This document shows, piece after piece, positions 1 through 64,000 of a stretch of DNA of 64,000 nucleotides (the first letter of the stretch is position 1; every line of letters begins with the position of its first letter). The translations under genes were made by a program, and so were the position numbers. Location of the stretch: positions 10,033,982 to 10,097,981 of the forward strand of contig JAOANR010000002.1 in assembly GCA_030278955.1 (NCBI GenBank). Reading direction: 5' to 3'. The notes beneath the pieces were generated by a model. The model was given only the letters and a program-made list of their open reading frames with translations, did not search any database and was not told the origin of the DNA. The stretch comes from Hygrophila difformis. Its lineage: Eukaryota > Streptophyta > Magnoliopsida > Lamiales > Acanthaceae.

Positions 1-1375
1 TGCTGTCAGTTTTAGTGTTCTTGTGTAATCAGGTTTTGTTGTTCGATTTACTCTCGTCTATGATCGTTTTCAGTGATTGATGTCTTCATGAAATTTGTTT
101 CATTATTTGTCTAGATCATACCTTTAATATTTCATAATTGTTGGAGCATGTTCGAAATTGATATGGATTTTTAAATGGACTATGGTCGGATGAACAGTAG
201 AGTTTAAACTCCTTGGAACAGTAGGTCCTGAAATCATTTTTTGAGGTCACTTAGAATCCGAATTTGAAGAAGCCTATTTCTAATAAAAATGCTCATTTGG
301 GTGTGTTCTAGTTCCTGTAAAAACTTCGGAATTTTTGAAAATGATTTGCTAAGTTTCCAGATGTGATTTTCGAAACTGCCAGAGGGCTATTTTTGTCGGT
401 AAATCGTACCTTGTGTATTTTGATGATCTACGAGTCGAATGATACTCATTTTTGAAAACGTATGAAATCTGGAAATGTATGATATTGTAAAGTGTTAAAG
501 TATGGTTTGGAAACTTTGTAAGTTTTGATCGAGTGGGATGCCCAATGTTTTAGAGGGTAAGTGCACTTGGCGTGAGCTCGTTGGGCCGCCCCCTCTTTTT
601 GTGGCCAAAACGGCACATATTATATTATGGTTTCGTGATTGTAAGAGTCTATACTCCTAGGTGTATTCGTATGGGTTATCTAGGGCTCCAGAGCGGTCTG
701 TATAGGGTCACTGCTTTCACATCCCTCGTGGGTACGAGTCCTAGAGGTGGGTTGATTCCAAGGGTACGTCCCTAGAATCGTTATTACATATTGGAGTTCT
801 TGTGGGTGTAAATCCCATGGGCTTAATTGGTGTCCTCGATCAAAATGAATATTGGTAATTTATTCGTATGGCAAAGTGTAAGAATCTTCGTGAATTATTT
901 TTACTCGTTTATTTTAAAATTAAAATCCTATCTTTTAAGTACTCTTCTAAAAACTCTAAAATTAGTTATGCTATATATTAACTTACGCAGTACCTTTTGT
1001 ACTGATAAATCGTTGTCTTCATTATTTTTTACAGATTTCGCAGAGTAAGAAATCGCACGATGGGACGGGATTTCACAAATAAAAGACTTGTCGCATTTTT
1101 TTTAGTTTTACTTTCTGCACTGGACTTTGGACTCTGGACTTTGGTCTTGGCCGCTTGTTTTGGCCCTTGTTTTGCTTCCGCACTACTTTATTTATATTAT
1201 GCATGTCATACTCTGATTTTAACTTCGGGCTTTATTGAATGGTTTTAAATTATTTTAAAGAATTGATACAACTAGCCTTAGCATCTTTCTAGATAAGCTC
1301 GATTTGGATCGTGTCTTATCTAGAATGGTGTGGCGGTAGCGTCCCGGCCTGGGTGATCAAATCCGGGGTGTTACA
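1..1375 (+). repeat. 5' LTR of Tekay-like element T1, left end outside the window
   Basis: The block ends in GGGGTGTTACA at 1375 and is followed three bases later by a tRNA-iMet primer site, which fixes it as a 5' LTR on the plus strand. The 3' portion (GTGTGGCGGTAGCGTCCC, then GGGGTGTTACA) matches the ends of the T2 and TG LTRs. It holds a GCCAAAACGGCA motif near 604 shared with T2, and a hairpin at 988-1004 followed by a pyrimidine tract and CAG at 1034. Open frames at 572, 827 and 1060 show no recognisable domain and are not treated as genes. Confidence 0.85.
988..1004 (+). other. LTR hairpin of T1
   Basis: CAGTAC pairs with GTACTG around a 5-nt loop. Equivalent hairpins with different paired bases occur in T2 (5261-5280, 14688-14707), TG (54822-54838, 59589-59605) and, on the minus strand, in the solo LTR (about 15911-15927). 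All lie just upstream of a pyrimidine-rich stretch ending in an AG. The function is unknown; an RNA element in R/U5 is the likely reading. Confidence 0.6.
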
Positions 1376-1378
1376 AAG

Positions 1379-1391
1379 TGGTATCAGAGCC
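1379..1391 (+). other. Primer binding site of T1 (tRNA-iMet)
   Basis: TGGTATCAGAGCC, three bases after the LTR end, is complementary to the 3' end of plant initiator tRNA-Met, the usual primer of chromoviruses. Confidence 0.9.
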
Positions 1392-1656
1392 TGAAAATTT
1401 TTCAAGCTATTATTTTTCGGCCCACTATAGAGGCCCAACATATTGAGTATTCTTTTGAAGCATTTTCAAATATTAGTTCCATGGGAAAGGAATTTTTTAT
1501 TTTAAAACCCATGGAAAAATATATCTCGAAAAGAAAAAAATTTGACAAGTCTCAAACTATTTTTTTTTTTTGGGTGGGGGGGGGGGGATGCATGTGCATT
1601 AACACATTCTTTTTTCACAATGTGCCAAATTTCTTAATGTAAAACTTGTGTGTTAG

Positions 1657-2112
1657 ATGGCCGATCTGAGGTTGCAAGATTCCATCATGCGTGTACTGTG
1701 TGCCATGTCCGATATTACCCACGAGCTACGTCACGCTCGTAGGGATGCTGAAGACGAAAAGAATCGTATTAGGTCATTAGAAGGAAAGATTGAGGCTTTA
1801 ACCATAAAAACTAATCAGATTATTGGACTCCAGGACACGCTGGCAACTGAGTTTGACGACTGTCGTCATCACGTTCACATGTTGCATGGCCGTATTTTTG
1901 CACTGGAGGAGGTAGTGGTTGGGCTGCAAAATCAGCTCAATCCTGAACAAGAGATGGAGGAGGAGGAAGAAGCGGATCCTGACGAGCCCATTGACATTGT
2001 AGACGAGGATCCTGAGGAGGTCGTGGAGAACCCTCCACTGCCTCTGGACACTGATGAGGAATTTGAGGCCGACCGCAGGATGCTCGGCTACTCCCCTGAT
2101 TACTTGCTCTAG
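1657..2112 (+). CDS. Upstream (pre-gag) ORF of T1: coiled-coil protein with acidic tail
   Basis: This 151-aa frame lies between the primer site and the T1 gag start (ATG at 2442). Residues about 10-95 are rich in heptad-like leucine, isoleucine and charged residues and read as a coiled coil. Residues about 98-140 are strongly acidic (runs of Glu and Asp with Pro), and the protein ends with YLL. No enzymatic motif is visible. T2 has a frame of the same design in the same place (6266-6592), and in both elements about 330 nt separate its stop from the gag ATG. Conserved architecture in two diverged elements argues for a real product, although sequence identity between the two is weak. I do not recognise a named family. 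A structural or RNA/capsid-associated accessory role would be a guess. Confidence 0.6.
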   Translation: MADLRLQDSIMRVLCAMSDITHELRHARRDAEDEKNRIRSLEGKIEALTIKTNQIIGLQDTLATEFDDCRHHVHMLHGRIFALEEVVVGLQNQLNPEQEMEEEEEADPDEPIDIVDEDPEEVVENPPLPLDTDEEFEADRRMLGYSPDYLL

Positions 2113-2441
2113 GCGTTTGCATGCGACTTCTGTGGATGGACTTTCCTTTACTTGTTTTTATTAGTATTTCGTTTCCGTACGTTGCGTATTAGCATTATCA
2201 CATCTTGTTTATCATATCATTACCACATTTTACGTAGTGGTAATCTATTGCTATATATCGATGTAGTCCCTTAATATCAAGCCGTTATGATCTAATGGAA
2301 TTTAGTACTTGTTTTCCCATTTCTCATTTCGGTGTACTTTTCGCGCTTAGAGCTTATGGGATAGAATCCTAATCGTAGTCTAACTTGACTATTAACCTAC
2401 ATCTAACTGCGAATCTAACCTCTGCGTGCTTGATTATCAGA
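2113..2441 (+). other. T1 spacer between pre-gag ORF and gag
   Basis: About 330 nt with no supported gene. Equivalent to 6593-6924 in T2. It ends at the T1 gag ATG (2442-2444). Confidence 0.6.
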
Positions 2442-2456
2442 ATGCCGCCAAGAGGG
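2442..2456 (+). pseudogene. First five codons of T1 gag, cut by T2
   Basis: ATG plus four codons (MPPRG) match the start of the T2 gag (MAPRGRPR). T2 is inserted directly after; the frame resumes at 15084 beyond the duplicated GAGGG, then is cut again at 15106 by the hAT MITE, and continues from 18819. Across both junctions the reading frame is kept if the insertions are ignored. Confidence 0.85.
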
Positions 2457-3096
2457 TGTAATACCATAGAAATTGCCCGATATATATATATGAATATATA
2501 TTTTTGATTAATTCACTAAGTAGATTTTTAATCAAATCTATATATATATTTATATGTTCAAATATGTGCTTAAAGATTAGTATATTATTTTCTACAAAAC
2601 ATACTTTGAAAAATTATATATATTTGTCTTTTCAAATAAATATATGGATTTCAATATCAAGTGTAATAAGTATATGGTTCATAGAATATTTTAAATCCAT
2701 ATACAAGTTTATATACACATATATACCTTGGTCTTGAAATAATCTTTCCAAACATGTACACATGTATATACATGTATATATTTACATGTTTAAATTATAA
2801 TGAGAATTATCTATTTTCTATATATCCTTGATTAATCATTCTACCCATATATTTTTTATTATGGGATTATTCTAGAATGCCATAATATAATTGGGAATAA
2901 TTTGACTATGGTTTGAAATTGTAGGGTGGAATATTAATCATATCTTGTCATTTTCAAATAAAGAATATATTCCTTTTTTTGAAGCTATGTATGACTTACA
3001 AGATCACAAAAATTCCCACATTATGATTTTTTTTAAGATAAGAATCTTAATATATATATATATAAAAAAAAAAATTTTAAAAAAAAAAAAAAAAGT

Positions 3097-3145
3097 TACT
3101 GTAGCATGCTACTGTAGCACGCTACTGTAGCATGCTACTGTAGCA
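3097..3145 (+). repeat. Fourfold TACTGTAGCATGC repeat in the T2 5' LTR
   Basis: Four near-identical units of about 13 bp, each with an internal palindrome (GCATGC or GCACGC joining TACTGTA units). The 3' LTR copy is 12524-12572. It lies just after an A-rich tract and could be a promoter element. Confidence 0.75.
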
Positions 3146-5260
3146 GTCGGGCATTATGCGTTTTTGGCGACTTTTTGCCATTTTTTGGGTCCCAAAGGTG
3201 GGAATCTTGATCTATCACGGGGGAGGCATATTTTGGATGATTATAGATGTTCCTAACACCCCATTTCAGCCATCAACACTCAATAATTCATCCCAAAACT
3301 CTCCCAAACTCTCCCAAAGCCAAAACACTCTTCCGGCGACTTTCCGGCAACTTTACGGCAATCAAATCCAACCAAGGTAGTGTGTAGATCAAGGATTTGC
3401 AGGCATTGGATTGTTGGTAAGGTGTAAATCAAGTTTCCTTATTGCTTTAAGATCATAATCAACCTTCTAACTTACGGATCTTTACTTGCAAAACACGTTC
3501 GTAGCCAAAGGAGAAGAAGAATGTGTTGCGTAGATCCGTTCGTGGCGATTTTGGACAAATCGATCAACTCTAGAACGTTCAAGAACTCACTCACTGTAAG
3601 TTAATACCTTCCATATCAATATGGGTGGTTTAAAGACATCCGAAACATTGGATCTTAAACGAAACGTTGAAATCAAACCTAAAAACCCCAATCTACGTAT
3701 TTTCTGAAATCCGAGCAAAACTCTTACTTCGAGCGTTCAAACCTGAAAACTCAAAACTAAGATTTTGATCCTAAGATCTTAAGCTATATTGTGTAAAAAT
3801 TTCAGAAATTTTCATCAAGTTTTGATACCCCAAATCAAGTCGGACATATTCTGCGTTTTTAAGAATTTTCAAAAGTTGACAGATTTCATAACCGAACTTG
3901 ATGAGCTTATTTCTATCATTTCTAATCCGAACCAATCTTCATGATCTAAACAAAAGTTGTAGATCTATGAGTCTTGAATACCTCTGTAAAATTTCATGCA
4001 CTTTCATTAAGATTTGCTATCCCAAACCGCGTCGAACATATTCTGTGGTGCATGAACCTTTCGAAAACTGAGACAGATTTTAAGACCGAACTTAGTAGAT
4101 TAATCTGACTTAATCCGTGATGAATTTGCATAATTTGCCTCTAATAAAACTTGTTTATTTTGGTGTCTTTTAAGTGCCTGTAAATTTTCAGAATTTTTGG
4201 AGTTCATTTGATATGTTAAAAAGTCAAATCTTTGACAGATGTCAAACCTGAATCCTGACAGCATACTATTTGTGTAGAAAACTTGATTTTTGACATGCTT
4301 CCCATCATTTTTCCGAAAAACTCAAAACATGAAAGTTGTTCATTGGGATGTTTTTGAGCTACTGTGAAAATTTCAGATCAATCGTCTAAGAAATGGATTT
4401 TTAAACTGAAAAGGCGTAAACTGTGACATCGATCGGTTTTAAACTTGTGAAATTTTGAAATTTCTAAACAACGATCGAAATCTTGTGATACGATAAAGCT
4501 GTATTTTTGGAAATCCCGTTACACTAAAGTTGAAACGATATCGGTTACATTGGGGGGTGAGTGCTCTGCAGGGTGCCCTCCTAATTATTCATTTTGTGCC
4601 AAAACGGCAATGATTATTACGCGCGAAAGATTGCCAAAACGGCATCTTATATTTTTGGGCCTATCCTCTCGGGTGTATCCGTGTGGGTTACTCGAGGCTT
4701 GACGGAGCGGTACTGGATATGGCGTATTTGGTCACAAGAGACCAACGGCCTACCCTCTCGAGTGTGTTCGTATGGGTTACTCGAGGCTCGACGGAGTGGT
4801 ACTGGGTATGGCGAATCGGCTGCGGCCGCCGGAATACCGGCTAAATGAGATGATACTTATGAAATTGGCTGAGGCCGCCGGATCACCGGCTAAATGATAT
4901 ATATATTGTTGAGATGATGGCGTAACGGGAAATATATTAAAAAGCTCAGATTTTATGAAATTGGCTGCGGCCGTCGGATTGCCAGCTAAATTAATATTGT
5001 TGAGATGGTGGCGTATCGGGGAGAATTTTTTTTAAAAAAAAAAAGCTCAAATTTTCATTTACTTACTTACGGCATTATTCATGTTTTTAAATCATGTCTT
5101 AAATAATTGCCCATGCTTAAGTTTTAAATTATGAAATTAAATGTGTCTTTAAAGTATGCAATTATATTCGCATTTTTAAAATGTTTTTATGCATGGCAAA
5201 AAGTTTTATCTTAATTATTAAAAATCTAACCCCTTTATTGCTATGAAAGGATTGACTTAC

Positions 5261-5280
5261 TCAGTATTTTATAATACTGA
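5261..5280 (+). other. LTR hairpin of T2
   Basis: TCAGTATT pairs perfectly with AATACTGA around loop TTAT, an 8-bp stem. It is followed 30-40 nt later by a pyrimidine tract and ACAG. The 3' LTR copy is at 14688-14707. Confidence 0.65.
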
Positions 5281-5654
5281 TAAAAACCGTTGTTCATTTT
5301 TTTTCTGTTACAGAGTACGGAGCATGATCACTCATTGGGGGATCATTTTGGACACTTAATTATTTATTTTACGTAACTTGCATGAACGGGTCTGTTTAAC
5401 CCGTGGTTTGGCCATGTCGGCCCTATATTTTAAATTCCGCTGCATACACTTTACTTCCGCTGCGTACTTTATATTCTCGCTGCAACTCTGATGTAGTATT
5501 TTTAAATTATTTATGAATGGGCTACTGGAATGTTTTAAATTCTGAAAAACCATAGCCTTGCATCTCTTTAGTGAGCTCGGAGAAACCGTGTCTTGCTAGG
5601 GAGGTGTGGCGGTGGCATCCCGGCCTGGGTTACCAAAACCGGGGTGTTACAATG

Positions 5655-5667
5655 TGGTATCAGAGCC
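5655..5667 (+). other. Primer binding site of T2 (tRNA-iMet)
   Basis: TGGTATCAGAGCC, four bases in from the LTR end at 5651. Confidence 0.92.
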
Positions 5668-6265
5668 CGGAATATTTTAAAACTACTATTTTAAAGAGCC
5701 CGGAATATTTTTAAACTATTATTTTTAAGTATTATTATTTTTAGAGTTATTATTTCTAAACTAGTAATATATTTTAAAAAAAAAAAAAAAAAGCCCAATT
5801 ATTGTTTGAAGTTAAAGCCCAAATTTTTAGCCCAAAATTTTTTTTTAGAAGCCCAAGAAATTATTTTTAGCCCAATACCTGTATTTTTAAATAAAGCCCA
5901 AATGTTTATTATTTTGAGCCCAAAAATTTTATTTACTTAGTGTAATATTTTAAACCCAATGATTAATTATTTTTGGCTCAATATTTAAGTATCATGATAA
6001 GCCCAACTATTTTGGCCCAATAACCTTGTTTTTATTTAAAGCCCAAATAATTTATTTCTTTCGGCCCAATATAGCGGCCTAAACCTTTTATCCTTATTTT
6101 AGTCTATCCATGGAATAAATTTATTTTTAAAACCCATGGATAAATAAATGCATGCATAAAATTTTTTTTATCAGGGGGATCATCACTGCATGTGCATATT
6201 GCATTTCTATACCTTAGAGAACCTAGAAGCGTTATGTTGTAACCTAGATCTTTATCTTGCGCTAG
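5668..6265 (+). other. T2 leader with eleven RGCCCA motifs
   Basis: A 600-nt untranslated leader without a gene. Between 5792 and 6069 there are eleven copies of AGCCCA or GGCCCA, that is TGGGCY on the other strand, the core of the plant site II element bound by TCP factors. The sequence is otherwise A/T-rich. Confidence 0.6.
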
Positions 6266-6592
6266 ATGGCTAACCAAGACATGATGAACTTAATGGTCAA
6301 AATGATGAACTCTCACTTTGATTCCCAACAAACCATACAACAAATGGAACATCGTATGGCCCAATTGGAGGCAAATCTGCACCATATGGGGAGCTTAAGA
6401 GAGGCGGACCACCACCGCATAAACCAGCTCGAAGACCAAATCCAAAACCTCACTACACAAAATCTATGTTTAAAGGAGCTTGTTGATGCTCATGGGGATG
6501 ACTTGAACCACATTTTCGATGACCTACTACCGTCAAGCCCGGTGGAGGAAGATCCGGAGGAGGATCCCACCACTGTGCCGGAGGACGCCTAG
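6266..6592 (+). CDS. Upstream (pre-gag) ORF of T2: coiled-coil protein with acidic tail
   Basis: This 108-aa frame sits between the primer site and gag. Residues about 15-75 carry many Gln, Met, Leu and His in a coiled-coil-like pattern (QQMEHRMAQLEANL; INQLEDQIQNL). The last 20 residues are acidic with prolines (VEEDPEEDP). It corresponds in place, spacing and architecture to the T1 frame at 1657-2112. In TG the matching start context is still visible near 55578, but the frame closes after two codons (ATGACTTAG). No enzymatic motif is present and no family is recognised. It may be translated from the genomic RNA before gag, which would require reinitiation or internal entry for gag. Confidence 0.55.
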   Translation: MANQDMMNLMVKMMNSHFDSQQTIQQMEHRMAQLEANLHHMGSLREADHHRINQLEDQIQNLTTQNLCLKELVDAHGDDLNHIFDDLLPSSPVEEDPEEDPTTVPEDA

Positions 6593-6924
6593 AAACGATA
6601 GAAGGATCCTATTTTGGTATATCCTATCACTTGTACTAAAAAAAAAATAAAATAAAATAAAATAAAAAATAAAAAAAATAAAAAATAAAAAATAAAAAAT
6701 AAAAAATAAAAATAATAAATAAATAAATCAAGTTTTTGTTTGAACACTCTCTATTCCAAAAATTTTGTTGAATTCCCAAACCACAAATCCATCTCAAACG
6801 CACGGCTCATTTAAACCTTGAAACCCAAGACCCTGAAACCCTAGACCCTGGGGTTTCGATAATCATTGTATAAACCCTTTATTATATTTTCCTTAAAATC
6901 TAAATCACTTGTTCTTGCAACAGA
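6593..6924 (+). other. T2 spacer with A-rich simple repeat
   Basis: About 6638-6724 is a degenerate AAAATA/AAAAATA simple repeat. The remainder leads to the gag ATG at 6925 and shows no gene. Confidence 0.7.
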
Positions 6925-7896
6925 ATGGCACCAAGGGGGAGACCGCGCGTCCAGCCCATTCCTCCCAATACCAACGAAATACCTAGGCAACCTGACATGC
7001 CGATACCAAACGTGGGTGTACACGCTCAGGAAGAGCCAGCAGGCCCTATACCAGACAACATAGGTAATCGCCTGCGCACTCTAGAAGAGGTTCTCATTGC
7101 GATAGGGAACGCGCAGGTGAACCAAGGCCAAGCGGCTGCGGCACCTCCACCACAAGCTCGCATTAATTACCTAGCCATGGTGAACCCATACCAACCGCCG
7201 CACTATGCAGGCGAGGAAGACCCTGCAAAACTAGAGGAGTGGATTAGGACCTTCGACAAGTTGTTAAGCGCAGTTAAGTGCCCAGAAGGGGAAAAGGTGC
7301 ATGTGGCCTCATACTACTTGGGAGGTGAAGCAGACGACTGGTGGCAAGCCACCCAGGGAAAGATACGAGAGGAAGATGTGCCCTATTCATGGACTGAAAT
7401 GATGGAACTGCTCAGGGACCGATTTTACCCCCTGAGTACGAAGGCGGCCATGTACGAGGAGTTTTTGTCACTGAAACAAGGCGGGCAGACTGTACAAGAG
7501 TATTACACTCGATTCAAGGAGTTGGTGCGCTTTGCACCAAGACTAGTACCGACAGACGTAGAGAAGGCACAAAAATTCGAGATGGGATTGAACTTGACCA
7601 TACGGGAAGTGATCACTGGTGTCCATTACCCGGACCTACAAGCAGTATATGATCGTGCAGTTGCTGTTGCAAGGGTGCAACAACTGAAGAGGAGGATGAG
7701 TGGAGAGTCCAGCCGGGGACCTCCGGGGCAAGATAAGAGGAACAGGGATAACCGCACCGGTAACAATTCTGGAGGAAACAACTTTCGGGGAGGCCTGAAC
7801 AGACCCCTCAGAACAACAATAGGGGAAATGGTGGGAGAACCTTTTTCCAGGGTAACCCTGTGCCACCATGCCCAAGATGCGGGAGACCTCACTTGA
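6925..7896 (+). CDS. gag: Gag of T2, frameshifted before the zinc knuckles
   Basis: The capsid/nucleocapsid protein packages the genomic RNA in cytoplasmic particles. The retrotransposon-gag domain spans about residues 75-250, with typical blocks [37 protein letters not shown] and [19 protein letters not shown]. From about residue 292 the sequence stops resembling the family. The zinc knuckles expected here lie in another frame and begin the next entry, so a one-base loss near 7800-7806 is inferred. The start is chosen because MAPRGRPR matches T1 (MPPRGRPR) and TG (MVPRRKPR). The gag-only element TG keeps the knuckles in frame with gag, which supports a mutation rather than programmed frameshifting. 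Confidence 0.88.
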
Positions 7897-10800
7897 TTAG
7901 GGGATGCCCCCAACAGGGCACATGCTTCAGGTGTGGTCGATTTGGTCATCGGATGAATGAGTGCCGGACTCGAATTGAAAACATCACCAAGCGAGAGGAC
8001 TTGATTATAGGGCCAGCACAGCCTCGTAACCAAAATGGACGGAATGGTAACTATCAAGGGTACAGACCCCCTCAGAACCAGAATTTCAACCAGAATCAAC
8101 GCCCTCCACAGAATCCAAATCAACAACAGAATCAGAACCCGAACCGGGATCAGCCGGGCAACCAAGGACGGCCCATGGGGAGGTTGAATGTTATCAACCA
8201 AGCAGATGTGCCTATGCAGGGTGACGTGATGGCAGGTACATTCCATGTTTTAAGTACACCCCTTAAAGTTCTGTTTGACTCAGGAGCTAGTTGTTCGATT
8301 ATATCATTAAGAGTCTTATCTGAACTAGATCTACCTAAGTGCGAACTGATTAACTTAGAAATTCAACTACCATCAGGAGAGGTAGTACCATGCTCTAAAC
8401 GTTATAACGGGATTCCGATAGTTATCAAGAACATAGAATTTTTCGCAAACTTGGTAGAATTTAATTTAAGGGACTTCGACGTTATACTGGGAATGGATTG
8501 GTTGACCCGGTATAAAGCGGTAATAGAATGTCAAAAGCAGAAGATCACCTTGTCGAAAGGTAGGGGAAAGAGAGTCATCTTTTACTCTCAACCCCCTAAG
8601 AGGAGCAACAAGGTTGTTAACGCTCTCAAGCTTCGTAGCTTAATGCATAAGGGATACGCGTTGTATGCATGCTACGTTCAAAACCTGGAGGCGGAAGAGA
8701 GCAAGGTTGACGACATCCCAGTGGTGAGAGAATACCCGGACGTATTTCCTGAAGACATCCTTGGTATGCCACCTGAGAGAGATCTTGAATTCACCATAGA
8801 TCTCATTCCGGGAACGGAACCTGTCTCGAAGGCCCCTTACCGTATGGCACCACTGGAAATGAAGGAGTTAAAGGAACAACTCGAAGAGTTGTTGGAGAAA
8901 GGATACATAAGACCAAGTATGTCCCCGTGGGGAGCACCGGTCTTATTTGTTAAAAAGAAGGACGGAGGACTACGCCTTTGCATCGATTACAGAGGACTCA
9001 ATCAAGTGACCATCAAGAACAAGTATCCATTACCAAGGATTGAGGACTTATTTGATCAATTGAAGGGGGCGTCGGTGTTCTCAAAGATCGACTTGCGATC
9101 CGGTTATCACCAGCTGAGGATTGCGGAGAAGGATATCCCGAAGACGGCATTCCGAACTCGTTATGGACACTACGAGTTCACAGTATTATCCTTTGGGTTA
9201 ACAAATGCACCTGCAATGTTCATGAACCTCATGAATGATGTATTTAGAGAATTGTTAGATCAAAGCGTCGTGGTGTTCATCGACGACATCCTGATCTACT
9301 CGAGAAGCGAGGAGGAGCATTCCCAACATTTGCACCAAGTGTTAGGGATTTTGCGCAAGAACCAACTCTATGGCAAACTATCCAAATGCGACTTTTGGTT
9401 GAAGGAAGTAGCATTCCTTGGGCACATAGTATCCGCCACTGGAGTTTCAGTGGATCAGGCAAAAATTTCGGCGGTGACGGAATGGGTATCGCCGACGAGT
9501 CCAACTGAAATACGGAGCTTCCTTGGGCTAGCTGGTTATTATAGGCGATTTGTGAAGGAATTCTCAAAAATCGCACGCCCGTTGACCCAGCTGTTGAAGA
9601 AAGGGGTAAAATATGACTGGACCAGTGAGTGTGAGTCCGCGTTTCAAGAACTGAAAAAGCGACTCACCAGTACACCCGTACTAGCACTACCATCAGAGAA
9701 TGGTGACTTCGAGGTTTACAGTGACGCTTCAAAGGAAGGTCTAGGATGTGTTTTGATGCAAGACTCGAGGGTCATTGCATATGCTTTGCGCCAATTGAAA
9801 CCTCATGAAGCGAACTACCCAACGCACGACTTGGAGTTGGCGGCAGTCGTGTTCGCTCTGAAAATATGGAGACACTACCTTTATGGGAGAAAGTGTCGGA
9901 TGTTCACAGACCACAAAAGCCTCAAATACATATTCACTCAAAAAGAGCTAAATCTGAGACAACGGAGATGGTTGGAACTAATCAAGGACTATGATCTCGA
10001 AATTTCTTACCACGAAGGGAAGGCCAACGTAGTAGCCGATGCCTTAAGCCGGAAGACCCAACATGTGGCAAATTCGATGGTGATTCCGCCAGCATTATAT
10101 ATGGACTTGGCAAGATTGAGCTTAGAACTAGTGCATTCGGGCACTGTAAACGAAATGGTGAACGCCATGGTAGTCGAATCAACCATATTTGACGAGATCA
10201 AACTCGCCCAACCGGGTGACGCAAAGTTGGAAAGGATTAAGGAGAACATTGCCAACGGGAAGGCAATAGGATTTGCTATCCATGAGGACAGAAGCATTCG
10301 TTTCAAGGGAAGATGGTGTGTACCACAAAAATGCATGGAGATAAAACAAAGATTGATGGAAGAAGGGCATAACACACCTTACTCGGTTCACCCTGGAGGC
10401 GACAAATTATATAAGGATTTGAGGAAAATTTACTGGTGGCCGAGGATGAAAAATGAAGTGGCAGAATTTGTAGCGAGATGCCTCACGTGCCAAAAGGTCA
10501 AAGCCGTGCGACAGAAACCCTTAGGATTGATGCAACCATTGGAAATCCCGAGTTGGAAGTGGGATAGTATCTCTATGGATTTTGTTTCGGGATTACCACG
10601 ATCACCAAGAGGAATGAATAAGATATGGGTGATTGTCGATAGGCTAACGAAGACGGCCATTTTTATTCCAATGAAGGACACTTGGACCATGGACCAATTA
10701 GCAAGGGCGTATATTGACAATGTGGTACGAAGACACGGGGTGCCACATGACATTATCTCCGATAGAGACAGTAGATTTGTCTCTCACTTTTGGATCAAGT

Positions 10801-11642
10801 TACAAGAAGCCCTCGGTACGCAGATTAAGATGAGCACCGCATTCCACCCAATGACGGATGGACAAACTGAGAGAACAATCCAAACGTTGGAAGACATGCT
10901 GAGAGCTTGCGTCCTAGAGTTTAAGGGTAGCTGGGAAAATCATTTACCCCTAATTGAATTTTTCTACAACAATAGCTACCACGCTAGCATCGGCATGGCA
11001 CCATTCGAGGCATTGTATGGTCGAAGGTGCGGAAGTCCGTTGAGTTGGGAAGGGAGTGATAAGACAGTGGTAGTAGGACCACAACTCGTAGAAGATATGA
11101 CCCAACAAATCAAAGTGATTCGAGGAAAGATGAAAGCGGCCCAGGACCGACAGAAAAGTTATGCCGATGTGAGACGGCAAGACCTAGAATTTCAAGTTGG
11201 GGATAAGGTCATGTTAAAGATATCACCGATGAAGGGGGTTATGCGTTTTGGCAAACGAGGAAAGTTAAGCCCTCGATATATAGGACCTTATGAAACTCTA
11301 GAAAAAGTCGGGAATTTAGCATATCGTCTAGCCTTACCGCCACAATTGGCTAGAGTTCACAACGTGTTCCACATATCACAATTGAAAAAGTATGTGCACG
11401 ATCCGACCCATGTACTCCAACCGGAAGGAATTGAATTGGATGATGACTTGAGCTATGAGGAAATTCCGGTACGAATACTCGATGTTAAGGAGAGAGTAAC
11501 AAGGAACAAAGCCGTGAGAATGGTCAAGGTTCTTTGGTCGAACCATGAAAGTGAAACAGCGACATGGGAGTTAGAATCCGACATGAAGGAGCGTTACCCG
11601 ACCCTATTCCAAAACGGTGCAACCGCAGTTATGGGGACATAA
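7860..11642 (+). CDS. pol: Gag C-terminus and Pol polyprotein of T2
   Basis: This frame of up to 1260 aa opens with two zinc knuckles (CX2CX3HX4C and CX2CX4HX4C, residues 4-36). An aspartic protease follows (FDSGAS near 140), then reverse transcriptase with FIDD (about residue 475), RNase H (YSDASKEG near 620 and TDHKSL near 685), and integrase with the HHCC finger (HPGG...CLTCQ, about 840-885) and catalytic D (SMDF), D (SDRDSR) and E (TDGQTERT). After these come a GPY/F-like module and a chromodomain-like tail ([18 protein letters not shown]). The order and tail are those of Tekay/Del chromoviruses, whose chromodomain directs insertion into heterochromatin. No internal stop is present. The frame is really a continuation of gag, and the ATG at 7860 is not expected to be a natural start. 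Confidence 0.93.
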
Positions 11643-11891
11643 CTGTAATCTTAAGGGGGAGAGGATGTAACGACCCGAATATTTTGTATCCCAAATGAAC
11701 AAATTCAAATTGTTTTGAACTACGTAATGACTTGATCCCTTCACGGGGTACGTAGGCAACTTGGAAATTTCAATTCTGGGTTCAGTCGAATAATATCAAA
11801 CAACAAAACACAATGATACAATCGCAATCAATCAATCGGTCAATAAGTCGCGCAACTTCGGGGACGAAGTTGATTCTTAAGGAGGGTAGAT
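11643..11891 (+). other. T2 3' untranslated region with two polypurine tracts
   Basis: AAGGGGGAGAGGA (11653-11665) is followed at once by TGTAACGACCCG, which looks like an LTR start. The functional tract AAGGAGGGTAGA (11879-11890) precedes the true LTR at 11892. TG has the same double arrangement. Confidence 0.75.
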
Positions 11892-14800
11892 TGTAATTCC
11901 ATAGAAATTGCCCGATATATATATATGAATATATATTTTTGATTAATTCACTAAGTAGATTTTTAATCAAATCTATATATATATTTATATGTTCAAATAT
12001 GTGCTTAAAGATTAGTATATTATTTTCTACAAAACATACTTTGAAAAATTATATATATTTGTCTTTTCAAATAAATATATGGATTTCAATATCAAGTGTA
12101 ATAAGTATATGGTTCATAGAATATTTTAAATCCATATACAAGTTTATATACACATATATACCTTGGTCTTGAAATAATCTTTCCAAACATGTACACATGT
12201 ATATACATGTATATATTTACATGTTTAAATTATAATGAGAATTATCTATTTTCTATATATCCTTGATTAATCATTCTACCCATATATTTTTTATTATGGG
12301 ATTATTCTAGAATGCCATAATATAATTGGGAATAATTTGACTATGGTTTGAAATTGTAGGGTGGAATATTAATCATATCTTGTCATTTTCAAATAAAGAA
12401 TATATTCCTTTTTTTGAAGCTATGTATGACTTACAAGATCACAAAAATTCCCACATTATGATTTTTTTTAAGATAAGAATCTTAATATATATATATATAA
12501 AAAAAAAATTAAAAAAAAAAAGTTACTGTAGCATGCTACTGTAGCACGCTACTGTAGCATGCTACTGTAGCAGTCGGGCATTATGCGTTTTTGGCGACTT
12601 TTTGCCATTTTTTGGGTCCGAAAGGTGGGAATCTTGATCTATCACGGGGGAGGCATATTTTGGATGATTATAGATGTTCCTAACACCCCATTTCAGCCAT
12701 CAACACTCAATAATTCATCCCAAAACTCTCCCAAACTCTCCCAAAGCCAAAACACTCTTCCGGCGACTTTCCGGCAACTTTCCGGCAATCAAATCCAACC
12801 AAGGTAGTGTGTAGATCAAGGATTTGCAGGCATTGGATTGTTGGTAAGGTGTAAATCAAGTTTCCTTATTGCTTTAAGATCATAATCAACCTTCTAACTT
12901 ACGGATCTTTACTTGCAAAACACGTTCGTAGCCAAAGGAGAAGAAGAACGTGTTGCGTAGATCCGTTCGTGGCGATTTTGGACAAATCGATCAACTCTAG
13001 AACGTTCAAGAACTCACTCACTGTAAGTTAATACCTTCCATATCAATATGGGTGGTTTAAAGACATCCGAAACATTGGATCTTAAACGAAACGTTGAAAT
13101 CAAACCTAAAAACCCCAATCTACGTATTTTATGAAATCCGAGCAAAACTCTTACTTCGAGCGTTCAAACCTGAAAACTCAAAACTAAGATTTTGATCCTA
13201 AGATCTTAAGCTATATTGTGTAAAAATTTCAGAAATTTTCATCAAGTTTTGATACCCCAAATCAAGTCGGACATATTCTGCGTTTTTAAGAATTTTCAAA
13301 AGTTGACAGATTTCATAACCGAACTTGATGAGCTTATTTCTATCATTTCTAGTCCGAACCAATCTTCATGATCTAAACAAAAGTTGTAGATCTATGAGTC
13401 TTGAATACCTCTGTAAAATTTCATGCACTTTCATTAAGATTTGCTATCCCAAACCGCGTCGAAAATATTCTGTGGTGCATGAACCTTTCGAAAACTGAGA
13501 CAGATTTTAAGACCGAACTTAGTAGATTAATCTGACTTAATCCGTGATGAATTTGCATAATTTGCCTCTAATAAAACTTGTTTATTTTGGTGTCTTTTAA
13601 GTGCCTGTAAATTTTCAGAATTTTTGGAGTTCATTTGATATGTTAAAAAGTCAAATCTTTGACAGATGTCAAACCTGAATCCTGACAGCATACTATTTGT
13701 GTAGAAAACTTGATTTTTGACATGCTTCCCATCATTTTTCCGAAAAACTCAAAACATGAAAGTTGTTCATTGGGATGTTTTTGAGCTACTGTGAAAATTT
13801 CAGATCAATCGCCTAAGAAATGAATTTTTAAACTGAAAAGGCGTAAACTGTGACATCGATCGGTTTTAAACTTGTGAAATTTTGAAATTTCTAAACAACG
13901 ATCGAAATCTTGTGATACGATAAAGCTGTATTTTTGGAAATCCCGTTACACTAAAGTTGAAACGATATCGGTTACATTGGGGGGTGAGTGCTCTGCAGGG
14001 TGCCCTCCTAATTATTCATTTTGTGCCAAAACGGCAATGATTATTACGCGCGAAAGATTGCCAAAACGGCATCTTATATTTTTGGGCCTATCCTCTCGGG
14101 TGTATCCGTGTGGGTTACTCGAGGCTTGACGGAGCGGTACTGGATATGGCGTATTTGGTCACAAGAGACCAACGGCCTACCCTCTCGAGTGTGTTCGTAT
14201 GGGTTACTCGAGGCTCGACGGAGTGGTACTGGGTATGGCGAATCGGCTGCGGCCGCCGGAATACCGGCTAAATGAGATGATACTTATGAAATTGGCTGAG
14301 GCCGCCGGATCACCGGCTAAATGATATATATATTGTTGAGATGATGGCGTAACGGGAAATATATTAAAAAGCTCAGATTTTATGAAATTGGCTGCGGCCG
14401 TCGGATTGCCAGCTAAATTAATATTGTTGAGATGGTGGCGTATCGGGGAGAATTTTTTTTTAAAAAAAAAAGCTCAAATTTTCATTTACTTACTTACGGC
14501 ATTATTCATGTTTTTAAATCATGTCTTAAATAATTGCCCATGCTTAAGTTTTAAATTATGAAATTAAATGTGTCTTTAAAGTATGCAATTATATTCGCAT
14601 TTTTAAAATGTTTTTATGCATGGCAAAAAGTTTTATCTTAATTATTAAAAATCTAACCCCTTTATTGCTATGAAAGGATTGACTTACTCAGTATTTTATA
14701 ATACTGATAAAAACCGTTGTTCATTTTTTTTCTGTTACAGAGTACGGAGCATGATCACTCATTGGGGGATCATTTTGGACACTTAATTATTTATTTTACG

Positions 14801-15078
14801 TAACTTGCATGAACGGGTCTGTTTAACCCGTGGTTTGGCCATGTCGGCCCTATATTTTAAATTCCGCTGCATACACTTTACTTCCGCTGCGTACTTTATA
14901 TTCTCGCTGCAACTCTGATGTAGTATTTTTAAATTATTTATGAATGGGCTACTGGAATGTTTTAAATTCTGAAAAACCATAGCCTTGCATCTCTTTAGTG
15001 AGCTCGGAGAAACCGTGTCTTGCTAGGGAGGTGTGGCGGTGGCATCCCGGCCTGGGTTACCAAAACCGGGGTGTTACA
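11892..15078 (+). repeat. 3' LTR of T2 (3187 bp)
   Basis: Near-identical to 2457-5651, including the 13-bp repeats (12524-12572) and the hairpin (14688-14707). Length differences lie mainly in A runs. It ends TGTTACA followed by the duplicated GAGGG. Confidence 0.95.
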
Positions 15079-15083
15079 GAGGG

Positions 15084-15106
15084 AGACCAAGAGTGGAGAT
15101 TCCAAT
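15084..15106 (+). pseudogene. gag: T1 gag fragment between T2 and the hAT MITE
   Basis: Twenty-three bases continue the T1 gag frame (RPRVEIP) after the T2 insertion. The last eight, ATTCCAAT, are the hAT target duplication, repeated at 18811-18818. Confidence 0.85.
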
Positions 15107-18100
15107 TAGGTGCCGAGCTTACCGTATCGAAAATTACCGAAAAATATCGAAATTTAGGTATGCCGAAAAAAACGGTACGGTAACGGTATGGGAATACGAG
15201 ATTTTCGGTATTTCGGTATACCGAAATACCGAAACATTAATTTTAATATTATTTCAAAATTTAATATATATTGTTGTGTTAAGACATTTGGAACTTTGAA
15301 GGGCCAATTTAAGTAATTTTTCGATATACCCACGATTGGAAGATGAACACGGTATTGATTTTTTTTAGTATAGTTCGGTATGCCAATTTGTAACGGTATG
15401 TAATGCATTGTTCGGTATGTAAAATTTTCGGTATTTTTCGGTATTTTCTGTATTTTTCGGTATATTTTGGTATTTTCGGTACGGTAACGACATAGATTAT
15501 AGGAAACCGAAATTTTCGGTATACCGATTTTCGGTATACCGAAATATTTGGTATCGGTATTGTAACGCCCCGAAAATTTAAAACCATTTTCGTGACGTCA
15601 CCGCCGTATTAAACTGTACTAAACCGTTGATCACTCAGCTTAGACAACTAATACGAAGCGAGGTAATAACATAATAACAACATATACAGTAAAATGATCA
15701 CAGGAACAACAAAAACATATCCGGGCTACAAGCCCTGAATTTTTACTAACAAGGCAAAAGCCTAATAACACCAACATAAATAAACCAAGATTGTGCACAA
15801 CAATACAATTAAAACAATAGTAATCTATACTAGTTCGCTCAGCCCGAACCCCATCCTCATGATATGCGCCATCCATGGAGAATCTATAAAACAACATCAA
15901 CAGCAAGGGTCAGTACAAAAGTACTAAGCAAGGAAATAACAGTAATGAGTAGATTAGACAGTACGAGAATTAAACGACATAATTATAGATGCAAATATTA
16001 ATAACATAAATTAAATACAATATTTAAACATCACACCGTCCCATACCGGTGCTTCAACCATAAAATGCATTGCAATCATTATGCATGATGAATGATGAGA
16101 TGAATGATATGACCTATGTGTCTATCTATCCTAAATACAGCAGATAATCATGTCTAACGCGTTTCCTAATAACCATGGTCGACAGTCATCATTCGCCAGA
16201 GGTTACCACACTCTGCCATACACAATGAACTGCCCGTCAACGTCGCCCTCGCCGCGGACGAACGGCCTACGCAAGGCCAATAACACTGGTGAGGGAGCCG
16301 GATAGTCGTCACTGACCAAAGCGGCGTCTAGCGAGTCATGGCAAATGGTTCACTCCCCAATTGCCGCATGGCAAAGGGTTCACTCCCCAATTGCCGCAAC
16401 GTGCCACATGCACAACATACAGACCCAGGATATCAGCTGAATATCCCTACAGGTCAAATCTAGTCAAGGGAATAAATCCCCAAATCAAGCACATGGAATA
16501 AATCATAAAACAGTTACAGAGAACGAATCCCAAAATAATTGCAGGGAATATACCCCTAACAAATGCACAAACATAACATGAGTAATCAGAGAAACCACGT
16601 AGCCGTCTAGGTTCTCTATCATAAATTCAACCATTCGATATACAACTTATATATCCATTATAAACATCACTAGCTCTAACATAATGAGTGATAGATCCCT
16701 AGGGAGCCAGTCTAGTCATAGACGTCCCTACATCTAAAGCATTACCTAATTAGGATCACATCCTAATCGTCTAGGTTAACATGCCATAACTTAGTTCAAT
16801 TATAAATTTAATAATAATTAGACATCTTGGCCTAACTCCCTAATCTACAGATTACTAATTACTCCTTGCCTTTATCAATAATCTTCAAAGCTTCTCATGT
16901 TTATCTTCAATCTCCTTTGCAAAGTTCCCGTTGATGCCAACAGGTTTGGAGACCGATTCCTACATAAATAAAACAACAATCCAACCAATAAATAATAACC
17001 ATGGTAAAGAACCCATTATATAATATAATCCATATTTTATATGTAATGATCTCCAAATAATTGATCGCCTCCCCAAAACCTCCGCCCTTCAACTCCTTCA
17101 AGAATCCCACCAAAATCCACCAATAGGAAGCAATTCAAAGTGACTCATTCGACAAAAACACCCGGTGAAACCAAGCATAGAAAACTCCCTTAATTTAATA
17201 AATATAACCAAGTATCCAAACATATAACCAAAGAAGTCTAGTTAACTTAACAAAGCCATGACACTCAAAATAAATCATGCTTGCCATATCAACAATTACC
17301 AACAAGTTGGCTAGTACTCAACTCAATAAATCTCCAACCATTTATACATAGTATCCTCAAGTTCTCAATTTTACCAATAACCCAAACATTAAAACCAGGT
17401 TTACTTATTCCAAAAGCTCCCATCACATTATCAACCTCAAATCCAAACTTAAATCAAGAGCACTCATTTTGTTTCACAATTTAACCGCCAATTCAATACA
17501 TAATTTACCAAGTATTAGATCCCAATCCTTTCTACACTTCAACAACAACCTCCAATACTTGAGATTTCCAACAAAAATTTGCCAAGCTAAACCACAATCA
17601 AACAAGTATCAAAATCTACAATTAAATCTCACATTAACACCCCATTTCCAATTAATCCCTTCAAAAATACATTTATACAGAAACCAAACTAGCTTATTCA
17701 AATATCCTCAACAACATTCATACTCCAATTTAAGAATTAATCCTGTCACCCATTGGATATACAATACCCAAATTAACTCTATAAACTCAATCCAATAATT
17801 CACACCAAGGACAACCAAAATCCAATAACCAAGTTATTCATTAGAACTCAAACATCACAATTTCCCTAACAAGGAATCAATTAACATAAAGCTATTCAAA
17901 CCCAACAATCTTTATAACATTCAAACAAGAAAATCAAGAAATCAACACCATCACCACAACTGCCAAACGGCTTCCACCACCACCATCACTCAACCACCAC
18001 CATCGTCGGACCACCACCATGCACAGCCATCACCAACACCAAGCCGCCGCCGGCAAGCCGGCGCCACCCCCGCAGAAGCAGCGGCAGCAGCCGCTGCTCA

Positions 18101-18810
18101 CAGCCCCAGCGCACCACCGCGCTGTGGCGTTGCCACCGCCGGAGGCGCTGCCTCCGGCCTCTCCATGGCCAGGGCCGACAGCCCTGGCTCCTCCCGTCGC
18201 TATCTCGCCGGCGACACCAGTCCGGGAGCTCCGGCAGAACATAGAGAGGAACAAGAAAGGGAAAATGGAGGAGAAGAAAATGAACATCAACTCATTACCT
18301 TTAAAATGCCGAGCCTCCTTCTTCCTCTAGCTTGATTTTGCAGCTTCTAATCCTCTTCCTCCATTGAAGACCCGTCGGTCTGTCCTCCATTTCTCACCAC
18401 ATCCATCGGCCTTTCCACTATATCTCACCAATTGAGTTGTTAAAGTGTTGCAAGTCCTTTATTTCCCCAAATAAAGTCCAAGGGCCTTTGTGCAATAATT
18501 CCACTTTCAATTAAATCCTCCCACAATTCTTAACAATGTAATTTAACCCCATTGATTAAATGCTTTTGGGTTGGGCAACTTCCTAATGTGTTGGTCTTTC
18601 ACCTATATAATCCAATTCAATATAGAATTCATGAGCCCAACATGTTTAAACTTAATAAGTTAATTTAATCAATCATAATTAATTTAATTAATTATAATAT
18701 AATTACTTGGGATGTTACAGGTATCGGTATGATTTTAATCCATACCAAAATTTTCGGTACGGTACGGTAACGGTAACGGTATTTCGGTATACCGATTTTT
18801 GCCACCCCTA
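15107..18810. mobile_element. hAT-type MITE (about 540 bp without its own insertion)
   Basis: It is bounded by an 8-bp target duplication ATTCCAAT (15099-15106 and 18811-18818). The termini are imperfect inverted repeats: left TAGGTGCCGAG, right (complement) TAGGGGTGGC. The interior is packed with TTCGGTAT and GGTATACCGAAA units. There is no transposase, so it is non-autonomous. A solo LTR (15561-18719) makes up most of the span. Short frames on either strand are translations of the TTCGGTAT repeats. Confidence 0.85.
15561..18719 (-). mobile_element. Solo LTR of a Tekay-like element (3159 bp)
   Basis: Starts TGTAACGCCCCG and ends TGTTACA, flanked by GGTAT (15556-15560 and 18720-18724). No primer site, gag or pol is present, which indicates LTR-LTR recombination. 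The minus orientation is assigned because the complement ends with a GGCGGTGACG motif and GGGGCGTTACA as in T1, T2 and TG, and carries their hairpin (about 15911-15927). A direct repeat around CACTCCCCAATTGCCGC occurs twice at 16339-16400. Frames such as 17281-17798 and the Pro/His-rich 18019-18330 show no domain and are not called as genes. Confidence 0.8.
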
Positions 18811-19362
18811 ATTCCAATGAATGAAAATGCTAACGCTCCAGCTGGGGCGAATCCGCCAAATCCTGGAGGCCAAGCTAACCCAGCCCCCAATGCACTAGAT
18901 GATCGACTTAGGATAGTCGAACAAGTCCTTATTTCTTTGGGGAATGCGGAAGTCAATCGAGCACATGCAGCAGTGCCACCTCCACCTGCCCGAATAAATT
19001 ACTTGGCGATGGTAAATCCCTACCAGCCGCCCCATTATGAGGGACAGGAGGATCCCGCGAAGCTGGAGGATTGGATCAGGACATTTGACAAGCTTTTGAA
19101 CGCCGTCAGGTGTCCCGAAAATGAGAAAGTAGGAGTGGCGGCATATTACTTGGGTGGGGAGGCGGATGAATGGTGGCAGAACCACCAAGGAGGGCTGGCG
19201 GATGGTGAGCATGTTTACTTTTGGGAAGAGTTCAAGGAAATGATGAGGGAGAGATTCTATCCCCTCAGCACGAAAGCAGAAAAGTACGAAGAGTTCATCA
19301 ATCTTCGTCAAGGCACCCAGACAGTTCAGGAATATTATGCAAAGCTGAAGAGAAAAGACTAA
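18811..19362 (+). pseudogene. gag: T1 gag remnant with internal deletion
   Basis: The gag frame resumes after the hAT duplication. It has the usual blocks ([56 protein letters not shown]). After EYYAK it jumps to LKRKD, losing the roughly 60-codon FKELVRF...VQQ segment present in T2 and TG, and then meets a TAA at 19360-19362. The domain is closer in wording to TG (FINLKQG, WWQN) than to T2. No functional Gag is expected. Confidence 0.88.
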
Positions 19363-21110
19363 GGAGAATCGAGCAAGGGCTCGAACAACTTTGATAAGAG
19401 AAACCGGAACAACAACGGAAACAATTTCAGGAAAGGAAATGAGCAAGGGAGGAATGATGGGCAGAGGAGGCCCGAGAACAAAGAATTCAATCAGGGAGGC
19501 AACGGAAACAGAAGGCCGGATAACCAAGGAGCATTCATACCTAGGTGCCAGCGGTGCAATATTCCGCACTTGGTGCGCGAATGCCCAAAACCGGGGCATT
19601 GTTACCGATGTGGCCGAGAGGGCCATATGAAAAAGGAGTGCTGGACAAGAGAGGACCGCATCGATAAGAGGCCGGATTTGTTGAACCGTCCTCAGGGGAA
19701 CAGGCCAGCTGGGCCGAACCAGCAGAACAACCAAGGTCAGAGGTTCCCTCAGGCACAGAGGCCACCTCAAAATCAAAACCAGCAAGGCAACCAAGGTAGA
19801 GCGATGGGACGCTTGAACGTGATCAACCAAGCAGATTTGGCCGCTCAAGGCGATGTGATCGGAGGTACGTTTACTGCTTTAAGCGTACCTGTCAAAGTCT
19901 TATTTGACTCAGGAGCGAGTTGATCTTTGATTTCCATGAGAATTCTATCTGCGTTAGATCTACCTGCACCGAATAACATTAACTTAGGAATCCAATTACC
20001 ATCGGGTAAGGTGGTATCGTGCTCCAAACGATACGACGGGATCCCGATAGTAATCAAAAATACCAAATTCTTCGCGAATCTCATAGAATTTGACCTTAAG
20101 GACTTCGATATCATTTTGGGAATGGACTGGCTGACTCAATACAAGGCTGTTATTGAGTGCCAAAAGTAGAAGATCTCTTTGGCAAAGAGTCGAGGGAAGA
20201 AGGTCATTTACTACATGCAGCCTCAAAAGAAGAGTGCCAAGGTAGTAAATACTATGAAATTTTGCAATCTCATGCAAAAGGGATATCAACTGTACGCATG
20301 CTACGTGCATAATCTGGAAGACGAAGAGAGCAAGATCGACAGTATTCCAGTTGTGAACGAATATCCCGACGTCTTTCCTGAAGATATCCCAGGAATGCCT
20401 CCTAAGCGTGAAGTCGAGTTCACAATCGATTTGGTACCCGGAATCGAGCCGGTATCGAAGGCACCATATCGCATGGCGCCCGTGGAAATGAAGGAGCTGA
20501 AGGAACAACTCGAAGAGTTGTTATCAAAGGGAAACATTCGACCGAGCACATCGCCATGGGGAGCACCAGTCCTGTTCGTGAAGAAGAAGGACGGCGGACT
20601 CCGATTGTGCATCGACTACAGAGGTCTTAATCAAGTGACGATTAAGAACAAATACCCACTGCCTAGGATCGAAGACCTGTTCGATCAACTGAAAGGAGCG
20701 TCGGTATTTTCAAAGGTTGACCTGAGATCGGGATACCATCAGCTGCGTATCGCCAAGAAGGACATACCGAAGACAGCTTTTCGCACGAGATATGGGCACT
20801 ACGAAATCACTGTAATGTCCTTTGGTCTCACGAATGCTCCCGCGGTATTCATGAACCTCATGAATAGTGTGTTCTGAGAGTTGCTGGACTCTTGTGTTGT
20901 CGTATTTATCGATGACATTCTAGTTTACTCAAGGGATGAGGAGGAGCATGTAAGACATCTGGAGCAAGTGCTTGGAACTTTGAGAAAGAATCAATTATAC
21001 ACGAAGTTGTCGAAGTGTGAATTTTAGATGAAGGAACTTGCGTTTTGGGCCATATAGTATCGGCTAAAGGAGTGTCGGTTGATCCGGCAAAGATATCAGC
21101 AGTGACTGAT
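19363..21110 (+). pseudogene. pol: T1 gag C-terminus and pol remnant (protease, reverse transcriptase)
   Basis: The same frame continues with zinc knuckles (CX2CX3HX4C, CX2CX4HX4C; about 19552-19640) and protease DSGAS followed by TGA (19921-19923). A TAG stands at 20167, and 20179-20877 is a good reverse transcriptase stretch. A further TGA at 20875 precedes [15 protein letters not shown], then come a TAG near 21007 and a one-base frame change near 21045. Homology to T2 pol stops close to 21110, before RNase H and integrase. The stops look like C-to-T or G-to-A changes (for example CGA to TGA), as expected for an old methylated copy. The rest of pol and the 3' LTR are missing. Confidence 0.88.
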
Positions 21111-21772
21111 TTGCCAGCGTGGCATGGGAGCCAAGTCAACAGCGTTGACCATCCAGGAAGGACCCTGCTCGAAACAGCGTGCTAAGAGATTCCTGACTGC
21201 TATTGCCAAAATACTATCCGAGGAGTCAGAAAAGTGGAAGCAGTCTGAGAGCCGAGCAGATCAAATTAAAGGGAGCATTGTGATTAATTGGGATCAGACA
21301 GACCCGGGACCCAATGAAATGGGTCCCACCTTGTTGAGCTGAACCAGAAGCAGAATGACCTCCGGATGCAATAACAGATAAAATGAGCATGAAGAGGTCA
21401 ACAAGTAGGGCCACGGTCAACGCCACCGTCGCCGGAGTCAACGCCGGAGTTCACCACCGTCGCCGGAACCTCACCGGAATTTGGTCGGAGGTCGCCGGAA
21501 AAGTCGCCGATCAACGGCCGGTCGATGCCGGAACAGTGGAGGCCAGTGGACCCAGTCGGAAGCGAGATGGTCGAACAAGGCAAGTCTTGGTGCGAACCAC
21601 GAAGGCTCGATGCGATATTCATCAGTTAATGCGGGCGGTCTACCCTTAGACCGCATAGCCATTCTAAATTGCATCGACACCCAATGGCTTAGAGAAAATT
21701 CCAAAGTCATGCGATGCGGAATAAGCGATACGTTATAAACCGCATCGCCTCAGTACAAACCGCATTGCCCCC
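21111..21772. other. Unassigned 660 bp between T1 and A1
   Basis: No gene is supported. About 21390-21530 is rich in GTCAACGCC and GTCGCCGG repeats. About 21600-21772 contains palindromes GCGGTCTA/TAGACCGC (21635-21654) and GCGATGCGG/CCGCATCGC (21711-21748), resembling in layout the palindrome arrays of A1 and A2 but with another sequence. It may be the remnant of a third Athila-like LTR. Confidence 0.4.
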
Positions 21773-22105
21773 TGATAATGGCCAAAATTGTCCATTATTT
21801 CCAATCCATTTCCGTGTCTGAGACGGACATTTTGATCGTATTCCCATCTTATTTTAATGAGAAAGCAGTTGAATTCGACAGATTGATGCAAGTTTGTAAA
21901 AATAATGAGCTAGTAATGAAAGACACAAAAATATGCAATTTTAATTGCATTTGTGTTAGAAAAATCCAAAAACATGAAAAAAGGAAAAAGAAAAGAAAAA
22001 GGAATGAAAAGATGGGCAAAAGAATAAGATAGCCCACAAAAATCAAAAAGATGGGAAAAAGAATGAAAATCCCACAAATTGAAATTTTGGTTAAGTGTTG
22101 AAGAT

Positions 22106-22515
22106 CAATTCGGTCTATACGCAATTCGACCTAAACCGGATTGCTCATTAGACCGAATTGCTGAAGAGAAGAAGAAAAAGAGAAGTGCTGAAGAAGAGAA
22201 GAGCAACCAATTCGGTCTGTTGCAATTCGGTCTAAACCAAATTGACCCCTAGACCGAATTGCACTAGGGAAGGAAGAAGACTTTGAGCAGAACAGAAAAG
22301 AAGGAGTTCGATCTATGCAATTCGGTCTAGGCCGAATTGATTGTATAGATCGAATTGCCTCAAAGCAAGGAAGCCAAGCAGGAGCCATCATCAGTTCGAC
22401 AAAGGCCAATTCGGTCTACCCATAGACCAAATCACCACATTTCATGCTCAAGATCAAGGAGAAAGACCTCATGTCACCAATTCGGTCTAAACCGAACTAC
22501 TTGAGGAGACCGAAC
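22106..22515. repeat. A1 LTR palindrome array 1 (upstream of TATA)
   Basis: Many half-sites CAATTCGGTCTA and their inverted copies TAGACCGAATTG occur, often as facing pairs, some degenerate. The array ends about 90 bp before the TATA box at 22601. The same palindrome recurs at 23496-24072 and upstream of the F-box gene (60869-61475). Confidence 0.85.
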
Positions 22516-22600
22516 CACATTCGAAATTGCAGCTTTGAGCACGTGAGAAATGCATGACACTGTGGAGGGGCCCTGATGGGCCTAGGGTTTCGAGAAGAAG

Positions 22601-22607
22601 TATAAAA
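22601..22607 (+). promoter_or_regulatory. A1 LTR TATA box
   Basis: TATAAAA in a promoter-like context, 829 bp into the LTR. The homologous site in A2 is TATAAATA (33446-33453 and 48719-48726, minus strand). Confidence 0.65.
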
Positions 22608-23495
22608 GCTGACCTTCCTCAACACAAGAAATATTCCAGATTCTTACACACTTGGACATTTTGCTGGGAAACAAAAAGAAGGAGGAGAAGGTTCTCCACC
22701 CCTTAAGGGTTAGGTAGGTAGTTTAGTTTAGTTAGTTTATTTTCAAGCTTGTAATGTAGTTTTATTGCTTTGAGTTTAGTTTATTTTTCATAGAAGCTTG
22801 TTAACACCCTTAGTGTAGCCATTACCATAAACTTTAAATGCTTTGTAGTTAAAATGAACCCTACCTTCAAGCTAATGATGGTTTTAGGGTTATTTATTGC
22901 TTTCAATTGTCAATACAAGAAAGAATCCAGAGATGGGTTTTTATTTCAAATGTTTGGCACTTATTTAATGCTTTCCTTAGGAATAAATGTTAGAATGTTT
23001 GCTTGTTTCAACTAGGTTACATTTATTATGTCCTAGTTGACTTACATTCTCAATAAATGCTGTTTAGTGGGTTTTTGGCTTGTTCTCACACCTTAGTGAT
23101 TCAAATGAGTGTTCTTAGGTTTTAGATGATTTTAGGCTTGTTAGAACTTAATTCTATGTTTATTAGGTTGCTGTTTTAGTCTCTGTATGTTAGCTTATTG
23201 TTGCCTTAGATAATGTAAGTGTTCTTATTTTTAAGCATGTGTTCTTATTTATTTATTAGATGTTTAAGTCTTGGATCATTGATTGCCTGTTTGTAGTATT
23301 AAGGTTTGTTTCATGCCAATACCTGCTAGCTACGTAACCTAGGTCTATTTTCCTTAAAAACACTCATTAGTGTGGCTGTGAGGTGACATTGATGTAAAAT
23401 GAAGGATTTGGTAAATCTTATCCATCATGAACCACACAATGTAAACCGAACCTACACTTATGAGTTCCAAATATCTTTTATAAGAGAAAAGACAT

Positions 23496-24072
23496 GCAAT
23501 TCGATTTGAGGCAATTCGGTCTAAACCGAATTGCCCATGAGAATGGAACTACATGGAAAAAATATTGGTTGAATGCCTTATCTAAAAATTCATATGCAAT
23601 TCGATCTAGGCAATTCGGTCTATACCGAATTGCCCATGAGACCGAATTGCATAGCAAAAAGTGTTGTCTTCATATGGTTTCTATGCAATTCGGTCTAGGC
23701 AATTCGGTTTAGACCGAATTGCTCATATAGACCGAATTGACTTTGGAAACTACATTGTATGCATTCCATCCCTTCATGCCTTAGTCTATTTTCTTTGTCT
23801 TACCAATTCGAATTGTCCAATTCGGTCTAGACCGAATTCAGTTGGCAATTCGAATCACCCTCTTTTTGGGGTAAATGCCTTAACCAAATTTGAGTAAAGT
23901 GATGACTTCATCAATTCGAATTGTGCAATTCGGTTCAGACCGAATTGCACTGACAATTCGAATTAGAGGATGCTTCATGCCTTTACAAGGATTAATTGGG
24001 TACGGTATTACTTCATACCTCATGCATCCTCAATTCGGTTTATTTTGCATTTTGCCCAATAGACCGAATTGC
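23496..24072. repeat. A1 LTR palindrome array 2 (downstream of TATA)
   Basis: Repeated CAATTCGGTCTA half-sites facing TAGACCGAATTG, spaced by unique filler of 40-80 bp. Confidence 0.85.
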
Positions 24073-25997
24073 TTTCTTCCTTCTATTTTAAAACTCCAAA
24101 AATATTTTATTTCTGGAGTTGTGTAAGTTGCATGGGTGTATTGGGCTTAGGCCCAATCACACCCAATTTTATCTATTACACATCTCAACCCATCAGTGTC
24201 TATTTATTGTGTGATTAACACTCACACGATACCAAAAACATTTTCTTAATCTTGTTTATTTTCCCTTTCATTGTGTGTATGAATGGGTAATAAGAAATAT
24301 CACTGATCAATGTTGGCGAAAAGGTCTCTTCACCGGGATAACGATTAGCTCGTCTTCTGTGTATTAATTATTACTTGTTATTTTGCATGGTCTGATTAGT
24401 GGTTGGTGGAAGCTACGGCGAAAAGGTCTCTTCATGGAGATAACGATTAGTCACTCAGCCAACTCCTAATTAGATACAGTTTTCTTTTCTTTACCTTAAT
24501 TTCAAGCCTGAATCTAGAGTTGTATTAATTATAGATGATATATGCCAATGTCATCTATTAATTATTACAGTAATAGAACATGTGGGTTTTCATCCAATTT
24601 CACAGATAGTGAAGTCTAAGATGACAACGGCAACTGTCATTTAAGGCATTCTTCTGTCTAAAAATCATTCCATCTGGAATACTCGGGACCCGGATAGCAG
24701 ATGTTTGCCATCCGGATAACCCCAATTATTTCTGGCAATTCCTTTAGCCATTTTCTTCTTATCTCAGGCTAATTCATCCGTGTGTATCATATTCTGTCTA
24801 ACCCCGCCATATATTTTGGGGTATTTTATTTTACTTCACATATACATGTATGCATGATACTATTATGTAGATATTGTGGTCTATAATATTTTGGAGATCA
24901 TTCTCCTTGGACATAGAAGTCTTGATTTAATCAGATGCTGCATAATAAATTTCCACAAAAATCACTTTATAAAATCCGGATCTGAGTAAGGGATAATTTC
25001 ACAGTTATGACTAATTCATCTTCTACTGGGGGTTGATTTTGAGAACTTAGAAGCAGAGTCAGCGATTAGGTCTCTCCTAGACTGAAAGGATCTGTGTTTT
25101 AGTTGAGAGTTTAGTACCTGTTTAGGGAATGATTTTCAAATATCCATTTGTTTCTCAAAATTACTGTGTGTTGCAAAATCTTCTATTAAATATTGCATCG
25201 AATCAGTATCCACTTGGATTCGGATCAGATGTGATAAATAATATTAGAGGAACAACATATAGGCCTTGATTAATTTCTAAGGTAGGGTAGAGTATTCTTT
25301 CAACTACTATCTTCTCTCACCAAAGCCTAAAATTGAGTCTCGGGTGAGTACATTCAGAATAGATCTTCATAGGTCTGTTCCACTCATGTTTGTATCTCAT
25401 AACTAACCGGATGTTATAAGCCCTGTGGCTTACTGATATTTGGGAAGTTCCAAATCTGCATCTGGTCACCAAGACTAGGGGCTCTTTTATAATAACGGAA
25501 TGTGATGATCTTTTAAGACTTCCGAGTGATAGGTTTTAAATGCTTTCTTTACTGCTTTCTTTACCGCTTTCTTTAAAACGCTTTCATAGGGGTCACTCGG
25601 AAGAATTAGAGGTTGGCCGCCGGTTGTAAGGTCTAAGAGTTATGGATTAGTTCGGGGTTAGATTTGGACTTTGGGTATGATAAGGGGGATGATAGGAGTA
25701 CTTGGCATACCAACTAATGATATGTTAGGTGTTGCTTGTCCACCACAGATAAACGACACGCTCTGACGGGAGCAGTTGTAAGTCTGTGGTATCTTAGAAT
25801 TTGTTGTCTTAAGAGCATGTAAACTCTTGCTGTAAGTACCTGTCTGTTAAAGGTAACATAGTATAGAGAGCATGAGAGTTAGCTAACTGGAGGATTATCT
25901 CAAACTCAGATCTGTGTAATTAAAACGGAAGTTCAATTGTGTCTCATCTGAATCTTGTCCAATCTTTATTATTTTCTCCCTGTCCCTTCTGTCACTT

Positions 25998-26145
25998 TTT
26001 AAATCTGCTTTCGTAGAGTAATTTTATCTGCTTTCTTAGCATAATTTTACATTGCTTTCTTAAAATAGATTTAATTGCTTTCATAGATATAATTTAATCC
26101 GCTTTGTAGTGTAAATTTAATTGCTTTCATAATCTAGTTTAAATT
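25998..26145 (+). repeat. GCTTTC-led tandem repeats in the A1 LTR
   Basis: Five or six imperfect 25-30 bp units each begin with GCTTTC or GCTTTG and continue with a TAATTTAAT-like tail. The homologous tract in A2 lies at about 29995-30095 (and 45268-45368) in the opposite orientation. Confidence 0.65.
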
Positions 26146-26210
26146 ATGTCAAGTAGTTGTTAGAAATCATTGCAAAACTTGAACCGAGTAACCGAGTGGA
26201 AAATCTTAGT

Positions 26211-26321
26211 AAACGACGTGGGCCCTGCTTCTATCGCACATCCTCCAGTGAACGATCCGGTCTTACTATAAATTACTGCAATTTTTGACACCGTGCGCTT
26301 TCGGGGGCACACTTTCTTAAC
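26211..26321 (+). promoter_or_regulatory. Strongly conserved LTR block shared by A1 and A2
   Basis: About 110 nt (from AAACGACGTGGG to TTTCTTAAC) differ from the A2 LTR (29812-29923 and 45085-45196, minus) at only about four positions by eye, while the flanking LTR sequence is highly diverged. It contains ACTATAAATTACTGC. It may be an R/U5 RNA element; the function is unknown. Confidence 0.6.
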
Positions 26322-26505
26322 ACGAGTAATAAAAACGTGACAACCTATAATATATCCCTAATCCCAACTCCATCTTCATAAATTGGTTTCACTAAATAAA
26401 ATTGAAAACCAGGATTATGATTTTTCAGAAAATACTCATATAGTGGGAATGTGTTAAAAGTTTCATGGCAAGGAACTTCAGGACATGGAATTATGAAAAG
26501 TTTCA

Positions 26506-26522
26506 TGGCGCCGTTGTCGGGG
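26506..26522 (+). other. Second PBS-like sequence inside the A1 LTR
   Basis: TGGCGCCGTTGTCGGGG differs from the true primer site (26812-26828) at one base and also follows AAAAGTTTCA. A third partial copy (GCCGGGG...CAGCGCCGTTT) occurs near 26643-26670. Confidence 0.75.
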
Positions 26523-26811
26523 ACCTTCAGTGTGGCAGACACATGCAATAAATGATACTATATTAAGTATTGAGCATTGATGTCTGTCAAGATTGAACTG
26601 TCTATCCCGGCTGCAACATGAAATTTGTCAAAAGTTTCATGCCGGGGAGGTCCACAGCGCCGTTTGAAATCAAAGTATCCCACATGAGTAATAAAAAGGG
26701 AAATATACCCTTAAACCCCTTTCCCACGAATCATAACTCTTTTCTTTTAATAAATTTAACTTGGGATATTTTATAAAAAGCTCGTGTTGACGAAATGTGT
26801 TAAAAGTTTCA

Positions 26812-26828
26812 TGGCGCCGTTGCCGGGG
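26812..26828 (+). other. Primer binding site of A1 (tRNA-Asp)
   Basis: TGGCGCCGTTGCCGGGG, directly abutting the LTR, is complementary to the 3' end of plant tRNA-Asp including CCA. Confidence 0.9.
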
Positions 26829-26957
26829 TGGATGCAGCGCCGTTTATTAAGAGAACTACACTCCTGATTTACTCATAGATAGTTTTTGTATATATTCCTG
26901 AATCATTACTAACCTGGGGGTTGTGCAGGTGCTGTCAAATCTTGATACAAACTGCTT

Positions 26958-28652
26958 ATGCAAAGGAGAATGGCCACATTGCCTGAGCTACCGTTCGATC
27001 TAGAAATAGAAAGGACCGCTCGCCAACTGAGGGCGCAAGCCAGACGAAGGAAAGAGCAAGAAGCCCGAACTCGTACCTCACCCGAAACCACAAGCAGCGA
27101 AATATCCGATATGGCAGAGAACCAAGACATTCCCCCGATCTTACCAATAGACCAACCACCCAATAATCCTGGTAATGGAGCTGATGGGGGTATGGTAGAG
27201 CACTCGAATCGTGGTAACGAGGAGGAAAATCTACCTAATCCAAATCAGCAACAGTATCAGCAGTTCCACCAACAACCACCACCCCCTTACCAATATAACC
27301 AACAAAACCAAAATATACCAAACCAGCAGTACCAAAATCAAGCCTTCAATCAGGACCAATTCCAAAACAACCCTCATGCTCCCGATAACATTTTTCAACA
27401 GAATCCCAACTATCATCAGCAGTATCAAAACCAAGCAGAGCAAGGAAATCAACAGCAGCAAGCAGCAGCCGATTTTATGCAGCCCATAGTGGAACCCTAT
27501 CTGGATAGGCCTGGGAGAGCACAATTTCCTGCACGCAATTTTGAGCTCAAACCGGCACTCATCAACTTGGTGCAAAACAACCAATTTTGCGGTGCAAATC
27601 ATGAGGATCCCCATGATCATCTCCAAACCTTCCTGAAGCTCTGCGACACAATCAAAAATCAGGGAGTCTCACCTGATGCTATAAGACTAATGTTGTTTCC
27701 CTTTTCTTTGTTTAGTGGTGCCAGGGATTGGTATAAATCATTGCCCATAAATCAGAGGAGTAGCTGGGCAGATTTGGTGAGGAGTTTTCTGTTAAAATAT
27801 TTTCCTGAATCTAAGATAGACGAGGGACGAGAGAAAATAGGAGAGTTCAAGATGAAGCCGGACGAGTCATTGTATGACGCAAAGGAAAGGTTCGCTAGCC
27901 TCTTGAGGCGATGCCCCCAACACGGATACCAACCATGGGAGCAACTGAGGAAATTCTATGGAGGACTTACTCATCCATGGAGAATGATGTTGGACGCTGC
28001 AGGCGGAAGACATCTACTCCATTTGCCTATGGATCAAGCCTGGGAAAAGATTGAGACAATGTCTGTCAACAGATCTATGTTGAACAGCGGTGACAAGAAG
28101 GCGGACCCTCCTAGAAAAGTTTTCGCTGTGAGTGAAGGAAAAACGGATTTTGAAAAATTGCAGGAACAGGTAGCTGCGATACAGTTAGGACAGGAGAAAG
28201 GAAAGGGAGCAGGTACTTCTCAGGCAGGAACCTCATCTAGCCAAGTGCAAGCACAGCAACCGGGAGCAATTTGTGGGCTATGTCAGGGACCACATCCAAC
28301 TGACACATGCCAACAACTAGCTACCGAAAGCTGCAATTACGCAGGGAACTACCAAAACCGCCACCCCAACCTCTCCTATTCTAACAACAATGCACTCAAT
28401 GCGCATTTGTTGACACAGCCAAACCAGCCTAACCAGTTCGCAAACCAGAACCTTCAGCAGAACTTCAGACCTCAGAACCAAGGATTCGTTCAGCAGAGAG
28501 TTCAGAACTTCCAGAATCAGAACCAGAATTTTAAACCCATATCCAACAGAGACCCAACCAAAACCAAGGCCAGAATTTCTAAAACTTCCAAGCCCAACCT
28601 GATCAGAATCAGCAATACAACCAAAAGCCACCATCTCACCTGGAGAATTTGA
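26958..28652 (+). CDS. gag: Gag of A1 (frameshifted near its C-terminus)
   Basis: Athila-like capsid precursor, 564 codons open. The start MQRR is shared with A2 Gag. Order: a basic N-terminus (about 20-40), a long Gln/Asn/Pro-rich low-complexity stretch (about 90-170), the retrotransposon-gag domain (about 180-340; [50 protein letters not shown]), and a zinc-knuckle-like CGLCQGPHPTDTC near 435. Beyond about residue 525 the frame departs from A2; the expected continuation is in the next entry, so a one-base indel near 28540-28630 is inferred. The QN-rich segments could drive condensation of particles, but this is inference. Confidence 0.88.
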   Translation: MQRRMATLPELPFDLEIERTARQLRAQARRRKEQEARTRTSPETTSSEISDMAENQDIPPILPIDQPPNNPGNGADGGMVEHSNRGNEEENLPNPNQQQYQQFHQQPPPPYQYNQQNQNIPNQQYQNQAFNQDQFQNNPHAPDNIFQQNPNYHQQYQNQAEQGNQQQQAAADFMQPIVEPYLDRPGRAQFPARNFELKPALINLVQNNQFCGANHEDPHDHLQTFLKLCDTIKNQGVSPDAIRLMLFPFSLFSGARDWYKSLPINQRSSWADLVRSFLLKYFPESKIDEGREKIGEFKMKPDESLYDAKERFASLLRRCPQHGYQPWEQLRKFYGGLTHPWRMMLDAAGGRHLLHLPMDQAWEKIETMSVNRSMLNSGDKKADPPRKVFAVSEGKTDFEKLQEQVAAIQLGQEKGKGAGTSQAGTSSSQVQAQQPGAICGLCQGPHPTDTCQQLATESCNYAGNYQNRHPNLSYSNNNALNAHLLTQPNQPNQFANQNLQQNFRPQNQGFVQQRVQNFQNQNQNFKPISNRDPTKTKARISKTSKPNLIRISNTTKSHHLTWRI

Positions 28653-29363
28653 TGACTGAGTTCATTTCCAATCAAAGGGAGATAAACCAGCAATTGCAGT
28701 CATCAATCAAAAATGTGGAGACACAGGTCACCCAGTTGGCTAAGGAATTGCAGAACCGAGGGAAAGGAACACTGCTGAGCAGCACTGAAGCCAACCCGCA
28801 ATGCAAGGCAATCACATTGCGGGGAGGCAAGACTCTGAAAGGAAATGTGGGATCTGCAAAGAAGAAAGCTATGAAAGTAAAGGTTTCATTGGAGGTGGAA
28901 AAGGAAAAGGGAAAGGTTGAAGGAGATGAAAGTGTTGAGCTGGTAAAGGATAAATCAGATACAGCTAACTCGCAGGCTGAAGCTGCAAATGAAGCTGAAG
29001 AGGGTATGGGTGAAGGTACAACTTCCTTCTCTTTACCACCAAAAATAGATAATAATAAGTACATGCCAAGGGTGACGTACCCTGCACGTCTTAAAAATAA
29101 GGAACATGACCTTAAATTCAAGAAATTTCTAGAACGGTTAAAGTCTGTAGAGATAACCATTCCTCTCGTGGAAATGATTTCAGAAATTCCCACCTATGCT
29201 AAGTTCTTGAAAGAATTGATTTCAGGGAAAAGACATAGAGCAGGAGGAGGTGATCATTCTCAACAGCACATGCAGTGCCATAGTTCAAAGGAAGCTACCT
29301 GAAAAGAAAGAGGACCCTGGGTGTTGCATGCTACCAGTACAGATTGGAAAGGCCAAAGTGAGC
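28649..29363 (+). pseudogene. A1 gag C-terminus and start of protease region
   Basis: The frame 28649-29302 continues Gag-Pol (LENLMTEFISNQREINQQL homology to A2). It has a coiled-coil-like helix, a charged linker and the conserved [21 protein letters not shown] block. A one-base loss near 29233 shifts the frame (GKRHRAGG instead of the A2 GKRQVEQEE). Homology then continues in another frame until A2 inserts after 29363, at the duplicated TGAGC. The frame resumes at 49353. Confidence 0.85.
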
Positions 29364-32256
29364 TGAAACTTTTGACAAGTTTCGTTAACCCGAGCTTTTT
29401 CTAAAATTATACCAGGTTAGATTTATTAAATGAAAAGTGTTATGATTCGCGGGAAAGGGTTTAGGGATATATCAAGATTATTAGTCGTTTTATTACTCAA
29501 GTATGGTGCTTTGGTTTCAAATGGCGCGGTGGTCCTCTCTGTCATGAAATGTTGACAAATCTCATGGCATAGCCGGGATAGATCGACCTTCAGCCTGTCA
29601 CACTGAGGGTCTCCGGCAAGTATGCCATGACACTTCTCATCAATTCTTGCCATGAGAGTTCCTGCCATGAAACTTTTGACAGATTCCCACTACATGAGTA
29701 TTTTCCGAAAAATCATGGTCCTGGTTTAGATTTTATTTAATGAAACCAATTTATGATGCGGTGTTGTGATTAGGGATATATTTATATGTAGTCATATTTT
29801 TATTGCTCGGAGTTAAGAAACTGTGCTCCCGAAAGCGCACGGAGTCAAAAATTGCAGTAATTTATAGTAAGACCGGATCGTTCACTGGAGGATGTGCGAT
29901 AGAAGCAGGTCCCACGTCGTTTTACTAGATTTTCCATTCGTATTGCTCAATAGGTTTGAAGGGTGATTAACAACTACTGACAGGAATATAAATTAGATCC
30001 AGAAAGCAGTTAAATTATTCTACAAAGCGAATAAATCTATTCTAGAAAGCGGATAAGAATTATTCTAGGAATGCGGTAAACATTATCTACGAAAGCAGGG
30101 AAAAGAAGCATTGTGCCAACCGTGAAGTTGAGTCACAATGTGGACAGAAAGGACAGGAGGAAAAGAATGAAAATTGGACAAGGGTGAGATACGGCAATGT
30201 TAAACTTCCATTTTCATACGCAGATCTTTGTTTGGGATAATTCTTTCAGATAGCTAATTATCATGCTCTCAATAAGGCTTTCCCTTTAATAGACAGGTAC
30301 TTGCAGTATGAGTTTACATGTTCTTAAGACCTCAAATTCTAAGATACCACGGATTCGTAACTGCCCTGGCCTGGGTATGTTACTTCATCTGTGGTGGAAA
30401 AGCAACACCCGACACATCATTTATTGAAGTGCCAAGTACCACTATCATTCTCCCATGTCACACCCAAAGATTTGAATCAAGCCCTAAACTATCCCTTAAC
30501 TGTCAATCCTAGTAGCAGTTACACAACTCTCAATACAACCGAGTGACCTCTAATGAAAGCGATTAAAAGAAAGCAGTAAAGAAAGCATTTAAAACCTATC
30601 ACTCGGAGGTTTTGAAAATCTGACCCTGGTAGTAAAAGACAGCTCCCCATCAGAATGAAGGAGTATGGATCAAGAATTCCCGGCCCTCAGTGAACCACTG
30701 ATGTGTTCACTTCCTTCCGGGTGATTATGAGATACAAACTAATGAAACGAACTAATAAATTAGTTCATTCCGGATGCACTCACTCAGGACTCAAAAGTAG
30801 GCTCTGGCAGAAGAGGATAGCAGTTGAAAGAAAACTCAACCCTATCTTGGAAAATAACCAAGGCCTGGATGATGTTCCTCTAAGATTATTTACTACACTG
30901 TATTTGAATCCAAGTGGACCCCATCTCGGTGTAGCATTTAATCTTACATTTCCATCAACCAGCAATTTTGGAAAATAATGGATTTGAAAATCATTCCCTG
31001 TCAGGTACTAGACTCTCAGTTAAAACACAGACCCTTTCAGTCTAGGCGAGACCTAATCGCTGAATCTGCTTCTTAATTTCCCAAAATACAACCCTTGGCA
31101 GAATATGAATTAGTCATAACTGAAGAATTTATCCCTTACTCAGATCCGGATTTTATAAAGAGGTTTTTGTTGGAAATTTATAAAGCAATATCTGTTTAAG
31201 ATCTAGACTTCTATTGTCCAAGGGAAGGATCCCAAAATAATTACAGACCACAGTAGTATATAATATTATCATGCATAAAGATATATGGAAGTGTAAAATT
31301 AATTGACCCAAAATATAGATGCGGGTCTAGACAGAAGGTGAAACACAGAATGAAGTGGTCAAGGGACCAAAGTAATGGCAGAGTAATCAGGTGGACTGTA
31401 AACATCTACTGTCCAATTTCCCAATCACTCGGATGGAGCGAATTTTAGACAGCGTAGACCCTATAATGGTGGTGTCAACGCCAGTTGGGCCTCCACTGTC
31501 TGTGAATTCGGATAAAAACCTACATGCTTCCCTTCTATAATGATCATCAGTTGGCATTGACTGATGCCAACTGACTCCCACTACAGATTGGAATTTGGGT
31601 TTGGAAATTAAGATAGAAAAATAAAACTGTATCTGGATGGGAGTCAGTCGAGCAGCTATTATAACCCCGGATGGGCGAACCGCCAAGGCTTCCACTGACA
31701 TCCATCCAGACCATGCAAAATAACAATTAGTAACTAATACCCAGAATACGAGCTAGTTATCCATGAGGGAGTACCCGCCAACATTATTCTGATGTATTCT
31801 TTACTAATGGTTCCACACAACACACAAAGACAAAACAAGAAAGAAAGATCCATTGTATGAGAGACATTGGTTTCTCATGCAAGGTTGTGGATTGGGTCCA
31901 CAATTGATGGTCTTAAATAATCCTTCCTACCATAATTAATTACAGTCCAGATTATCTGTTTAAGCCATCAAGGTTTTGTTTATACAAGAATGTTTTAATG
32001 GCAATTGAACAAAGGTCCTTTAATCATGATGATTATTGAAGAGTGATTATTGCTAATCTCAATTTTTAATCATTAATGAGTCAAGGGTTCAATCAGTTAA
32101 GTGATGCAAATGGAGAATCAAAATTTGGGCAGCATAACACCCTATATTGCAATTCCAGAATGTTACATCCTAACCCGTGGGGCTATGATGTGAGTGTTGC
32201 AATATAAAATAGGGAGAGAATGAAATTTGTTTGAGATCAAATAGAGAGAGAAACCC

Positions 32257-32784
32257 TTGTCGCGATATCATAAATTTTGTCGCGGACCGAGGTCCGCGAC
32301 ATGGACATCCCGACAAGTTTTTAGAATTTTTGGCAGCATAACGCCTCTTTGTCGCTATGCAAGGTTTTGTCGCGGAACGTGGTTCCGCGACAAGGGTGTC
32401 ATCGCGACAAAGTGTTTTCATAAAATTCTAAAGCATTTGAACCCTTGTCGCTATGCATGGAAATTTTGTCGCGGAACGTGGTTCCGCGACAAGGTGTTCC
32501 GCGACAAGGTGTTCAAAGATCAAGGAACATGGCATAATTTTTCTGTCTCGGAATGGGATTTTGTCGCGGAACGTGGCTCCGCGACAAGGTACTCCACGAC
32601 AAGAAGCCATGGGGACAAAATGCAAGAGTTTGGCTCCTTTGTCGCTATGCATGGACAGTTTTGTCGCGGAACGTGGCTCCGCGACAAGGTATTCCGCGAC
32701 AAAGGGTTTTAAATTTGGAGACAAGTGTCTTGAATCACCTTGGTCGCGGAACAGCCATTCTGTCGCGGAACGTGGCTCCGCGCC
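32257..32784. repeat. A2 LTR palindrome array (downstream of TATA)
   Basis: Facing half-sites TTGTCGCGGAAC and GTTCCGCGACAA, in several hairpin units with loops such as GTG, plus single halves and TTGTCGCTATGCA variants. The copy in the other LTR is 47530-48057. Confidence 0.9.
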
Positions 32785-33445
32785 AGAAGGCGGTTGGCGC
32801 CCAAGGTGGTTCAGGACAATAGTCAGAAAAAGCAGAAATGAACAGTGGCATGCAAACAGCGTGATCTCACCCTATTTCAGATCAAAAAGCTATTCTAAGC
32901 TAAAAATAAGCAAGAAACATTCAAAATAAAGAAGAACATGCTTAAACAAAAATAACAAGGGAGGGCAGAATATTAAAATAAAGCAGGGGTCCTAATCTAG
33001 GGTTTGATCACACATTCACACAACATTATCCATAATATGCCAACAGTAAACATGAAGATAACAAAATGGGGGCCAAATGACCCCAAAATGAAAAAGAAAG
33101 CATAAATCCATGGGGTGTGAGACCCATTTCATGATTTGGGACACAAATGATGAATGTTTTCCCATATTATTAAGTGGGTGTTGTTAATACCCATGATTTG
33201 GGTGTTACAAACCCTAAAACAAAAGTTTAGAAACCGAAACATGGTGTAAAGATGGCTATCTAAGCACTGTAAACAGTAAAACACTAAACTAAGCTAAACT
33301 AAGGGCAAAAAATTAAATAATACATGAAAATAAACCTAAACTACTCTACCTAAGAGAGAACTCCTACTGCTTGCCTTCAAGAACCTCTAACAAAATTCCA
33401 ACCAACCAACAACTATTCAACCCTTAGCTCATGGGTGACACCTCA

Positions 33446-33453
33446 TATTTATA
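33446..33453 (-). promoter_or_regulatory. A2 3' LTR TATA box
   Basis: TATAAATA on the minus strand, about 620 bp into the LTR, directly downstream of the palindrome array at 33526-33769. The 5' LTR copy is 48719-48726. Confidence 0.65.
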
Positions 33454-33525
33454 GAAGTGTAACCCTAAGCCCATGGGCCTTGGTTCTAGCCCATTGTGTC
33501 TTAAGACATCACACACATCACAGCT

Positions 33526-33769
33526 TTGTCTCGGAACATCAAGTTGGTCGCGGAACACACTGCATGTGGCAAGGCTTCTCGACTGGGTCTTGTGTCTCTA
33601 TTTGTGCATCTTGGTCGCGGAATGGACCTTTGTCGCGGAACATGCCATCGCGACAAGGGTCATCGCGCCAGGGGCTTGGCTGGTCTCCTCTTCATTTGGG
33701 GCCAGTTGGTCGCGGAACATGCCTTTGTCGCGGAACATGCTATCGCGCCAGGAGGTATTCCGCGACAAA
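33526..33769. repeat. A2 LTR palindrome array (upstream of TATA)
   Basis: Repeated TTGTCGCGGAAC half-sites and ATCGCGACAA/ATCGCGCCA variants, about 75 bp upstream of the TATA box. The 5' LTR copy is 48799-49042. Confidence 0.88.
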
Positions 33770-34074
33770 GGTCTTCCTGGGCCTGCTGAATTGGGCCAGA
33801 TGGGCCGAAAATATTCTTTTTGTGGGCTTTTCTATCTTTTTCCCATCTTTTTGTTTCCTTTTCTTTTTCTCATGTTTTTGGATTTTTCTAACATAAATAT
33901 GCAATAAAATTACATATTTATGTCTTTTTCACACCAGCTTATTATTTTTACAATTATGCATAAATTAGTCCAATTCGACTGCTTTCTTACTTAATGTAAG
34001 ACCAGAATGCGATCAAATGCCCGTTTAAGACACGGAAATGGATTGAAAATAATGGTCATTTTTGGCCATTATCA

Positions 34075-35739
34075 ACATCCTCACATTTAATACTGATCGT
34101 CCCCGAGCAGTCAGAGTCAATGTTCCTAGGAACACGGACTCTACATATTCAATTCATTTTCGTGGCTTCATAAATCACAGTCTTTTTGGATTGGGATAAG
34201 ACAATCAAAAACTACAAGTGTTAAATTCCCTTGATTGCAGTGTTTAATGAAATGATACTTGCTCACTACATCGGGCCTACAAATCAAACATTATTACTAA
34301 TCCTTCATGAACATCATGTTTGAAAAATGCAAAGATTAGGGATGAGAATTAGAGGATGACATGAACATGTGTAATAAGACAGAGCCTCACATATAAGAGA
34401 ATCGGAAAATTCACTCACTCTCAATTGGGGTTTAATCATGAACGCTCAAAATCACATTTAATTAAATTATCCCATAAGCTTGCAATCAGACCAACTCGCC
34501 ACCGGCTCATTTCTTCAAATCGAGATCACGAGGTCTTATTCGAGGGTTATAACTGGGCGTACGGTTGTAACATTAGGTAGGAAAGGGAAATTATTTGGGC
34601 TAAGGAGTGGCAAAGATTTGTTCTTATCATAACTTGGCATTTTTATTTAAAATTTATGATCATCAATGTTTCTCTCTTTTTGGTTTTCTTTTGCATGACA
34701 TTAGACTATTGTCTAATTGCTTGTCATTTGCAATTTATTGATGTTGAATGAAATTCAACTTTTTTTTTTTTTTTTTTGAATCGGTTCATGGAATACCGAT
34801 TAGTACGTTTTCTGATGATCAAAAATTTAATGCCTTTGATAGAATTCATTCTCGCACACTTGGGTTTGATTGTTTTGGTCTTTTTGTAAGGCTAGGAATA
34901 ATATAGAAGGCTTCAAAGAAAAATTAGGCTTATAGGCTCAAATTGGTTAATCCTAAAGGGAAAATATTTTTGGGTTTGAATTTCAAACGAAGGCCAAAAA
35001 TTTGGGTTTTCTAGGTGCCTCGATCATATGCTCGATTTCGGGAATATGGCATGGTCTTGAATCGGTCCCAATCGCAAGTTCTAGTTTCCTTTAATCAAAA
35101 TGATTCACACATCAAAGAAAATGAATGAGTAAAAGTGACTCATGGCTCAAATCTCACAAGGTTGGGTTGATTCATGTCATACAATATTCTCAAATTTAAT
35201 CAAAGCTTAATTCTAACAATTTATTCAATCGGAATCTCTAACATGCAGATTCATTACCCAATAAGCTGATCGCATCATTAAATTTTTATAGCTCAAAACC
35301 CCAGGAATTCATGTCATGCATGTCTTCAATTATATTATCCCAATTTAAAAGTTTGAAAATTTAATCATAAGCCTAAATTCAACATGTGAATTTAGAGCAA
35401 TTTTATGCATATTTTTACTGGTTATCTAGTTGAAAGCAGTAAAGAGGCACTGCTGACACACTGAGTATGTCAACAGCATATTTTTGGTCTGACAGTCACT
35501 TATTCATCTCGGACTGTACAGACATCTTTTCAAAGGAAAGCAGTAAAGAATTGTTCAGTGGTCTCAAAAGCTGAGTTCCAATTTAGGGAAAGCAAATAAA
35601 TACAACCGATGCAAGGGATTCTCGTGCAGTTAATACAAACCTGCACACACAAAAGGAGACATCCCTTGTAGGATACTACTACGAGACTGGAAATAAAACA
35701 AAGCAGGGTAAAAGCGGGACTAGGATTCGTCCTTCTTCT
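34075..35739 (-). other. A2 non-coding region between F-box gene and 3' LTR
   Basis: About 1.66 kb with no supported gene. On the minus strand it ends AAATGTGAGGATGT directly before the LTR start, serving as the likely polypurine tract (34075-34088). A T-run lies at about 34761-34777. Confidence 0.6.
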
Positions 35740-37553
35740 TCAGGGCATGTATCGGAGCCAGAGGACACAGCTGGAAAGCTCACAACGCAGACACCAATCG
35801 CGGTTTCTCAGAGGTGCATGCCATCCTGGGCAATAGACTCTGACTCCTTGGCCTGCCCACAGTTGTGGGTTGTCTGGGTGGTCTGTTATCCAAGCGAGAA
35901 CGTTGAGGGACGTATACCGAAAAACTGATCGATCCGTCACCATCCTATCGATCATCCTGATTCCCTGCTCAACTTGGCTTTCATCAGTCTTACTCATAAG
36001 CATCAATCCGCGGGTGAAGATTGACGTCTTATGGTTGTCCTCAAGTCCCGGGCGTAGCAGTTCACAAGCACGCTCCTCATTCCCCTCTGCAAATGCCCTG
36101 AGTGCTGGAATGAGCTGAAGGTTGAAGTTTCCTGCAGCTGTGCATATTCGCAGGAATCTCTCCTTCTGCAGACGGATCCTTTCTTGCCATCTCTTCACTG
36201 TGGAGGTGATAACCTCGCATCGCTTGTACACGATGGCAAGGTTTCCAGCGTCTCTGAACTTCTTGCATACTCGTTGTGCAGTAAACACCCCCTTGATTTC
36301 ATCCTCTCCTATCCGGGAGAGAATTTCACCAAGGAGTTCGACTGGCAAGTCCAGCAACTTGGTTCCTTCTGGAGCAGGGTCTGGAATGGGAGGATTGTTC
36401 CTGAAAAGATAAGAAGTGATGAATCCAATTTTTATGTAATTTTCGGAAATTTTTCAAGTTCAGAAACCAACATCCTCACATTTAGAGCTTTGCTCTAGAT
36501 GTGAGATTATTAAATTTCTGGCTTGAAGTTTAATTTAAAGCAGATGTAAATAATATTTGGTTTTAAATGGGCTAAAGAGCCCAAAATAAAATAAAATTGG
36601 CCATTGGCCTAAAATCTTTTTAATGGGCCATAGGGCCCAAAAGTTTCCAGTTTATTAAACAAGTCCGAGACACTTGTTGGAAGTGGAATGAGATGGATAG
36701 ATGGAAATGGAATGCTCGAATATTGGAATGTGCAATGGAGACGTGGTGGAACGGATCTGCTGTTTCTGGATAGCTTGGACTGGTTGGACAGTTAAAGCAA
36801 CCAAAAATTTGCAAACACTGTTTTTAATTTTAAAAATGGTTGACTTGTTTTATTTAACAAAGGTGGGATGTGAGTGGTCCCATTTTGGATTTTTGAAAAG
36901 GATAGCAGTTGGGTGACAAAATACTGCTATCTCACTCACACTAGTGTTCCATTGGGAACAAAAACTCAAGTCAAACATTAAACAAAAATAACTCTTTTTG
37001 TCTTTTTCTAAAAGGTTGCTTTTATTAAAAGTGGAAGCTTCCTATTGGGTGTTTGTACTATGTTTCCACAAACAAACAAACATTTATTCCCATGAGATTT
37101 CTAACATGAGAACAAATGTGCCCAAAAGGATCTTACCTCTTTTATTACACCAAAAATAACACTGCACATCACATCAAGATCAATCAAACCAATAACATCA
37201 AGATATTCAAAACAATACCCAAATGTTCATCAGTTTGTTCCTTCCAGTTTTAAACTTCAAAAACTTATCCATTACCAGTTCTAACGCCATTAGTCAGTTT
37301 CAAAATGGGGTTTCAATGTTTTAAAACAGTGCTCATAACCGAGGGCACTGAAAAATTTCTAAGGTTAAAAGCACATATTAACCACACCACACCAAGAACA
37401 CAACAAAATGAAAAACGAAACAAAACAAAACAAAAAGAAACGGGTCCGAATGGGTGTTATGAACATGGCGAAAACAGGGTTTTACCCTCTCTTCCTTGGC
37501 TCGGGTCTAGGCACGGGTCCAAGGTTGGGAAGGAGTCCATGAAATCGGTCCAT
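35740..37553 (-). CDS. F-box protein gene carried by A2 (two exons)
   Basis: Predicted CDS: exon 1 37553-37486 (ATG, 22 codons plus GG), intron 36401-37485 (donor GTAAAA, acceptor CTTTTCAG), exon 2 36400-35740; 242 aa. Exon 2 has no in-frame ATG between an upstream TGA and the F-box, so splicing or a non-ATG start is required. The F-box (about residues 39-80) reads LPVELLGEILSRIG, then a CKKF block and VYKRC. A helical region follows (CTAAGNFNLQLIPALRAF...EGNEERACELL) resembling the Sel1-like part of plant At2g35280/At1g67623-type F-box proteins. The C-terminus has a CX2C...C cluster. F-box proteins usually act as substrate receptors of SCF ubiquitin ligases; the target is unknown. A1 carries a homologue (61644-63858). 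The gene lies in the sense orientation downstream of pol. The intron assignment is inferred. Confidence 0.8.
36475..36505 (-). other. Hairpin with PPT-like motif at the 3' end of the A2 F-box intron
   Basis: CTCACATTTAGAGC pairs with GCTCTAGATGTGAG (13 of 14) around TTT. On the minus strand the 3' arm and the bases after it form AAATGTGAGGATGTTGG, nearly the motif at the LTR edge. It lies about 70 bp upstream of the AG acceptor. A1 equivalent: 63004-63034. Confidence 0.7.
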
Positions 37554-37721
37554 AGTTTCCCCTTGAAAATGGAATGCTAAGGTGCGAAGAACACGTGGTG
37601 TTCGTTCGGATGAGAGGAAAATGGGGGAAAGAAGATGAAGAAACTGAAAGAAGTTGAAACGACAGGAGGAAAGTGAAAAGAAACTGGAGGGGGTGGGGGG
37701 GGGGTATAAATTCTTGAACTT

Positions 37722-38032
37722 TTGTCGCGGAATGCGAGACTTTGTCGCGGAACAAGGTTCCGCGACAAGGCATAGCGACATGAGAGAGGTCGCGGAATTG
37801 AGGGCTGGTCGCGGAGTCATGCTCCGCGACAAGGCCATCGCGACAAAGTTCAGTATGGAGACAGTCAACGCAAATCGTGTCGCGGAGCAGGGCTTGGTCG
37901 CGGAGTCATGCTCCGCGACAAGGTGCATCGCGACAAGATGTGGGGAAGGGTTAAGAAGGAAAAGGGATTTTATCGCGGAGTAGGGCCTGGTCGCGATGCA
38001 TGACATCGCGACAAAGGTCCTTCCGCGACAAA
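37722..38032. repeat. A2 internal palindrome array upstream of the F-box gene
   Basis: Half-sites TTGTCGCGGAAC and GTTCCGCGACAA, with GTCGCGGAGTCATG and CATCGCGACAA variants; the same palindrome as in the A2 LTR. It ends about 170 bp upstream of the exon 1 ATG (37553, minus strand). Confidence 0.88.
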
Positions 38033-38517
38033 GGATTTTGAATTTTCAAATTTTCTTGGACTGGGCTCGAGTGTGATATTGGGCCTGCGTCCATTTTATT
38101 TGATTTGGGCTGAATGAATTCAGTCCAAATAAATTCAAAATGCTGGGCTGAAAATTAAATAATCCACTTGCATAAAATTAGGTTGGGTCAGTTCCATTTT
38201 ATCTGCGAATTTTGTTTCGGGTATTGAATCTCTTCAATTCCCGAGAACATTTTCTCAGATTTACAGAACTAATCCAACCAAGAACCTGGTTTTCCATGTT
38301 ACTGTTATCTGCTCCTCTTTTTGGGGGTTCCGAACTTTTGCAAGATAGATGAATGAAATGCATTAGATTTTCTCCAAAAATCAACATCCTCACATTTAGA
38401 GTCTTAGTACTCTAAATGTTTAATTGATCTTTGGGTACTTCCTTGCCATGAAATAAATACTGTAAATATATACTATATATATAAACTGAAATTTTTGTAT
38501 TTTTTAAATGCTGTTTC
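38033..38517 (-). other. A2 spacer between pol and palindrome array, with PPT-like hairpin
   Basis: No gene. A perfect 11-bp hairpin ACATTTAGAGT/ACTCTAAATGT (38392-38402 with 38409-38419) carries AAATGTGAGGATGTTGA on the minus strand (38381-38397), a copy of the motif at the LTR edge. Confidence 0.7.
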
Positions 38518-41500
38518 TTATTGAGTGTAAGCCGGGTCTGCCACTGCTTGGCTTTCCTTCTCCGGATCGAACTGTCCGAGGTACTCTTTCAATCGTTGTC
38601 CATTCACCACTATATCGCCCCTGCCAGTTCGAATCCTGACAGCTCCATTTTTGAACACCTCTAGTACTTCATGTGGTCCTTCCCATCCAGATTTGAGCTT
38701 TCCGGGGAACAGTTTCAACCTAGTATTGAACAATAACACATGTTGACCAACATAAAAATACTTAGGTTTGATCCGGCGATCGTGCAACTTCTGGGTCCGC
38801 TCCTTGTAAATTCGAGAGCTTTCATAAGCTTGCGCTCGTATTTCCTCAATTTCATTGAGGTCCAACTTACGTTTGCTCTGAGCAACTTTCGGATCGAAGT
38901 TAAGCGTTTTAACGGCCCAGTAAGCTTTATGCTCTAGCTCTACAGGCAAATGACAGGCTTTTCCGAAGACCAGCCTATATGGAGACATCCCGATGGGAGT
39001 CTTATATGCTGTGCGGTATGCCCATAGAGCATCATTGAGCTTACGTGCCCAATCCTTACGGGTTATCCCGACAGTGGCTTCGAGTATGTGTTTGATTTCG
39101 CGATTGGATACTTCGACTTGACCACTAGTCTGAGGATGGTAAGGCGTGCCTATCTTATGGAGGATCCCATTTTTACTCATTAAAGTTTCAAAACCTTTAT
39201 TAATAAAGTGTGTTCCTCCATCAGATATCACCACCTTAGGTACGCCAAATCGACTGAAAATGTTGTTCTTGAGGAACTTGATGACTTGGCTACCATCATT
39301 GGTCGGTAATGCGACAGCCTCGACCCATTTGGATACGTAATCGACAGCTACCAAGATATAGTAGTTTCCACCAGATGGTGGAAACGGTCCCATGAAGTCA
39401 ATGCCCCATACATCAAAGATCTCAAGTGTGAGAATCCCCTTTTGAGGCATCTCATCCCTCTTGGAGATGTTTCCTAATCTTTGGCATCTGTCACAGCCCT
39501 TAACAAATGTCCTGCAATCCTCATAGATGTGAGGCCAATAAAATCCACATTCGAGGACCTTGTGGGCCGTTCAAGCGGGACCATGGTGACCTCCATATTC
39601 TGATTCATGGCATTTTCTGACAATTTGATAAGCTTCATGCTCGGTCACACATCGCCTGATTTTTAAATCAGGGCAGTGTTTGAAGAGATAAGGTTCTTCC
39701 CAGAAGTAACTTAATACATCTCGTTTGAACTTATTCCTCTGATGATAGTTCGAAAACTGGGGGGTTACTCCGCACGCCAAGAAGTTAGCGATGTCGGAAA
39801 ACCATGGACAAGCTTGATTATGCAAATGCAACGCGAACAACTGTTCGTCCGGGAAATCCTCATTGACGGCTTTTTCCTTTTTATCATTATCTAATCGAGA
39901 TAAGTGGTCAGCAGCACCATTATCTCGACCTCGCCTATCTTTTATTATGATGTCGAATTCTTGCAACAGAAGTACCCACCTGATTAATCGAGGTTTTGCA
40001 TCTTGTTTGCTAAACAAGTATCTCAATGCTGTATGATCGGTGTATACTATGGTCTTCGTACCTATTAGGTACTGTCTGAACTTGTCAAACGCGAAGACTA
40101 CAGCATACATCTCTTTTTCCGTTGTGGTGTAGTTAACTTGGGCTTCATTCAGGGCATGACTTGCATAATGAATTACGCAATGTCTCCCATCCTTATATTG
40201 TCCAAGAACTGCGCCTACGGCGAGACCACTAGCATCGCACATTACCTCGAAAGGTATTGACCAATCGGGTGGTTGCACTATCGGTGCAGAAACCAACATC
40301 TTCTTGAGCGTGTCAAAGGCTTGGACACACGCTTCATTTATTAAGAAAGGATTTTCTTTACAAAGCAGATTAGTGAGCGGCTTGGCAATTTTAGAGAAAT
40401 CCTTAATGAATCGCCGGTAAAAACCGGCATGCCCTAAGAAGCTCCTAACTGATTTGATCGAGTTAGGAAGAGGGAGATTGGAAATGATGGAAACTTTGGC
40501 TGGATCAACTTCAATGCCTGCACGAGAAATGCGATGACCTAACACTATGCCCTCAGTGACCATAAAATGGCACTTTTCCCAATTTAAAACCAAGTTAGTG
40601 TCCTCACACCTCTTTAAAATCTTAGCAAGATTGGTCAAACAATCTTCGAACGTATCTCCATATGCAGAGAAGTCATCCATAAAGACCTCAATGCATTTTT
40701 CGATAAATTCAGAGAAAATAGACATCATGCATCTTTGAAAAGTAGCAGGTGCATTGCACAAACCAAAAGGCATCCGTCGATAGGCAAAAGTGCCGTACGG
40801 GCAAGTAAAAGTGGTTTTATCATGGTCTTCACTGGAAATAACAATCTGATTATAACCAGAATAACCATCCAAAAAGCAATAAAACTCTCTCCCTGCCAAC
40901 CTCTCAAGCATCTGATCAATGAATGGCAATGGAAAATGGTCCTTGCGTGTGGCCTCATTCAGCTTCCGGTAGTCGATGCAAACTCTCCATCCGGTCACTG
41001 GCCTGGTTGCAACCTCTTCTCCTTGCTCATTCTTGGTTATGCACATCCCTCCTCGTTTGGGTACGACCTGCACTGGGCTAACCCATTTGCTATCAGAGAT
41101 GGGATAGATTATACCAGCATCTAAGAGCTTGATAACTTCTTTCCTTACCACTTCCTGCATAAGGGGGTTCAATCGCCTCTGAGGTTGACGGGAGGGTTTA
41201 AATTCTTCTTCCATTAGAATCCTGTGCATGCAAATAGAAGGGCTTATTCCTTTTATATCAGAAATGGTCCAACCTATTGCATGTACATGTTTCTTAAGGA
41301 CGTCCACCAGAGCATTTTCTTGCTCTTGGGAGAGCTTAGCCGAAACAATCACGGGTAACTTTTTATGTTCTGCGAGAAACGCGTACTTGAGATGATCGGG
41401 TAATGTTTTAAGTTCCAGCTCTGGTGGGCATTCAACGGAAGGGAGTAGTTTGCGAGAAATGGGTAGTGGGAGAACAGATTTACCTTCGGGATCCTGCATC

Positions 41501-44475
41501 AGTACAGGATCCTCTTCCTCCTCTTGGTTCGCGTCATCATGGAAGTCGATGCTGTCAAATTCCTCCAAATCCCCTGTTTCGGGATCGGCGAAGTGAACGG
41601 CTTTGCATCCTTTGTGCTCCACGCCAGCAGGCTTCAGTACCTGCTTTGATGGTTCATCCAGCATCATTTCACAATCAAGTTCAGAGTCTAGCTCTTCCCT
41701 AACTATTACATTTTCAAATGAAAAACAAGAACTGTCATTCGGAAATTTCTGCAATTTCTCCATATCAAAGATGATCTCCTCGCCATTGACCCTTAAGGTG
41801 ACTTTTCCGGATTTAGCGTCAATCAGTGCACCACCAGTGGCTAGAAATGGGCGTCCAAGGATAAGTGGCATTTCAGAATCTTCTTCAATGTCGAGGACGA
41901 TGAAGTCGACCGGGAAAAGAACCTGCCCAGTTTTGACCACAACATCCTTGAGGATTCCTACGGGCTGAGTGATCGATTTGTCTGCAAGTTGCAGTCTCAT
42001 CTTGATCGGTTGAATTTCCCCAAGCTTAAGGCGAACAGCCATAGCTAGTGGCATCACATTGATGCTTGATCCTAAATCACAAAGCCCCATACTCACTTTG
42101 GCCTTTCCGAATTGTACTGGAAGTGTGCAACATCCGGGGTCCTCTTTCTTTTCAGGCATTCTCCTCTGAACGATGGCACTGCATGTGCTGTTGAGAATAA
42201 TTACCTCTTCCTGCTCAACCTGCCTTTTTCCTGAAATCAATTCTTTCAAGAACTTAGCATAGATGGGCATTTCGGAAATCATTTCTGTGAGAGGAATGGT
42301 TATCTCTACAGACTTTAATCGTTGCAGAAATTTCTTGAATTTAAGATCATGTTCTTTATTTTTAAGCCGCGCAGGGTAAGGAATCCTGGGCATGTACTTG
42401 TTATTAGCAATTTTTGGTGGTGAAGGGAAGGAAGTTGTACCTTCACCTGTACCCTTATCTGGTTCAGCCGTTTCAGGCGCAGCTTCAGTCTGCAATTCGG
42501 CTGTCTCTTTTTCCGCTTCGTTCCCATTATCAGCTTCCTTACCAGCATTGTCAACAATATCATCCTCTTCGCATTCTGCTCCAGTATCTGCTCCCTTTGG
42601 TCCAGCTAGTACTCTTCCAGATTTCAAGGTTATTGCCTTGCATTGCGGGTTCTTTTCCGCAGTACTAGGCAACGTTCCTTTGTCCCTTTTCTGCATCTCA
42701 TTAGCCATCTGTGTAACTTGGGTCTCCACATTTCTGATGGAGGCCTGCAGTTGATTGTTGATCTCCTTCTGACTAGTGATGAAATCAGTCATCAGATTCT
42801 CAAGCCTTGAAGGAGGCTTTTGATTCTGATTCTGATTTTGATGCTGATTCTGATTCCACTGGCCTTGGTTTGGGACAAACTGAGGCTGGAAACTCTGATT
42901 GGGCTGAAAGTTCTGGAAATTCTGAGGCGGCCTCTGCTGGATCTGAGGTTGGAAACCTGGATTCTGAAAATGTTGGCCCCTGTTCTGATTGAATCCCTGA
43001 TTCTGCTGAGGGTTGAACTGCTGCTTTGGCTTATTCAAGAGATGTGAATTCAAGGCGTTGTTGTTTGAATAAGACAAATTCGGGTGTCTATTTGGAAAGG
43101 CTCCTGCATAGTTACAGCTCTCAGCTGTGACTTGCTCGCATGTGTCAGTTGCATGAGCACCTTGACACAGTCCACAGATCACATCAGATTGCTGTCCCTG
43201 CGCAGAACTTCCAACTCCTTGATTCACAGACAACGCTGCCACTTGCTCTTGAAGCTTTTCAATGTCTGACTTCTCTACCGTACCTACAGCACATAAACTA
43301 CGAGGGGGAGTGAGATTACCATCATCAGTTAGAACAGAACGGTTTACACTCATGGCTTCAATCTTTGCCCAGGCTTGGTCCATCGGTATGTAGAGCAAAT
43401 GTTGACCACCGGCAGCATCAAGCATGGATTTCCATGCTGGGGTCAGACCACTGTAGAACTTTCTCAGTCTTTCCCAGTCATGGAAGCCATGTTGAGGACA
43501 CTTTCTGAGTAGGTTGAAGAATCTTTCCTTTGCATCATACAAGGACTCGTCTGGTTTCATCTTGAATTCCGCAATTTTGGAGCGGCACTCATCCACCTTG
43601 GACTCCGGGAAGTATTTTGCTAGGAAGTTTCTGATCACATCTTCCCATGTAGATTTCTGATTTACGGGCAGTGACTTGTACCATGTTCGTGCTCCGCTTG
43701 TCAGAGAGAAGGGGAACAGCCTTAGTCGAATGGTGTTTGCGGGTACATCACGATTCTTGATCGTGTCACACAATTCTAGGAAGGTTTGCAGGTGATCATG
43801 GGGATCTTCATGACTTGCTCCGGCAAACTGGTTGCTCTGGACTAGATTGATTAGGGCCGGTTTCAGTTCAAAGTTCCTGGCCAAGAATGGAGCTTGTCCA
43901 GGAATATTCAGATATGGCTCTAAAATCGGCTGCATGTAATCAGCAGCAGCTGCTGCTTGATGATTGTTCTCAGGCCCGCCTTGGTATTGCTGTGGGTAGT
44001 AGTTCTGAGGCATGAAATAGTTCCTCGGATCATTGAAATCATTCGGATTCGGGGGATTCTGATGGGGGTTATGGTATTGCTGATTCTGTTGGTTTGGGAA
44101 ATTTTGCTGATTTGGTTGGTTTTGGTTGTTTGGTGGGTTTTGGTTCGGATTGGGAGGGGGTGCCTCGAAGTGCTGCTGGTCCATGTTTGGTGGATTCCCA
44201 CCTCCTTGTATGATCTGGGGAGGGGGATCATCCAAATCATCATGATCAGCATCTTCGGGGTCTTCCTCAATGTTGTGAAGTGGGGGATTGGGTTGAATGA
44301 TTGGTGGGATGTCAGGGTTTGCCATTTCGGAAATATCGCTGCTGGTGCTTGGCGAAAGTAATGCCTGTCGTTCCCGTTCCCTTCTTCGTTTAGTCTCCGC
44401 CCTAAGACGTCGAGCTGTCTTTTCTATCTCGGAATTAAACGGGATCTCGGCTGGCGTCTGCTTCCTCCTTTGCAT
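38518..44475 (-). CDS. gag-pol: Gag-Pol polyprotein of A2, one in-frame stop
   Basis: A single frame of 1985 codons, broken only by TGA at 39573-39571 where A1 has CGA, a CpG-type transition. Order (approximate residues): Gln/Asn-rich N-terminus to 175; gag domain 195-350; zinc-knuckle-like CX2CX3HX4C 434-446; coiled-coil LENLMTDF...QLQASI about 558-595; aspartic protease with DLGSS near 800 and LILGRPF near 872; reverse transcriptase with YRKLNEA near 1170 and FMDD near 1265; RNase H with CDAS near 1412 and TDHTALRYL near 1480; integrase from about 1600. The stop falls in the integrase HHCC finger. Catalytic D (GIDFMG), D (ISDGGTHF) and E ([11 protein letters not shown]) are all present downstream. 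The DLG protease and FMDDFS motifs point to Athila. Without readthrough, integrase would be lost. Confidence 0.95.
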
Positions 44476-44619
44476 AGAACAACGGCTTCAGTAATGACAG
44501 TACCTGTACAATCCCCAGGTTAGAAGTGGTTCTGAAGGTGAATATTTGTAATTATATGTATAGGCTACTCTAGGAGCAATGAGGAATGTAATTCTCTAAA
44601 TAAAACGGCGCTGCATCCT
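44476..44619 (-). other. A2 leader with candidate splice donor
   Basis: On the minus strand CAGGTACTG (GT at 44503-44502) is a good donor match, conserved in A1 as CAGGTGCTG (GT at 26929-26930). Whether it is used is unknown. Confidence 0.4.
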
Positions 44620-44636
44620 CCCCGGCAACGGCGCCA
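44620..44636 (-). other. Primer binding site of A2 (tRNA-Asp)
   Basis: TGGCGCCGTTGCCGGGG on the minus strand, directly abutting the 5' LTR; the 3' end of plant tRNA-Asp fits it. Confidence 0.93.
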
Positions 44637-47600
44637 TGAAACTTTTGACAAGTTTCGTTAACCCGAGCTTTTTCTAAAATTATACCAGGTTAGATTTATT
44701 AAATGAAAAGTGTTATGATTCGCGGGAAAGGGTTTAGGGATATATCAAGATTATTAGTCTTTTTATTACTCAAGTATGGTGCTTTGGTTTCAAATGGCGC
44801 GGTGGTCCTCTCTGTCATGAAATGTTGACAAATCTCATGGCATAGCCGGGATAGATCGACCTTCAGCCTGTCACACTGAGGGTCTCCGGCAAGTATGCCA
44901 TGACACTTCTCATCAATTCTTGCCATGAGAGTTCCTGCCATGAAACTTTTGACAGATTCCCACTACATGAGTATTTTCCGAAAAATCATGGTCCTGGTTT
45001 AGATTTTATTTAATGAAACCAATTTATGATGCGGTGTTGTGATTAGGGATATATTTATATGTAGTCATATTTTTATTGCTCGGAGTTAAGAAACTGTGCT
45101 CCCGAAAGCGCACGGAGTCAAAAATTGCAGTAATTTATAGTAAGACCGGATCGTTCACTGGAGGATGTGCGATAGAAGCAGGTCCCACGTCGTTTTACTA
45201 GATTTTCCATTCGTATTGCTCAATAGGTTTGAAGGGTGATTAACAACTACTGACAGGAATATAAATTAGATCCAGAAAGCAGTTAAATTATTCTACAAAG
45301 CGAATAAATCTATTCTAGAAAGCGGATAAGAATTATTCTAGGAATGCGGTAAACATTATCTACGAAAGCAGGGAAAAGAAGCATTGTGCCAACCGTGAAG
45401 TTGAGTCACAATGTGGACAGAAAGGACAGGAGGAAAAGAATGAAAATTGGACAAGGGTGAGATACGGCAATGTTAAACTTCCATTTTCATACGCAGATCT
45501 TTGTTTGGGATAATTCTTTCAGATAGCTAATTCTCATGCTCTCAATAAGGCTTTCCCTTTAATAGACAGGTACTTGCAGTATGAGTTTACATGTTCTTAA
45601 GACCTCAAATTCTAAGATACCACGGATTCGTAACTGCCCTGGCCTGGGTATGTTACTTCATCTGTGGTGGAAAAGCAACACCCGACACATCATTTATTGA
45701 AGTGCCAAGTACCACTATCATTCTCCCATGTCACACCCAAAGATTTGAATCAAGCCCTAAACTATCCCTTAACTGTCAATCCTAGTAGCAGTTACACAAC
45801 TCTCAATACAACCGAGTGACCTCTAATGAAAGCGATTAAAAGAAAGCAGTAAAGAAAGCATTTAAAACCTATCACTCGGAGGTTTTGAAAATCTGACCCT
45901 GGTAGTAAAAGACAGCTCCCCATCAGAATGAAGGAGTATGGATCAAGAATTCCCGGCCCTCAGTGAACCACTGATGTGTTCACTTCCTTCCGGGTGATTA
46001 TGAGATACAAACTAATGAAACGAACTAATAAATTAGTTCATTCCGGATGCACTCACTCAGGACTCAAAAGTAGGCTCTGGCAGAAGAGGATAGCAGTTGA
46101 AAGAAAACTCAACCCTATCTTGGAAAATAACCAAGGCCTGGATGATGTTCCTCTAAGATTATTTACTACACTGTATTTGAATCCAAGTGGACCCCATCTC
46201 GGTGTAGCATTTAATCTTACATTTCCATCAACCAGCAATTTTGGAAAATAATGGATTTGAAAATCATTCCCTGTCAGGTACTAGACTCTCAGTTAAAACA
46301 CAGACCCTTTCAGTCTAGGCGAGACCTAATCGCTGAATCTGCTTCTTAATTTCCCAAAATACAACCCTTGGCAGAATATGAATTAGTCATAACTGAAGAA
46401 TTTATCCCTTACTCAGATCCGGATTTTATAAAGAGGTTTTTGTTGGAAATTTATAAAGCAATATCTGTTTAAGATCTAGACTTCTATTGTCCAAGGGAAG
46501 GATCCCAAAATAATTACAGACCACAGTAGTATATAATATTATCATGCATAAAGATATATGGAAGTGTAAAATTAATTGACCCAAAATATAGATGCGGGTC
46601 TAGACAGAAGGTGAAACACAGAATGATGTGGTCAAGGGACCAAAGTAATGGCAGAGTAATCAGGTGGACTGTAAACATCTACTGTCCAATTTCCCAATCA
46701 CTCGGATGGAGCGAATTTTAGACAGCGTAGACCCTATAATGGTGGTGTCAACGCCAGTTGGGCCTCCACTGTCTGTGAATTCGGATAAAAACCTACATGC
46801 TTCCCTTCTATAATGATCATCAGTTGGCATTGACTGATGCCAACTGACTCCCACTACAGATTGGAATTTGGGTTTGGAAATTAAGATAGAAAAATAAAAC
46901 TGTATCTGGATGGGAGTCAGTCGAGCAGCTATTATAACCCCGGATGGGCGAACCGCCAAGGCTTCCACTGACATCCATCCAGACCATGCAAAATAACAAT
47001 TAGTAACTAATACCCAGAATACGAGCTAGTTATCCATGAGGGAGTACCCGCCAACATTATTCTGATGTATTCTTTACTAATGGTTCCACACAACACACAA
47101 AGACAAAACAAGAAAGAAAGATCCATTGTATGAGAGACATTGGTTTCTCATGCAAGGTTGTGGATTGGGTCCACAATTGATGGTCTTAAATAATCCTTCC
47201 TACCATAATTAATTACAGTCCAGATTATCTGTTTAAGCCATCAAGGTTTTGTTTATACAAGAATGTTTTAATGGCAATTGAACAAAGGTCCTTTAATTAT
47301 GATGATTATTGAAGAGTGATTATTGCTAATCTCAATTTTTAATCATTAATGAGTCAAGGGTTCAATCAGTTAAGTGATGCAAATGGAGAATCAAAATTTG
47401 GGCAGCATAACACCCTATATTGCAATTCCAGAATGTTACATCCTAACCCGTGGGGCTATGATGTGAGTGTTGCAATATAAAATAGGGAGAGAATGAAATT
47501 TGTTTGAGATCAAATAGAGAGAGAAACCCTTGTCGCGATATCATAAATTTTGTCGCGGACCGAGGTCCGCGACATGGACATCCCGACAAGTTTTTAGAAT

Positions 47601-49347
47601 TTTTGGCAGCATAACGCCTCTTTGTCGCTATGCAAGGTTTTGTCGCGGAACGTGGTTCCGCGACAAGGGTGTCATCGCGACAAAGTGTTTTCATAAAATT
47701 CTAAAGCATTTGAACCCTTGTCGCTATGCATGGAAATTTTGTCGCGGAACGTGGTTCCGCGACAAGGTGTTCCGCGACAAGGTGTTCAAAGATCAAGGAA
47801 CATGGCATAATTTTTCTGTCTCGGAATGGGATTTTGTCGCGGAACGTGGCTCCGCGACAAGGTACTCCACGACAAGAAGCCATGGGGACAAAATGCAAGA
47901 GTTTGGCTCCTTTGTCGCTATGCATGGACAGTTTTGTCGCGGAACGTGGCTCCGCGACAAGGTATTCCGCGACAAAGGGTTTTAAATTTGGAGACAAGTG
48001 TCTTGAATCACCTTGGTCGCGGAACAGCCATTCTGTCGCGGAACGTGGCTCCGCGCCAGAAGGCGGTTGGCGCCCAAGGTGGTTCAGGACAAAAGTCAGA
48101 AAAAGCAGAAATGAACAGTGGCATGCAAACAGCGTGATCTCACCCTATTTCAGATCAAAAAGCTATTCTAAGCTAAAAATAAGCAAGAAACATTCAAAAT
48201 AAAGAAGAACATGCTTAAACAAAAATAACAAGGGAGGGCAGAATATTAAAATAAAGCAGGGGTCCTAATCTAGGGTTTGATCACACATTCACACAACATT
48301 ATCCATAATATGCCAACAGTAAACATGAAGATAACAAAATGGGGGCCAAATGACCCCAAAATGAAAAAGAAAGCATAAATCCATGGGGTGTGAGACCCAT
48401 TTCATGATTTGGGACACAAATGATGAATGTTTTCCCATATTATTAAGTGGGTGTTGTTAATACCCATGATTTGGGTGTTACAAATCCTAAAACAAAAGTT
48501 TAGAAACCGAAACATGGTGTAAAGATGGCTATCTAAGCACTGTAAACAGTAAAACACTAAACTAAGCTAAACTAAGGGCAAAAAATTAAATAATACATGA
48601 AAATAAACCTAAACTACTCTACCTAAGAGAGAACTCCTACTGCTTGCCTTCAAGAACCTCTAACAAAATTCCAACCAACCAACAACTATTCAACCCTTAG
48701 CTCATGGGTGACACCTCATATTTATAGAAGTGTAACTCTAAGCCCATGGGCCTTGGTTCTAGCCCATTGTGTATTAAGACATCACACACATCACAGCTTT
48801 GTCTCGGAACATCAAGTTGGTCGCGGAACACACTGCATGTGGCAAGGCTTCTCGACTGGGTCTTGTGTCTCTATTTGTGCATCTTGGTCGCGGAATGGAC
48901 CTTTGTCGCGGAACATGCCATCGCGACAAGGGTCATCGCGCCAGGGGCTTGGCTGGTCTCCTCTTCATTTGGGGCCAGTTGGTCGCGGAACATGCCTTTG
49001 TCGCGGAACATGCTATCGCGCCAGGAGGTATTCCGCGACAAAGGTCTTCCTGGGCCTGCTGAATTGGGCCAGATGGGCCGAAAATATTCTTTTTGTGGGC
49101 TTTTCTATCTTTTTCCCATCTTTTTGTTTCCTTTTCTTTTTATCATGTTTTTGGATTTTTCTAACATAAATATGCAATAAAATTACATATTTATGTCTTT
49201 TTCACACCAGCTTATTATTTTTACAATTATGCATAAATTAGTCCAATTCGACTGCTTTCTTACTTAATGTAAGACCAGAATGCGATCAAATGCCCGTTTA
49301 AGACACGGAAATGGATTGAAAATAATGGTCATTTTTGGCCATTATCA
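44637..49347 (-). repeat. 5' LTR of A2 (4711 bp)
   Basis: Near-identical to 29364-34074, offset by 15273 bp. It includes the palindrome arrays at 47530-48057 and 48799-49042 and a TATA box at 48719-48726 (minus). Differences noticed: about nine single-base changes. Confidence 0.95.
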
Positions 49348-49678
49348 TGAGCATGGGGTTATGTGATCTAGGATCCAGCATCAACGTGATGCCTCTAGCC
49401 ATGGCAATTCGCCTAAGGCTCGGAGAGATTGAACCGGTCAAGATGAAACTGCAACTGGCAGACAGATCAATCACTAAGCCGTAGGAATCCTCAAGGATGT
49501 GGTGGTCAAAACCGGCCAAGTTCTTTTCCCGGTTGACTTCATCATCCTTGACATTGAAGAGGACTCTGAAATGCCACTTATCCTGGGACGCCCATTTTTG
49601 GCCACTGGCGGTGCACTGATTGATGCCACGTCTGGAAGAGTCACATTGAGGGTGGACAACTGAGAAATCTCTTTTGAC
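49348..49678 (+). pseudogene. A1 protease remnant after the A2 insertion
   Basis: Resumes with [20 protein letters not shown], the Athila protease active site. A one-base loss near 49481 shifts the frame before the LILGRPF block, and a TGA stands near 49661 where A2 has a Gly/Glu codon. No working protease is expected. Confidence 0.85.
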
Positions 49679-52036
49679 ATGGAGGAGCTGCAGAAATTCC
49701 CGAATGAGGGATCTTGTTCCATGTTTGATGTAATAGAAAGTAGGTGTGAGGACGAGAGCATAGACTCTATGACTGTGATGACGAACAAAGTTTCAAAACA
49801 GGTACTGACGCCTGGAGGTGCTGAGCAACAAAGAAGTTGCAACGCTGTTCACTTCGAAAACCCTATCACTGGGGATCTTGAAGAGTTTGACGGTGTTGAA
49901 TTCACTCCGGAGGAGGAAGAGAACACCACGGAAGAGGAAGTGGACCCTGTACTGACACCGGGTCCTGAAGGTAAATCTGATCTCTCACCCCCAACCATTT
50001 CTCGCAAATTACTGCCTTCCGTTGAATGTCCGCCAGAGCTTGAACTTAAAATACTTCCGGATCATCTTAAGTACGTCTTTCTCGCTGAACATAAAAGATT
50101 ACCAGTAATTGTGTCAGCGAAGCTGACACAAGAACAAGAAAAAGCTCTGGTAGACATTCTAAAGAAATATGTACATGCAATTGGATGGACCATTTCTGAT
50201 ATAAAAGGAATAAGCCCCTCTGTGTGCATGCACAGAATTTTAATGGAAGAGGAGTACAAGCCCTCTAGGCAACCACAAAGGCGTCTGAACCCCCATATGC
50301 AAGAAGTGGTAAGGAAAGAAGTTATCAAGCTCTTAGATGCTGGTATCATCTATCCTATATCTGACAGCAAATGGGTTAGCCCAGTGCAGGTAGTACCTAA
50401 GCGTGGGGGAATGTGCATAACGACTAATGAGCAAGGAGAAGAAGTGGCGACACGTCCAGTAACCGGTTGGAGAGTCTGCATCGACTACCGGAAGCTTAAC
50501 ACCGCTACGTGGAAGGATCATTTTCCCTTGCCATTCATTGATCAGATGCTAGAAAGGTTGGCCGGGAGGGAGTACTACTACTTTTTGGATGGGTACTCTG
50601 GTTACAATCAGATTGTAATAGCTAGTGAAGATCATGATAAAACCACTTTCACGTGCCCATATGGAACTTTTGCGTACAGGTGCATGCCTTTTGGACTTTG
50701 CAATGCGCCTGCCACTTTTCAACGATGCATGATGTCTATTTTCTTAGAATTTATCGAAAAATGCATTGAAGTTTTCATGGATGACTTCTCTGTGTATGGA
50801 GATACTTTTGATGAATGTTTGACAAATCTTGCAAAAATTTTAAAAAGATGCGAGGACACTAACCTAGTTTTAAACTGGGAGAAGTGCCATTTTATGGTCA
50901 CTGAAGGAATAGTGTTGGGTCACCGCATCTCGCGTGCAGGCATCGAAGTCGATAGGGCCAAAGTCTCAGTCATATCCAACCTTCCATTACCAAACTCAAT
51001 AAAAGCAGTTAGGAGTTTCTTAGGGCATGCCGGTTTTTACCGGAGATTCATTAAAGACTTTTCTAAAATCGCCAAGCCGCTCACTAATTTGCTTTGTAAA
51101 GAAAATTCTTTCGTAATAAGTGAAGCGTGTGTTCAAGCCTTTGACACGCTCAAGAAGATGTTGATTTCTGCTCCAATAGTGCAACCACCCGATTGGTCAA
51201 TGCCTTTCGAGGTCATGTGCGATGCAAGTGATCTCGCCGTGGGTGCAGTTCTTGGGCAACATAAAGAAGGAAGGCACTGTGTGATTCATTACGCCAGCCA
51301 TGCCCTGAATGAAGCCCAAGTCAATTACACCACCACGGAGAAAGAGATGTATGCTGTGGTTTTCGCATTTGATAAATTCAGACAATACCTCATTGGTACG
51401 AAAACCATAGTGTACACCAATCACTCTGCACTGAGATACTTGTTCAGCAAACAAGACGCCAAACCTCGATTAATCAGGTGGGTACTTTTGTTGCAAGAAT
51501 TTGACATCATAATAAAAGATAGAAAAGGCAGAGACAATGGTGCTGCTGACCATTTGTCTCGAATAGAAAATGATAAAAATGAGATAGCCGTCAATGAAAA
51601 TTTTGCGGATGAGCAACTATTTGCCTTGCACCTTCATGATCAAGCTTGTCCATGGTTTTCCGACATGGCTAACTTTTTAGCATGTGGAATAACTCCACCA
51701 TTCCAGAGTAAGAAGCAAAAAGCAAGGTTCAACCGAGAGGTAGTTAACTACTTCTGGGAAGATCCTTATCTCTTTAAGCATTGTGCAGATTCGATTATTA
51801 GACGTTGTGTGACTGAGCACGAGGCTTATCAAATCGCTAAAAAATGTCATGAATCGGAATATGGAGGTCACCATGGCCCCACTCGAACAGCTCACAAGGT
51901 GCTCGAGTGTGGTTTCTATTGGCCTACCATTTACGAGGATTGCAAGGCGTTTGCTAAGGCTTGCGACAGATGCCAAAGATTAGGGAATATCTCCAGGAGG
52001 GATGAAATGCCTCAAAAAAGGAATTCTCATCCTTGA
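49679..52036 (+). CDS. pol: A1 Pol: reverse transcriptase, RNase H and integrase N-terminus
   Basis: 785 open codons. Acidic linker to about 100, then reverse transcriptase ([16 protein letters not shown] near 240, CIDYRKLN near 275, FMDDFSVYG near 365), RNase H ([15 protein letters not shown] near 512, [10 protein letters not shown] near 585; the usual TDH Asp is Asn here), and the integrase HHCC finger ([13 protein letters not shown]...CDRCQRLG, 735-775). The TDH to TNH change would weaken RNase H activity. The frame ends in PQKRNSHP because an added base in an A-rich run near 52013-52020 shifts it; integrase continues in the next entry. The leading ATG at 49679 is internal to the polyprotein and not a natural start. 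Confidence 0.9.
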
Positions 52037-52538
52037 GATTTTCGATGTATGGGGTATTGACTTCATGGGACCATTCCCGACATCTGATGGGAATCACTAC
52101 ATCTTGGTAGCTGTCGATTACGTGTCCAAGTGGGTCGAGGCGGTTGCGCTGCCAACCAATGATGGTCACCAAGTCATCAAATTTTTGAAAAATAACATTT
52201 TCAATAGATTTGGTGTACCTAGGGTAATCATATCTGATGGAGGAACCCACTTTGTCAACAAAGCTTTTGCAAATCTCATGAGCAGAAGTGGGATTCTCCA
52301 CAAGATCGGCACGCCTTATCATCCCCAAACCAGTGGCCAAGTCGAGGTATCTAACCGCGAAATCAAACACATACTCGAAGCCACTGTGGGGATAACCCGC
52401 AAAGACTGGTCACGTAGACTCAATGATGCTCTATGGGCATACCGCACTGCATTCAAGACTCCCATTGGGATGTCCCCATACAGGCTTGTCTTTGGAAAAG
52501 CCTGTCATTTGCCTGTAGAACTAGAGCACAAGGCTTAC
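52002..52538 (+). pseudogene. A1 integrase core, cut by TG
   Basis: Catalytic D ([11 protein letters not shown]), D ([11 protein letters not shown]) and E ([16 protein letters not shown]) are present. The frame is interrupted after ELEHKAY by TG, with target duplication CTTAC at 52534-52538, and resumes at 59988. Up to that point it is open. Confidence 0.88.
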
Positions 52539-53103
52539 TGTAATACCCGAGAATTTTGCAACATAAAAATAAAATAAAATAAAATAAAATAAAATAAATA
52601 AATAAATATAATAAACATGATAAATGGATAAAGAATCATAGAAGATGAGAAATGAAATTTAAATTAAAAAGAAAACAAAATTCCGAAAACCCGGGAAGCC
52701 GAAGGCAATTTAATTGAATAAATGGTTACACGGGGACCCGACATCGATGGACTCAATAACTCGAGTCCAAACATAAATTTAGGTCCGAATAAAATTAGGA
52801 TAGGAAATCGGAGCCCGAAGATACCCCGGAAATCGGAATCGGGGAACATAGAGGGATAGAAGTCCGAAAGAGAGGAGGAAAAGCGCGACGGATCGCACGA
52901 CCCGGCCCAGACCGAAGTCCAGGCCAGGACGGCGCGGTCGCCGCGCGCTCCAAGGGGTTTACCGCGCCAAGAGCGCGCCACATGACAGATTTGGTGGTTG
53001 CGTGAATCTCTCGCCCGAACGCGGATTTTTCGACTTTCGGTTGAACGTCTCTCGACCCAAGACCCTTGGGGTCAGATTTTGGACGCCCTAGGTCTTAAAT
53101 ATC

Positions 53104-53111
53104 TATAAATA
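53104..53111 (+). promoter_or_regulatory. TG 5' LTR TATA box
   Basis: TATAAATA in the 5' third of the LTR; the 3' LTR copy is at 57871-57878. Confidence 0.6.
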
Positions 53112-54821
53112 AGACCTCCTAAGAGCTTCGAATACATTTGAAACCCTACGAAATCTTTCTATACGTCGAAACCCTAATCCCGGAGCCGTCGGAGGCACAA
53201 CACCGAGAGGAGGAACTGACTTGGACGAAATTTGGAGACCCCCGTCGCTGTGGTAAGCCTTGATCCATTCTTTTCCATATGTGATTCAAAAACGAATCCT
53301 AAATTCGATCTTTTTCTATTCCAAACCCCCGATTCGAATCGAGAGCGAAGAACCCGACAAACGGAGAGGATAAACGGAGGACGGGAAGCCACGCCTCCGA
53401 ATCGACGATCCCGGACACTCAACAATCTGTAAGTTAACGCTTACATGGTTTTGGGAGTGATTAAAACACGTAAAACTAAAAGCTTCATCAAATCTTTCGT
53501 AAATCTGTCAACATACGATTTCTACCGGCGCAACAGTTTTTGTCGAATTTATTCGAACCCCTTAAAGTGTTCAAACGAGAAAACTTAAAACACGAAAAAC
53601 ATTCCTAAGACATAGATCTAGCTTCTGTAAAAATTTCATAATTTTTCATCGTGTTTCGATATCCGAAACTGATCGTAAACGAGCCTGCTTTAGATTTAGA
53701 TCTTGAAACGATGAAAGATTCTTTATTCGAACTTGTTGGTGATTTCTACCTTAGATCTAGACCGATCCAGGCTTGGCCTTGAACATAGGAGTTGTAGATC
53801 TATATGTTAAGAACACCTCCGTAAAATTTCAGAATTTTTCATGATGATTTGATATATGAAATCCACTCCGAACCGAACTGGTTTTAAATCGAATCTTGAA
53901 ACTGGACAGAACATAGGTGCGAACTTGTTGACGTTTTTGACTATGGTTCTAGGCCGAATTAGATCTTTAGCCAAACATGAAAGTTGTAGATAATTGTCTT
54001 AAGATGATCTCTGTAAAATTTCATCAAATTTGGAGTTGAATTGCTATAGTAGAATTCGAAATCTTTAAACTGAGTTATATGGAATTCGGACAGAACAGTA
54101 CTTCTGTGAAAATTAGTGTTTTTGAACTGTTTCCGTATCTCGGATCGAAAAAGTTAAAACACGAAAGTTGTAGATCTCGATGTTTCGGAGTCAGACGTGA
54201 AGCTTCGGAATTTTTGAAATTAAATCTGATTTTAGACAATTTTTAGAGTAAACTGTGGTTGACCGAGTCAAAACTTGAAATCTTGTGGAAACGGTGAAAT
54301 TAACCTTTGGGGTTGAAACGGATAGAAATACTTTGAAATACGATACACGAAACAAGAAGATTAAAATATTGCGGGTTATGACTAAGCTAGATACTGTCAA
54401 TGTTCTCTGCGGCTTGGGACATAAGAGCCCAAGTGTATGTCTAGGTTGACGTAAGAGCCCTAGCGAAACAGTGATCGTATGGCTAGCGGACGGATTAACT
54501 CTAATTAAAAGATCTGGATCGACCATGATACCTGTGGACATAAGAGCCCAGGCGTAAGGCTGGCGGACATAAGAGCCCTAGCGGTGGTGATCTGTAAGAG
54601 ATATGAAACGAGGAGTTGCAAGAATTCCAAATTAAATCTGTATTAAATTGTGTTGTTAAATTTATGGCCACTTATTTAATTGCGTTGCAAGCTATATGAT
54701 GATCTTATGAATCCATACTTCTAAATTATGCGATTACATGAATTATTTAAATTATGCACATGTTTTCATTAAATTTAAATAAAGGCTTTGAAACCTCATA
54801 ATCTTGTATGTGTTAACTTAC

Positions 54822-54838
54822 TCAGCACGTAGTGCTGA
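54822..54838 (+). other. LTR hairpin of TG
   Basis: TCAGCAC pairs with GTGCTGA around loop GTA, a perfect 7-bp stem; the second copy is at 59589-59605. Confidence 0.65.
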
Positions 54839-55224
54839 CCAAAACCGTATTTTTTTTTCCTGTTTCTTTCAGAGCCGAAGAATATGCATCATCATATGCA
54901 TTCATGGGAATTTTGGGGAAATGCTTTATTTGTAAATGATACGTTAGACTAGAAATTGCATGAACGGGCCTGTTTAACCCGTGATTAGGCCATGTTGGCC
55001 CTATATTTAAATTCCGCTGCGATACATATATGTAAATATTATTTTCCGCTGCAACTTTGATGTATTATTTTTAAATTATATATGAATGGGTTGTTTGAAT
55101 GTTTTAAATTCTGAAAAACCATAGCCTTGCATCTCTTTAGTGAGCTCGGAGAAACCGTGTCTCGCTAGGGAGGTGTGGCGGTGACACCCCGACCTGGGTG
55201 ACCAAAAACCGGGGTGTTACAGGG

Positions 55225-55237
55225 TGGTATCAGAGCC
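55225..55237 (+). other. Primer binding site of TG (tRNA-iMet)
   Basis: TGGTATCAGAGCC, three bases after the LTR end. A second copy of GTGGTATCAGAGCCCGG occurs about 60 nt later (near 55287-55303), a local duplication. Confidence 0.9.
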
Positions 55238-55901
55238 CGGAATATTTTAAAACTATTTATTTTAAAGAAAATATCTGATACCAGAGTGGTATCAGAGCCC
55301 GGCTATTTTTAAACTATTATTTTTAAACCATTATTATTTTTAAACTACTACTAATATTTTGACTATTATTTTAAATTTTAAAGTATTATTTCCATGGAGA
55401 AATTTTTTTATTTTAAAACCCATGGGAAAAATATATATATAGTGCATAAATTACTTTTGGGGGGAAACCATCATACGCATTTGCATATTGCATCTCTTTT
55501 ATGTAGAGAACTTAGAATCTTGGCGAATTTCAACTTAGAATCTTGGCGAATATTAACTTAGATCTTTTGCTTGCACTAGATGACTTAGACGCTTGACATC
55601 AAATTAGAAACGCTCACTAGAGACTGATGTTGCCTTAGTTCTAGATCGCGTTCATCTATGCGTTCGCCTAATCATGACAATCCTCGGCCTTAGCCATTCA
55701 TACCCTTGTGCGAATTAGAAAATTTCCTCATGTGGAACGATAAGAAAATCAAGTTTTATCAAAACACCCTTTATTCCAAAAATCTTGTTTGGATTTCCAA
55801 ACAACAAATCCGAAAATTTGAAATCAGAAATTTACGAAACGTCTTGTTCGAGCGATCTATCTAAACCAAGATAAGCTAATCTATACACGTTATAACAGAA
55901 A
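55238..55901 (+). other. TG leader without pre-gag ORF
   Basis: No gene. The position where T2 starts its upstream frame reads ATGACTTAG near 55580, so the frame is closed after two codons. A short direct repeat TTAGAATCTTGGCGAAT occurs twice near 55510-55555. Confidence 0.65.
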
Positions 55902-57020
55902 ATGGTGCCTAGGAGGAAACCAAGGAAGGTGAGTCCAAACGGCACTGACGCTAACCTGTCCAACACGCCCAACAACATTGAAAGTCCTCAGAACCTAGGG
56001 GAGCAAGTGCCTCAAGCTCCCAATAATATGGAAGCACGTTTAAAATCTGTAGAGGAACTCCTTGTAGCATTAGGAAATGCCGAGGTGCATAGGGTACAAA
56101 CAGTACCTCCGCCAGTAGCCCGAGTCAACTACTTAGCATTAGTGAACCCTTACCACCCACCCCGTTATGACGGCCAAGAGGATCCAGCCAAGTTGGAAGG
56201 ATGGATCCGTACCTTTGACAAGCTCTTGAACGCTATCAAGTGCCCTGATGAGGAAAAGATACACGTAGTGACCTACTACCTAGGAGGCGAAGCCGATGAG
56301 TGGTGGCAAAATCTCCAAGCAAAGTCAGTGGAAGACGAAGAAGCCTACACTTGGGAGGAACTTAAGGAAGCTTTGAGGGAAAGATTCTACCCACTGAGCA
56401 CCAAGACTGCGAAGTACGAGGAATTCATCAACCTAAAGCAAGGTGCACAAACGGTACAAGAATACTACACCAAATTCAAGGAGCTAGTACGATTCGCTGC
56501 GGGGATAGTACCAACCGACTCTGACAAGGCTCAGAAATTCGAGATGGGTCTGAACCTTAGTATCCGGGAGATACTTGCAGTAGGACAATTCACGAACCTG
56601 CAGACGATATATGATCGCGCCGTATCAATTGCTCGAATCCAGCAATTGAAGCGTAAGGAACATGGTGAGTCGAGCAAGGACTCGCAAGGACTTGAGAAGA
56701 AGGATCGGAAAGACAACAATAACAACTCTAGGAAAGACAATGGATCCCGAAGGAAAGGAAATAAAGGTCTCAACAATGGGGGAGACGACAACCGTGGTGC
56801 GTTTATACCACGTTGCCCACGATGCAACCATGCACATCTGGTGCGCCAATGCCCGAAGCCTGGAACCTGCCGTAGGTGCGGCAAGCTTGGTCACAAGGCT
56901 AGTGGATGTCGAACGCCAGAGGAGGCGATCGAAAAGAGAGTAGATTTGGTGAACCTTCAGCAAGGGGAGAGTGACGAGGAACAAGACCAAAACCCGAACC
57001 CTCTTGAGAATAATGAATAG
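55902..57020 (+). CDS. gag: Gag of TG
   Basis: 372-aa intact capsid/nucleocapsid protein. Basic start MVPRRKPRK; retrotransposon-gag domain about residues 70-255 ([67 protein letters not shown]); Lys/Asp/Asn-rich linker 260-305; two zinc knuckles (CPRCNHAHLVRQC, CX2CX3HX4C; CRRCGKLGHKASGC, CX2CX4HX4C; about 312-340); acidic tail with DEEQDQ. It is the only protein of this element. Since the frame is uninterrupted despite the loss of pol, it may be under selection for particle formation with Pol supplied in trans; that is inference. Confidence 0.93.
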   Translation: MVPRRKPRKVSPNGTDANLSNTPNNIESPQNLGEQVPQAPNNMEARLKSVEELLVALGNAEVHRVQTVPPPVARVNYLALVNPYHPPRYDGQEDPAKLEGWIRTFDKLLNAIKCPDEEKIHVVTYYLGGEADEWWQNLQAKSVEDEEAYTWEELKEALRERFYPLSTKTAKYEEFINLKQGAQTVQEYYTKFKELVRFAAGIVPTDSDKAQKFEMGLNLSIREILAVGQFTNLQTIYDRAVSIARIQQLKRKEHGESSKDSQGLEKKDRKDNNNNSRKDNGSRRKGNKGLNNGGDDNRGAFIPRCPRCNHAHLVRQCPKPGTCRRCGKLGHKASGCRTPEEAIEKRVDLVNLQQGESDEEQDQNPNPLENNE

Positions 57021-57306
57021 GCAGTTATGGGGACATAACTGAAGTCCTAAGGGAGAGGGGATGTGATACCCCGTAATAATTTATTTTGGAGTTCAACTCG
57101 ATATCATGTATCCTAAATCATAAATAAACAAATTCAACTTGTTTTGAACTACGTTATGGCTTGATCCCTTCACCGGGTACGTAGGCAGCTTAGAAGTTTT
57201 AATTGTAAGTTCAGTCACAAAATAATAAAACAAACAAAAAGACTTTAGCACGAGAAAAGCCGAAACACAACTTTGAGGACGAAGTTGATTCTTAAGGAGG
57301 GTAGAC
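57021..57306 (+). other. TG 3' untranslated region with two polypurine tracts
   Basis: AAGGGAGAGGGGA (57049-57061) followed by TGTGATACCCCG; then the functional AAGGAGGGTAGA (57294-57305) before the LTR at 57307. Confidence 0.75.
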
Positions 57307-59987
57307 TGTAATACCCGAGAATTTTGCAACATAAAAAAAAATAAAAAAAAATAAAATAAAATAAATAAATAAATATAATAAACATGATAAATGGACAAAG
57401 AATCATAGAAGATGAGAAATGAAATTTAAATTAAAAAGAAAACAAAATTCCGAAAACCCGGGAAGCCGAAGGCAATTTAATTGAATAAATGGTTACACGG
57501 GGACCCGACATCGATGGACTCAATAACTCGAGTCCAAACATAAATTTAGGTCCGAATAAAATTAGGATAGGAAATCGGAGCCCGAAGATACCCCGGAAAT
57601 CGGAATCGGGGAACATAGAGGGATAGAAGTCCGAAAGAGAGGAGGAAAAGCGCGACGGATCGCACGACCCGGCCCAGACAGAAGTCCAGGCCAGGACGGC
57701 GCGGTCGCCGCGTGCTCCAAGGGGTTTACCGCACCAAGAGCGCGCCACATGACAGATTTGGTGGTTGCGTGAATCTCTCGCCCGAACACGGATTTTTCGA
57801 CTTTCGGTTGAACGTCTCTCGACCCAAGACCCTTGGGGTCAGATTTTGGACGCCCTAGGTCTTAAATATCTATAAATAAGACCTCCTAAGAGCTCCGAAT
57901 AAATTTGAAACCCTACGAAATCTTTCTATACGTCGAAACCCTAATCCCGGAGCCGTCGGAGGCACAACACCGAGAGGAGGAACTGACTTGGACGAAATTT
58001 GGAGACCCCCGTCGCTGTGGTAAGCCTTGATCCATTCTTTTCCATATGTGATTCAAAAACGAATCCTAAATTCGATCTTTTTCTATTCCAAACCCCCGAT
58101 TCGAATCGAGAGCGAAGAACCCGACAAACGGAGAGGATAAACGGAGGACGGGAAGCCACGCCTCCAAATCGACGATCCCGGACACTCAACAATCTGTAAG
58201 TTAACGCTTACATGGTTTTGGGAGTGATTAAAACACGTAAAACTAAAAGCTTCATCAAATCTTTCGTAAATCTGTCAACATACGATTTCTACCGGCGCAA
58301 CAGTTTTTGTCGAATTTATTCGAACCCCTTAAAGTGTTCAAACGAGAAAACTTAAAACACGAAAAACATTCCTAAGACATAGATCTAGCTTCTGTAAAAA
58401 TTTCATAATTTTTCATCGTGTTTTGATATCCGAAACTGATCGTAAACGAGCCTGCTTTAGATTTAGATCTTGAAACGATGAAAGATTCTTTATTCGAACT
58501 TGTTGGTGATTTCTACCTTAGATCTAGACCGATCCAGGCTTGGCGTTGAACATAGGAGTTGTAGATCTATATGTTAAGAACACCTCCGTAAAATTTCAGA
58601 ATTTTTCATGATGATTTGATATATGAAATCCACTCCGAACCGAACTGGTTTTAAATCGAATCTTGAAACTGGACAGAACATAGGTGCGAACTTGTTGACG
58701 TTTTTGACTATGGTTCTAGGCCGAATTAGATCTTTAGCCAAACATAAAAGTTGTAGATAATTGTCTTAAGATGATCTCTGTAAAATTTCATCAAATTTGG
58801 AGTTGAATTGCTATAGTAGAATTCGAAATCTTTAAACTGAGTTATATGGAATTCGGACAGAACAGTACTTCTGTGAAAATTAGTGTTTTTGAACTGTTTC
58901 CGTATCTCGGATCGAAAAAGTTAAAACACGAAAGTTGTAGATCTCGACGTTTCGGAGTCAGACGTGAAGTTTCGGAATTTTTGAAATTAAATCTGATTTT
59001 AGACAATTTTTAGAGTAAACTGTGGTTGACCGAGTCAAAACTTGAAATCTTGTGGAAACGGTGAAATTAACCTTTGGGGTTGAAACGGATAGAAATACTT
59101 TGAAATACGATACACGAAACAAGAAGATTAAAATATTGCGGGTTATGACTAAGCTAGATACTGTCAATGTTCTCTGCGGCTTGGGACATAAGAGCCCAAG
59201 TGTATGTCTAGGTTGACGTAAGAGCCCTAGCGAAACAGTGATCGTATGGCTAGCGGACGGATTAACTCTAATTAAAAGATCTGGATCGACCATGATACCT
59301 GTGGACATAAGAGCCCAGGCGTAAGGCTGGCGGACATAAGAGCCCTAGCGGTGGTGATCTGTAAGAGATATGAAACGAGGAGTTGCAAGAATTCCAAATT
59401 AAATCTGTATTAAATTGTGTTGTTAAATTTATGGCCACTTATTTAATTGCGTTGCAAGCTATATGATGATCTTATGAATCCATACTTCTAAATTATGCGA
59501 TTACATGAATTATTTAAATTATGCACATGTTTTCATTAAATTTAAATAAAGGCTTTGAAACCTCATAATCTTGTATGTGTTAACTTACTCAGCACGTAGT
59601 GCTGACCAAAACCGTATTTTTTTTCCTGTTTCTTTCAGAGCCGAAGAATATGCATCATCATATGCATTCATGGGAATTTTGGGGAAATGCTTTATTTGTA
59701 AATGATACGTTAGACTAGAAATTGCATGAACGGGCCTGTTTAACCCGTGATTAGGCCATGTTGGCCCTATATTTAAATTCCGCTGCGATACATATATGTA
59801 AATATTATTTTCCGCTGCAACTTTGATGTATTATTTTTAAATTATATATGAATGGGTTGTTTGAATGTTTTAAATTCTGAAAAACCATAGCCTTGCATCT
59901 CTTTAGTGAGCTCGGAGAAACCGTGTCTCGCTAGGGAGGTGTGGCGGTGACACCCCGACCTGGGTGACCAAAAACCGGGGTGTTACA
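57307..59987 (+). repeat. 3' LTR of TG
   Basis: About 99.5 percent the same as 52539-55221 by eye. TATA box at 57871-57878, hairpin at 59589-59605. Ends TGTTACA, then the duplicated CTTAC. Confidence 0.93.
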
Positions 59988-60394
59988 CTTACTGGGCCGT
60001 AAAAACGCTTAATTTTGACCCACGAGTTGCTCAGAGTAAACGCAAGTTGGACCTCAATGAAATTGAGGAAATACGCGCGCAAGCTTATGAAAGCTAGAGG
60101 ATTTACAAAGAGCGGACCCAGAAGTTACACGATCGTCGTATAAAATCTAAACAATTCTATGTTGGCCAAAATATCTTGTTATTCAATTCTAGGTTAAAGC
60201 TGTTCCCCGGAAAGCTTAAATCCAGATGGGAAGGGCCATACGAAGTGGTGCACGTGTTTGAAAGTGGAGCTGTCAGGATTCGAACTGGCAAAGGAGAGCT
60301 GGTGGTGAATGGACAAAGATTGAAGGAGTATCTAGGACAGCTTGACCCCGAAAAAGAAGTCCAAATGACATCAGAGCCGGCCTATGCTCAATAA
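59988..60394 (+). pseudogene. A1 integrase C-terminus
   Basis: Continues from ELEHKAY (52538) with [15 protein letters not shown] at 60095-60097 interrupts it where A2 has a Ser codon. From 60176 the C-terminal module is open ([36 protein letters not shown]) and ends with stop at 60394, matching the A2 end at 38518. Confidence 0.87.
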
Positions 60395-60868
60395 ATATAT
60401 ATATATTTATATATCTATATAATTATTTATTACGTGTTTGTTCGTCTCGAACGATAAGTATCCAAAAATCAACTAAACATTTAGAGTACTAAGACTCTAA
60501 ATGTGAGGATGTTGATATTTGGAGAAAATTTAATAATTTTCTTATGTTTACCTTGCAGGAATTCATGGAACCAACAAAAAAAAAAGATAAAGCTTCGAAA
60601 GCCAGGTTCCCGGTTGGATTAATACTACATTTAATGGAAAGTAATTTCGGAATTTAGAGAAATTTAAAATCCGGAATAAATCCATAAAATAAGGGTGTTA
60701 ATCCAACCTAATTTATGCAAGCAATTTATAATAGAGTAATATTTCTGTTTAAATGTGTGTTTTCGGTATGCTTATTTTTAAGAAAATCCATAATTTCAGA
60801 AAATTTGAAATTTGAAAAATTTCAAAATTTTTCTAAGTGTTGAATGCGATCTATTTTGTATCTCAAAT
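60395..60868 (+). other. A1 spacer after pol, with PPT-like hairpin
   Basis: No gene. Perfect hairpin ACATTTAGAGT/ACTCTAAATGT (60477-60487 with 60494-60504), running into AAATGTGAGGATGTTGA (to 60515), matching A2 38381-38419. Confidence 0.7.
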
Positions 60869-61475
60869 CAATTCGGTCTAAATCGAATTGTTTGAAACAG
60901 ATCGCATTGGAGGTGTGCCTTGGAAATTTTAACCAATTCGATCTCCAAGCTAATTCGGTCTACACCGAATTGGCCCAAGAGACCGAATTGGCTTCCCCAA
61001 GACACATACTCCATCCTTGTGTAAATTTGGCCAAGTAGCAATTCGATCTATAGCAATTCGGTCTAGACCGAATTGATTTTGAATAGATCGAATTGATCTA
61101 CAAAAGGCATTTGTGATTCCTTAGTTTTATTTATGCAAGTGAGCAATTCGATCTATAAGGCAATTCGGTCTAGACCGAATTACCCATATAGACCGAATTG
61201 CGTCACAAAAGCATCCCCCTTTGTTTTTCCTAAGTAACCAGATTCGGTCTTCTTGTTGTAATTCGGTCTCTAGACCAATTCGGTCTAGACCGAATTGACT
61301 TCAAAAGACCACATTGCAGCAAGTGTGTGTTTGCTTCCCCTTCCAATTCGGTCTCTATGCCAATTCGGTCTAGACCGAATTGGCCTAAGAGACCGAATCT
61401 CTCACAGACACTTGGAGACCACACCAATTCGGTCTAGACCGAATTGATGGTTCGGTCTCCAATAGACCGAATTAG
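60869..61475. repeat. A1 internal palindrome array upstream of the F-box gene
   Basis: Numerous CAATTCGGTCTA and TAGACCGAATTG facing pairs, plus CAATTCGATCTA variants; the same palindrome as in the A1 LTR. It ends about 170 bp before the exon 1 ATG. Confidence 0.88.
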
Positions 61476-61643
61476 CCCACTCTCCTACCCCTTTATATTC
61501 CTTTTTCCCCCTCTTTTCCCTCACTTTCACCCTCCACACTTCGATATTTCCCCGAATCCCCTCTCGCGAACTTCGTCTTCCTCGCGAAACTAGGGCTCGA
61601 GCCAGTGCTTTACCTTGTTTTACTCCGACTAAAGTGTTTGAAA
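61476..61643 (+). promoter_or_regulatory. Putative promoter and 5' UTR of the A1 F-box gene
   Basis: TTTATATTCC near 61491 is followed by a CT-rich stretch (CCCCCTCTTTTCCCTC) typical of plant 5' UTRs, up to ATG at 61644. A2 has a similar TTTATA and pyrimidine-rich stretch before its exon 1. This is inferred from composition. Confidence 0.4.
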
Positions 61644-63858
61644 ATGGCGTCTTCTTCGTCTAATCCTGCTGGGAGTGTCGGGTAGGTGTTCTGTTTCGCA
61701 CTCCCATTTTCGCGATTTCAGTTTTGGTTTTTCCTTATTTTTGCGAAATCGGTAATGGGGAGGGGAATGGTGATCGTTTTCGTGTTGGAGATAGTCGGAA
61801 TGTGGCCGGAATGGTTTGGGTGTGGTCGGAAATAGGACAGAACAGGGTAGTGCGAACCTAGGGTTTTAGGGCTTTTTGTTCTAAACTGCCATTGTTGTGG
61901 GTTCGAGTTTTCTGAGGTGTGGGGGATGTCTTATTTTGAAAATGATGGTTTCAAAACCCTCAAAAATATGGTTCTTGTTCATTATTTGGTTAAGTTGTTC
62001 CGTTTTTGTTGTCTGTGTATATGTTGTTCTGTCTGTGTCTGTTTTGTGAACTCTGTGAAAATGGAAAACACGGTGGTTTGTATTTCCCTTGCAATCACTG
62101 TGTTATTTTACTGGTTATTTGATAATGTTGTTGGATATGCATGTGATGATGTTGCCGAAGCTATGTTTTTCAAGCATGACTTATTGGCTAAAGTTTTGCA
62201 TGACACTGGGGAATGAATGGATTGTCTGTGTGTGTTTTCATTTATGCATGTACTGTGTTATGTGTATCTTGTCAATAAATGCTTTTGTCGGGTACATGTT
62301 AACCACAATTTGCAAACTCAACTCAAAAGTTGATGTTTGCACATACGGGAAACATGGTATTATAGACGAAACCATGCCAAAATTTTTCCAACACTTTTGG
62401 CATGGCATTTATGTCTAAAAAGAAAAAGTAGTAGAATGTTCTTTTCTTTTAAGTGTTTGACTTATGCTCATTATTTTGGGCCAAATGGGGAATATTCAAA
62501 TGGAACATCTTGTTTCATTCTTTAATACCCATTTCCCAAAACAAAATCCAAATGGGGGACCACTCACACCCCAAATTTTATTAGATAAAACAAGTCAACA
62601 CTTCTCATAAAAATCCAAAAATGACCTTTTTGTGTATGTGCATGTGTAGTTTGTTTTATTCTCCATGATTCATTACCGCATGCTAGTGATTGTATAATTT
62701 GTCATGTGCATTTGTTCCTCATCATTAATCATCTTGCTGTCTATTTCACATGACTTAAATCACTTTTTAAGTGACAAAAATCCAAAATCTCTTTCGTAGG
62801 CTAAATAACCTATGAAATTCTACTTTTTGGTCCTTTGACCATTCAAAAATATCTTCAGACTGTTTTTAGTCTAAGAAAAATTGGTAAGGGTCCAAGACCC
62901 TTACTTCTCTTATTCCTCTTACTTGTTAGCTGCAATAAGAGTTGGATTTAAAAATCCAACTCCATGTCTTTTTATCCAATAAGTTCAAGTAAAAACCAAT
63001 TAACTCACATTTAGAGCTTAGCTCAAAATGTGAGGATGTTGATTTTCCAACTTGAATATATTTATCAAAAATTTGCTAAAAATAGTTCCAACTCTCTCAT
63101 TCAGCGACCTATGTTTAGAACTAGCTGAAGGGGTGAGACTACTGGTATCAGACTTGTTTACTACTCCATGTCTTTCCAGAGGCACCATTCCCTCAGACCC
63201 AAATCAAGCTCAAGAAGGAAGAACTGAACTGTTGGACCTTCCGGTGGAACTCTTGGGGGAGATCCTCTCTCGCATCGGAAAGGACGACATCAAAAAGGTG
63301 TTCACTGTCAGGGAGGCATGCAAGAAACTCAAGGATGCGGCTGATCTCCCCATTGTCTACAAAAGGTGCGAGCTGGAGACCACCATTGTGAAAATGTGGC
63401 AGCAGGGAGTCGAACAGCAGAAAGAGGAACTCCTGCTAAGGTGTGAGGAAGCTGGAAACTTCAACCTCCAGCTCATTCCAGCTCTGCAAGCATTCGGAGA
63501 AGGGAACGAGGGTCAAGCTTGTGAACTACTGAAGGAAGGGATTGAGGACAATCACAAAGCCTCAATCTTTGTCAGGGGGTACATGCTGCTCAGCAAGCTG
63601 GATAACGAACAGGTCCAGCAGGGGGTGGCGATGATAAACAGGATAGTGACTGATAAATCAGTCATGACATATGTAGGGACCAATGTCTTTGCATGGCTGG
63701 CTGATAGCCTGGAAACCCCTGACCTGTTCGGCAACCAAGGACCCAGAGTCTACTGCTCAAGAGTGCTGGAGAATGGCGAAGCAGACGAGGGTGATTACTG
63801 CGTGCCCTGCAGCCTGACCAACTTCGTCCATTGGAGCAGGATCTTCTTTAAAGGATAG
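61644..63858 (+). CDS. F-box protein gene carried by A1 (two exons)
   Basis: Predicted CDS: exon 1 61644-61681 (ATG, 12 codons plus GG), intron 61682-63179 (donor GTAGGT, acceptor TCTTTCCAG), exon 2 63180-63858; 238 aa. The phase is the same as in A2 although exon 1 is unrelated (Ser-rich here, Pro/Arg-rich there). The open frame continues upstream of 63180 but holds no ATG before the F-box. The F-box (about 31-72) reads LPVELLGEILSRIG, then ACKKL and VYKRCE. The region CEEAGNFNLQLIPALQAF...QACELL is Sel1-like; the C-terminus has YCVPC. Exon 2 aligns with A2 almost without gaps, with roughly half or more of the residues identical, while the introns are unlike each other. This suggests selection on the protein. 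A substrate-receptor role in an SCF ligase is the family expectation; the target is unknown. Confidence 0.8.
63004..63042 (+). other. Hairpin with PPT-like motif in the A1 F-box intron
   Basis: CTCACATTTAGAGC pairs with GCTCAAAATGTGAG (12 of 14) around TTA, continuing into GATGTTGA; about 135 bp upstream of the acceptor AG. Confidence 0.7.
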
Positions 63859-64000
63859 AAGAGAAGGATGCTGAAGATGGACTGAATCTGTAGAGATTCA
63901 CTTTTGACTGGGTTAACTGGAACTCTACTTAGGAGATCTTTTGACTGCTCTTTACCCAAGTGTATAGGATCTCCTGTAATTAATGTATTGGTGAAGTACA
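63859..64000 (+). other. A1 sequence after the F-box stop
   Basis: The last 142 bases hold no feature that I can support; they should be the 3' untranslated part of the F-box gene. Confidence 0.5.

Follow-up and report, generated by a model that had tools for sequence, protein, structure and literature searches.

A gene for an F-box protein, lying in sense orientation between the integrase region and the 3' LTR, is almost certainly a conserved, element-borne gene of LTR retrotransposons in the genome of Hygrophila difformis. It was encountered in a window of 64,000 nt (assembly GCA_030278955.1, contig JAOANR010000002.1, positions 10,033,982-10,097,981, forward strand) of this 915 Mb genome, in two elements here called A1 and A2. 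A sequence-only reading of the window had already pointed to the gene in both. What it noticed is real, but it is the smaller part of what was found: a family with five such genes, an alternative ORF in the same position and promoter arrays shared with the LTRs had all been missed.

Two nested Athila-like elements

The window holds nested LTR retrotransposons, among which A1 (plus strand) is broken by A2 (minus strand) and by another element (Table 1). Both A1 and A2 are Athila-like Ty3/gypsy elements. The two LTRs of A2 measure 4711 bp each and are 99.8% identical, which indicates a young element, and the TSD TGAGC is present at both flanks. An in-frame stop at 39571, between the RNase H and integrase frames, means that pol is broken in this copy. 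Pfam profiles gave the order gag, RT, RH, INT in A2 and in a further family, A3, for which no protease was listed; the protease match of A2 reached 23.1 bits, just under the cut-off of 24.3. In A2 the integrase follows RNase H, which is not the order of Ty1/copia elements. No chromodomain was detected in the scanned frames of A1, A2 and A3, and a weak one (18.0 bits, below the cut-off) was found in a neighboring element at 7764-11642. An additional RNase H, a sign of Tat/Ogre elements, gave no Pfam hit, which is an absence of a hit and not proof; a single RNase H region lies about 100 residues before the integrase.

The PBS of A2 (TGGCGCCGTTGCCGGGGA) may be of the tRNA-Asp type, which would fit Athila, and the integrase C-terminus also looks like that of Athila. 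A tRNA-Asp PBS is described for Calypso and Diaspora in the available text of an earlier study (PMC1142308).

Several other elements were seen in the window. At 2457-15078 lies a Ty3/gypsy element whose LTRs are 99.4% identical; its pol frame is long, its chromodomain match is weak, and a decayed relative is located near 18739-21109. The element nested within the A1 integrase (52541-59987) also has LTRs that are 99.4% identical, and a gag frame was the only one recognized among its scanned frames of at least 150 aa.

Table 1. Features of elements A1 and A2 in the window, and of the alternative ORF at two other loci
Feature	Position	Strand	Remarks
A2 whole element	29364-49347	minus	LTR-bounded
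A2 insertion point within A1 gag region	29363/49348		
A2 5' LTR	44637-49347	minus	same arrays as 3' LTR, at 47530-47975 and 48903-49041
A2 PBS TGGCGCCGTTGCCGGGGA	44619-44636	minus	adjoins 5' LTR
A2 gag, (weak) protease, RT, RNase H frame	39571-44487	minus	Pfam; ends at stop before integrase
A2 integrase frame	38518-39570	minus	Pfam
A2 stem-loop with copy of 3' PPT motif (AAATGTGAGGATGTTGAT)	38383-38428	minus	after pol
A2 palindromic array TTGTCGCG/CGCGACAA	37722-38031	minus	upstream of F-box gene
A2 TATA-like site TTTATACC	37703-37710	minus	157 nt before ATG
A2 F-box gene, exon 1	37486-37553	minus	ATG ... GG/GTAAAA; splice sites by eye
A2 F-box gene, intron	36401-37485	minus	by eye
A2 second stem-loop/PPT-like motif	36470-36513	minus	in intron, just before exon 2; 29/30 loci
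A2 F-box gene, exon 2	35740-36400	minus	F-box, TPR_27, Cys cluster
A2 3' PPT region	34075-34089	minus	adjoins 3' LTR
A2 3' LTR	29364-34074	minus	4711 bp; motif arrays at 32257-32702 and 33630-33768
A1 5' LTR	21773-26811	plus	arrays AATTCGGTCT/AGACCGAATT at 22107-22488 and 23513-24070
A1 gag region	26946-29302	plus	Pfam gag in 26946-28652; interrupted by A2 insertion
A1 RT, RNase H, integrase core frames	49664-52577	plus	
Second nested element, inside A1 integrase	about 52541-59987		
A1 integrase C-terminus	59988-60394	plus	beyond second nested element
A1 stem-loop/PPT motif copy	60468-60514	plus	after pol
A1 palindromic array AATTCGGTCTAGACCGAATT	60870-61473	plus	upstream of F-box gene
A1 TATA-like site TTTATAT	61492-61498	plus	152 nt before ATG
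A1 F-box gene, exon 1	61644-61681	plus	MASSSSNPAGSVG, donor GG/GTAGGT; by eye
A1 stem-loop/PPT-like motif	62994-63041	plus	before exon 2
A1 F-box gene, exon 2	63180-63858	plus	
Other ORF (MGLPKTTPD...)	L082 224-1033; L088 2-700 (minus)		

Structure and domains of the F-box gene

A1 and A2 each carry a sense, two-exon gene between integrase and 3' LTR, which in A1 stands downstream of an integrase split by another element. Pfam matches and coordinates confirm the earlier claim that the gene occupies the same place after integrase in A2, on the minus strand, and in A1, on the plus strand. The extents then proposed, 35740-37553 for A2 and 61644-63858 for A1, locate the gene correctly but include the intron. 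This intron is in phase 2 and is 1.1 kb long in A2 and 1.5 kb long in A1, and the exon that precedes it is short. Splicing of exon 1 to exon 2 is inferred, as drawn in Table 1, from sites recognized in the DNA; across 30 A2 loci, the ATG and the GT donor were present in all 30 and the acceptor in 29.

Exon 2 encodes, in this order, an F-box, a plant TPR_27 region and a C-terminal Cys cluster. Against the F-box profile PF00646 (cut-off 20.5 bits), A2 scored 22.2 bits and A1 19.8 bits, just below, while the A1b family (see below) scored 17.7 bits, also under the cut-off. The TPR_27 profile (cut-off 27 bits) was matched at 29.7 bits by A2 and at 31.9 bits by A1, and the cut-off was also passed by A1b and by A3 genes 4 and 5. 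Thus, of the domain order first proposed, the F-box and the Cys cluster stand, whereas the intervening helices, then called Sel1-like, match TPR_27 instead, for which that label was close. Across 228 positions, the A1 protein shares 56% identity with that of A2. The F-box match of the elements is a weak one: the 150 best F-box matches of the host genome all scored at least 34.9 bits, above the 22.2 bits of A2.

Searches with the F-box protein returned no relative at E <= 1 in a protein database and none among viral contigs, two collections that may be poor in plant sequences, and nothing relevant in the PDB. Structure prediction from a two-row alignment reached a pLDDT of only 34.

Copies and selection

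The host genome holds at least 150 A2-type and at least 142 A1/A1b-type loci. The A2-type loci are the best 150 of 6080 first-look candidates; they are 94-100% identical, and 145 of them lack an internal stop. For A1/A1b, 142 loci were scored at 78-100% identity, together with three short second pieces at 69-76%, and a hand count found internal stops in 45 of these 145 rows, a sign of more decay. Lists of this kind keep the 150 best matches by score and therefore favor intact copies. Among the A1-type matches is a second family, A1b, at about 79%, and an A1b element at locus L070 contains integrase, exon 1 and exon 2.

The position of the gene is also regular. On the surveyed part of contig C1, seven of eight A2 matches and all three A1 matches lie 2.2-2.9 kb downstream of an integrase motif on the same strand, and none of the 12 A3 matches on C1 has an upstream integrase motif at that distance. 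The integrase pattern, which suits A1/A2-type integrases, detected 2588 sites in the genome and none in a reversed control. Every seventh of 100 listed integrase sites, all on C1 between 0.49 and 36.9 Mb, was then read in stretches positioned by integrase variant, and an F-box exon was found at 13 of these 15 sites; at three it is split between frames (L075, L077 and L079), and at one more it is shortened (L087). The sequence-only reading had proposed an accessory gene of this family, a proposal that would fail if other copies lacked the gene. Most sampled copies have it, and this result, the identity of all 150 scored A2-type matches and the selection data below bear the proposal out.

For A2 exon 2, mean pairwise dN/dS was 0.117 (28 of 30 loci); A3 gene 5, the only A3 gene included, gave 0.10 (24 of 29 loci). 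These ratios are similar to the 0.093 obtained for pol between A1 and A2; all were calculated with our own Nei-Gojobori-type scripts, on loci ranked by score. Among 30 A2 loci, mean pairwise divergence was 3.1% in the exons, 7.4% in the intron and 6.5% downstream, with approximate exon borders and an exon 2 stretch that takes in 35 nt of intron. By these codon and divergence comparisons, the F-box gene is under purifying selection. Within A2, dN/dS was 0.147 for the F-box, 0.109 for the TPR_27 part and 0.168 for the C-terminus. Between families (seven representatives), conservation was highest in the F-box, with a mean identity of 43.7% vs 33.4% and 26.5%.

A family with five F-box ORFs

In elements of the A3 family, gag-pol and integrase are followed by a run of five divergent F-box ORFs and then by a long ORF, an order read from one copy in three pieces. 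The A3 integrase, read directly at locus L073, is 68% identical to that of A2. The five ORFs are 26-48% identical to one another and 30-37% identical to the A1 and A2 copies of the window, with gene 3 entering both comparisons as a partial sequence; it is cut short by a stop in the copy that was read and is longer in L072. Genes 1, 4 and 5 score over the PF00646 cut-off, and gene 2 over the F-box-like cut-off only. The partial gene 3 gave an F-box match of 19.1 bits, under the cut-off, and no TPR_27 match, and genes 1 and 2 remained below the TPR_27 cut-off of 27 with 22.4 and 26.2 bits. When 30 of the 150 listed best TPR_27 matches of the genome were read, 29 proved to be A3-type and one belonged to another gene (L047, discussed below); a control search gave a sub-cut-off match in one of 14 control genomes.

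With A3 included, the F-box gene is thus present in several diverged families and has multiplied in one of them. Since the F-box tree has no host outgroup and its deep nodes are weak (0.69-0.84), it is compatible with a single capture as well as with several.

The long ORF of A3 (L046 2318-3304; L074 2-3835) is very long and has, in its far part, a Transposase_32 match of 43.3 bits, near the cut-off of 45. In this it is like the additional ORFs of Athila/Tat elements; a Transposase_32-like ORF is reported for sunflower Athila in the accessible part of PMC11728184. Two loci, L042 and L056, are rearranged A3 copies. Loci L069 and L071 were fetched beside the rearranged L042 and hence do not count as A3; at 1298-2188, L069 contains an ORF of another element that passes the Transposase_32 cut-off with 70 bits.

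Promoter arrays and PPT-like motifs

Upstream of the F-box gene, A1 and A2 each have a palindromic array whose motif also occurs in the element's own LTR. All 35 exact copies of the A1 motif in the window lie in its own LTR (18) or F-box promoter (17), against a shuffle mean of 0.19, and all 43 exact copies of the A2 motif lie in its own LTRs (34) or F-box promoter (9), against a shuffle mean of 0.73. The upstream array of A1b is rich in AATTCGAA, and no such array was found in the A3 stretches tested. A TATA-like site comes next, followed by a pyrimidine-rich leader: 29 of 30 A2 loci have a TTTATA[CT]C site at most 260 nt from the ATG (156-157 nt in the three printed), and that of A1b stands 151 nt before the ATG. 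Because each promoter array matches the array of its own LTR and is specific to its family, one factor probably drives both gag-pol and the F-box gene; a single factor for both promoters would be the most economical reading of these motifs. A candidate for the mode of action is offered by the VANC proteins of VANDAL elements, with element-specific non-coding motif arrays that change between families, as set out in the available portion of PMC5735166. VANDAL is a DNA transposon, and it is likened here by description only.

Stem-loops with a PPT-type motif follow pol and precede exon 2 in both elements (Table 1). A variant of the motif stands just before the long ORF of A3 (L046 2167-2311), and at 34075-34089 of A2 the motif has no stem. 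Such repeats may mark sites at which cargo was added or exchanged.

Proposed function

F-box proteins are SKP1-binding substrate receptors, and from its domain matches the element protein is likely to be a substrate receptor of the SCF type. On balance, we favor a joint reading in which an Athila-like clade acquired a plant F-box/TPR_27 gene and uses it for the SCF-dependent removal of a host factor. The gene would have been kept between pol and the 3' LTR, where Athila may carry an env-like gene, and the matching arrays would place it under the same factor as gag-pol. Its F-box would dock on host SKP1, and the TPR_27/Cys part would hold a host protein for destruction by the SCF ubiquitin ligase, to the benefit of the element. 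An expansion to five divergent ORFs in one family would be expected if several targets, or escaping targets, had to be hit. That the target acts in silencing, as the sequence-only reading had ventured, or in restriction is a tentative proposal, to which we give somewhat less than an even chance.

The conserved F-box genes suggest that the elements remove host proteins that would otherwise hold them back, and the five A3 paralogues would then be a natural panel for host proteins that restrain retrotransposons. As the F-box names the SCF ubiquitin ligase pathway, the function is directly testable by one interaction assay. Large DNA viruses use families of F-box genes. In p22 of a crinivirus, an F-box-like motif is needed both to bind SKP1 and to suppress silencing, according to the available text of PMC6784205; the likeness is taken from that description, and the function of the element protein is predicted. 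A doubtful extension would see in these elements a plant retrovirus-like lineage and would treat its env position as an exchangeable effector cassette, in which the promoter with the element's own array, exon 1 and intron stay constant while the ORF is swapped, and the five A3 receptors as a battery that hits several silencing or restriction proteins.

The main rival to host-factor removal is self-restriction, in which the F-box protein would act on the element's own Gag or integrase and so limit copies or exclude related elements. Constraint like that on pol and probable co-regulation with pol are consistent with it, and the divergent A3 paralogues could act on different Gags; five paralogues per element, however, seem excessive for such a role, which we consider unlikely. 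It is also quite improbable that the protein works as an adaptor outside the ubiquitin-ligase pathway, with an F-box that persists and a TPR_27/Cys part that carries the function, such as that of an RNA/DNA or plasmodesmal factor replacing env. Such an adaptor would suit the greatest constraint within A2 falling on the TPR_27 part, an unrelated ORF occupying the same slot in some relatives, and F-box scores under the PF00646 cut-off in A1, A1b and A3 genes 2 and 3 (gene 2 just over that of F-box-like), but between families no other region is as well conserved as the F-box, and the ratio of the F-box within a family (0.147) is still low.

The two remaining explanations were rejected. Host-gene capture by LTR retrotransposons is known (PMC3726574, available text), but an unselected passenger recently acquired by few elements is highly implausible for a gene found at hundreds of loci in several families, with proteins 30-57% identical across A1, A2 and A3, dN/dS of about 0.1 and conserved splice and TATA-like sites; selection, copies and divergence all contradict it. 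Least credible of all is that a usual env-like frame was mistaken for an F-box gene: the place and strand are those of Athila env-like frames (PMC7264820, in the text available), but the profile search matched exon 2 to F-box (over the cut-off in A2 and A3 genes 1, 4 and 5) and to TPR_27 (over it in the five genes named above), and from the F-box onward no membrane-like segment was found in seven representatives (best 19-residue hydropathy 0.72-1.52, own script).

Relation to known elements

No LTR retrotransposon with an F-box gene was found in the literature searched, a body that leaves preprints and most subscription journals outside its scope, and as far as it extends the arrangement is undescribed, as the sequence-only reading had supposed. 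The term "F-box" is absent from the main text of PMC9289625, PMC12786077, PMC3726574, PMC11728184, PMC7264820, PMC6317226 and PMC11963269. The elements are a new member within a known class, that of LTR retrotransposons with additional ORFs, whose F-box cargo is undescribed as far as searched. In that literature, env-like cargo genes, m6A-demethylase cargo genes and the promoter/PPT architecture of Sireviruses come closest.

The 3' additional ORFs of Athila/Tat (env-like, Transposase_32/Athila ORF-1) likewise lie in sense orientation after pol and before the 3' LTR; here, in contrast, the cargo is an F-box/TPR_27 protein, with five in one family. In orchids, a Gypsy family of Ty3/gypsy elements likewise carries a host-type domain, the m6A demethylase (2-ODD), in a fixed additional ORF (PMC9289625, in its available part), although the domain is a different one. 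The screen of 121 angiosperm genomes in that paper scanned, in the same available part, 5 kb on each side of RT, and could thus miss a gene this far downstream. For Sireviruses (Ty1/copia), the accessible text of PMC2829016 describes multiple copies of the PPT ahead of the 3' LTR, repeated palindromic motifs that precede the TATA box of the LTR, and motif boxes also 5' of the env-like gene. Their cis-plan is alike, whereas the present elements are Ty3/gypsy and Athila-like and have an F-box gene behind the boxes; the plan of LTR boxes, promoter boxes and PPT is therefore already known, but in another superfamily and before another gene.

The fish transposon Zisupton has a protein isoform with an F-box domain (PMC12062965, available text). 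Unlike the genes reported here, this is an animal element with the F-box in a protein isoform, not in a separate gene behind pol. According to the same text, the F-box is one of the multicopy domains that annotated proteins combine with transposon domains, and proteins of such elements may therefore sit unrecognized in databases. Where repeats are unmasked, the element gene could inflate counts of plant F-box/TPR_27 genes. The results bear on the means by which LTR retrotransposons of plants respond to silencing and on the roles of genes that lie between pol and the 3' LTR.

Alternative cargo and origin

Two of the 15 sampled integrase sites (L082 and L088) have no F-box and carry a different ORF instead. 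Both match A1 until about 70-85 nt from exon 2 and then diverge into the other ORF (Table 1). The two ORFs are 72% identical, without a Pfam match over any cut-off. In single comparisons (E 0.047 and 0.002), they showed a weak likeness to the beginning of the long ORF of A3. The upstream region, shown for L082 only, has a TATA-like site, exon 1 (MASSSSNPSGSRG) and an A1b-type array. The slot behind the intron can thus hold different genes.

As to the origin of the F-box gene, the L047 gene has an F-box, TPR_27 and Cys residues in the same order as the element genes. It looks host-like, given that it has no close second copy (next match 34%) and that its F-box and TPR_27 frames are separate, as if split by introns. 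The shared order makes the capture of a host gene, as first proposed, likely, although no donor was found. L047 itself is very distant: along 61 residues its TPR part shares only 23% identity with A3 gene 5, and the score of its F-box piece, 14.4 bits, falls short of the cut-off. Sequences weakly related to the TPR part of L047 recur throughout the genome; they stand on many contigs as open frames 154 and 167-168 aa long and perhaps represent further element families with TPR_27 genes.
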